Source: Deltaproteobacteria bacterium
GTDB lineage: Bacteria > Desulfobacterota > DSM-4660 > Desulfatiglandales > HGW-15
NCBI GenBank assembly: GCA_016932115.1
Contig: JAFGDM010000234.1
Coordinates: forward strand, 1-38,319
DNA length: 38,319 nucleotides
Reading direction: 5' to 3'
A model generated the notes under the pieces. That model saw nothing but the letters and a program-made list of their open reading frames with translations, was not told the DNA's origin and searched no databases. The translations under genes were made by a program, and so were the position numbers. Shown in pieces: positions 1 to 38,319 of this stretch (the first letter of the stretch is position 1; the number at the start of each line of letters is the position of its first letter).

Positions 1-78
1 CCATGCTTGGTGCTTAGGGTGTTTTCAAAAAGCCAAAGTGTCACGAAATTTCAAATATGTTTGGCTAGGTACTTCTTC

Positions 79-1005
79 ATGTCTTTGCGAATCGGCACGA
101 GGGGCAGCAAACTGGCCCTGGCTCAAAGCGAATGGGTCAAGGCCAAGATTGAGTCCGAGCATCCGCGGATCAGAGTGGAACTCGTGAAGATCAAGACAAA
201 GGGGGACAGGATCCTCGATTCCCCTCTGAGCAAAATCGGAGGCAAGGGGCTTTTCGTTAAAGAGATTGAAGATGCTTTGCTTAAGAGCACTGTCGACCTA
301 GCTGTTCACAGCATGAAGGATGTTCCCGCTATAATTCCCGAGGGCCTCGAAATCGCCGTGTTTCCCAAAAGGGAGGATCCGAGAGACGCCTTTGTGTCGC
401 TCAAATACAAGGCCATCAAGCAACTGCCGGAGGGTGCGAGGGTTGGGACGAGCAGTTTGAGGCGTGGGGCTCAGGTACTGCATTTGCGTCCCGACCTTAG
501 GGTGATTCAGATGCGGGGCAATGTGGACACCCGTATCGGAAAATTGGATTCCGGTTATGTGCAGGCACTCATCCTGGCTTCCGCAGGGCTCATGCGTCTC
601 GGGCTTTCCAAAAGGATCTCAAGCGTTCTTTCTCCCAAAGAGTTTTTGCCTGCAGTCGGCCAGGGCGTGCTCGGTGTGGAGCTGAGGAGAAAAGATCGCA
701 GGGTGAAAAACCTGGTCGAGTTTCTAAATGACAAGGAAAGTGAAATAACTGCCAGGGCGGAAAGAGCTTTCTTGGAAAAGCTGGGGGGCGGCTGCCAGGT
801 GCCCCTGGCGGCTCTTGCAAGGCTGAAGGATGATACCATCCATATTGAAGGCATGGTAGCGGAAGTCGACGGAAGCCTTATCCTGCGCAAGAAAATTCGC
901 GGTTCCAGAGAAAAACCTGAAGAGGCGGGGAGATGTCTGGCCGAGGACCTTCTCTCTGCAGGAGCGGATAGAATCCTGGCACGGGTCTACAGTGAGACAA
1001 GTTAG
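79..1005 (+). CDS. hemC: Hydroxymethylbilane synthase (porphobilinogen deaminase)
   Basis: This cytosolic enzyme joins four porphobilinogen molecules into the linear tetrapyrrole hydroxymethylbilane, the precursor of uroporphyrinogen III. The 308-residue product has the usual family length. It shows the N-terminal RIGTRGSKLALAQ block, HSMKDVP with the catalytic Asp near residue 81, the GTSSLRR and RGNVDTR substrate-binding blocks, and GGGCQVPLA with the Cys (about residue 239) that holds the dipyrromethane cofactor. The reading frame stays open to position 7, but I chose ATG 79 because the conserved family N-terminus begins there and AGGT lies about 9 nt upstream. The next gene is cobA-hemD, 74 nt downstream, so the two are probably one operon for siroheme, cobalamin or heme. 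The first 78 nt hold no gene I can identify. Confidence 0.96.
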   Translation: MSLRIGTRGSKLALAQSEWVKAKIESEHPRIRVELVKIKTKGDRILDSPLSKIGGKGLFVKEIEDALLKSTVDLAVHSMKDVPAIIPEGLEIAVFPKREDPRDAFVSLKYKAIKQLPEGARVGTSSLRRGAQVLHLRPDLRVIQMRGNVDTRIGKLDSGYVQALILASAGLMRLGLSKRISSVLSPKEFLPAVGQGVLGVELRRKDRRVKNLVEFLNDKESEITARAERAFLEKLGGGCQVPLAALARLKDDTIHIEGMVAEVDGSLILRKKIRGSREKPEEAGRCLAEDLLSAGADRILARVYSETS

Positions 1006-1079
1006 GGAGAGGCATTTATTAGAACCGTCACATCCTTTTCGAAGGTGGAGCGCCTTCTTCCATGCAAGGATAATGTGTC

Positions 1080-2618
1080 ATGAACCAATCGAAGAAGGGG
1101 AAAGTTTACCTGGTCGGCGCCGGTCCGGGCGACCCTGGGCTCCTGACCCTGAAAGCCAAGGCGTGCATCGAGAGAGCGGACGTCCTTGTTTATGATAATC
1201 TGGCAAATCGCGTTTTTCTTGATTACGCGAGAGAAGATGCGGAGCGCATCTATGTGGGCAAAGAGGGCGGAAAGCATACCCTGGGACAGGAGAAAATCAA
1301 CGCCCTTCTAGTCACCAAGGCGCAGCAGGGTCTGAACGTGGTGCGGCTCAAAGGGGGAGACCCATTCATTTTCGGGAGGGGTGGGGAAGAAGCGCAGGTT
1401 TTGGTGGAGGCGACGATCTCTTTTGAAGTTATTCCGGGAGTGACTTCCGCGATTGCCGTGCCCGCCTATGCCGGCATTCCCCTAACCCACAGACAATATG
1501 CCTCAACGGTTGCTTTTATAACCGGCCACGAGGATCCGACCAAGGAGACGTCGGACATCGCATGGGATAAAATCGCCACCGGTGCAGGGACCCTTGTGTT
1601 CCTGATGGGCGTGAGCAATTTGGGAAAGATCGCTTCGCGTCTCATGGAGAACGGACGACCGCCGGAGACCCCGGCTGCCGTAATCCGCATGGGCACCGTG
1701 CCTGAGCAGAAAACCGTGACAGGGTGCCTTCAGGAGATTGCAGAAATTGCAGAGCGGGAAAAAATCGGGGCTCCTGCGGTCATTGTGGTGGGGGACGTGG
1801 TGCTACTCCACGAGGAGCTTAACTGGTTTGAGAAAAAACCCCTTTTCGGAAAAAGGATCATTGTCACCAGGGCAAGAGAGCAGGCAAGCGAGTTTCTCTC
1901 CACCCTCTCCGACATGGGTGCGGAGTGCGTGGAGTTTCCTACTATCAAGGTTGTTCCACCGGAAAGCTGGGAAGGGTTGGACAGGGGCATACGCGATCTG
2001 GAGAAATATTGCTGGCTGGTTTTTACAAGCGTCAACGGCGTGAAATACTTCTTTGACCGCTTAGGGTCCCTCGAAAAAGATGTGCGGGACTTAAGAGGGC
2101 TAAAGATCGCAGCGATCGGCCCAGCGACTGCTGAGGCCGTCAGCTCAAAGGGTATACGAATCGACCTGGTTCCTGAAGAATATCGGGCCGAAGCTATTGC
2201 GGAAGCCTTTAAGCGCCAGGAAATCAAAAGCAAAAGGATGCTGCTCCCCAGGGCGCGGGAAGCAAGAGAGATCTTGCCCCAGGAATTGAAGAATCTGGGT
2301 GCGACCGTGGATGTGGTTGAGGCATACAGGACGATCAGACCGAAAGAAGACAAGAAGAAGATCATGGAAATGCTCCGGCAGGGCATGATCCATATGGTTA
2401 CCTTCACAAGTTCTTCCACGGTGACGAATTTCGTGGACATGTTCCACGGCGCCCCATTGCTCGATTGGATGAAGCGGGTAGTGGTGGCCTGCATCGGTCC
2501 GGTTACGGCTAAGCGCGCTGAAGATAAAGGGCTGGAGGTCGGTTTGGTGGCTCCGGAATACACCATCCCGTCCTTTACCGAGGCCATTGTCGATTATTTT
2601 TCACAATCTCAGTCTTGA
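1080..2618 (+). CDS. cobA-hemD: Fused uroporphyrinogen-III C-methyltransferase / uroporphyrinogen-III synthase
   Basis: This bifunctional enzyme closes hydroxymethylbilane to uroporphyrinogen III (HemD part) and methylates it twice with SAM to precorrin-2 (CobA part). Residues 1 to about 245 are a SUMT domain with VYLVGAGPGDPGLLTLKA at the start, GGDPFIFGRGGEE, and the PGVTSA and GIPLTHR blocks. Residues from about 255 to the end are a HemD domain, recognised by KRIIVTRAREQA, the LVFTSVNGV motif and FTSSSTVTNF. The total of 512 residues matches known CobA-HemD fusions of anaerobic bacteria. The start is ATG with AAGGA about 9 nt upstream. It completes the tetrapyrrole steps begun by hemC just upstream. 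The product can feed siroheme for sulfite reductase, cobalamin, or the siroheme-dependent heme route; the window does not show which. Confidence 0.95.
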   Translation: MNQSKKGKVYLVGAGPGDPGLLTLKAKACIERADVLVYDNLANRVFLDYAREDAERIYVGKEGGKHTLGQEKINALLVTKAQQGLNVVRLKGGDPFIFGRGGEEAQVLVEATISFEVIPGVTSAIAVPAYAGIPLTHRQYASTVAFITGHEDPTKETSDIAWDKIATGAGTLVFLMGVSNLGKIASRLMENGRPPETPAAVIRMGTVPEQKTVTGCLQEIAEIAEREKIGAPAVIVVGDVVLLHEELNWFEKKPLFGKRIIVTRAREQASEFLSTLSDMGAECVEFPTIKVVPPESWEGLDRGIRDLEKYCWLVFTSVNGVKYFFDRLGSLEKDVRDLRGLKIAAIGPATAEAVSSKGIRIDLVPEEYRAEAIAEAFKRQEIKSKRMLLPRAREAREILPQELKNLGATVDVVEAYRTIRPKEDKKKIMEMLRQGMIHMVTFTSSSTVTNFVDMFHGAPLLDWMKRVVVACIGPVTAKRAEDKGLEVGLVAPEYTIPSFTEAIVDYFSQSQS

Positions 2619-2812
2619 GGGGGAGCCACATGCCCCGGATCGGCAACGATCCATTTCAAAAATCTGAAATATTACGAATTATCTAAAAAGATTTGGCAAC
2701 CCGATCTTCTTTTTCCGTCCTTAATCGATCAGCCCCGATGAAAAGCCTTGCTCCACAATATTTTGAACTCATATCTTAAATAGGCAAGAGTATGTCTGAG
2801 TGAACTCCAATT

Positions 2813-2829
2813 CCTGATGCTTGCGATTT
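2813..2829 (-). repeat. Partial copy of a dispersed intergenic repeat
   Basis: The 17 bases CCTGATGCTTGCGATTT are the exact reverse complement of 13874-13890, and all but one base match the reverse complement of 28758-28774. It lies just upstream of the MFS gene and its -10-like box. This looks like a decayed copy or a core of the family described at 28741-29037. Confidence 0.5.
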
Positions 2830-2846
2830 TATCAACATTTAGATTC

Positions 2847-2852
2847 TATAAT
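2847..2852 (+). promoter_or_regulatory. Possible -10 box for the MFS transporter gene
   Basis: The sequence is a consensus TATAAT hexamer ending 10 nt before the ATG at 2863. I see no good -35 hexamer at 16-18 nt. If the box is used, transcription would begin almost at the start codon, leaving out the AAGG at 2853-2856. That makes the call doubtful. Confidence 0.3.
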
Positions 2853-2862
2853 AAGGTAGCGA

Positions 2863-4260
2863 ATGAGCATGACCGAAACCGTATCAAAGAGAGCCACCCT
2901 GATTATTGCTTCAATAACGGCTTTTATTACCCCTTTTATGGGGTCATCGATCAATATCGCCCTCCCCGCTCTTGAAAGGGCCCTAGATGCAAATGCCGTT
3001 CTGTTGAGCTGGGTGGCGACGGCGTATCTTCTGGCCGTGGCCGTCTCTCTGGTCCCTTCAGGAAGGATGGCCGATATCTATGGGCGCAAAAAGATTTTTA
3101 CCACAGGAATCATTATTTTTTCCTTTTTTTCGCTTCTCTCAGGTTTCTCAATGAGCGTGTCCATGCTCATTTTCTTGAGAGTATTTCAAGGAATAGGCGG
3201 GGCCATGATCTTTGCCACGAGCATAGCCATATTAACCTCCGTGTTTCCGCCACAGGAGAGGGGGAAGGCACTGGGGATCAACGTGGCCGCTGTTTATACA
3301 GGCCTCTCTCTCGGCCCTTTTCTCGGAGGTCTCCTTACCCAGTACCTCACCTGGCGAAGCGTGTTCTGGATTCATGTGCCCCTCGGCCTGGTCGTGATCC
3401 TGCTTGTCTTTTGGAAATTAAAAGGCGAGTGGGCTGAATCCAGAGGAGAAAGGTTCGATAGAATCGGAACCCTTATCTATGCCGTTTCGATCATTGCCAT
3501 GGGTATCTCTCTTTTATCGGCACTTAAAGGATTCTGGCTTCTTATCTTCGGATTGGGGATAATCGGCATGATCCTGTTTGTTAAAGTGGAATTGAGAATC
3601 AGCAATCCTGTTTTCGATTTAAGGCTTTTCAGCACGAACAGGTTGTTTGCCTTTTCCAGCCTGGCGGCTCTGATCAATTACAGCGCTACCTTCGCGGTGA
3701 CTTTTTTGTTAAGCCTCTACCTGCAGCAGGTAAGGGGTCTAAATCCCCAAGCTGCGGGTTTGATCCTGGTGTCTCAACCGGTCATGATGGTTCTTTGCAG
3801 CCCATTTGCCGGAAGGTTGTCGGACCGGATTGAGCCTCGGATTGTGGCGTCCATAGGAATGACGGCAACGACCTTATCCCTGCTTATTTTCCTTTTTCTT
3901 GATGAAAGGTCGAGCTTTTTTTTTATAATCATGAACCTGGCTTTTTTAGGGGTTGGGCTGGCCCTCTTTTCTTCTCCCAACACCAATGCCATTATGGGGT
4001 CGGTAGAGAGAAGATTTTACGGTCTGGCCTCAGGTGCAGTCGGTACAATGCGAACCCTGGGCATGATGATCAGCATGTGCATCACCGCCTTGGTTTTCAC
4101 TCTTTTTTTAGGTCCCGTTCAGATTACACCGGAACATTTTCGAGCCTTCATGAGGAGTTTTCGCATGGCGTTCATCATCTTTTCCCTCCTCTGCCTTGGG
4201 GGTATTTTTTCATCTCTCATAAGAGGAAGTTTACGAGAGAACAACCGTCCAGGACGTTGA
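2863..4260 (+). CDS. MFS drug/solute exporter, DHA2 (EmrB/QacA-like) family
   Basis: This is a 465-residue inner-membrane protein of the major facilitator superfamily, probably a proton-driven exporter. It shows about 14 hydrophobic segments, the loop 2-3 motif GRMADIYGRKKIF (near residue 70), the LRVFQGIGGAM block of helix 4, and the antiporter motif C region GLSLGPFLGG in helix 5. These features point to the DHA2 branch; the substrate cannot be told. The start is ATG 2863 with AAGG 6 nt upstream, and a second ATG at 2869 is equally possible. There is no adjacent membrane-fusion (EmrA) gene and no regulator, so it stands alone. A run of nine T inside the gene near 3915 is unusual but the frame is intact. 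Confidence 0.88.
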   Translation: MSMTETVSKRATLIIASITAFITPFMGSSINIALPALERALDANAVLLSWVATAYLLAVAVSLVPSGRMADIYGRKKIFTTGIIIFSFFSLLSGFSMSVSMLIFLRVFQGIGGAMIFATSIAILTSVFPPQERGKALGINVAAVYTGLSLGPFLGGLLTQYLTWRSVFWIHVPLGLVVILLVFWKLKGEWAESRGERFDRIGTLIYAVSIIAMGISLLSALKGFWLLIFGLGIIGMILFVKVELRISNPVFDLRLFSTNRLFAFSSLAALINYSATFAVTFLLSLYLQQVRGLNPQAAGLILVSQPVMMVLCSPFAGRLSDRIEPRIVASIGMTATTLSLLIFLFLDERSSFFFIIMNLAFLGVGLALFSSPNTNAIMGSVERRFYGLASGAVGTMRTLGMMISMCITALVFTLFLGPVQITPEHFRAFMRSFRMAFIIFSLLCLGGIFSSLIRGSLRENNRPGR

Positions 4261-4590
4261 GATAAAGTGGTGATGAAGTGTCGGATATATCATAGATGAC
4301 AAAAAAAGCTATGGCAACAAGCACAAAGGGCAGGATACTTTTATAGATGATGCCGATTAGCAGGAAGAAGCGCTAGACGAAGTAATGTCAGCAGCCTTTG
4401 AGTGATTTGGCAGAGGTATGTCATTAATTGAAATGAGCCAGCATACACTTGCGCATGATTTTGTTAGGGGCCTTCGTTATAAATCTAACAATGAAGAAGG
4501 CACATTAATGTTTTGTGATTTGCCGCCCGGCATTTTCCTTGACTAAAAAGTCTCCTGTGGTAGTCTCAAAAGAAGAAGGGATTTAGACGA
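4261..4590. other. Intergenic region between MFS and PilZ genes
   Basis: No convincing intact gene is present in these 330 nt. On the minus strand, positions 4381 down to about 4285 read as a short hydrophobic stretch resembling the last helix of a transporter; it has no start codon and is closed by stops. A weak inverted repeat (TTGTTAG 4461-4467 / CTAACAA 4485-4491) and a promoter-like pair at 4539-4566 are the only other structures seen. Confidence 0.5.
4539..4566 (+). promoter_or_regulatory. Sigma-70-type promoter for the PilZ-FnIII gene
   Basis: A TTGACT -35 hexamer (4539-4544) and a TAGTCT -10 hexamer (4561-4566) are separated by 16 nt. The -10 lies 25 nt before the chosen start codon, leaving room for the AAGAAGG ribosome-binding site at 4573-4579. 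The -35 is good and the -10 is mediocre. Confidence 0.5.
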
Positions 4591-5322
4591 TTGCAGGCTG
4601 TCACGATGAAAGATCTCGGCCGCTCGAATTCGTTATTTGAAACTATTGAAAAACCGCCTGCAGGGGTATCCTGTGCGATTTTAGAGAGAAGGCGCCATCC
4701 GAGAAAAAAATCTTTCATTCCGATATCATTTGTCATGGGTCAAGAAAAATGCAGGGACTTTATCCTCAATATCAGTTCGGGAGGGTTGTTCATCGGAACC
4801 TCTGCCGGGCTTCCACAGGACTTAGAAATCGTCATGAGATTCCTGCATCCGTCGATTCGAAGGGACCTTTGTCTTGTCGGGCGGATTGCATGGGCGAATC
4901 AGGCAGGAATCGGCGTTCGATTTAAAAGGCTGGTTCAAAACGGGGATGGTTTTTCTATCCCTTTTGATGCCGAAGCGAGTCCATCCAAAGAACAGAAAAG
5001 GGAGGTAAAAAGCATGGGAAGGATCAAAAAGAAAAGAATTTGCTGGGACCTGTCAAGGAGCGACGATGTGGTAAAATACAGGCTTTACTGGTCTGAAGAC
5101 GGGATGGTTGATTATACGTCTAAATACGTGGATGTTGGAAATGTCAAGGAAATCGTTATCCCTGACGATATTCCTTCTTTTCCAAGGGTCAAGGGGGATG
5201 TAGCGCTGGGAATCACGGCAGTGAACGACGAAGGAAACGAATCGGATCTGACCAAAGTGACGGCGAAGATCAATTTTCTTGTGCCGGATGCACCGACGAA
5301 TATCGTGGTGGAAGAGGTGTAA
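4591..5322 (+). CDS. PilZ domain protein with C-terminal fibronectin type III-like domain
   Basis: This is a probable cyclic-di-GMP-responsive protein of 243 residues. Residues about 29-115 form a PilZ domain with the nucleotide-binding signature RRRHPRKK followed by NISSGGLF (the RxxxR and D/NxSxxG motifs) and a GIGVRF strand near its end. Residues from about 142 to 243 resemble a fibronectin type III fold (YRLYWSEDG, LGITAVNDEGNES, APTNIVV). The start is TTG 4591, chosen because AAGAAGG lies about 11 nt upstream; ATG 4606 is the alternative. A strong ribosome-binding site AGGGAGGT at 4999-5006 sits 7 nt before an in-frame ATG at 5014, exactly at the domain border. The FnIII part may therefore also be made alone. 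The downstream oxidoreductase begins 3 nt after the stop, so the two genes are probably coupled. Confidence 0.82.
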   Translation: MQAVTMKDLGRSNSLFETIEKPPAGVSCAILERRRHPRKKSFIPISFVMGQEKCRDFILNISSGGLFIGTSAGLPQDLEIVMRFLHPSIRRDLCLVGRIAWANQAGIGVRFKRLVQNGDGFSIPFDAEASPSKEQKREVKSMGRIKKKRICWDLSRSDDVVKYRLYWSEDGMVDYTSKYVDVGNVKEIVIPDDIPSFPRVKGDVALGITAVNDEGNESDLTKVTAKINFLVPDAPTNIVVEEV

Positions 5323-5325
5323 GCA

Positions 5326-6603
5326 GTGAAAGTCATCATTGCAGGCGGTGGGTGGTCCGGGTGCGCGGCGGCACTGGCGGCCCGTAAGAATGAGGCTCAG
5401 GTCGTGCTGCTCGAGCGCACAGATATGTTACTGGGCACGGGCCTTGTGGGCGGGATCATGCGGAACAACGGACGGTATACGGCCACCGAAGAGCTGAAGG
5501 CTTTGGGGGGCGGGGAATTGCTTGAACTTACCGACGAGAACAGCCTTCACCGGGACGTGGAATTCCCTGGCCACCATCATGCGTCTCTTTACAATGTGGC
5601 GAAAATGGAACCCATGGTTAAAAATTTCCTTCTGACCAAAGGCATAGACATTCTTTGCCAGGCAAGAATTACGGATTTGGAGATGAAGGAAAGTCGCATT
5701 TTGGCGGTCACCGGAAAACAGGGCGATGAAGTCTATCGTGTGGAAGGAGACGTGTTCATTGATGCCACAGGGACTGCCGGACCGCCGGCAAACTGCAATA
5801 AATACGGGAACGGTTGTGTGATGTGCATCTTAAGATGCCATGCCTTCGGCGGCCGGGTGAGCCTGGCGGCCAAGGCCGGTGTCAAAGAAATGATGGCCAG
5901 GCGCGGGGATTCATTCGGCGCTATGAGCGGCTCCTGCAAGTTGTTGAAAGAGTCGCTGGCGCCGGAGATCCTTGGCGAGCTGAACAGGACAGGTGTGGTT
6001 TTAGTCGCCCTCCCGGAGTCCGGAATCCAAAGGGGAAAACTTGCTTTGAAATGCTGCCAGCAGTACGCACTGCCGGAGTTCGAAGAAAACATCGTGCTTC
6101 TGGACACAGGGCATGCCAAGCTCATGACCCCTTTTTTCCCTCTGGATGCTCTTCGCGAGATTCCAGGTTTTGAAAATGCTCGTTACGAAGACCCATATGC
6201 CGGCGGGAAGGGCAATTCCATCCGATACATCGGCATGGCGCCGCGCGATGGAAGTCTCAAGGTATTAGGGATTGAAAACCTTTTCTGCGCGGGAGAAAAG
6301 GCGGGGCCCCTGGTAGGCCACACTGAGGCGGTTTGCACAGGAACTCTTGCAGGTTACAACGCCGTGAAGCGTGTCAAAGGGGAGAAGCCCCTGGTCCTTC
6401 CGGACAGCCTTGCCATCGGCGACGCTATCAGCTACGTGCAAAAACAGGTGATGACGGAAGAAGGTCTGGGCCTCAAGTATACCTTTTCAGGGTCGGTCTT
6501 TTTTGAGCGAATGAAGGCGCGGGGGCTTTACTCCACCGACACAGGAAAGATTCAGGATCGCGTGGGACTGGCCGGATTGACGGGCGTCTTCGCCGAAAAG
6601 TGA
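5326..6603 (+). CDS. FAD-dependent oxidoreductase with a four-cysteine motif
   Basis: This is a soluble flavoprotein of 425 residues; its substrate is unknown. The N-terminus has the dinucleotide-binding motif IIAGGGWSGCAAALAA followed by an acidic strand end VVLLERTD. A second FAD contact, DVFIDATGTAG, lies near residue 142, and the C-terminal LFCAGEKAG...GTLAGYNAV block (about 323-352) resembles the FAD site of the GidA/TrmFO and FAD_oxidored families. Between them, Cys157, Cys164, Cys167 and Cys171 form a CX6CX2CX3C cluster that could bind an Fe-S centre. The start is GTG with AGAGG about 8 nt upstream, inside the end of the PilZ gene, which suggests translational coupling. It is not MnmG: it is too short and lacks that family's C-terminal domain. 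Function is inferred only to the level of oxidoreductase. Confidence 0.8.
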   Translation: MKVIIAGGGWSGCAAALAARKNEAQVVLLERTDMLLGTGLVGGIMRNNGRYTATEELKALGGGELLELTDENSLHRDVEFPGHHHASLYNVAKMEPMVKNFLLTKGIDILCQARITDLEMKESRILAVTGKQGDEVYRVEGDVFIDATGTAGPPANCNKYGNGCVMCILRCHAFGGRVSLAAKAGVKEMMARRGDSFGAMSGSCKLLKESLAPEILGELNRTGVVLVALPESGIQRGKLALKCCQQYALPEFEENIVLLDTGHAKLMTPFFPLDALREIPGFENARYEDPYAGGKGNSIRYIGMAPRDGSLKVLGIENLFCAGEKAGPLVGHTEAVCTGTLAGYNAVKRVKGEKPLVLPDSLAIGDAISYVQKQVMTEEGLGLKYTFSGSVFFERMKARGLYSTDTGKIQDRVGLAGLTGVFAEK

Positions 6604-6845
6604 TTCTCACCAAAGAGACACCGACGGCAAAGAGAAGAGGTAGGCTTCTTATTTAGAGAGGATTGACGTGATAGCCATCCGCAAAACCTTATTTTCTTTC
6701 AGAATACCACGGGGTATCACCGAGTGGAAGTGACGAGCAGGCTTGCAGGAGCCACTTTTTGCTATTCTCTTCCTCTCAATGCTCGCGCATCGTGAGGTTT
6801 GCTGCGCACACATCTTGAGCGAACAATATTTTACATAATCTCGCG

Positions 6846-7868
6846 TTATTGCCAGCAGGCTACGAAGTGACCTGTGTCCCGTTCTTTCATGGGTGGGTCC
6901 TGTGTTCTGCAGGCATCCGAGGCTCGGGGGCAGCGAGATTGAAATCGACAACCCGGAGGCGGGTTGAGGGGATTGGGAGTTTCTCCGGCGTAAGCGATTC
7001 GCACCCTTGAGCGTTGGACCTTTGGATCGGGCACCGGAACCGCCGACAACAGAGCCTTGGTATAAGGGTGAAGGGGGTTCTCGTAGATGCTATCACGGTT
7101 TGCCAGTTCCACGATTTTTCCTGCATACATAATGGCTATTCGCCTGGAAATATGGCGCACAACGGCCAGGTCATGGGCGATGAAGAGGTAGGTCAAGCCC
7201 AGCTCGGCCTGCAGATCCTGCATCAGGTTGATGATCTGAGCCCTGATGGAAACATCCAGGGCAGAGACAGGCTCATCGGCTACGATGAATTCCGGGTTGA
7301 GAGCAAGAGCGCGGGCAATACCGATTCTTTGGCGCTGCCCGCCGCTGAAGGCATGGGGATAACGGTGGCCTGCATCCGGCGGGAGGCCAACCCTTTGGAG
7401 CAATGCACATACTCTTCCTTGGGCCTCTTTATTGTTGCGTGCGAGCCCATGGACAATCAGTGGTTCAGCCACGATGTCAAAGATACGCATGCGCGGGTTG
7501 AGGCTCGCGTAAGGGTCTTGGAACACGAGCTGCATATTGCGGCGAAGGGGTCTTAAATTCGCCGTTCCAATGTGGGTTATCTCTCGACTCTTGTAAAAAA
7601 TTCTGCCCGCCGCCGCCGGTACCCTGCGAAGAATTGCTCGCCCGATCGTGCTTTTCCCCGAGCCGGATTCTCCTACCAGCCCCAGGGTCTCTCCCGGAAA
7701 AATGTAAAATGAGACGTTTTCTACGGCATGAACAAAAAGCCGTTTACGCCCCCAAAAGCCTGCCCGCCCACCTTCAAAATGAACGGTGAGGCCTTCGACT
7801 TTAACCAAAGGTTCTGATGTCGGGGCTCCAACCGAATCGTGTTTTGATAAAGCTAGTTTTGAATCCAT
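6846..7868 (-). CDS. Oligopeptide/dipeptide ABC transporter ATP-binding protein, OppF/DppF-type
   Basis: This is the second ATPase subunit of the five-gene ABC importer encoded upstream. The 340-residue product has Walker [13 protein letters not shown], the Q-loop VFQDPYASLNP, the signature FSGGQRQRIGIARAL, Walker B FIVADEPVSALD and the switch His in IAHDL. The C-terminal oligo_HPY extension (PLHPYTKALLSAVP) ends with four cysteines in GCRFQSRCPRASDAC and ACW, a pattern that binds a [4Fe-4S] cluster in some Dpp ATPases. An in-frame TTG at 7901 would add 11 residues. I chose ATG 7868 because GGAAG lies 8 nt upstream. It is 92 nt behind the OppD-type gene, the last gene of the operon. NikE is shorter and lacks this tail, so a nickel ATPase is less likely. 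Confidence 0.92.
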   Translation of the reverse strand: MDSKLALSKHDSVGAPTSEPLVKVEGLTVHFEGGRAGFWGRKRLFVHAVENVSFYIFPGETLGLVGESGSGKSTIGRAILRRVPAAAGRIFYKSREITHIGTANLRPLRRNMQLVFQDPYASLNPRMRIFDIVAEPLIVHGLARNNKEAQGRVCALLQRVGLPPDAGHRYPHAFSGGQRQRIGIARALALNPEFIVADEPVSALDVSIRAQIINLMQDLQAELGLTYLFIAHDLAVVRHISRRIAIMYAGKIVELANRDSIYENPLHPYTKALLSAVPVPDPKVQRSRVRIAYAGETPNPLNPPPGCRFQSRCPRASDACRTQDPPMKERDTGHFVACWQ

Positions 7869-7960
7869 GGCAAGGTCTTCCGTCCAACACCTCAAATGCA
7901 AAAGGAAAAGAAAAGTATATCCGCAGATTCCCCCGATTAATGAGCAGGCATTCCAGGTTG

Positions 7961-8950
7961 TTAGGACAATCCCTTAGGGCCTTCCCACGCGCACCAGCAA
8001 GAGACCTTGCGTGTTGGGCTCAACGAAACCAGGGACGGAGGCCGACGGCAGCATTCCCGGGCATTGCGGCATCTTGCTGAAAAAGCACACCCGGAAGGTG
8101 GACAAATCAAGTCCGGCGGCGCTCCTTCAATGGCAATCATACGTTCCGTCACTTCGTCGGGCCGAGGGGTTGCTCGGAGCAGCCCCTGTGTGTAAGGGTG
8201 CATTGGGTTTTCAAAGATATCCTCCGCCGGGCCTACTTCGACGATTTCCCCTGCGTACATCACGGCAACTCGGTGGCAAAGCTGAGCGATCACGCCTAGA
8301 TCATGAGTGATCATGATGACAGCGAGGTCGAGCCGCTGCTGCAGGTCGGCGAGAAGCTCCAGGATCTGGGCCTGAATGGTTACATCAAGTGCGGTAGTCG
8401 GCTCATCGGCGATAAGCAATCCAGGCTCGCAGGCCAGGGCCATGGCAATCATGACCCTCTGCCGCATGCCTCCGGAGAGCTCATGAGGATGCTGGTCCAT
8501 ACGCTTTTCAGGGGCACCGATATCAACGAGCTTCAGAAGTTCCACTGCCCGGCGACGCGCCTCTTTCTTCTTCATGCCCAAGTGGTGGTGCAACACCTCT
8601 GTGATCTGTGTGCCGACGGTAAAGAGCGGGTTCAAAGAAGTCATGGGATCTTGAAAAATCATGGCAATTTCCTTGCCACGAGTCATTCGAGTCAGCTCTT
8701 TGCCGTCGGGCCCGAAAAAGGAGCGTCCCTTCCACCGAATGTCGCCGCCTACTATTTCTCCAGGTGTTGTAATGAGGCCCATGACCGCCTGGACGGTAAC
8801 GCTTTTCCCTGATCCGGACTCTCCTACTATTCCAAGGGTTTCGCCGTATTCAAGATGGAGGCTGACCCCTCGGGCGCCATGAACGATCCCGGTCCGGGTT
8901 GTGAAATCAACAAAGAGGTTCTCGATTTCCAGGAGCGACCCGGCACTCAT
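7961..8950 (-). CDS. Oligopeptide/dipeptide ABC transporter ATP-binding protein, OppD/DppD-type
   Basis: This is the first ATPase subunit of the importer and pairs with the OppF-type protein to power uptake. In 329 residues it shows Walker [12 protein letters not shown], the Q-loop [12 protein letters not shown], the signature [15 protein letters not shown], Walker [13 protein letters not shown] and ITHDLGV. The oligo_HPY tail ([11 protein letters not shown]) ends with a cysteine-rich segment ([15 protein letters not shown] and CWC). Its ATG overlaps the stop of the permease gene before it by four bases (ATGA), which indicates translational coupling. The paired sequence features are typical of Opp/Dpp rather than of Nik or sugar importers. 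The peptide or other solute carried cannot be read from the sequence. Confidence 0.93.
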
Positions 8951-9918
8951 GCTCCAGCCCCCTCCTTTCTCCTATGTTTTCGCTTGAGGGCAGCCATTTG
9001 GCGGGCGAATTGTTTTTCTCGTTCCTGGGGGTCGGAGATTAAACGCATCCAACTAGCCACCAAATTAATGGCAAGCACTGTGATGGAGATGGCGATGCCG
9101 GGGAAGGTTACAAGCCACCAGGCCCGAAACATATAGTCTTTTCCTGCAGCTACGTCCAGTCCCCAGGAGGTGGCGGGCGGCTGGATACCGAGCCCCAAGA
9201 AGGATAGAGCCGCCTCAGCCAGCACGATCCGTGCGAATTCCAAAATGGCGAGGGTGAGGAGGGGCGAAGTCAGGTTGGGTAGGATATGGCGAAAGATGAC
9301 CCTCCGGCTGTTGCAGCCCAGAATTTCAGCGGCTTCCACATAAGCGGTTTCCCTGACCGAGAGAACCGCACTTCGTGTCATGCGGCCGTACACCATCCAA
9401 CCGTTGAAGGAGAGCACGAGGATAACCGTAATCAGACTCGGTCCGATCACGGCAAGGATGATCAGAGCTAGGAGAAGGCCGGGGAAGGCTACCTGGGTAT
9501 CGATCCATCGCATGATGAAGCTGTCCACACGGCCCCGAAAGTACCCTGCTATAAGCCCGAGCACCGTGCCGAAGACCCCTGCTGCAAAAACCACAGTGGC
9601 GCCTACGATAAGGGATACCCTCGACCCGTAAATCACCCGGGAAAGCACGTCACGGCCCAGGTGGTCGGTGCCGAAGATGTGATTCCAACTGCCGTTTGGA
9701 CTCCAGGCAGGAGGTTTGAGTCTTGCCATGAGATCTTGGTCCGCCGGGTGGTGGGGTGCCAACAAGGGGGCCGCAAAAGCCATAAAAAGTAGAGCACAAA
9801 TCAGCATCATGCCTATAAAGCCTGCCTTGTCGCGCCAAAGTTCCAGCAACAGGTTTTGAAGCCTTTGGAAGCGTTCCTGCCAGGTGATTTTCCAGATTTT
9901 TTCAGCAGATGATTCCAT
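8947..9918 (-). CDS. Peptide-type ABC transporter permease, DppC/OppC family
   Basis: This is the second inner-membrane permease of the importer, of 323 residues. It has a cytoplasmic N-terminus, a first helix around IGMMLICALLFMAFAAPLLAP, the periplasmic FGTDHLGRDVLSRVIYGSR block typical of DppC, and five further helices. The EAA loop that contacts the ATPases is EAAEILGCNSRRVIFRHILP. An in-frame TTG at 9927 would lengthen the product by three residues, but the ATG at 9918 lies one base after the stop of the DppB-type gene and is the simpler choice. The close packing of all five genes supports a single transcript. Confidence 0.93.
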   Translation of the reverse strand: MESSAEKIWKITWQERFQRLQNLLLELWRDKAGFIGMMLICALLFMAFAAPLLAPHHPADQDLMARLKPPAWSPNGSWNHIFGTDHLGRDVLSRVIYGSRVSLIVGATVVFAAGVFGTVLGLIAGYFRGRVDSFIMRWIDTQVAFPGLLLALIILAVIGPSLITVILVLSFNGWMVYGRMTRSAVLSVRETAYVEAAEILGCNSRRVIFRHILPNLTSPLLTLAILEFARIVLAEAALSFLGLGIQPPATSWGLDVAAGKDYMFRAWWLVTFPGIAISITVLAINLVASWMRLISDPQEREKQFARQMAALKRKHRRKEGAGA

Positions 9919-9919
9919 T

Positions 9920-10840
9920 TCAAGCAAGCTTCAATCGCGGATCGATTAGGGTGTAAACGAAATCCATGATTATATTGATGACCACCACGACAAGGGCCAC
10001 CGTAAAAACGATGGCTTGCAAAAGAATCAGGTCCTCCCGCTCAATGGCCTGCATTGCGGTGAGCCCCAAACCTGGCCAGGCAAAGACCGTTTCAACCACC
10101 ACCGAGTATCCCGCAACGGCGCGGATCAGCTCCCACCCGCACAGAGTGACCACTGGCAAAGAAGCATTACGCAAGGCATGAACACCTACTACACGGTAAA
10201 AAGGCAAGCCCTTGGCCGTGCATGTCTTGACGTATTGCCGGTTGAGTTCATCGATCATGGAGGAGCGAACGATCATCACCAGTCTGGCCAGGGCCGGCAA
10301 GGCCATGGTAATCGCGGGAAGGATAATATGTGCAGGCGAATCAACGCCTGATGTTGGCAACCAACGCAGTTGCACGGCAAAAACAACAATGAGAAGCAGG
10401 CCCAGCCAGAACTGGGGGATCGATAACCCGATGAGACTGATGAAAACCGTGAACCGATCGGAGACCCCCCCCGGTTTCAAAGAGGCGATGATCCCGAGTG
10501 GAATTGAGAGCGCAAAAGCCAGGCCGATACCGAGGAAGGCAAGAGCAAGGGTCAGGGGCAATTTTTCCAACACAATCGTCATAGCCGGACGATGTTGCCA
10601 GAGAGAGTTGCCGAAATTCAGGCCGGCCATGTCCGTCATGAAGTCAATGAACTGAACCCATATGGGCCGGTCCAGGCCAAGCTGCTTTTCAAAAGCCGCA
10701 CGCTGCTCAATTGTGGCTTCCAGGGGGAGCATGACCTTGACCGGGTCCCCCACCATTCGCGTAATCACAAACACGAAAACGGTCACGCCGAAAATGACGA
10801 TTATGCCGTGCCCGAAACGCTTCAGAATGTACCGGCCCAT
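9920..10840 (-). CDS. Peptide-type ABC transporter permease, DppB/OppB family
   Basis: This is the first inner-membrane permease of the importer, of 306 residues. The N-terminal MGRYILKRFGHGIIVIFGVT segment is the usual DppB opening. It is followed by the VGDPVKVMLP block, the GLDRPIWVQF loop and about six helices. The EAA loop (YVKTCTAKGLPFYRVVGVHALRNA) is conserved. It starts 9 nt after the stop of the binding-protein gene and its own stop abuts the next permease start. Confidence 0.93.
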   Translation of the reverse strand: MGRYILKRFGHGIIVIFGVTVFVFVITRMVGDPVKVMLPLEATIEQRAAFEKQLGLDRPIWVQFIDFMTDMAGLNFGNSLWQHRPAMTIVLEKLPLTLALAFLGIGLAFALSIPLGIIASLKPGGVSDRFTVFISLIGLSIPQFWLGLLLIVVFAVQLRWLPTSGVDSPAHIILPAITMALPALARLVMIVRSSMIDELNRQYVKTCTAKGLPFYRVVGVHALRNASLPVVTLCGWELIRAVAGYSVVVETVFAWPGLGLTAMQAIEREDLILLQAIVFTVALVVVVINIIMDFVYTLIDPRLKLA

Positions 10841-10849
10841 GAAGGTCTC

Positions 10850-12328
10850 TTATTTGTTAACGGTCATTTCACCCACAAGCATTTTAGCATCCACTCGGGC
10901 CGCCCACTCCACGTGTTTGCTGACACCATAGACGTCCTCGATATTGAGAAGCCAGACAAAGTAGGCCTGCTCATGAGCGCGTTTGACGGCCTGATGGTAA
11001 AGGGCGCTGCGCTTGCCCGGATCCGTTTCCGTTCGAGCTGCGTCGATTAATGACGCCAGCTCCTTGTCGGTATTGGATGAACCGATACCACCCGCCTTGT
11101 AGTAGGCCGAAAAGCTCTTGTCCGCATCCATCAATTCATTGGAGCTCACAACAAAGATGGCGTCAGCCCGTGTCTTGCGATCAAAGAGACGGTTCAGGTA
11201 TTCGTTGAACTCAAAGATCCGGACCTTGGATTTAATGCCGACTTTGTCCCAGAAGGCGGCGACCGCCTCAACCATCTCGCGGTCCTTGAGCCATCGGCCT
11301 GCGGTCCCGATTACCTCTACCGTAACCCCTGCAGCGCCGGCCTCTTTGAGGAGGGCTCCGGCTTTCTCTGGGTTATAGGGGTATGCCTGAACATCCTTAT
11401 TAAATCCGAAAAAGGACGGGCTAAGCAACTGGCCCGGAGATATCTGTGCAAAACCTTCGAACAGGCCCTCTGCCAGAGCTTTTTTGTCAACCGCATAGTT
11501 CAAGGCTTGGCGTACTCGCACATCTTTGGTCGGGCCGGCATCTGCGTGAAGGATGATAATCGGAAATTCGAGGCCCATGACATGGATCGCCTTAGGCACC
11601 TGGTCTTTGAATTCAGGGAGCAAATTTGTGATTACGTCGAATTCCCCCGCTTTCAGTCCGGCCAGGCGTGTGCCCGGGTCTGAGACAAATCGGTAAGTCA
11701 CCTTTCTTATTTGCGGCTTGTCGCCCCAGTATGCCTGGTTTTTTTCCAGGATGATGTTCTGTCCACGATTCCATCTAACGAATCTGTAAGGTCCTGTTCC
11801 CACGGGTTTCTCAGCAAATTTGGCATCTTTTGAATGGGATGGAGGGACAATTTTCATCCAGTAGAGCCGGGAGAGAAGGATGGGGTCCGGCCCATCGGTA
11901 AAAACCTTGACAGTCAGATCATCAACCTTTTGGGCGTCCTTGATGGTATTAAAAAAAGACATTTGTTCGGAATTGAATTGGGGGTCGATGATGCGTTTGA
12001 TGCTGTAGACCACCGCATCCGCATTGAAAGGTTCGCCGTTTTGGAAGGTGATACCGGGACGCAGTTTGACTTCCCACGACGAGCTGTCTAGAAGCCGTGG
12101 CTCCGCCGCCGCAAGACCCGGTAAAAGGGTACCGTCGGGCTTTCGGGCCATGAGGGTTTCGTAAATGTTGTCGTTGACGGCCCGCTCGCCGCCATCTTCT
12201 CTAAGCTGAGGATCAAGGGTGGTCGGTTCGGAACCCAGGGCGATAACGATTTCCTGGGCTTGAGCGTAAACAGGTCCGACCAAACAAAGCATCAAGCCGG
12301 TAAGAAGTAAACGTCTCATTCTGTTCAT
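10850..12328 (-). CDS. Periplasmic solute-binding protein of the peptide ABC importer (SBP_bac_5)
   Basis: This is the receptor that delivers solute to the DppB/DppC-type permeases. The 492-residue precursor has a signal peptide (MNRMRRLLLTGLMLCLVGPV, then YAQAQ), probably cut after an Ala near residue 22-24. The mature part begins IVIALGSEPTTLDPQL and keeps the family signature region near W-V-KLRPGITFQNGEPFNADAVVYSI, the GTGPYRFVRW block and VRVRQALNYAVDKKAL. A textbook AGGAGG lies 6 nt before the ATG at 12328. It is the first gene of the five-gene operon and has a strong promoter upstream. Binding proteins of this family carry peptides, opines, nickel chelates or other small molecules, and I cannot tell which applies here. 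Confidence 0.93.
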   Translation of the reverse strand: MNRMRRLLLTGLMLCLVGPVYAQAQEIVIALGSEPTTLDPQLREDGGERAVNDNIYETLMARKPDGTLLPGLAAAEPRLLDSSSWEVKLRPGITFQNGEPFNADAVVYSIKRIIDPQFNSEQMSFFNTIKDAQKVDDLTVKVFTDGPDPILLSRLYWMKIVPPSHSKDAKFAEKPVGTGPYRFVRWNRGQNIILEKNQAYWGDKPQIRKVTYRFVSDPGTRLAGLKAGEFDVITNLLPEFKDQVPKAIHVMGLEFPIIILHADAGPTKDVRVRQALNYAVDKKALAEGLFEGFAQISPGQLLSPSFFGFNKDVQAYPYNPEKAGALLKEAGAAGVTVEVIGTAGRWLKDREMVEAVAAFWDKVGIKSKVRIFEFNEYLNRLFDRKTRADAIFVVSSNELMDADKSFSAYYKAGGIGSSNTDKELASLIDAARTETDPGKRSALYHQAVKRAHEQAYFVWLLNIEDVYGVSKHVEWAARVDAKMLVGEMTVNK

Positions 12329-12341
12329 GGATATCCTCCTT

Positions 12342-12353
12342 TGATGATCATCA
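12342..12353. promoter_or_regulatory. Palindrome in the leader of the peptide ABC operon
   Basis: TGATGATCATCA is a perfect 12-bp palindrome between the -10 box and the ribosome-binding site of the binding-protein gene. It could be an operator or have no role. Confidence 0.25.
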
Positions 12354-12387
12354 TGGATTTCTTAAGGTGCGGAAGAGATGCATGCTT

Positions 12388-12416
12388 TTTATATGAGAAG
12401 CTGCAGAATGTGTCAA
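12388..12416 (-). promoter_or_regulatory. Strong sigma-70 promoter of the peptide ABC operon
   Basis: Read on the minus strand, TTGACA (12416-12411) and TATAAA (12393-12388) are separated by 17 nt. This is close to perfect consensus. It lies about 60 nt before the start codon of the binding-protein gene and back to back with the promoter of the LarA homologue. Confidence 0.75.
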
Positions 12417-12457
12417 GAAATTGAAGGGGGCACCGGGAGTGAAGCACAAATACCTAC

Positions 12458-12485
12458 TTGACACGCAAACCCTGTTTTTTATAAG
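12458..12485 (+). promoter_or_regulatory. Strong sigma-70 promoter of the LarA-homologue gene
   Basis: TTGACA (12458-12463) and TATAAG (12480-12485) are separated by 16 nt, and the -10 lies 25 nt before the GTG start. Its -35 is 41 nt from the -35 of the divergent ABC operon promoter, so a regulator bound between them could act on both. Confidence 0.7.
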
Positions 12486-12510
12486 CCTTTAATAAGAGGA
12501 GAAGACGATC

Positions 12511-13767
12511 GTGGAGATAGGCATACCCTGTGGGCGTGAAGAATTCCGCTTGGTGCTTCCACCAGAGGCGGAAATCTTGGAATCATGCCATATGCCGGCA
12601 GTGAGCAACCCGGAACTGGCTGTGGAGGCCGTCCTGAGAAATCCTATTGACAGCCTTTCCCTTGCAGAGCTGTCTAAGGGTCGGAAAAGCGCTTGTGTGG
12701 TCATTTCGGACGTCACCCGACCGGTTCCCAATCGAGTGATTCTTCCGCCCCTTCTCAGGACATTGGAGTCTGCCGGAATGGACCGGAGCAGGATCACCAT
12801 CCTTATCGCGACCGGCACACACCGGCCCAATGTGGAGGAGGAATTGGTGAATCTAGTAGGCGACGAAATCGCCGCGAATTACCGGGTGGTCAACCATGAT
12901 TGCCGTAACGCGCGTGTTCACCGCCGAATCGGCGAGCTGGAAGGTGCACCGATTGAAATCAATTCCATTTATCTCGATGCGGATTTAAAGATCCTGACAG
13001 GCCTCATCGAGCCTCATCCTTACGCCGGTTATTCGGGCGGCGCAAAAAGTATCCTTCCGGGCCTATCGAGCTTCGAGACGATGAAATTCATGCATTCTTT
13101 CAAAATGATCGCGCACCGGGAAGTCGCCAACTGCATCTTGGAGGGAAACCCATTTCACCGGGCCACTCTTGAGGCAGCCCGGTTGGCAGGCGTGGATTTT
13201 GTGGTGAATGCCGTCATCAACAAAGAGAAGCGCTTGGCCGGCATATTCGCGGGGAGCCTCCATGGGGCTCACCGTGGCGGCTGCCGCATGGTGGAAAAAT
13301 GCTCAATCGTCGGCATCTCTAAGCCTGCGGATCTGGTGGTCACTTCCGGAGGTGGGGCTCCGATTGACGCGACATTTTATCAGTGCGGGAAAGGCCTGCT
13401 TGGTGCAAAGGCTGTGGTAAGGCCGGGCGGGGCGGTGATCATGCTCTGCGGCTGTGAACAAGGGATCGGCAGTGATACCTTCACTGAACTTGTGGGAGCC
13501 TGCAAAACCATGGAAGCTTTCTCTCAGATCTATGCAGACCCCGAGAATTTTGTCACGGACCAGTGGGCCGTCCAATCTTATCTTCAGGTTTTGCAACACA
13601 TGGGCCCTGTATTTGTCTATTCCCCAAGGCTTACCAAAGAGCAACTGAGTTCCCTGGGCGTTCAAAAAATCTATGACGTCCGGAAGGAATTAGACGCGCT
13701 CTTAAAAAGCTTTCCGCGGGTGGCTGCCATCCCAGAAGGACCTTATGTCGTGGGTTTAAGAAATTGA
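12511..13767 (+). CDS. LarA-family nickel-pincer hydroxyacid racemase/epimerase homologue
   Basis: This is a cytosolic member of the lactate racemase (LarA, DUF2088) superfamily, whose enzymes invert the chiral centre of 2-hydroxy acids using a nickel-pincer nucleotide. In 418 residues it has SDVTRPVP, ATGTHRPN with His104, EPHPYAGYSGGAKSILPG with His169 and Lys179, and MHSF with His195. Their spacing equals that of His108, His174, Lys184 and His200 of Lactobacillus LarA, including the lysine that tethers the cofactor. The enzyme therefore looks catalytically competent. The start is GTG, with AGGAGAAG about 8 nt upstream. The cofactor-making larB, larC and larE genes are absent from the window and must lie elsewhere. 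Neighbours are a divergent peptide-type ABC importer and a downstream TRAP transporter. The substrate may be a hydroxy acid other than lactate. Confidence 0.88.
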   Translation: MEIGIPCGREEFRLVLPPEAEILESCHMPAVSNPELAVEAVLRNPIDSLSLAELSKGRKSACVVISDVTRPVPNRVILPPLLRTLESAGMDRSRITILIATGTHRPNVEEELVNLVGDEIAANYRVVNHDCRNARVHRRIGELEGAPIEINSIYLDADLKILTGLIEPHPYAGYSGGAKSILPGLSSFETMKFMHSFKMIAHREVANCILEGNPFHRATLEAARLAGVDFVVNAVINKEKRLAGIFAGSLHGAHRGGCRMVEKCSIVGISKPADLVVTSGGGAPIDATFYQCGKGLLGAKAVVRPGGAVIMLCGCEQGIGSDTFTELVGACKTMEAFSQIYADPENFVTDQWAVQSYLQVLQHMGPVFVYSPRLTKEQLSSLGVQKIYDVRKELDALLKSFPRVAAIPEGPYVVGLRN

Positions 13768-13852
13768 AGATCGAAGCACCCTCTTCACCCATCTACGGAT
13801 AACTCGCTGTGTTTTCACTATAACGTCCAATCGACTCGTAAAAAAAAAAGGG

Positions 13853-13905
13853 GTAGCAATTTAGCTTTTTTAAAAATCGCAAGCATCAGGCATGGGGATC
13901 TCTCT
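13853..13905 (+). repeat. One-ended copy of the dispersed intergenic repeat
   Basis: Bases here match the left arm of the palindromic element at 28741-28797: AGCAATTTAGC, then AAAAATCGCAAGCATCAGG, then CATGGGGATCTCTCTT, with few differences. Similarity ends abruptly after CTCTCTT, and no matching right arm is visible nearby. It may be a truncated element or a solo end. Confidence 0.65.
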
Positions 13906-14177
13906 TCACCAACCACCTCAAGCCCTTTCGCCTCTATCCTTACCATATTGAGGTACCGATATATGGAAGACACTGAATCAGATTGCTGTCTGTTTCCACA
14001 GCCGTCGCATGATAACGATCCTCCCGGTATGCACCCTTCCGGTTCTTCCTCTGATTGAATTCCTTACCGATCTTTCCTGCAATCAAATGCATGGAATCGA
14101 TATCTTTTCGGCAAAAAATAAGTCAAGGAAAAGGTTTGTTTTTCACTGCAATTATGATATGTCTTTGTTCCATGGAG

Positions 14178-14208
14178 TGTCCGGACAAAACTCATTTGCT
14201 GCCGGACA
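14178..14208. promoter_or_regulatory. Candidate operator upstream of the TRAP operon
   Basis: TGTCCGGACA (14178-14187) is a perfect 10-bp palindrome. CCGGACA recurs at 14202-14208, exactly 21 nt (two helical turns) after its first occurrence at 14181. A possible promoter TTGCTG (14196-14201) with AGAATA (14219-14224), 17 nt apart, overlaps the second copy. The regulator is unknown. Confidence 0.4.
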
Positions 14209-14313
14209 TTACTTGTAAAGAATAATGCATTATGGAAGGGAGATTAACCCGGAATGGAATCGAACTCGGCGCTATTCATTTTTAAACCATTAAATTAACA
14301 GAGGAGGGGAAAA

Positions 14314-15321
14314 ATGAAAAGGAAACTTGTGTCAATCCTGGTAGGAGTATTATTAATCGCCGGCTTGGTTGAAATAGGTCATCTGTCCGCAGCTTCGGCA
14401 GCAGAGCTTACCCTGAGTCACATGGCACCCGCAGGTTCCATATTGGATAAACAACTTTCAGCCTGGGCGGAAAAAGTCAAAAAAGACAGCAACGGCAAAC
14501 TGAGTATCCGTATATTCCCGGGTGCAACCTTAATCAATCCTTTCGAGACCTTCACCGGTATCGAAAAGGGCATTGCCGATCTGGGCTCGAGCTATCGGTA
14601 TTCCAGGGCCGGAGCCGAGCTAACCGGCCTTATTTCCATGTTTCTGGCCGGTGTACCTGATTCCGCTTCCGGTTCAAGAATAGTGGCCGAGGTCTGGAAA
14701 AACTTTCCAGAGGCACGAAACGAATGGCAAACCGTCAAGGTTCTATGGGTTAACTCCTCGGGGCCTGCTGTGGTTGCAGCCACCAGACCAGTCCGCACCA
14801 TGGCCGATCTAAAAGGACTGGAACTTAGGACGCCGGTTCCTGAAGCAGCCGATGCGCTGCGATTACTCGGCGGAACTCCGGTAAGCATGACTTCTGCCGA
14901 CATGGTGATTGGCATTAAGAGGGGCACTGTACATGGCGGTCTGGTTTTCAAAGAAGCCATCGAGTCCTTTAAACTTCCAGTAAAATACGTGACTGAATTC
15001 GGCATGTATCAATCTTCAAATTGGTTCCTGGTTATGAACCTCGACAGCTGGAATAAGCTGCCCGCAGACCTCCAGAAAGTAATAGATGACAGTCTTGAAT
15101 GGGGTAGAAATGAATCGATCAAGGCTTTTGATGCTGCGGATGCGTCCGCTGTTGAATACGGAAAGAAGCAGGGAATGGAGTTCATAAAGCTGTCAGCGGA
15201 AGAAGAGGCCAGGTGGTTCGAAATCGTAGACAGGAATAACAGAAAACATGCGGCAGACCTTGATGCGAAAGGGTACCCCGCAACCAAAGTTCTTGAATTT
15301 ATAAATAAAATCAGGAAATAA
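14314..15321 (+). CDS. dctP: TRAP transporter periplasmic substrate-binding protein, DctP family
   Basis: This is the receptor of a tripartite ATP-independent periplasmic transporter, which typically carries dicarboxylates, sugar acids or other organic acids. The 335-residue precursor has a signal peptide with likely cleavage after ASAA near residue 30. The mature protein begins LTLSHMAPAGSILDKQLSAW and shows the family FPGATLINPFE block. The GLELRTP motif contains Arg172, the position that in DctP proteins usually pairs with the substrate carboxylate. GAGGAGGGG precedes the ATG by about 5 nt. It heads the DctP-Q-M operon and is followed by a hairpin that may set its expression above that of the membrane parts. 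The LarA homologue 546 nt upstream makes a 2-hydroxy acid a plausible cargo, but this is only inference. Confidence 0.92.
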   Translation: MKRKLVSILVGVLLIAGLVEIGHLSAASAAELTLSHMAPAGSILDKQLSAWAEKVKKDSNGKLSIRIFPGATLINPFETFTGIEKGIADLGSSYRYSRAGAELTGLISMFLAGVPDSASGSRIVAEVWKNFPEARNEWQTVKVLWVNSSGPAVVAATRPVRTMADLKGLELRTPVPEAADALRLLGGTPVSMTSADMVIGIKRGTVHGGLVFKEAIESFKLPVKYVTEFGMYQSSNWFLVMNLDSWNKLPADLQKVIDDSLEWGRNESIKAFDAADASAVEYGKKQGMEFIKLSAEEEARWFEIVDRNNRKHAADLDAKGYPATKVLEFINKIRK

Positions 15322-15334
15322 CAACAAATTAGAC

Positions 15335-15372
15335 GAGTTATGCTGCGATTTTTCCAACCCGCAGCATAACTC
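15335..15372 (+). terminator. Intercistronic hairpin between dctP and dctQ
   Basis: GAGTTATGCTGCG (15335-15347) pairs perfectly with CGCAGCATAACTC (15360-15372) across a 12-nt loop. No T-run follows, so it is more likely an mRNA-stabilising element or leaky attenuator than a full terminator. Confidence 0.6.
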
Positions 15373-15496
15373 CGAAATATCGCCTTGCGGCAATACATGT
15401 AACGCCAACCCTTTGGTGTTCTGTTTCCGGCTCCCGCATCAGCGAGGAAGCGCCGGGCTTCATCGTAGGATGCTTTTTTTAAAAGGGGGTTGCTCT

Positions 15497-15976
15497 GTGC
15501 TCTACTGGTTAAAATCTGCGGTAAAGAAGGCTCCTCTTATCATATCATCCATTTCATTAGTTTTTATGATGCTTGTCGTTGTCGTCCACGTTGTGGGGAG
15601 GAACTTATTCAACGCACCACTCTATGGCGGTGTAGAAATAATCAGTTTATCCGGAGTTGTGCTCATATCCTTCGCATTAGGATATACACAACTGCAAAAA
15701 GGCCATATTGCAGTTGAAGTTCTGGTTACCAGGTTGCCCGAGTCACTCCGGATACCACTCGCCGTTTTTGCATTGGTCGCCAGCTTGATCACTGGCGCAC
15801 TTTTAATCTGGGGTGCCATTGACTATTTTTGGGATGCGATCATTAAACGGGGTTCGTACACTCTTGTGCTTCACCTCCCTTCAGCCCCGTTCAGATTTGT
15901 CTGGGTATTGGGCTGTGCCGCATTGTGGGGATATTTCCTATATGACTTCATTCAGATTCTGCGAAGGGTAAAATGA
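15497..15976 (+). CDS. dctQ: TRAP transporter small permease, DctQ family
   Basis: This is the four-helix small membrane subunit of the TRAP transporter. The 159-residue product begins VLYWLKSAVKKAPLI and shows the family segments VVHVVGRNLFNAPLYGGVEI, FALGYTQLQKGHIAVEVL and FIQILRRVK at the end. An open frame runs back to 15413. I chose the GTG at 15497 because AAAGGGGG lies 7 nt upstream and the resulting length is the usual one for DctQ. Its stop is one base before the TTG start of dctM. It works with DctP and DctM, using an ion gradient rather than ATP. Confidence 0.9.
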   Translation: MLYWLKSAVKKAPLIISSISLVFMMLVVVVHVVGRNLFNAPLYGGVEIISLSGVVLISFALGYTQLQKGHIAVEVLVTRLPESLRIPLAVFALVASLITGALLIWGAIDYFWDAIIKRGSYTLVLHLPSAPFRFVWVLGCAALWGYFLYDFIQILRRVK

Positions 15977-15977
15977 T

Positions 15978-17279
15978 TTGAGTCCATTTATTACCGGTAT
16001 TGTCGGAGTCGCCGCAACCCTTGTCTTGCTTATCTTAGGCGTTCCCATCGGTATTTCCATGGCCTTGGTTGGGTTTGTGGGATTTGCCTATATTGTGACA
16101 ATTAATGCGGCGTTTCATGTTGTTTCCACGGTCCCCTATGGACTCATATCCAATTATGACTGGCTTGTTCTTCCCCTCTTTCTGCTGATGGGCACTGTGC
16201 TCTTCCATGCAGGACTGGGGGCGGCGCTGTTTAACATGGCCTACAAAATATTCGGCAAACTGCCGGGCGGCCTAGCTATCGGAGCATTGGGATCTTGTGC
16301 CATTTTCTCCGCTGTAAGCGCATCGAGTATAGCTACAGCCGCAACCATAGGAACTCCTGCAATACCGGAAATGAAAAAATACAAATATGACAGTGCCTTA
16401 GCCACCGGTTGTATTGCTGCCGGCGGTACGCTGGGCTTTTTGATACCACCCAGCACTATCTTGATCATTTATGGAATTCTTACAGAAACATCCATTGTTG
16501 AGCTTTTTATCGCAGGCATTGTGCCCGGAATCATGCTTGCTGCGATGTTTATGGGCACAGTCTACATCCATGTACGTCTTAAACCATCTATTGCTCCGCC
16601 GGGAAAAGATTCAACATTCAAGGAAAAATTATCGGCTATTGGCGCCTGCGCAGAGGTACTGGCCTTGATCGCTTTGGTAATGGGCGGGCTCATTGTCGGC
16701 TGGTTTACGCCGACAGAGGCTGGAGGTATTGCCGCATCAGGTGCCATTGTATTGTCCTTAGTTAGAAAAAAGCTGAACTGGGGATTGTTGAATGCCAGCA
16801 TTGTAGATGCCGTCAAATCCACCGGAATGATCTTTCTCTGCGCCATTGGTGCATTTATCATGGTGCCTTTTATAGCGGTTAGCACTATTCCTATGGAACT
16901 TGCAGACTATATCCTCGAACTTGGAATAAGCCCTACTCTAGCGATACTCTTCATCGTGGTACTTTACTTCATTCTGGGTTGCTTCATTGATACCATGGCA
17001 ATGGTTTTGCTTACCGTTCCCATTTTCTTCCCTCTGATTATAAAGCTTGGCTTCGATCCTCTATGGTTCGGTATACTGATTGCATTGCTGGTTGAAACCG
17101 CAATGATTTCACCTCCAATAGGCATGAATGTGTATGTCATTGCGGGAGTAGCTAAAGATATTCCCATGGAAACCATATTCAAGGGGATACTGCCGTTCGT
17201 ACTGACAATGTTGCTTTTCATAATTCTTATTATTGCTTTCCCGCAGATTGTGCTCTTTTTGCCCGCCCTGATTTCTTGA
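15978..17279 (+). CDS. dctM: TRAP transporter large permease, DctM family
   Basis: This is the transport channel of the TRAP system, a 433-residue inner-membrane protein with about 11-12 helices. It shows the DctM hallmarks: LILGVPIGISMALVG, LPLFLLMGTVLFHAGL, the SAVSASSIATAATIGTPAIPEM block, the GGTLGFLIPPSTILIIYGI segment, and GCFIDTMAMVLLTVPIFFP near the second ion site. The start is TTG, one base after the dctQ stop, with AAGGG about 10 nt upstream, which suggests coupling. The gene ends 20 nt from the stop of the convergent zinc-finger gene, with no clear terminator between them. Confidence 0.94.
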   Translation: MSPFITGIVGVAATLVLLILGVPIGISMALVGFVGFAYIVTINAAFHVVSTVPYGLISNYDWLVLPLFLLMGTVLFHAGLGAALFNMAYKIFGKLPGGLAIGALGSCAIFSAVSASSIATAATIGTPAIPEMKKYKYDSALATGCIAAGGTLGFLIPPSTILIIYGILTETSIVELFIAGIVPGIMLAAMFMGTVYIHVRLKPSIAPPGKDSTFKEKLSAIGACAEVLALIALVMGGLIVGWFTPTEAGGIAASGAIVLSLVRKKLNWGLLNASIVDAVKSTGMIFLCAIGAFIMVPFIAVSTIPMELADYILELGISPTLAILFIVVLYFILGCFIDTMAMVLLTVPIFFPLIIKLGFDPLWFGILIALLVETAMISPPIGMNVYVIAGVAKDIPMETIFKGILPFVLTMLLFIILIIAFPQIVLFLPALIS

Positions 17280-17299
17280 ACAAATAGACTAGACAGACA

Positions 17300-18361
17300 T
17301 CAAGTGCACACAGGGCAGTTCGCTTCACACCGGGAGCAAAGAAGATGACGACGGCCGCAGAAGGAGAAGGTTGAATCGCTCCGGCCGCAGCCTTCACATA
17401 CCAGTGGATCCAATGCCTTTGTCAGAGGATTGTAGGTCAGGGAAACCGGCTTCTTCTCCCTTCCCACATGAAGATCGCAAAGGATCCTGACCGCGGATGT
17501 ACGGATAAAAAGAGCGGCGGAGGGAATGATCTTCACCCGAATGCTGTATTTCATGAGAAGATCCTCCTTCTTCCGGGCTAGTTCTTCAGGAAGAAGGGCG
17601 ATCTTTTCCCTACGGTCCTGCACCAGTCGATCCGAGAGGCCGGCTCTTGTCAGACTCAATTCCATCTCTTTTTTAAGGGTCTCGTAATACTCTTCGAGGT
17701 TTTTTGTGTCCCTCTTGAGTCTCCTGTTCATGCTGTCCCGAAAATTCCGGATTTCTTCAACGATCAATTCCCGGGCCTGTCTTGATATCACTTTAAGGAG
17801 CCTTTCCCACTTGGCCGTGTCCCGGGAAGATGCGGTAAAGGATGCGGCTTCCGCGGCCGCCTTAAACGATGGGTCCAGCGTGCCCGGAATGAAAGCCCCG
17901 GTGTCGAAATGGAAGAACATGGAAAAGAGCCCTTCTTTTTGTTCATCGCTTCGAGCGACATATCGGCACGCGAGCAAGAGATAATCCGTCCTGATGGGCG
18001 CTGTGGCCGTCACCCTGCAAAATGAGTTGCGAAAACTGAATCGGTCCCGGATCAGGCGATCAAATCCCTGGCTTTTTAGATAGGGGAACGATACCTGGCA
18101 GGAATTGAGGGGAAGGGAGTTACAGCACAGATCAACCATCTTTTCCAGGAAAGGGTCGCCGTAATTGATGCTGTATTCACCTTCGCTTTCAGCGGCAAGG
18201 CCGTCCTTGATCCGCACGTACTCCGGGAGGCCCAGCTTCTCTGCAAGCTCTTGAGGCAAAAGGGCGTCGAACCCCGCCGGGCTTGTCTCGACCACAGCCC
18301 CTTGCTCCTCAAGAAAGCGCCGGGCAAATAGAAAAGGCTGCGCTGCGCTTTCAGAGTTCAT
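17300..18361 (-). CDS. Uncharacterised protein with coiled coil and C-terminal zinc-finger, partner of SNF2 helicase
   Basis: I do not recognise a named family for this 353-residue protein. It has an N-terminal globular part (1-175) and a charged, probably coiled-coil stretch (about 200-270). The cysteine-rich end has Cys322, Cys325, Cys335, Cys342, Cys345, Cys349 and Cys352, which suggests one or two zinc sites. I chose ATG 18361 because GGAG lies 6 nt upstream; an open frame runs back to 18421. The start overlaps the last 11 nt of the SNF2 helicase gene, so the pair is translationally coupled and probably forms a complex. Large RapA/HepA-type helicases carry coiled-coil and accessory regions after the motor on one chain, and this protein may be such a region encoded separately. 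That last idea is inference. Confidence 0.7.
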   Translation of the reverse strand: MNSESAAQPFLFARRFLEEQGAVVETSPAGFDALLPQELAEKLGLPEYVRIKDGLAAESEGEYSINYGDPFLEKMVDLCCNSLPLNSCQVSFPYLKSQGFDRLIRDRFSFRNSFCRVTATAPIRTDYLLLACRYVARSDEQKEGLFSMFFHFDTGAFIPGTLDPSFKAAAEAASFTASSRDTAKWERLLKVISRQARELIVEEIRNFRDSMNRRLKRDTKNLEEYYETLKKEMELSLTRAGLSDRLVQDRREKIALLPEELARKKEDLLMKYSIRVKIIPSAALFIRTSAVRILCDLHVGREKKPVSLTYNPLTKALDPLVCEGCGRSDSTFSFCGRRHLLCSRCEANCPVCT

Positions 18362-20663
18362 AGTTTTCTCCAAAGAGTTTTTCGTCCAGGGCCTTGGTGC
18401 TCTCATAGCCCGTCTTTGCACGTTTCAGCCTTGTGGCCAAATGAGAAAAACCCTTTTCAATCTTTTCTTCCGTCGCTGAGTTCACCCAAATATCATAGAT
18501 CATATCCGAAAAATCCTGCTCTCCCGTAACCCTGCCCAGGACCATGTCGATCTCTCCAATGACCATTTCAAACATGTTGATTTTTCTATCCAGAATGTAG
18601 AGTATCCTGTCTTCGATGCTCCCTTCAGCGCAGAGATTGTAAATCATGACTTCTTTTTCCTGCCCGATCCTGTGGATGCGGCCGATGCGCTGTTCGATCT
18701 TCATTGGGTTCCACGGAAGATCATAGTTGATCATCTGGCTGCAGAACTGGAGGTTCCGGCCTTCGCCTCCGATTTCGGTGGTCACCAGAATCGGCCTTTC
18801 ATCCCTGAAGAGTCTAATCTGCTCCTCCTTATCATGACTGTTCATTCTTCCGTGAAAAAGTGCGTGAGGGATTTGCTGCCGCTTGAGGAATTCCGCGATA
18901 TGCTCCAATGTGCCGAGATACTTGACGAAGACAAGCAGCTTTTCCCGTGATTTTTTGATCAAGTTTAAAAGGATCCGGTGCTTGCTGTTGTCGTCGATAG
19001 ATATGCACATATCATAAGCGTCACGGATGTCCTTTTCATAGGGAGAGAGCTCGTCTTTTTTGTCAAGGAGCCGGGAAAGGCTCAAAGCAACAGCGCGAGG
19101 CGATGATCCGGCTTCTTCCAGGAGATTCTGGAGCAGGAGCCTCTTGGAGACGCCGTCGTTTCTGTTGATGGTCCTGACGAGACAAGAGACCTTTTCATAG
19201 AGGGCCTTTTCCAGGTCCGAAGATTTGATCTTGAGCGTCCGGGCAAATCTAGGCGGGATTCCGATCTTGGCGATGGCGCGGGTATTCCGGACCATGATCT
19301 CCCCCAAAAGTCCCTTGAGGCCTTCTTTGTTGCGAGGATCCGTCGGGTCTCCTGCGACCATGAACTCTTTTTTGAATTCGGCGGCGGTCTTCAACTGGCC
19401 GGGCTTGAGAAGGGTGATGAGATTGTGAAGTTCCATCAAGTTGTTTTCTACCGGAGTGGCTGTCAGCAAAAGGAGGAACCGCTTTTTCAAGCTGTTTACC
19501 AGTTTCCAGTTCAGAGTCGTGCGATTTTTCAGGTGATGGGCTTCATCCACGATCACCAGATCCCATTCCTTTTCAGTAACCGAAGGGAAGTTCTTTTTTG
19601 ATTTGGCAACGTTAATGGATGCCAAGACATATGGCCGGTTCCAGGTCGAGACGTTGCCGGAACGAAAATCGGCATCTTCAGTGGATAAGAACTCAAGCTG
19701 AAATTTTGCAGCCAACTCATCGCGCCATTGGGTGACGAGAGGCGAAGGCACGAGAATCAAGGCGGATTTGACCATTCCTCTCAGGATGTACTCTTTGAGG
19801 ATCATGAGAGCCTCGATAGTCTTACCCAGGCCCACCTCATCGGCCAGGAGGGCTCGGCCGCGGAAGCTTTTCATCACCTTTCGGACGGTTTCTTCCTGGT
19901 ACCAGAAGGATCGCACTCCCTCAAGGCGGCTGATGCAAATCAGATTTTCAAAAGCTTGGCTGAAGCGAATGCCGTATCCATCCAGGGCGAGCTCATATTC
20001 ATCCTTTGAGGACAATTTTCCCTCAGTTACGGCCTGGTAAAGAGGCTGGGAATCCACTTCCACATAAAGCTGGATTTCAGGGGGAGGGGGAACGACATCG
20101 GTCTTTGAGGGGGACGCTTTCGGCAGGTTGAAAGTCCGGGGGGGAGGGTCCTTCGCTTTTGTCTGGGCCTTTACTGGATTTTTCCTTGTTGCCGTCATGG
20201 CCTGGCAGTAAAGCTTTTGTTGAAGCAGGGCCTTGCTGATTTTAATTCTTTTTCTTTCGCTGAGCTTTGGAAGGAGGCGGAACGCGGCTTCGATGAGTTC
20301 GAGGGCTTTATTGTAATGGCGTGCATCCACCATAAACCGGCTCAACTCAGCGATGCCCTCAGCTCGGAGCTTTCCCGTCTCGTAGAGTCTGAGAAGAGCT
20401 CGTATTTCAATATCCTGCCTTCTCAGGATGCGGGCAAGCCGGCACAGCTCAATCAAGTAATCTTCGTTCTTGGGCCGGCTCTCAACGGCCTTTTCCATTT
20501 GACGAAGCGCTTTTTGAAGATTGCCGCGGTCTTCGCTCTGCAGCGCTTCCCAGTAAAAAAACTCGGCCTTTTCGAACTTGCCGGATTGAAGAGTCCTCTG
20601 TCTTCTTTCCTGAAGTTTTGCTTTTGTTTGCGCTTTTCTTTTGTCGGTTCCGGCTGTGGCCAA
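18351..20663 (-). CDS. SNF2/RapA-like DEAH-box helicase with N-terminal TPR-like repeats
   Basis: This is a 770-residue Swi2/Snf2-family ATPase, a motor that moves along duplex DNA or displaces bound protein. Residues about 30-155 look like TPR-type helical repeats, followed by a proline- and lysine-rich linker (about 160-195). The motor has motif I LLADEVGLGKTIEA (272-285), motif II VDEAHH (DEAH 373-376), motif III LLTATP (399-404), and the second lobe with the GGEGRNLQ and QRIGRIHRIGQ motifs. This combination points to the RapA/HepA branch. The start is TTG with AAGGGGGAAGG just upstream; it is the first codon with a ribosome-binding site. It is coupled to the zinc-finger gene downstream. 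A role in transcription recycling, repair or defence is possible; the sequence alone does not decide. Confidence 0.88.
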   Translation of the reverse strand: MATAGTDKRKAQTKAKLQERRQRTLQSGKFEKAEFFYWEALQSEDRGNLQKALRQMEKAVESRPKNEDYLIELCRLARILRRQDIEIRALLRLYETGKLRAEGIAELSRFMVDARHYNKALELIEAAFRLLPKLSERKRIKISKALLQQKLYCQAMTATRKNPVKAQTKAKDPPPRTFNLPKASPSKTDVVPPPPEIQLYVEVDSQPLYQAVTEGKLSSKDEYELALDGYGIRFSQAFENLICISRLEGVRSFWYQEETVRKVMKSFRGRALLADEVGLGKTIEALMILKEYILRGMVKSALILVPSPLVTQWRDELAAKFQLEFLSTEDADFRSGNVSTWNRPYVLASINVAKSKKNFPSVTEKEWDLVIVDEAHHLKNRTTLNWKLVNSLKKRFLLLLTATPVENNLMELHNLITLLKPGQLKTAAEFKKEFMVAGDPTDPRNKEGLKGLLGEIMVRNTRAIAKIGIPPRFARTLKIKSSDLEKALYEKVSCLVRTINRNDGVSKRLLLQNLLEEAGSSPRAVALSLSRLLDKKDELSPYEKDIRDAYDMCISIDDNSKHRILLNLIKKSREKLLVFVKYLGTLEHIAEFLKRQQIPHALFHGRMNSHDKEEQIRLFRDERPILVTTEIGGEGRNLQFCSQMINYDLPWNPMKIEQRIGRIHRIGQEKEVMIYNLCAEGSIEDRILYILDRKINMFEMVIGEIDMVLGRVTGEQDFSDMIYDIWVNSATEEKIEKGFSHLATRLKRAKTGYESTKALDEKLFGENYEL

Positions 20664-21004
20664 GTCCTTCCCCCTTTAGCCTGAATCTTCAACCGACCAT
20701 GCCTTGCGTGCCGGGCGATCCCGGAGTCAAAAAAGAGGACTTAAATCTATCTCCCATTATCCTCTAAATTTATCAGAGGCGGAAGTTCAAAACAAATATT
20801 TTCTCACGAAAGGCAAACTCAATTCCTGCCCTCTCCTTATCCTTTCACCCCTCCCTACTGGCTATGAGGTTTCTTGCTATGAACTATGAGCTTCTTTGGT
20901 ATCGGGTCTCTTCCTTTTCGCCTTGTCCTGTGCGCAGTGCACCGTCCCTTATGTCTTGGAAATAGCATTGACAAAATGCGGAGGATTTCGTAGAAAATCG
21001 GTAG
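20664..21004. other. Intergenic region between divergent genes
   Basis: These 341 nt hold no convincing gene. Besides the promoter-like pair at 20968-20996, there is a short hairpin CCGGG-CGAT-CCCGG at 20711-20724. A 61-codon open frame at 20704-20889 has no ribosome-binding site and no similarity I recognise. Confidence 0.5.
20968..20996 (+). promoter_or_regulatory. Sigma-70 promoter of the membrane coiled-coil gene
   Basis: TTGACA (20968-20973) and TAGAAA (20991-20996) are 17 nt apart. The -10 ends only 8 nt before the ATG at 21005, so the transcript would begin at or within a few bases of the start codon. Confidence 0.65.
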
Positions 21005-22213
21005 ATGACCCTTGAGGAAGCGGTCAAAACGGATTCATTTTTAGGCTCTCTTCAGACTTTGAAGAACTTTCCTTACAAAATCCTTTTCCTATGCATTTTC
21101 TTGCCGCCCATTTTTTATATCCTCACCTTGAACGGGTTGGAACGATATCTTCAGAATAGGGAAACTACGAAGATCAGATCGATCATGATCCGGGATGTGG
21201 AAGCGCTTTACCAGGGACATCACACGGTCAAAGAAGAAGTGAACCGAAATATCGTTGATTATTTGAGAAGCGATTTCAAATACCGGTTAGGGGTGAAAAC
21301 AAATATTCTGGTCAGGACCAAAGACGACCGCATCCTGTTTCCTTCGGCAAGCGCCGTGGATACGGATCAAAGCGTTGATTTCACCACCCAGGGAATGGAC
21401 TCTCTTCGCTACATGGAGGTGGCCTCCGAAAACTACCGGATCCTAAGTGAGGGGTTGGCCCTTTCCGTGGCGGTTAGGATCCGACACAATAGCTGGCTTT
21501 CCAATGGAGTACTGATTTTTTACGTGATTCTAGCGCTCCTGTTCATTCAGCACTTTGTAAGAAGAGGGTTGAGTGAAAGTGAACGGGAAGGGCTGGAACA
21601 AAGAGAGGCGATCCAAAGCTTGACTGCCAGGCTGGGCCGGGCCGAGTCAAAGCTCGCCGACGCACAGAACCAGGAGACCGAGTATCTGGAGCGGATAAAT
21701 GCCTTGAAAAAAGACAGGATCCATTTGTCGGAGGATATTGACGGTCTCCTGGAAGAGGTCGAAAAACAGGAAGCCGGTTTGAACGAGCAGACGCGGCTTA
21801 AAGAGGAAATGGCGGAGCAGGTTCTTGTGCTTCGCAATGAACTGGAAAGGCTGGCGCCAAAGCCTAAGAAAAAGAAGAAAATGCTCGATTCCGCCGCGAA
21901 ACGTTTCTCAGTCCTTTACAAGAATCTTGCTTTTACGGATCGGGCTTTGGAAGGGTTTCTCGATCTTACCGAGGAGTTTCAACTCAAGGCCGAAGAGGTG
22001 ATCCACAGGCTCAACGAAGACGAGTCGGCCGTATCGGTAAAGCGAAAGGTCTTTGGCAAGGGAGGTAAAATAAACGTCCTCGAAATCGTCTTTTCCTATT
22101 CGGGGAGGATTTACTATCAGAAGGATTCCGGGACAAGGAAAATTATTGTTGCTATAGGCACCAAGAACACCCAGGAAAAGGATCTTGCCTACCTTGAAAG
22201 CGTAGCTCTGTAG
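21005..22213 (+). CDS. Uncharacterised two-helix membrane protein with cytoplasmic coiled coil
   Basis: I do not recognise a described family for this 402-residue protein. It has a transmembrane segment at about 25-43, an extracytoplasmic domain of about 120 residues, a second transmembrane segment at about 168-185, and a long heptad-rich coiled coil (about 188-285). A lysine cluster (287-292) and a compact C-terminal domain (about 297-402, with SYSGRIYYQ and AIGTKNTQEKD) follow. The layout resembles a sensor or scaffold with a periplasmic input domain and a cytoplasmic output domain, but no kinase, GGDEF or HAMP motif is visible. The ATG at 21005 has no ribosome-binding site at normal distance (GGAGG lies 20 nt away) and sits right after a good promoter, so it may be leaderless. 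It is divergent from the SNF2 helicase gene. Confidence 0.75.
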   Translation: MTLEEAVKTDSFLGSLQTLKNFPYKILFLCIFLPPIFYILTLNGLERYLQNRETTKIRSIMIRDVEALYQGHHTVKEEVNRNIVDYLRSDFKYRLGVKTNILVRTKDDRILFPSASAVDTDQSVDFTTQGMDSLRYMEVASENYRILSEGLALSVAVRIRHNSWLSNGVLIFYVILALLFIQHFVRRGLSESEREGLEQREAIQSLTARLGRAESKLADAQNQETEYLERINALKKDRIHLSEDIDGLLEEVEKQEAGLNEQTRLKEEMAEQVLVLRNELERLAPKPKKKKKMLDSAAKRFSVLYKNLAFTDRALEGFLDLTEEFQLKAEEVIHRLNEDESAVSVKRKVFGKGGKINVLEIVFSYSGRIYYQKDSGTRKIIVAIGTKNTQEKDLAYLESVAL

Positions 22214-22259
22214 AACGTTGCGCAAATATTGGTGAAAGCATATCACTCGGCCGCAGAAA

Positions 22260-22331
22260 CCCATAGCTTTTGAGTATGGGCGTGTTTATTGGCGATGCCT
22301 AAGAAAATGATTAGAAATCGCAGCGATTTCT
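22260..22331 (+). terminator. Two hairpins after the membrane coiled-coil gene
   Basis: CCCATA (22260-22265) pairs with TATGGG (22275-22280), and AGAAATCG (22313-22320) pairs with CGATTTCT (22324-22331) across a 3-nt loop. A short T-run ends the second. They may partly terminate or process the transcript before the MBL gene. Confidence 0.4.
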
Positions 22332-22397
22332 TTACTATGATCCGGGCGCAGGGCTTGGAAAGCATGCTTGAGGGCAGGCTTCAACAGGGGGGATATT

Positions 22398-23318
22398 GTG
22401 ATATTCAGCAAAACAGGTGAGGTGCGGGATGGGCTTTTCGTGATCGGCGCGGCCCATTTTCCTTTGTATCTTCTTAAAAGCGAGAAACCGCTTCTTGTCG
22501 AAGGAGGAATCAGTGTTCTCGGCGAGGTATATCGCAGGGATCTTGTGGATCGACTGGGGAACTTGCAACCCGAAATGATCCTTCTTACCCATGCCCATTT
22601 TGACCATTGTGGGGCTGTTTCATATCTGAAAAAAGCCTTTCCGGGCATGAAGATCGCCGCTTCTCCGGAATCGGCCGAAATTCTTAAAAGACCCAACGCC
22701 GTCAACCTCATGCGAACCCTGAGTGAGAGCGCAAGGGAATCCGTCAAAGGAATGGACAGGGCATTGCTCCTCAAAGACGCTTTCGAACCCTTTGAACCGG
22801 ATGTGATCCTCCGGGACGGAGACAGGATCGAAATCATGAGCGGCCTGAGCGTGCAGGTCCTACAAACGCCCGGCCACACCAGAGATTTCTTGAGCTACTA
22901 TATTCCGGAAAAGAAAATTCTTTTTGCTTCCGAAGCGGGAGGCTGCGCTGTTGGTTCGGGCAATATTTCCGTCGAATGTCTGACGGGCTTTGATGTTTAT
23001 TTGGCCTCGCTTAGGCGTTTAGCGGCTATGGAAGCGGAAATTTTGTGTCAGGGGCATTTCTTTGTTTACACTGATCAAGACGTGCAAGCGTTCTTTGCGA
23101 GATCCATCCGTTCGACGCTCGAGTTTAAGGAAATGGTGGAGAAGTCTTGGGATCAGGAGAGCGGTGATATGCAGCGGGTTATGGCCGGTATAAAGGAATT
23201 GGAATATGACCCTTTGCCGCAGCCCAAACAACCCGAGCAGGCCTATCTCGCCAATCTTGAAGCGAGAGTCAAAAGCATTGTCACGAGCATTGTCAACCCA
23301 GCAGCTTCTCTTGAATAA
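22398..23318 (+). CDS. MBL-fold (metallo-beta-lactamase superfamily) metal-dependent hydrolase
   Basis: This is a soluble metallohydrolase of 306 residues with unknown substrate. It has the zinc motif THAHFDHCG (HXHXDH), a second ligand region TPGHTRD, and a C-terminal His in CQGHFF. The strand that normally ends in the bridging Asp reads ILFASEAGG, so a Glu may replace it. The C-terminal 80 residues are helical and family-specific. I chose the GTG at 22398 because AGGGGGGA lies 4-5 nt upstream; an in-frame TTG at 22368 is the alternative. The last 26 nt overlap the end of gatB on the other strand. Nothing in the neighbourhood points to a specific role such as glyoxalase II or RNA processing. 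Confidence 0.85.
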   Translation: MIFSKTGEVRDGLFVIGAAHFPLYLLKSEKPLLVEGGISVLGEVYRRDLVDRLGNLQPEMILLTHAHFDHCGAVSYLKKAFPGMKIAASPESAEILKRPNAVNLMRTLSESARESVKGMDRALLLKDAFEPFEPDVILRDGDRIEIMSGLSVQVLQTPGHTRDFLSYYIPEKKILFASEAGGCAVGSGNISVECLTGFDVYLASLRRLAAMEAEILCQGHFFVYTDQDVQAFFARSIRSTLEFKEMVEKSWDQESGDMQRVMAGIKELEYDPLPQPKQPEQAYLANLEARVKSIVTSIVNPAASLE

Positions 23319-24753
23319 GCTTGGCCAGTTCCTTGGGATTGGCTTTGCCGCGTGTTTTTTTCATAACCTGGCCGATCAGGTAATCCATGGGTTTTGTCGA
23401 TCCTTCCCTGATCTTGGCGGTGACCTGGAGGTTTTCGGCGATCACTTCATCCACTAAACGCTCCAGCGTTTTTAAATCCCGGATAGGTTTGAGGTCCTTC
23501 TCGGCGATAACGGACCCGGCAGAGACCCCTCGTTCGAACATCTCCTCCAGGACCTGCCTTCCCATTTTTTCCGTGATCTCATCTCGTGTGACGGCATTGA
23601 CGAGTTCCGAGAAGCCCTCCGGCGGAACCGGGCACTGAGCTATTGAGAGAGAACTCTTCTTGAGAAGCCTGAAAAGATCTTTAATGATCCAACGGCTGAG
23701 TCTTTGCCGGTCTTGGACGAAAAGGGCGCACGCGCTAAAGTAGCCGGCCACGCGCTTGTCGCGTGTTAGAAGAAGTGCATCTTCTTTTGGCAAATTGTAT
23801 TGACCCACGAGCCTGTCCACACTTTGATCCGGAAGTTCCGGCATACTTCTCCTGATATTGTCCACAAAATCGTCGGGTAGTTCGATTTCCAGAAGATCAG
23901 GGTCCGGAAAGTAACGATAATCAGGAGCGTCCTCTTTGCTTCTCATGGGCAAGGTCAGGTGTTTGGCCTCGTCAAAAAGCCGTGTTTCCTGAAAAATCTC
24001 GCCGCCGCCCTCGATGATGCCTCGCTGTCTGGCGATTTCGTATTCCAGGGCTTCGCCAATGGCTTTGAATGAGGCCATATTTTTGATCTCAGACCGGTTT
24101 CCGTAAGCCTTCGAGCCCTTAGGCCTGAGGGAGATATTAACATCGCAGCGGAGCTGGCCTTTTTCCATGTTGCAGTCGCTGACCTCAATGTACCGCAAGG
24201 TCTGGCGCAATTTTTCCAGATAGGCGCGAGCTTCCAGAGTGGAGCGGAGCGGATTTTTCTCGTGGTCCGTCACAATTTCAAGAAGGGGCACGCATGATCG
24301 GTTGTAGTCCACTAAGCTGAACTCCGACGCTTCGAATGAATCAGATGAATGGACCAGTTTGCCGGCGTCTTCTTCCAGGTGCACACGTTTGATCCCCACG
24401 GCATAGGGTTGTCCGTCGCCAGAGGTGATTTCCAAGCGCCCCTCTTCACAGAAAGGTTTATCGTACTGTGATATCTGATACCCCTTCGGGAGATCGGGGT
24501 AAAAGTAGTTTTTCCTGGCAAAGCGGGAAAGCCGGTTGACGGTGCATTTGAGGGCAAGGCCGGCCCGCACGGTATACTCAACGGCTTTTTTGTTGAGAAC
24601 CGGGAGGGCGCCGGGCTGGCCCGTACAAACAGGGCATATAAGTGTGTTGGGCAAAGCATCGTAATCCACGGGACAGTCGCAGAAAAGCTTGGAATCGGTT
24701 TTCAATTCCACGTGCGTCTCAAACCCTATGATTACATCAAAGTCCATAGTCAT
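23293..24753 (-). CDS. gatB: Aspartyl/glutamyl-tRNA amidotransferase subunit B
   Basis: GatB is the kinase/transamidase subunit of GatCAB. It phosphorylates the misacylated Asp or Glu on tRNA and adds ammonia from GatA. The 486-residue product has VIIGFETHVEL, the zinc-binding cysteines CDC and CPVC, GQPGALPVLN, RKNYFYPDLPKGYQISQYD, HLEEDAGKL, DYNRSCVPLLEIVT, and the C-terminal YqeY-like tail ending in helical residues. Length is normal. Two nearby ATG codons (24753 and 24747) could start it and neither has a strong ribosome-binding site; I kept the first. It is the last gene of the aspS-gatC, gatA, gatB cluster, 77 nt behind gatA, and its end overlaps the MBL gene tail to tail. Confidence 0.96.
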   Translation of the reverse strand: MTMDFDVIIGFETHVELKTDSKLFCDCPVDYDALPNTLICPVCTGQPGALPVLNKKAVEYTVRAGLALKCTVNRLSRFARKNYFYPDLPKGYQISQYDKPFCEEGRLEITSGDGQPYAVGIKRVHLEEDAGKLVHSSDSFEASEFSLVDYNRSCVPLLEIVTDHEKNPLRSTLEARAYLEKLRQTLRYIEVSDCNMEKGQLRCDVNISLRPKGSKAYGNRSEIKNMASFKAIGEALEYEIARQRGIIEGGGEIFQETRLFDEAKHLTLPMRSKEDAPDYRYFPDPDLLEIELPDDFVDNIRRSMPELPDQSVDRLVGQYNLPKEDALLLTRDKRVAGYFSACALFVQDRQRLSRWIIKDLFRLLKKSSLSIAQCPVPPEGFSELVNAVTRDEITEKMGRQVLEEMFERGVSAGSVIAEKDLKPIRDLKTLERLVDEVIAENLQVTAKIREGSTKPMDYLIGQVMKKTRGKANPKELAKLIQEKLLG

Positions 24754-24830
24754 TTAACATCACTAATTTAAAATCGCCAGTCGGCCAATCAGTCGCTGTA
24801 GAATGGTTCTCAATGTGCAATGTCTGATGA

Positions 24831-26270
24831 TCATCGATAAATGCTTTTCTCATACCCATAAGCAACGCGCAGCACCGTCTCTTCATCAAAGGCCTTTCCG
24901 ATGATTTGCATGCCGGCCGGCAGGCCTTTAATCGTTCCGCAGTTGATGCTCATTCCCGGCAGGCCTGATAGATTTAAAGAAGCTGTGTAAATATCCACAA
25001 GGTACATTTGAAGCGGTTCGGTAATCTTCTCCCCGATTCTGAAGGGCAGACATGGAGATACAGGGGTCACCATGCAGTCCACCTCCTCAAAGGCCTTGTC
25101 AAAATCCGCCTTAATGAGAGCTCTGACCTGTTGTGCCTTTAAATAGTAAGCATCATAATAGCCTGCGGAAAGGACGTAAGTCCCTAGCATGATCCTTCTT
25201 TTTACTTCCTTGCCGAGCCCCCGGCTCCTTGTGAGCTCATACATCATAATCGAATCGGTAACGTTTTCCCTCGTGCGAAAGCCGAATTTAACCCCGTCGT
25301 ATCGCGCAAGATTGCTGCTCGCCTCTGCCGTGGCGATCAGGTAATAGGTCGCAACGGCATAAGGAGTATGGGGAAGGGAAATTTCGACGATGTGGACGCC
25401 GTTATCTTCGAGAAGCGAGACAGCGGCCATTATCCGTTCCTTAATTCCGGGATCCAAGCCTTCGACGAAGTATTCCTTTGGAAGACCGATACGCAACCCT
25501 TTTAAACCCTTGTTCAGGGAACGGAGAAAGTCCGGGGTTTTCGTATGTGCGGAGGTTGCATCTTTTTTGTCATGCCCGGAGACGATGCCGAGCATGAGGG
25601 CGCAGTCTTCCACGCTTTTTCCAAGGACGCCCACTTGATCGAGCGAGGAGGCATAAGAGACGAGACCATAACGCGAAATGCGGCCGTAAGTGGGTTTGAT
25701 GCCTGCGATACCGCAGAATGCGGCAGGTAGCCTAATGGAACCACCCGTATCCGAGCCCAGCGCCACAATTGCCTCCCCGGCCGCCACAGCAGCCGCAGAT
25801 CCGCCACTCGATCCACCGGCCACCCTTTCAGGGTCAAGGGGATTGCGGGTCGGGCCGAAAGCACTATTTTCCGTGGAAGAGCCCATGGCGAATTCATCCA
25901 TGTTGGTTTTCCCTACAAGCACTGCTCCCGCCTTGAGGACCTTTTCTACCGCCGTTGCATCGTAAGGCGGGATATAATCTCTGAGCATTAAAGAACCGCA
26001 GGTCGTCCTTATGCCTTTGGTGCAAAGTATATCCTTGAACGCCACCGGAATGCCGTCGAGAGGAGAAAGGCTTTCATTGTGCCGGTACCGTCGATCCGCT
26101 TGATCGGCCAGTTTGAGGGCGAGCTCGCGGGTCCGCGTGATGTAAGCGTTGATCTTCTCTTCTCTTTCGTCCATACGCCTGAAAACAGATTCAGTGATCT
26201 CCCTGGAACTGACTTCCCGTTTCTGTAGCAATCGAGCGAGCTCCGATGCAGTTCTATCGCACAATTCCAT
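24831..26270 (-). CDS. gatA: Aspartyl/glutamyl-tRNA amidotransferase subunit A
   Basis: GatA is the glutaminase of GatCAB and releases ammonia that is channelled to GatB. The 479-residue product belongs to the amidase signature family. The full catalytic triad is present: Lys79 in PVAFKD, cis-Ser154 in AGGSSGGSAAAV, and Ser178 in GSDTGGSIRLPAAFCG. The C-terminal block ending GLPAGMQIIGKAFDEETVL is also conserved. The start is ATG with AGGG about 8 nt upstream. It lies 119 nt after the fused aspS-gatC gene and 77 nt before gatB, so all subunits are encoded in one cluster. Confidence 0.97.
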   Translation of the reverse strand: MELCDRTASELARLLQKREVSSREITESVFRRMDEREEKINAYITRTRELALKLADQADRRYRHNESLSPLDGIPVAFKDILCTKGIRTTCGSLMLRDYIPPYDATAVEKVLKAGAVLVGKTNMDEFAMGSSTENSAFGPTRNPLDPERVAGGSSGGSAAAVAAGEAIVALGSDTGGSIRLPAAFCGIAGIKPTYGRISRYGLVSYASSLDQVGVLGKSVEDCALMLGIVSGHDKKDATSAHTKTPDFLRSLNKGLKGLRIGLPKEYFVEGLDPGIKERIMAAVSLLEDNGVHIVEISLPHTPYAVATYYLIATAEASSNLARYDGVKFGFRTRENVTDSIMMYELTRSRGLGKEVKRRIMLGTYVLSAGYYDAYYLKAQQVRALIKADFDKAFEEVDCMVTPVSPCLPFRIGEKITEPLQMYLVDIYTASLNLSGLPGMSINCGTIKGLPAGMQIIGKAFDEETVLRVAYGYEKSIYR

Positions 26271-26389
26271 CTTTCAACCCTGACAGTCTTCTCTTTCTTC
26301 CTTGTGTCCTGAGAGCCCTAACCTCTGAGCGTTTTGTATTTTTGGGCTTTACACAGCGCTTTCTCATAGTGTGGGTCCTCACGGATTCG

Positions 26390-28540
26390 TCAGCTTTCAA
26401 TAATTTTGGGGACCCTGAAATAGTTTCCTTCTCTCACGGGTGCATTGTCCAGGATGGATGCACTTGTGTCACACTTCCCCGCTTTATCCTCGCGCCACGC
26501 ATTGGTCAGAGGCAATACATGGCTCATAGGCTTGACCGACTCCGTATCCACCGTTTTGAGGGTCTCCATGTATTGCAGGATGGCATTGAGGTCTTCCCGA
26601 TAGGAAAAGACTTCCTCCTCGGCAAGGGTCAGGCGTGCAAGCTTCGCAATATGGCGCACACGATCCAGGGATATTTCCTCTGCCCGATCGATGGATCGGC
26701 CTCGGCTCTCAGCAGCCATGCCTGATGCATCCTCCGTATAAGGCATAACTAGGCCCAGTTCCTTGAGCTGAGAGTCCGATACGAAAGAGGGGGCCTGGGT
26801 CAAAGGGCAATAAGCGCTACGGTTCTTTGGAAAAGCGATGATCTCCCGGATGGAAGAAGCCTTTAGAATCATGGCTACAACCCTGTCAAGGCCGATGGCC
26901 AATCCTCCATGGGGCGGCGCACCGTATTCCAGAGCTTTGAGAAAGAATCCGAACTTGGATTCCTGTTCTTCTTCCTTGAGGCGCAAAGCCAGAAAGACCT
27001 TTTTTTGAAGATCCATCCTGTGAATGCGAATGCTGCCTCCCCCCAGTTCCTCGCCGTTGATGACTAGATCGTAGGCCCTTGATTTAAGGCTAAGCAAGGC
27101 TTTGTGGTCGGCCGGATCAAAATCTGTGCGGTCGGGCATGGTGAAAGGATGATGTTGTGAACTGATCCCTTCCTCCTTTAGCTCAAAGAGCGGAAATTCG
27201 GTGATCCAGACAGGACAGTAGCGATCTTCGGGGATCAAAGCCAGTCTTTGCGCCATGTGAAGCCTCAAGCCGCAGAGCGCCTTATTGACCAAATCTTTTG
27301 AAAGATCCGCTATTAGGATGAACACATCGCCGTCTTCGGCGCGGAATCGATTTTTCAAAGCCTCCTGTTCCCGAGCCGTAAAAAACTGGACGATGTTGGA
27401 TTCGAGACCGCCGTTCAGGACTTTCATCCAGGTCATGCCTCCGGCGCCGAATGAAGGGGCGATCCTCATGGCATAGTCGTTTTGGAGGACGTTCTTGCTC
27501 AGGGTTGATGCCATGCCCTTGATGCAATATCCTTTCACCACACCGCCACCTTTAATGATCTGCTTGAAAACGCTGTACCCTGTGGAGCGCAAATCTTCGG
27601 TCACGTCCTCAAAGGTGAGATCGAAGCGTAGGTCGGGCCGGTCCGAACCGTATCTCTCCATTGCTTCCTCATAGGGCATTCTCGGGAAAGGCCTGGGTAG
27701 GGCGATGCCGCCCGTGGTGAACATCCTTGTCGTCAGTTCTTCCACCACTTCATAGATAAATTCCTCGTCAATAAAGGAGGCCTCCAGATCGAGCTGGGTG
27801 AACTCCGGTTGCCGGTTAGGCCTGAGATCTTCATCTCTGAAGCACCGGGCAACCTGGAAATAGCGGTCCATACCGCCCATCATAAGAAGCTGCTTGAAAA
27901 GCTGGGGTGACTGGGGAAGGCAGTAAAATTTTCCTTTATGAATACGGCTGGGGACCAGATAATCCCTGGCCCCCTCGGGAGTGCTTTTGGTGAGAAAGGG
28001 CGTTTCAACCTCGATGAAGTGGAGCTCATCGAGATACCGACGGATGCATTTCATGATCTCGTATCGCTTGAGGAGGAATTCTTGAGATGAAGGCCGGCGA
28101 AGATCCAGGTAGCGGTACTGGAGCCTGAGTTCTTCGTCCACCCTTTCGGGATTTGCCTGAATGTCTTCACCAAAGACAATTGCTTTCTCGGAGATCTTGA
28201 AGGGTAAAACCCGTGATGGGGAAAAAATCTCCAGGTCCAGGGCAAAGACTTCGATGAGGCCGGTTTTGAGGTTTGCGTTTTCCGTTCCCTTGTCCCGCAG
28301 GGCCACTTTCCCAAACACCTGAATGACATATTCTTCTTTGAGCGATGAGGCTTTGTCATAATTCCCCGCGCTAAGAGCGGGATTGAAGACCACCTGGACC
28401 ACCCCTCGTGTATCTCTCAGGTGGATAAACAGAAGGCTACCGTGATCACGGATAGCATCGACCCACCCCATGAGTAGGACTTCCTGCCCTACTTGGGAAA
28501 AATTCAGGTCTCCGCAGTAAATTCGTCGTCGCCAATCCAT
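26390..28540 (-). CDS. aspS-gatC: Fused aspartyl-tRNA synthetase / amidotransferase subunit C
   Basis: One 716-residue open frame joins two proteins. Residues 1 to about 600 are a bacterial-type AspRS with the OB-fold anticodon domain, class II motif 2 (FRDEDLRPNRQPEFTQLDLE, about 234-253), the inserted GAD domain and motif 3 (GGLAIGLDRVVAMI, about 545-560). Residues about 623-716 are GatC (VRHIAKLARL, LNAILQYMETL, MSHVLPLTNAWREDK). His33 in RDHGSL and Gly85 in RDKGTEN sit at the positions that mark non-discriminating AspRS, which also charges tRNA-Asn. The fused GatC could tether the amidotransferase to the synthetase. An in-frame ATG at 26719 with GGAGG 11 nt upstream might also yield free GatC. 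The ATG at 28540 has AAGG 7 nt upstream and a promoter before it. Confidence 0.93.
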   Translation of the reverse strand: MDWRRRIYCGDLNFSQVGQEVLLMGWVDAIRDHGSLLFIHLRDTRGVVQVVFNPALSAGNYDKASSLKEEYVIQVFGKVALRDKGTENANLKTGLIEVFALDLEIFSPSRVLPFKISEKAIVFGEDIQANPERVDEELRLQYRYLDLRRPSSQEFLLKRYEIMKCIRRYLDELHFIEVETPFLTKSTPEGARDYLVPSRIHKGKFYCLPQSPQLFKQLLMMGGMDRYFQVARCFRDEDLRPNRQPEFTQLDLEASFIDEEFIYEVVEELTTRMFTTGGIALPRPFPRMPYEEAMERYGSDRPDLRFDLTFEDVTEDLRSTGYSVFKQIIKGGGVVKGYCIKGMASTLSKNVLQNDYAMRIAPSFGAGGMTWMKVLNGGLESNIVQFFTAREQEALKNRFRAEDGDVFILIADLSKDLVNKALCGLRLHMAQRLALIPEDRYCPVWITEFPLFELKEEGISSQHHPFTMPDRTDFDPADHKALLSLKSRAYDLVINGEELGGGSIRIHRMDLQKKVFLALRLKEEEQESKFGFFLKALEYGAPPHGGLAIGLDRVVAMILKASSIREIIAFPKNRSAYCPLTQAPSFVSDSQLKELGLVMPYTEDASGMAAESRGRSIDRAEEISLDRVRHIAKLARLTLAEEEVFSYREDLNAILQYMETLKTVDTESVKPMSHVLPLTNAWREDKAGKCDTSASILDNAPVREGNYFRVPKIIES

Positions 28541-28608
28541 GTGATGCCTTTAATAAACAAATGCGGCCGGATGAAGCCCTCGGCCCGACTATAATAAACG
28601 AGCTAAAT

Positions 28609-28637
28609 TCTATATTCCATCAGAAAGCGTTTATCAA
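28609..28637 (-). promoter_or_regulatory. Sigma-70 promoter of the aspS-gatC operon
   Basis: On the minus strand, TTGATA (28637-28632) and TATAGA (28614-28609) are 17 nt apart. It lies about 70 nt before the AspRS start codon. Confidence 0.65.
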
Positions 28638-28664
28638 TCCTTAATCTCTTGGGGTCAAATTCCC

Positions 28665-28678
28665 CGCCCCTTGGGGCG
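28665..28678. repeat. GC-rich perfect palindrome
   Basis: CGCCCCTTGGGGCG is a perfect 14-bp palindrome with a 6-bp stem and TT at its centre. It lies 25 nt before the orphan hairpin and probably belongs to the same intergenic repeat. Confidence 0.55.
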
Positions 28679-28702
28679 CGTAAGAATACAACTGTCAACT
28701 GA

Positions 28703-28736
28703 TACCCCGCTGCTTGCGGCGGGGTAGTTTATTTTT
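28703..28736 (+). terminator. Orphan rho-independent terminator-like hairpin
   Basis: TACCCCGC (28703-28710) pairs with GCGGGGTA (28719-28726), followed by GTTTATTTTTT. It has the form of an intrinsic terminator on the plus strand, but no plus-strand gene ends upstream of it within 5 kb. It is therefore more likely part of a repeat than a gene end. Confidence 0.55.
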
Positions 28737-28740
28737 TCGT

Positions 28741-29037
28741 AACAATTTAGCCGTTTGAAAAATCGCAAGCACCAGGCATGGAGATCTCTCTTAAAACTAG
28801 AAAACGAAGAGTATTCGGGGTGGAGCATGAAAATACCAGGGGTGGCAAAGGCGGGCGGAGAGGCTTCACGGAAACTTCGAGGATTGACCTATTTCGGCGA
28901 TACCCCGGAAGACCTCCGCCCGCCTCACCCGTTGCCCGAAGCATAACACGGCGATGTGGTTTCTTCGTTTTGCAGTTTTAAGAGAGACCCCCATGCTCGG
29001 CGCCGCCGGCTTCAGCATTTCAAACAGCTAACTTGTT
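28741..29037. mobile_element. Palindromic non-coding element with terminal inverted repeats (MITE-like)
   Basis: The left arm (28741-28810) and right arm (28962-29037) are imperfect inverted repeats. Aligned from the outside they share AACAA-TTAGC-GTTTGAAA, then CATGG--TCTCTCTTAAAACT, then AAAACGAAGA. The interior holds a second, perfect inverted repeat AGGCGGGCGGAG (28849-28860) / CTCCGCCCGCCT (28914-28925). The two small open frames inside have no ribosome-binding site. Size, palindromy and lack of coding capacity fit a non-autonomous miniature transposable element or a large structured intergenic repeat. Parts of the left arm recur at 13853-13905 and 2813-2829. No clear target-site duplication is visible. 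Confidence 0.65.
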
Positions 29038-29231
29038 GCAAATTTTCTATTTTATTCTAAGCTTTTCGGTTAAATCTCCTGGATTATTTAGAAAACCCAT
29101 GTATTTTTCTATACTTTTTTGTTGTATCGCTTACCTTAATTTTACAAAATTGTCGTTAAACAAAAGGACATCTAAACAGAGAGTTTTAAAAAATACTATT
29201 TGATCTCATAAGGTTATAGAGCTTTTTTCCA

Positions 29232-29247
29232 TGGCACACCTCTTGCT
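29232..29247 (+). promoter_or_regulatory. Sigma-54 promoter of glnA
   Basis: TGGCAC (29232-29237) and TTGCT (29243-29247) are separated by 5 nt, placing GG and GC exactly 12 nt apart as required for -24/-12 recognition by RpoN. It lies about 100 nt before the glnA start codon. No clear NtrC palindrome (TGCACC-N5-GGTGCA type) is visible upstream. Confidence 0.8.
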
Positions 29248-29292
29248 CCTCTTCTTTTTCAATTTTGGTAACAATTTAGTAAGAATCATAGG

Positions 29293-29318
29293 GAAATTGC
29301 GGTGAAACCGCAAATTTC
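29293..29318 (+). promoter_or_regulatory. Hairpin in the glnA leader
   Basis: GAAATTGCGG (29293-29302) pairs with CCGCAAATTTC (29308-29318), with one bulge and the loop TGAAA. It lies between the sigma-54 promoter and the ribosome-binding site GGGGAGG and could affect mRNA stability or translation. It does not match a glutamine riboswitch that I know. Confidence 0.4.
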
Positions 29319-29346
29319 TAATTCATTATTATGGGGAGGAAAAATC

Positions 29347-30771
29347 ATGAGCGAAACAAGGTCAGGAAAAGAGATTTTGAGTATGATAAAATCAGAAAAA
29401 ATAGAGGTGGTGGATCTCCGATTCATGGACTTTCCCGGACTGTGGCAACACTTTTCCATTCCTGCAAGGGAGGTCGATGAGGATACCTTTGAAAGCGGTT
29501 TGGGTTTTGACGGGTCGAGCATCCGGGGCTGGCAGGTCATAAATGAATCGGACATGCTTGTGAGGCCTGTTCCCGAGACGGCCTTCATTGATCCCTTTTT
29601 CGAAGCAAAGACCTTAATTATGGTCTGTAACATCTGTGATCCGGTCACCGGAGAAGACTACACAAGGGACCCTCGAAACATTGCCAGAAAAGCGGCGAAC
29701 TACCTCAAAAGCACGGGCATTGCGGAGGTGGCCTATTTCGGCCCTGAAGCGGAGTTTTTTATTTTCGATGATATCCGGTTCGACCAGAATGAGCACGAAG
29801 GTTATTACCACATCGATTCGGTGGAGGGGCGATGGAATGCAGGCAGGGTGGAGAACCCCAACCTGGGATACAAGATTCGATACAAGGAAGGTTATTTTCC
29901 GGTGCCCCCTACTGACAGCCAGCAGGATATCCGTAGCGAAATGATGCTGACGCTGGAAAAGATCGGGGTGCTCATTGAAGCACAACATCATGAAGTGGCC
30001 AGCGGCGGTCAGGCGGAAATCGATATGCGTTTTGCGCCCATCGTGCAGATGGCGGACAATCTTTTGAAGTATAAATATGTGATCAAGAATGTGGCCAAAA
30101 AACACGGCAAGACCGTGACTTTTATGCCCAAACCTCTCTTCAGCGACAACGGCTCGGGCATGCATGTCCACACCTCCCTGTGGAAAGGCAACCAGAACCT
30201 TTTTGCAGGGGACGGATACGCAGGGCTTTCTCAAATGGCCATGTATGCCATCGGCGGTATTCTGAAACACGCGCCTTCGCTCCTCTCCATCACCAGCCCG
30301 ACCACCAATAGCTATAAACGACTGGTTCCCGGCTTCGAGGCCCCTGTCAACCTAGCGTACTCAAGGCGCAACAGGAGCGCAGCGGTGCGGATTCCGCTTT
30401 ACTCCAACTCACCAAAAGCAAAGCGGTTTGAATTTCGTTGCCCGGACCCAAGCTGCAATCCCTATATGGCGTTCTCCGCAATCTTAATGGCCGCCATTGA
30501 CGGCATTCAGAACAAAATTGATCCGGGCGAGCCGCTGGACAAAGACATTTATGACCTGCCTGCGGAGGAACTGGCAAAGGTTCCTCAAACGCCGGGCTCC
30601 TTGCGAGAGGCGCTCAAAGCGCTTGAAAACGATCACCGATACCTGTTGAAGGGCGATGTGTTCACTTCCGATGTGATTGAGACATGGATTTCATATAAGA
30701 TGGAAAGAGAAGTAACGGCTGTAGACCTCCGTCCTCATCCATGGGAGTTTGCCCTGTACTATGATATATAG
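29347..30771 (+). CDS. glnA: Type I glutamine synthetase, adenylylation-regulated
   Basis: GlnA makes glutamine from glutamate, ammonia and ATP as a cytosolic dodecamer. The 474-residue product has the beta-grasp [10 protein letters not shown], the active-site blocks [24 protein letters not shown], the ATP-binding loop [27 protein letters not shown] and [13 protein letters not shown]. The adenylylation site is DKDIYDLP with Tyr402, so it belongs to the GSI-beta class. I chose ATG 29347, with GGGGAGG upstream; the open frame extends back to 29302 but the family N-terminus starts here. A sigma-54 promoter precedes it, and the adenylyltransferase gene glnE follows 123 nt later with no terminator between, so the enzyme and its modifier are probably co-expressed under nitrogen control. 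Confidence 0.97.
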
Positions 30772-30894
30772 AGCTTCCGTTGCGGCCGATCATTGCGCCA
30801 ATCGGGAAACAGGAGCAAAACATTTTCCTGCCGGTGAAGATTTGGGCTCGATAGTTCCGAAATCCTAACTGCACGGAGGTTTAGGAATCCCATC

Positions 30895-33800
30895 GTGACC
30901 TTTGAGTATGAAAGATCCGGGTCGGAGCCGCAAGACGCCTTAGAGGCGCTACAGGTCGAGCATCTGGAGAGATTGAGGAAGCGGTATTTCAAGATCTTCG
31001 GGGAAAAAGATCTGGATCGCCACGTTCGTACCCTTGCCCGCCTCAGCGTTGAGCAACCTGTCGAGGTTCTCCTTGAGCCAAAGCAAGATGGGAATTTTGA
31101 CTGTACAGTCCTGGCTTTCGATTACCCCGGTGAGTTTTCTATCATCACCGGTGTTCTGGCCAGTGCCGGCTTTGATATTCATTCAGGCGATGTTTTCACC
31201 TACCAGGGCGTTCCTCGTCAAAAACGGGTACGCCGACGAATCCTGGAGGAAGTGCGCGAACAGGAAGAGATTTACGAGAGAAAGAGGATTATCGATCATT
31301 TTACAGGAATCTTTGAAAGCTCTCTTTCCTTTGATGTCTGGGCTAAAGAGCTGCGCGAAACACTAGTAAGCGTTGTCAGGCTCCTGGAGCGAGGGGATGA
31401 ATCGTCCGTCCTCGAGGCCAGGAAAAGGGTTCATGAAAGGGTCATTCGCAGGCTTACTCACTTCCGCGGGGACGGCTCAGCGGTTCTTTATCCTGTTGAA
31501 GTAGAGATCGATAATACGGGGGAATCCTTTACCCGGATCAGAGTGATCGCGCAGGATACGCCGGCATTCCTTTACAGCTTGTCGAATGCGTTGTCTTTGC
31601 ATGAACTTTCCATCGAGCATGTGAGTATTCGGACAATTCACGGTAGGGTTGAAGATGTTATCGACCTTGTGGATCTTCGAGGCCGTCCAATTAGCGATCC
31701 CGAGGTCCTGAACCGTGTAAGGCTCTCCGTGCTTCTCACAAAACAGTTTACGTATTTTCTTGATGTAGCCCCCGACCCTTTCACCGCCTTCTGCCGCTTC
31801 GACCACCTCCTGGCCGATATGGCAGCGAAGAATGACAAGGCAACATGGCAAGAACGGCTTAGAGATCCGAGGTTTCTACAGGATCTTGCACGACTTCTCG
31901 GGGCCAGTGATTTTTTGTGGGAGGATTTCGTGCGCCTCCAATATGAGACCCTTCTTCCTATGCTCGGCCCGTATACGGAAAAAGGTCGTTTGCTGGAAGC
32001 TCGGGAAGACCCGCAGGAGAGGCTGGGGAAGGCTCTCAGTGACGCCTGTTTCCTGGAGGAGCAAGGAAAGAAATTAAACGATTTCAAGGATAGGGAAATT
32101 TTCCTGCTGGACTTGGATCATATTTTGAACCCAAGGGCTGATTTTAAAAGTCTTTCAGCAGGGCTGACAGGGCTTGCGGAAGCGGTGGTGAGCAAGGCCG
32201 CCGCCTTGGTCTATGAGGATATGATACACCGTTTCGGGCGTCCTCGAACCGTGGGCGGTCTAGAGGCAAGGTACGCCGTTCTGGGGTTGGGCAAGCTTGG
32301 CGGTGCGGCCCTTGGCTATGCCTCGGATCTGGAATTGCTTTTCATTTATAGCGACAGCGGTAAGACGGACGGTGAAAGGTCCATTGACAATTCCGATTTT
32401 TTTGCACGCCTGGTCCGGGGTGTGGCCGACCTGATTCACACGAAAAGGGAAGGCATTTTTCATCTGGATCTCAGGCTGCGCCCCTACGGTAATGCCGGCC
32501 CGATTGCGTGCAGTCTCGAGGGCTTTTGTCGCTACTACGGGTCAGGAGGACAGGCCCATGCCTATGAGCGCATGGCCCTCGTGAACATGCGAGCCATCAG
32601 CGGAGATCCTGCCTTTGGTAAGCAACTGGAACGGCTGAGAGACGAGATTGTCTATTTTTCAGGCGACATTCACCTTCAGGACCTCCAAGGGCTGAGGGAA
32701 AAGCAATTCTCTGAAAAGACAAGAGGGGGGCGCCTGAACGCCAAGTTTAGCCCCGGCGGGCTTGTAGACCTTGAATACAGTGTGCAAATGCTACAAATGA
32801 CCCACGGTAAAGACATCCCTGCATTGAGAACGCCCTTAATTCATGAAGCTCTGAGCGCGCTGTCCGACGCGGGGGTTCTCTCAGGGCGGGAAACAGGCCG
32901 CCTAGTAACCGCCTATGAATTCCTCCGGCGGCTCATAAACAGCATGCGGATGCTTCGAGGCTCCGCTCAGGATCTCTTTCTTCCAGACAGGGAATCCCTT
33001 GAATATGCCCATTTGGCAAGGCGCATGGGTTACGGTGGGCCGGCCGCCTTGGACCCGGAGGAAAGGCTGCATCTGGATCTGGAGAACTGCATGGCTGCAG
33101 TTCGGGTTTTCGTGGAACACCATTTCGGAAGGAATTCTATACCCGGCCCGGAGACAGGGACTGTTGCCGATCTTGTCCTTTCCGACAGGACGGCTCCGCA
33201 ACTCAAGAAGCGTGTTCTGGAAAAGGCAGGATTCAAGAACGTGGCGCGGGCCTATGTAAACCTCAAAAATCTTGCCGGTGACGGTGCTCGCAGGGAGACT
33301 TTTTCGAAACTTGCGCTCCTTGCCGTTGAGATTTTATCGAGAAAACCGGATCCGGACATGGCACTTAATAACTGGGAGCGATATATTCTCGCTCTTATAA
33401 GCCCGCAGTTTCACTTCAATCTTCTTCTCTCCCAACCCATGCGCCTCGAGATTCTTTTGGGGATTTTTTCAGGGAGCCAGTTTCTCTCAGATACGCTGGT
33501 GAGAAATCCCGGTTTTCTGGACTGGGTCGTCATCCCTGAGATCCTCCATCGAACGAGGAAGTCAAAGCATATCGAGGAGGAACTGAGGCGAGGTGCGGAA
33601 GTTTGCTCAGGTCACAGGGAGTGGCTCAACAAGCTGCGACGTTTGAGAAGAAGGGAAATCCTCCGCATCGGCACCAGGGATATCTGCCTAGGTGTTTCCA
33701 CACAAGATGTGGTTGCCGAGCTTTCACGGCTTGCGGATGCTTTCGTACAGGTGACCCTGGAACAGGCCTTACAAAGGCATAGAGTCCCGAAGGAGGTGAG

Positions 33801-34680
33801 GGATCGTTTCTGCATTCTCGCTCTGGGAAAGCTGGGCGGCATGGAGCTCAATTACAGTTCCGATATCGATCTCCTCGGCCTCTGGGATGACCGGGACGCT
33901 CCCGGGGGGACAGGGGATAAAACGATTTATGCCCGGCTCATGGAGGAGGTGCGCTCGGATCTTTCCCGGCATACCGAGGAAGGTTATGCCTACAGGGTTG
34001 ACCTGCGCTTAAGACCCTTTGGCCGTGCGGGCGAACTGGTGCCTTCTTTTTCAGCGCTTGTATACTACTACCGGGAAAAGGCTTCCCTGTGGGAAGTTCA
34101 GGCCGCTCTTAAGGCTCGTCCCCTTGCAGGAAACGTAAGGCTCGGTCATGCGCTCCTCGAACAGATGCGGGCCCTTTGGATTAAACAGAGACCTCATGAA
34201 AGCATTGTGCGCTCCATCGACAGGATGCGGGAGGCGGCCATAAAAACGTCCTCCGGCTTCACCCCGGACGTTAAGAACGGCGCCGGAGGGATGAGGGATG
34301 TGGAATTTTTGGTTCAGGGCCTCCAGCTTATCCATGCTCAGAGCAGGCCTGCCGTTCTGGAAGGCAATACCCTGAATGCCCTTGATTTGCTTTGCGGCGC
34401 GGGCGTTCTGTCTGCAAATTCAGTCGCGGTGCTGAAAGAAGACTATCTGTTTTTACGACGGGTGGAGCATTATTTGCAAATCATGGAAGATCAGCAGATT
34501 TATGCGGTTCCCAAGGACCGCGAGCAACTCAGAGCGCTTTCGAAAAGAGTCCTGGGCGTGGAAAGCGATGAAAATCAATTTATGGAATCCTTGGGAGCCT
34601 GTTTTTCCCGTGTCCGGGATCATTATAAAAAGTATCTCCTGGGTGAAAAAGGTGAGACTTTGAAATCAAAAATGGATTGA
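30895..34680 (+). CDS. glnE: Glutamine synthetase adenylyltransferase/deadenylylase with N-terminal ACT-like region
   Basis: GlnE adds and removes AMP on the GlnA tyrosine. This copy has 1261 residues, against about 950 in E. coli. Residues from about 296 carry the usual two nucleotidyltransferase halves: the first active site GLGKLGGAALGYASDLELLF (about 464-483) and the second LGKLGGMELNYSSDIDLLG (about 977-995), each followed by RLRPFG- or RLRPYG-type blocks. The extra 295 residues hold two stretches that resemble ACT domains, at about 54-103 (VLAFDYPGEFSIITGVLASA) and 200-283 (VIAQDTPAFLYSLSNALSLH, RTIHGRVEDVIDLVDLRG); the second is similar to the GlnD glutamine sensor. The start is GTG with AGGA 8 nt upstream. 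No glnD or glnB lies in the window. Confidence 0.93.
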   Translation: MTFEYERSGSEPQDALEALQVEHLERLRKRYFKIFGEKDLDRHVRTLARLSVEQPVEVLLEPKQDGNFDCTVLAFDYPGEFSIITGVLASAGFDIHSGDVFTYQGVPRQKRVRRRILEEVREQEEIYERKRIIDHFTGIFESSLSFDVWAKELRETLVSVVRLLERGDESSVLEARKRVHERVIRRLTHFRGDGSAVLYPVEVEIDNTGESFTRIRVIAQDTPAFLYSLSNALSLHELSIEHVSIRTIHGRVEDVIDLVDLRGRPISDPEVLNRVRLSVLLTKQFTYFLDVAPDPFTAFCRFDHLLADMAAKNDKATWQERLRDPRFLQDLARLLGASDFLWEDFVRLQYETLLPMLGPYTEKGRLLEAREDPQERLGKALSDACFLEEQGKKLNDFKDREIFLLDLDHILNPRADFKSLSAGLTGLAEAVVSKAAALVYEDMIHRFGRPRTVGGLEARYAVLGLGKLGGAALGYASDLELLFIYSDSGKTDGERSIDNSDFFARLVRGVADLIHTKREGIFHLDLRLRPYGNAGPIACSLEGFCRYYGSGGQAHAYERMALVNMRAISGDPAFGKQLERLRDEIVYFSGDIHLQDLQGLREKQFSEKTRGGRLNAKFSPGGLVDLEYSVQMLQMTHGKDIPALRTPLIHEALSALSDAGVLSGRETGRLVTAYEFLRRLINSMRMLRGSAQDLFLPDRESLEYAHLARRMGYGGPAALDPEERLHLDLENCMAAVRVFVEHHFGRNSIPGPETGTVADLVLSDRTAPQLKKRVLEKAGFKNVARAYVNLKNLAGDGARRETFSKLALLAVEILSRKPDPDMALNNWERYILALISPQFHFNLLLSQPMRLEILLGIFSGSQFLSDTLVRNPGFLDWVVIPEILHRTRKSKHIEEELRRGAEVCSGHREWLNKLRRLRRREILRIGTRDICLGVSTQDVVAELSRLADAFVQVTLEQALQRHRVPKEVRDRFCILALGKLGGMELNYSSDIDLLGLWDDRDAPGGTGDKTIYARLMEEVRSDLSRHTEEGYAYRVDLRLRPFGRAGELVPSFSALVYYYREKASLWEVQAALKARPLAGNVRLGHALLEQMRALWIKQRPHESIVRSIDRMREAAIKTSSGFTPDVKNGAGGMRDVEFLVQGLQLIHAQSRPAVLEGNTLNALDLLCGAGVLSANSVAVLKEDYLFLRRVEHYLQIMEDQQIYAVPKDREQLRALSKRVLGVESDENQFMESLGACFSRVRDHYKKYLLGEKGETLKSKMD

Positions 34681-34704
34681 CAAAATGTTGAGATAGAGTA
34701 AATC
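34677..34704 (+). promoter_or_regulatory. Weak promoter candidate before the metF cluster
   Basis: A consensus TTGACA (34677-34682) overlaps the glnE stop and is followed after 16 nt by TAAATC (34699-34704), a poor -10. If used, the terminator at 34756-34798 would lie in the leader of mvhD. Confidence 0.25.
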
Positions 34705-34755
34705 TGACATTGATTCCGCACAAAGATGTTCGGAAATCAATCGAGCAATCACGAC

Positions 34756-34798
34756 AAAGGCGTCTTTTCCTCTAACGAGAGAGGGGGGCGCCTTTTTT
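34756..34798 (+). terminator. Rho-independent terminator between glnE and mvhD
   Basis: AAAGGCG (34756-34762) pairs with CGCCTTT (34789-34795), with further pairing of CCTCT and AGAGG inside, and a run of T ends the stem. It lies 15 nt before the mvhD start, leaving no room for a promoter between the terminator and the gene. Confidence 0.8.
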
Positions 34799-34813
34799 AT
34801 GGGAAGTGCTCAC

Positions 34814-35257
34814 ATGAACGACAGGGAAAGATTGACTGTAGCCTTTTTTTATTGCCGTAACATTCCGGAAAGCGGCGAGACAGAGCGACAGGCCCTTGAA
34901 AAGGAATATGGACCGTCCATAAGGCTTTTCCCAATCCCATGCAGCGGAAGGCTGGACCCTGTTCACCTGCTCAGTGCCCTGGAGAAGTTTGCCGATGCAG
35001 CCTACCTTATCGCCTGCCCGGAAGGGGCTTGCCGATACTTTGAAGGGAACAGGAGGGCCGGGAAAAGGGTAGAAAGAACAAAAGAGATGATTGCCATGAT
35101 CGGTCTTGAGCCGGAAAGACTTGGTATGGTGATAAACACAAAGAAGAGGCCCAAAGGACTCGGTGTAATTACCGCCGAAATTCTGGAGCGAGTTAAAAGC
35201 CTTGCTCCATCGCCGGTACTCAAGAATAGCCGGGTGGAAGAGGAGAAACCATTATGA
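34814..35257 (+). CDS. mvhD: MvhD/FrhD-type [2Fe-2S] electron-transfer subunit
   Basis: Proteins of this family carry electrons between a hydrogenase or dehydrogenase and heterodisulfide reductase HdrA. The 147-residue product has the family segments PCSGRLDPVHLLSALEKFAD and ACPEGACRYFEGNRRA, with three cysteines there and one near the N-terminus (FFYCRNI). The N-terminal pair of cysteines usual in MvhD is reduced to one, so cluster binding may differ. I chose ATG 34814 with GGAAG 7 nt upstream; the in-frame ATG at 34799 lies in the terminator tail. The gene overlaps metV by four bases, so it is coupled to the methylene-H4folate reductase genes. No hdrA lies upstream, where glnE is found instead. 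Confidence 0.85.
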   Translation: MNDRERLTVAFFYCRNIPESGETERQALEKEYGPSIRLFPIPCSGRLDPVHLLSALEKFADAAYLIACPEGACRYFEGNRRAGKRVERTKEMIAMIGLEPERLGMVINTKKRPKGLGVITAEILERVKSLAPSPVLKNSRVEEEKPL

Positions 35258-35922
35258 TTACGGCAGAACAGAAGCCTCTGGATGAGATCCGGGAAATGAT
35301 CGCTCCATACAAGCGAATTCTTGTCCTCGGTTGTGGTTCCTGTGTTGCTGAGTGCGCTGCAGGCGGAGAGAAGGAGACAGGCATGCTAGCTTCCATCCTT
35401 CGCATGGCGGCGAAGATGGAGGGGAGGGAGGTGCTTATTAATGAAAAGACCCTCGAACGCCAGTGCGTAAAGGACTTTGTTATCCTCCTTGATGACATCA
35501 TCCAGGACTATGACGCTTTGCTCTCCCTTGGCTGCGGCGCAGGGGTGCAGGCGGTCGGCGATTGCTTTCCGGAGATCCCAATCATCCCGGCCCTCAACAC
35601 CGAATTCCTGGGTGAAACAAAAGACCAGGGGCTTTGGTTGGAGAACTGTCTGGGATGCGGGGATTGCAAGCTTTATCATTTTGGCGGGATCTGTCCTCTT
35701 GCCCGGTGCTCGAAACATCTTCTCAACGGCCCTTGCGGCGGCTCCGTGGGTGGCAAATGCGAAATCAATCCTGAAATCCCTTGCGCATGGCAGCTCATCA
35801 TTGACAGGGTGGAACAGCAGGGCGGGTTTGAGAGGCTGGAGGGTATATTTCCTCCTAAAGACTGGTCTAAAAAGCAGGGTCTGGGACCGAGAAGGATTAT
35901 TAGGGAGGATCAGCAAAGGTGA
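35254..35922 (+). CDS. metV: MetV, methylene-tetrahydrofolate reductase-associated Fe-S/zinc protein
   Basis: MetV is the small partner of anaerobic MetF and is homologous to the MTHFR C-terminal domain family. It links the flavoenzyme to its electron donor. The 222-residue product has an N-terminal part with LVLGCGSCVAEC and SLGCGAGVQ, and a C-terminal cysteine-rich region (CLGCGDC, about 132-138; ICPLARCSK; NGPCGGS; GGKCE; IPCAW) that matches the conserved metal-binding end of the family. The ATG overlaps the mvhD stop (ATGA) and the gene's own stop overlaps the metF start (GTGA). This tight packing supports one complex of MvhD, MetV and MetF. Confidence 0.9.
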   Translation: MITAEQKPLDEIREMIAPYKRILVLGCGSCVAECAAGGEKETGMLASILRMAAKMEGREVLINEKTLERQCVKDFVILLDDIIQDYDALLSLGCGAGVQAVGDCFPEIPIIPALNTEFLGETKDQGLWLENCLGCGDCKLYHFGGICPLARCSKHLLNGPCGGSVGGKCEINPEIPCAWQLIIDRVEQQGGFERLEGIFPPKDWSKKQGLGPRRIIREDQQR

Positions 35923-36830
35923 GCCGATTTAAAAGCGTATTGGATCAAGGAGCATTCGCGGTAACCGCAGAATGCGGCCCCCCCAAGGGGGCGGATCCTG
36001 ATGTGATCATGAAAAAGGCGGAGTTGTTGAAGGGCAAGGTGGACGCCGTCAATGTGACCGACAATCAGACCGCCGTCGTCCGAATGTCCAGTCTCGCCGC
36101 TTGCGTGCTTCTCAAGCGCCAGGGCCTGGATCCCATTCTCCAAGCGGTTGTTAGGGACCGCAACAGGATTGCATTGCAATCCGACATTCTTGGCGCATCG
36201 GCTCTGGGGATCAGGAATATTTTGTGTCTCTCCGGGGACCACCAGAGCTTCGGCAATCAACCTCAGGCGCTTGGAGTCTTTGATCTTGATTCAATCCAAT
36301 TTGTGCAGGTGGTTCAGAGGATGCGGGATCAAGGGGCTATCCTGGGAGGAGAGCGCTTGAGCCGGGCGCCGGACGTCTTCATCGGTGCTGCGGCCAATCC
36401 TTTTGGCGACCCCTTCAACTTCAGGTTGGTGCGGCTTGCGAAAAAGGTCGCTGCAGGGGCCGACTTCATACAGACCCAGTGCATCTACAATCTGGAGAGA
36501 TTCGAGAGGTGGATGGCCATGGCCCGGGAAAGGGGGTTGACGGAAAAAGTGCACATCCTAGGAGGAGTGACTCCGCTAAAGTCGGCCGGTATGGCTAAGT
36601 ACATGAAAAAAAAGGTGGCCGGCATGGATGTGCCGGACGGGATAATCCGGAGAATGGATGGTGCGCCTGCCAAAACACAGGCCGAGGAAGGCCTGAAGAT
36701 TTGTGTCGAAACCATTCAGCGGCTAAGAGAAGTACGTGGGGTGAAGGGGGTCCACATTATGGCTATCGACTGGGAGGATATGGTGGGAGAGCTTGTGGAG
36801 AGAGCGGGTCTTCTGCCGAGGCCGAATTGA
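35919..36830 (+). CDS. metF: Methylenetetrahydrofolate reductase
   Basis: MetF reduces 5,10-methylene-H4folate to 5-methyl-H4folate, an FAD enzyme of the Wood-Ljungdahl methyl branch and of methionine synthesis. The 303-residue product has the TIM-barrel start AVTAECGPPKGAD, with Glu18 at the position of the catalytic Glu of E. coli MetF. It also has NVTDNQ, LSGDH with a conserved Asp, the FQTQ-type strand DFIQTQCIYN, and LGGVTPLKS. GTG is the start codon, with GGAGG 9 nt upstream inside metV. The MetV partner and the MvhD gene indicate that electrons come from an Fe-S complex rather than directly from NADH. In acetogens such enzymes run with HdrABC-MvhD or RnfC partners; here the following gene is an Fe-S flavoprotein. 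Confidence 0.95.
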   Translation: MSRFKSVLDQGAFAVTAECGPPKGADPDVIMKKAELLKGKVDAVNVTDNQTAVVRMSSLAACVLLKRQGLDPILQAVVRDRNRIALQSDILGASALGIRNILCLSGDHQSFGNQPQALGVFDLDSIQFVQVVQRMRDQGAILGGERLSRAPDVFIGAAANPFGDPFNFRLVRLAKKVAAGADFIQTQCIYNLERFERWMAMARERGLTEKVHILGGVTPLKSAGMAKYMKKKVAGMDVPDGIIRRMDGAPAKTQAEEGLKICVETIQRLREVRGVKGVHIMAIDWEDMVGELVERAGLLPRPN

Positions 36831-36888
36831 CGATGGTGCAGGGCGCACCCTGCGAGTTGCACCGTATTAAGTGGTCGAGGTTTTCCAC

Positions 36889-38277
36889 ATGCCGAAAAAG
36901 TACATGATTCATACCGCGACGGTTCCCCATCGCTTCAAGGCGATTACCAGGTTCGGCATCATAGCCTGGGAGGAAGGGTGTCTGAAGTGCCCCGTGTGCG
37001 TGAAAAAGGAGTGTGTGTATAAGGTCTATGAGCGCCGCGGGTTGGACGCGGGGCAGATGATAGATTCTCTGGATAACGAGTGCATGAACTGTCTGAGGTG
37101 CGTCCAGGGCTGCCCCAAGGAACTGATTCATAAGAGCATTAACCCGGAATATCAAGCCCTTGGGGATGTTCACTATACTCCGGACATCCTTGCGCGGCTG
37201 TGGTACCAGGCTGAAACCGGGAAGATTCCCGTGTCCGGGGCCGGGTATCCCGGCCCCTTCAGCGGCACAGGCTTTGACGGTATGTGGACCGACATGTCTG
37301 AAATCGTCCGGCCCACAAGAGACGGCATTCACGGCCGGGAGTATATCAGCACGGCCGTAGATCTAGGAAGAACCCCGCGAAACCTTGCTTTCGATGAGAA
37401 GGGAAATCTCCTGACGGAATTCCCTCCTCTAATGGATATCCCGCTGCCCATTATCCTGAGAGTTCCTTCGTTCGGCTCCTTTGGTGAAGAGGTAATCAAG
37501 GGATGGGCTATGGCCGCCCGGCGTCTTGGGACCTTTCTTGCTCTTCCTCTTGAACGAACGGGTGGAAAGACCGCAGAATATTTCCCCCATCTGATGCCGA
37601 TTATTTCCGATCAAGGGAAAATGCCGTCAATCCGAGTCGATACGGTAAGGTTTATGGAAGCGCCCCTGGAAGGAAAGGTGACGGACAGGGCTAAAAAGGC
37701 GTTTCCCTCTGCGGTACTGTCAATCCATCTCCCCATGGTAAAGGGTGTAGAAGAGCGAGCCCTTCGCGTCGCCGCTTCAGGAGCCTCTGTCATTCATCTT
37801 GAAGCGAGCTGTGACGGCAAGGCCTTGGATGACTCTTCAAGGCCTATGAAGGACGTAATCCGATCTGTTCACAGGACCCTGGTGGAAGGCTGCGTGCGGG
37901 ATGAGGTCACGCTTCTTGTGAGCGGCGGCATCGCCATGGCTGAGCATGTAGCCAAGGCGGTCATCTGCGGGGCCGATGCGGTGATCGTTGATTTTCCCAT
38001 TCTTGTTGCCTTGGAATGCCGCATGTGCCGACGCTGTACGCGGGGGCTTTTGTGCCCTGTGGAAATCGAAAAGGCTCCCTCCTCTTGGGTTGCGGCACGG
38101 GTTTTTAACCTTATCGGCGCATGGCACAACCAACTTCTCGAACTGATGGGTGCCATGGGGATTCGAGATGCCCGGAGGCTGAGGGGAGAAACCGGTCGTG
38201 CAATGTTTTTTGAAGAATTGGACGAGGCCACCTTCGGGTCTATGGGTGAGGTGAAAGAAGGGTATGAACTGCTCTAG
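36889..38277 (+). CDS. Glutamate-synthase-like FMN protein with two N-terminal [4Fe-4S] motifs
   Basis: This 462-residue protein joins a ferredoxin-like module to a TIM-barrel FMN domain of the GltS family. Cys31, Cys34, Cys37, Cys42 and Cys65, Cys68, Cys71, Cys75 (the last with a following Pro) form two cluster motifs. The barrel ends with LLVSGGIAMAEHVAKAVICGADAV, shortened here to its GGI and GADAV strands, typical of FMN binding. A third cluster of Cys377, Cys380, Cys383 and Cys389 in ECRMCRRC...LLCPVEI replaces the GltS [3Fe-4S] motif. I chose ATG 36889 with GAGG 8 nt upstream; GTG 36871 is the alternative. It lies 58 nt after metF on the same strand. It may be an electron-transfer partner of MetFV-MvhD instead of an ammonia-assimilating enzyme; this is inference. 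Confidence 0.82.
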   Translation: MPKKYMIHTATVPHRFKAITRFGIIAWEEGCLKCPVCVKKECVYKVYERRGLDAGQMIDSLDNECMNCLRCVQGCPKELIHKSINPEYQALGDVHYTPDILARLWYQAETGKIPVSGAGYPGPFSGTGFDGMWTDMSEIVRPTRDGIHGREYISTAVDLGRTPRNLAFDEKGNLLTEFPPLMDIPLPIILRVPSFGSFGEEVIKGWAMAARRLGTFLALPLERTGGKTAEYFPHLMPIISDQGKMPSIRVDTVRFMEAPLEGKVTDRAKKAFPSAVLSIHLPMVKGVEERALRVAASGASVIHLEASCDGKALDDSSRPMKDVIRSVHRTLVEGCVRDEVTLLVSGGIAMAEHVAKAVICGADAVIVDFPILVALECRMCRRCTRGLLCPVEIEKAPSSWVAARVFNLIGAWHNQLLELMGAMGIRDARRLRGETGRAMFFEELDEATFGSMGEVKEGYELL

Positions 38278-38319
38278 AAACAATCTTCCCGAGGCGGTTG
38301 CGGCGCCCTCGCGATTTCG

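Follow-up and report, generated by a model that had tools for sequence, protein, structure and literature searches.

The physiological electron partners of the MetVF family are debated, and the locus described here raises the question of which protein exchanges electrons with its MetFV. The window, a stretch of 38,319 nucleotides from a bacterium of the sulfate-reducer type, comprising the complete contig C275, ends 42 bases past the stop codon of a gene designated P0004 and carries an mvhD-metV-metF cluster immediately upstream of that gene (Table 1). The original prediction held that P0004 encodes an FMN-binding protein forming an electron-input, possibly bifurcating, module for MetF, and that HdrABC might lie beyond the window.

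Table 1. Features of the mvhD-metV-metF locus and its leader (window coordinates).
Feature	Position	Strand	Remarks
glnA, glutamine synthetase (neighbor)	29302..30771	+	Same gene ahead of the operon in L019
glnE, GS adenylyltransferase (neighbor)	30895..34680	+	Same position in L019
ANTAR-type hairpin P1, hexaloop AAAGAU	34716..34733	+	Lies within an Rfam P11 hit, 34666-34792, that is below threshold
ANTAR-type hairpin P2 (GAC-AAAGGC-GUC)	34753..34764	+	Overlaps the 5' arm of the terminator
Intrinsic terminator in leader	34756..34798	+	Mutually exclusive with P2; fold z = -4.06
mvhD, FlpD family, predicted electron-transfer link	34814..35257	+	4 conserved Cys
metV, Fe-S subunit of MetVF	35254..35922	+	13 conserved Cys
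metF, methylene-tetrahydrofolate reductase catalytic subunit	35919..36830	+	E18, D107, Q187 conserved
P0004, degenerate glutamate synthase FMN-subunit paralog, putative Fe-S adaptor	36889..38277	+	Motifs, Pfam, fold
Catalytic glutamate synthase FMN subunit, start only (MNCSRNNLPEAVAAPSRF...), cut by contig end	38264..38319	+	Continues on C15 (L004)

Organization of the mvhD-metV-metF Locus

The predicted order of the three genes, with overlaps of 4 bp at both the mvhD/metV and the metV/metF junctions, was confirmed by the coordinates and by Pfam (FlpD, 83 bits, for MvhD; DUF5981, 116 bits, for MetV; MTHFR, 131 bits, for MetF), and the coordinates likewise bore out glnE as the upstream gene. 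On sequence grounds the encoded enzyme is a MetVF-type methylene-tetrahydrofolate (methylene-THF) reductase, combining the MetF catalytic residues with a DUF5981 MetV and conserved cysteines. The folate and catalytic positions E18, D107, and Q187 are invariant or nearly so across the GltS-linked MetF copies, and the 13 MetV cysteines are identical to the set in HdrA-linked MetV copies. Further MetFV copies, linked to HdrA, are present in the same genome and serve its catabolic methyl branch. No HdrABC was found within the window, and no RnfC-like NADH-oxidizing subunit domain was detected in the window genes or in the scanned neighbors.

The leader ahead of mvhD contains two hexaloop hairpins of the ANTAR type with A1 and G4, the second of which overlaps a terminator, and the genome encodes one GAF-ANTAR protein. 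Leaders of this type are usually located on nitrogen genes; the predicted leader fits nitrogen control of the operon. The scan criterion of stems of at least 3 bp (PMC3369931) was picked once the motif had been seen, and a stricter scan returned one locus only. GlnA of a different type was observed ahead of the operon in L029, L038, L041, L057, L069, and other loci.

P0004 and the Downstream Glutamate Synthase

The conserved start of P0004 is the ATG at 36889 (MPKKY), with an alternative GTG upstream at 36871. The cysteine positions of its product agreed with the expected two four-cysteine ferredoxin motifs (C37/40/43/48 and C71/74/77/81) and third, C-terminal four-cysteine motif (C383/386/389/395), and these 8+4 cluster cysteines are kept. 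The expected FMN binding found no support: a deletion of approximately 45 residues removed QGAKPG, and the comparison with catalytic GltS revealed that GEGG, QVATG, and GGTGA are absent throughout the P0004 family, the catalytic and FMN-site motifs of a catalytic GltS FMN subunit thereby being lost. Pfam and FoldSeek assigned P0004 to the same fold class as that subunit, and FoldSeek placed its model among FMN TIM barrels (GltS 7mfm, TMq 0.45), which is evidence of fold only; because of the motif loss, a catalytic FMN enzyme was rejected despite this match. Residues 139-159 (WTDMSEIVRPTRDGIHGREYI) form an invariant segment. P0004 and the catalytic subunit form one fused protein in L040, L050, L051, L052, L054, L063, and L091-L100. 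For a natural P0004-GltS fusion, AlphaFold yielded a model of moderate quality (pLDDT 72.9, pTM 0.67), too weak to describe the interface, and this model showed no interface with MetFV or MvhD. As a paralog with lost motifs that is sometimes fused to the catalytic subunit, P0004 is a glutamate synthase subunit and probably not a flavoprotein.

The remainder of the gene interrupted at the end of C275 appears to lie on contig C15 of the same genome (locus L004), which ends inside the catalytic subunit and from whose end the same gene series runs on the minus strand. Both on C15 and in relatives, the catalytic FMN subunit (L004:9201-10607) is followed by a GXGXG/amidotransferase subunit (6492-9167) and carAB; in L019, the whole operon order is unbroken. 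As no exact overlap of the C275 and C15 ends was found, we infer their join from synteny and reading frame, and about 11 bases seem to be absent between them. HdrABC beyond the window was rejected, since the GltS genes come next in relatives and on C15. The catalytic subunit keeps GEGG, KYAQGAKPG, and GGTGA, matches GltS of A. brasilense with E = 5.6e-51, and is the single catalytic GltS of the genome, where no other GltB-type match had a comparable score. With a motif-bearing FMN subunit beside a GXGXG and glutamine amidotransferase subunit, the whole operon encodes an archaeal-type glutamate synthase, an assignment made on the C15 genes and tied to the window by the putative C275-C15 join and L019 synteny. 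The operon order is leader - mvhD - metV - metF - P0004 - gltS(FMN) - gltS(GXGXG/GATase) - carAB, and the gene arrangement strongly indicates that mvhD-metV-metF-P0004 belong to the glutamate synthase operon.

Conservation of the Operon in Related Genomes

Two samples were compared, namely 85 genomes of the same order, with 37 P0004 orthologs, and 80 wider loci. Within the order, metF was located directly upstream at 36 of the 37 orthologous loci and was 70-79% identical, whereas the remaining MetFs reached at most 67%; among the wider loci, metF was present at 37 of 80. The linkage of P0004 to metF, for which a neighborhood comparison had been proposed as a check, was thus upheld. On the tree, the GltS-linked MetF sequences formed lineages of their own, apart from the HdrA-linked ones (3 label changes vs 23.8 after shuffling), and the distances of MetF, MetV, and MvhD tracked those of P0004 (r = 0.78-0.89). 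The ortholog counts and the lineage label test led us to reject chance linkage or linkage in close relatives only, and contamination of the MAGs is an unlikely cause because the orthologous loci agree.

The catalytic GltS subunit was encoded right after the P0004 homolog at 68 of the 80 wider loci; of the other 12 loci, three were merely missed in the automated tally, seven are cut short where their contig stops, and L077 and L081 truly lack the subunit. The module upstream of P0004 was MvhD with or without MetV and MetF (55 loci) or a GlcD-type FAD/Fe-S dehydrogenase (21 loci), never both, and the GlcD-type module occupied the exact MvhD-MetFV position where the latter was absent. MvhD was present in nearly all bacterial loci and occurred without MetFV at 13 of the 80, including L012, whose P0004 is 66% identical to that of the window. 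In the relatives, hdrA was found neither directly upstream of mvhD nor between metF and GltS. An HdrA-like gene was observed after the GltS genes in L055.

These data bear on whether the genes are only co-regulated, with a ferredoxin-dependent GltS and with MetFV-MvhD supplying methyl-folate for biosynthesis from a shared nitrogen-regulated transcript. The 8-Cys ferredoxin domains in both GltS-type subunits (P0004 and catalytic), the further nitrogen genes carAB and glnA in the cluster, and the lack of MetFV in L012, L030, L038, and other operons would agree with co-regulation. However, MvhD, which in other systems is an electron link and no metabolic enzyme, persists in bacterial loci without MetFV, and the GlcD-type dehydrogenase replaces MvhD-MetFV in place and never stands alongside it. 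Co-regulation also leaves a second ferredoxin-like GltS paralog for which we know of no need, and we regard it as rather unlikely.

Predicted Electron Transfer to Glutamate Synthase

Since GltS is the constant partner, P0004 has lost its motifs, and metFV can be swapped, MetFV-MvhD is likely the input for GltS. On balance, we lean slightly toward a model in which MetFV-MvhD would feed electrons through P0004 to glutamate synthase, with methyl-THF as the donor. We infer the complex, the electron path, and the direction of flow from the operon, its conservation, the fusion and motif loss of P0004, and the MetF residues. MetF would oxidize methyl-THF to methylene-THF, and the two electrons would pass through the MetV Fe-S clusters and MvhD into P0004, a glutamate synthase paralog presumably turned electron-transfer subunit, where three cluster sites would receive them. 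From there they would move on into the catalytic subunit by way of its Fe-S clusters and FMN, and 2-iminoglutarate would be reduced to glutamate. In this way, nitrogen assimilation would run on low-value electrons derived from C1 oxidation.

The methylene/methyl-folate couple lies near -200 mV, too positive for NAD reduction, and glutamate formation is exergonic enough for electrons at about this potential. The midpoint potential of the GltS FMN is reported to be -270 mV with 2-oxoglutarate (PMC8097209), slightly below -200 mV, so the model needs an uphill internal step, which counts against it. The dispensability of MetFV in the operon, where MvhD alone or the GlcD-type module can take its place, also counts against the model, as does the consideration that free ferredoxin could donate through the ferredoxin domains of P0004 or the catalytic subunit, with MetFV merely co-regulated. 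The moderate AlphaFold model, with no MetFV or MvhD interface, and the putative nature of the C275-C15 join weigh on the same side.

Flow in the reductive direction, from P0004 (with GltS or ferredoxin) to MetFV, with methylene-THF being reduced, possibly by flavin-based bifurcation, has a precedent in acetogen MetVF enzymes, which work reductively and some of which take reduced ferredoxin (PMC8515935, PMC8760232); the ferredoxin clusters of P0004 would suit it as well. Nevertheless, we consider it improbable: P0004 is without the GltS flavin and catalytic motifs, so that a site for bifurcation is not evident; it is GltS rather than MetF that constantly accompanies it; and the HdrA-linked MetFV copies cover the catabolic methyl branch. 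On the partner and motif evidence, together with the fusions to GltS and the swappable metFV, an FMN bifurcation module serving MetF was not supported; the linkage of P0004 to metF and the absence of HdrABC stood, and the direction originally envisaged is likely reversed.

Alternatively, MetF of this lineage might serve GltS as an NAD(P)H-oxidizing module and not act as a folate enzyme. Ordinary bacterial MetF oxidizes NAD(P)H, from which bacterial GltS normally takes electrons. Yet the conservation of E18, D107, and Q187 in GltS-linked MetF and the reported loss of NADH binding in MetVF-type MetF (PMC9430772) make such a role highly doubtful.

For methyl-folate-driven glutamate synthesis, we consider the case evenly balanced for a soluble MetVF-MvhD-P0004-GltS complex in which the degenerate GltS subunit would dock interchangeable dehydrogenase modules, either MetVF-MvhD or, in ANME-1 and Methanocella-type archaea, the GlcD-type FAD/Fe-S protein. 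Such a complex would be a fifth MetVF type and a GOGAT without NAD(P)H or ferredoxin, and, as part of the same reading, would occur widely among anaerobic members of the Desulfobacterota, Nitrospirota, and Spirochaetota.

The predicted pathway suggests that glutamate may be made with methyl-folate electrons in place of NADPH or ferredoxin. C1-folate metabolism and ammonia assimilation would then be joined through one predicted electron-transfer complex, and energy-limited anaerobes would make glutamate on electrons of about -200 mV, unable to reduce NAD, sparing NADPH and ferredoxin. The MetVF family would gain a new partner, and P0004 would probably act as an adaptor subunit for more than one kind of dehydrogenase, also in ANME-1 archaea. 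Because the operon is present in the cultured strain Desulfospira joergensenii DSM 10085 (L072), the model is testable.

Comparison With Known Systems

The literature searched, mostly outside subscription journals, did not describe MetFV together with glutamate synthase. The Type IV (Hdr-type) MetVF-MvhD-HdrABC of Moorella thermoacetica and Sporomusa ovata has the same mvhD-metV-metF order, homologous proteins, and the same MetV cluster cysteines; however, the hdrA(BC) that marks Type IV clusters is lacking from the cluster in the window and its relatives, where P0004 and glutamate synthase take its place, and the MetF lineages are distinct. Type III MetVF-RnfC2 of Acetobacterium likewise joins the MetVF core to an additional protein for electron transfer, but the RnfC-like protein is absent here.

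Archaeal-type glutamate synthase shares the separate Fer4-FMN and GXGXG/amidotransferase subunits and the catalytic motifs, whereas the operon described here adds the degenerate FMN-subunit paralog P0004 and upstream dehydrogenase modules and has no GltD. In F420-dependent glutamate synthase clusters with FrhB paralogs (PMC9012536), GltS also has its own unusual electron-input protein, which is FrhB/F420H2 there and MetFV-MvhD or a GlcD-type protein here. Finally, the ANTAR-target leaders of glutamate synthase genes in Desulfotomaculum reducens (PMC3369931) have the same dual A1/G4 hexaloop hairpins and P2-terminator overlap; unlike those, the present leader occurs in Desulfobacterota, with MetFV within the putatively regulated operon.

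Organization of the cluster and its continuation

The four genes of the original prediction were found at the positions it had given, the first three matched by the expected Pfam domains, and P0004, the product of the fourth gene, carries, as had been described, two four-cysteine ferredoxin motifs together with another four-cysteine motif at the C terminus. The mvhD/metV and metV/metF overlaps are four bases each. The window comprises all of contig C275, one of 323 contigs in the draft genome; therefore, genes beyond P0004 could not be read from it. Elsewhere in the window, an aspartyl-tRNA synthetase fused to a C-terminal GatC-like part adjoins gatA and gatB, and a similarly long ORF is present in L028.

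Features of the window
Feature	Position	Description
gatB	23293-24753	
gatA	24831-26270	
aspS-GatC-like fusion	26390-28540 (-)	one 716-residue ORF
glnE-mvhD leader	34666-34798	RF00625-like
mvhD	34814-35257	Pfam FlpD
metV	35254-35922	Pfam DUF5981
metF	35919-36830	Pfam MTHFR
P0004	36889-38277	conserved start ATG 36889
P0004 residues 139-159	about 37285-37347	WTDMSEIVRPTRDGIHGREYI

A search for relatives of P0004 yielded 80 loci, and comparison of the gene order around them gave mvhD-metV-metF-P0004-GltS(FMN)-GltS(GXGXG/amidotransferase), often followed by carA-carB and preceded by glnA or glnA-glnE. The unbroken locus L019 has the same order as the window: gatC-aspS, glnA, glnE, mvhD, metV, metF, P0004, GltS(FMN), GltS(GXGXG), and carA. 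The final 56 bases of the window open the reading frame MNCSRNNLPEAVAAPSRF, which matches how GltS(FMN) starts in relatives (..PEVVRTPSRFRNPIGKYRL). A second contig of the same genome, C15, ends within a GltS(FMN) gene whose start is missing; next come GltS(GXGXG), carA, carB, and purF. The C15 frame picks up at KYRF, so that by reading frame approximately 11 bases are absent between the two contigs. No overlap was present between the ends of C275 and C15, whose junction we strongly infer. The genome contains a single catalytic GltS, and the domain has one other match, a weak one. On C239 (610-999 and 5036-5791), a third, weak Glu_synthase-domain protein with a frame of 452 aa is some 4 kb away from the sole gene of the ELFV (glutamate/leucine dehydrogenase) family in the genome.

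P0004 as a probable glutamate synthase subunit

P0004 is a paralogue of the catalytic FMN subunit of GltS. All eight ferredoxin cysteines are invariant throughout its family, and conservation of the C-terminal four is approximately 90%. The GltS motifs GEGG, QVATGLFGV, KYAQGAKPG, and GGTGAAP are missing; a deletion of approximately 45 residues has removed the QGAKPG region. The GltS(FMN) of the same operons retains all four (E = 5.6e-51 to Azospirillum GltS). The AlphaFold model of P0004 (pLDDT 82.8, pTM 0.84) shows an FMN-type TIM barrel, a fold that is not in itself proof of flavin. Residues 139-159, invariant in 66/66 bacterial and archaeal proteins and of low confidence in the model, would fit a partner-binding segment. 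Since P0004 and GltS(FMN) form a single polypeptide of 970-1000 residues in 6/80 loci and also in other genomes from the phylum, there is good evidence that P0004 is a glutamate synthase subunit.

Modules upstream of P0004

MvhD and/or MetV/MetF precede P0004 in 55/80 loci (all three in 28, MvhD alone in 13, MvhD-MetV in 4, the remainder partial or cut by contig ends). In the order to which the window belongs, metF (70-79% identity) lies directly upstream of the P0004 orthologue in 36/37 cases, the sole exception, L012 of genome G016, having mvhD only; the predicted linkage of the two genes thus held in relatives. Another 21/80 loci, belonging to ANME-1, Methanocella-type archaea, and some Deltaproteobacteria, carry a GlcD-type dehydrogenase (about 611-616 residues; FAD_binding_4, FAD-oxidase_C, Fer4_8), and none of the 80 has both modules. 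Both look like Fe-S-wired dehydrogenases.

Several ANME-1/Methanocella-type loci (L057, L059, L069, L075, L083, L087, L089, and others) show the order glnA, GlcD-type gene (611-648 aa), P0004 homologue, GltS. In the ANME-1 loci L077 and L081, GltS does not immediately follow the GlcD-type gene and P0004 homologue, and L081 has an HdrA-like gene about 3 kb further on. At L055 (15572-18070), an 832-residue HdrA-like protein, perhaps another input module, directly follows an MvhD-P0004-GltS operon without MetFV.

Conservation and lineage of MetFV

In the GltS-linked MetF, residues E18, D107, and Q187, which we take to be the catalytic/folate positions of MTHFR, are invariant or nearly so and align to those of ordinary MetF. 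MetV keeps 13 cysteines, the same as HdrA-linked copies, and MvhD keeps four. As judged from its residues MetFV is intact, and it is also specialised. That MetF acts here as an NAD(P)H module seems improbable to us.

When 71 MetFs were placed in a tree, the GltS-linked copies formed clades of 26 (Desulfobacterota, Nitrospirota, Spirochaetota; branch support 94/90), 7 (85/100), and 4 (100/100), and one long-branched singleton; the linkage label changes 3 times vs 23.8 in shuffles. A single origin need not apply to all. Three additional copies of MetV are encoded in the window's genome, HdrA-MvhD-MetVF standing at C279 and C137, together with a CdhC/AcsB gene, so that the catabolic methyl branch has enzymes of its own. 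On C137, a 291-residue MetF-like protein (L010:7486-8361) beside a large double HdrA that carries a GltD/NfnB-like insertion has D107 replaced by E, Q185 by V, and Q187 by N; extremely long-branched in the tree, it is possibly a non-catalytic paralogue.

A putative ANTAR leader

The glnE-mvhD leader gave a sub-threshold match to Rfam RF00625 (Pseudomonas "sRNA P11"; 26.2 bits, E = 0.0003 for the stretch) and a fold z of -4.06. Of its two hairpins, the first has the hexaloop AAAGAU; the second, with the hexaloop AAAGGC, overlaps an intrinsic terminator. The predicted structure fits the published ANTAR target description: two hexaloop hairpins with A at loop position 1 and G at 4 (PMC3369931). 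The pattern occurs in 14/48 leaders of these operons vs 0.15 expected from shuffles and 4/462 upstream of other ORFs, a contrast that is indicative, as the test was devised after the motif had been seen and some leaders are related. A stricter form (P2 stem GAC/GUY) fits 11 leaders, and the genome encodes one ANTAR protein, of the GAF-ANTAR type. Most ANTAR targets precede nitrogen genes, including glutamate synthase (PMC3369931), which supports a role of the operon in nitrogen assimilation rather than energy conservation. The P11 consensus itself contains two hexaloop hairpins (CCUUC-AACGAU-GAAGG and GGAC-AAAGGC-GUCC) and a sigma-54-like GUUGGCAC..UGCAU; P11 may therefore represent an ANTAR leader and not an sRNA.

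Proposed electron path and comparison with known systems

Sequence comparison establishes operon membership, the P0004-GltS fusion, conservation, the degeneration of P0004, and an intact MetFV. GltS would receive its electrons from methyl-THF by way of MetF, MetV, MvhD, and P0004. The methylene/methyl-THF couple lies at -200 mV (PMC9430772; PMC8760232), and GltS with 2-oxoglutarate has potentials of -190 mV for [3Fe-4S] and -270 mV for FMN (PMC8097209); because the couple stands at -200 mV against -270 mV for the FMN, an uphill internal step would be needed, which imine reduction would have to drive. A GltS fed by ferredoxin, with MetFV only co-regulated, is a less likely alternative that deserves some weight; the opposite flow of the original prediction, in which the Fe-S/FMN flavoprotein served as electron input for methylene-H4folate reductase, we consider improbable.

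In the literature searched, we came upon no account of MetFV or MvhD together with glutamate synthase, an absence that is not proof of novelty. A parallel case of GltS with a dedicated input is offered by the F420-dependent GltS clusters proposed in ANME (PMC9012536). Among the four described types of methylene-THF reductase, which include MetVF enzymes, type IV is MetVF-MvhD-HdrABC (PMC8760232). It shares MetVF-MvhD with the present arrangement, which, however, is without HdrABC and would constitute an additional type.
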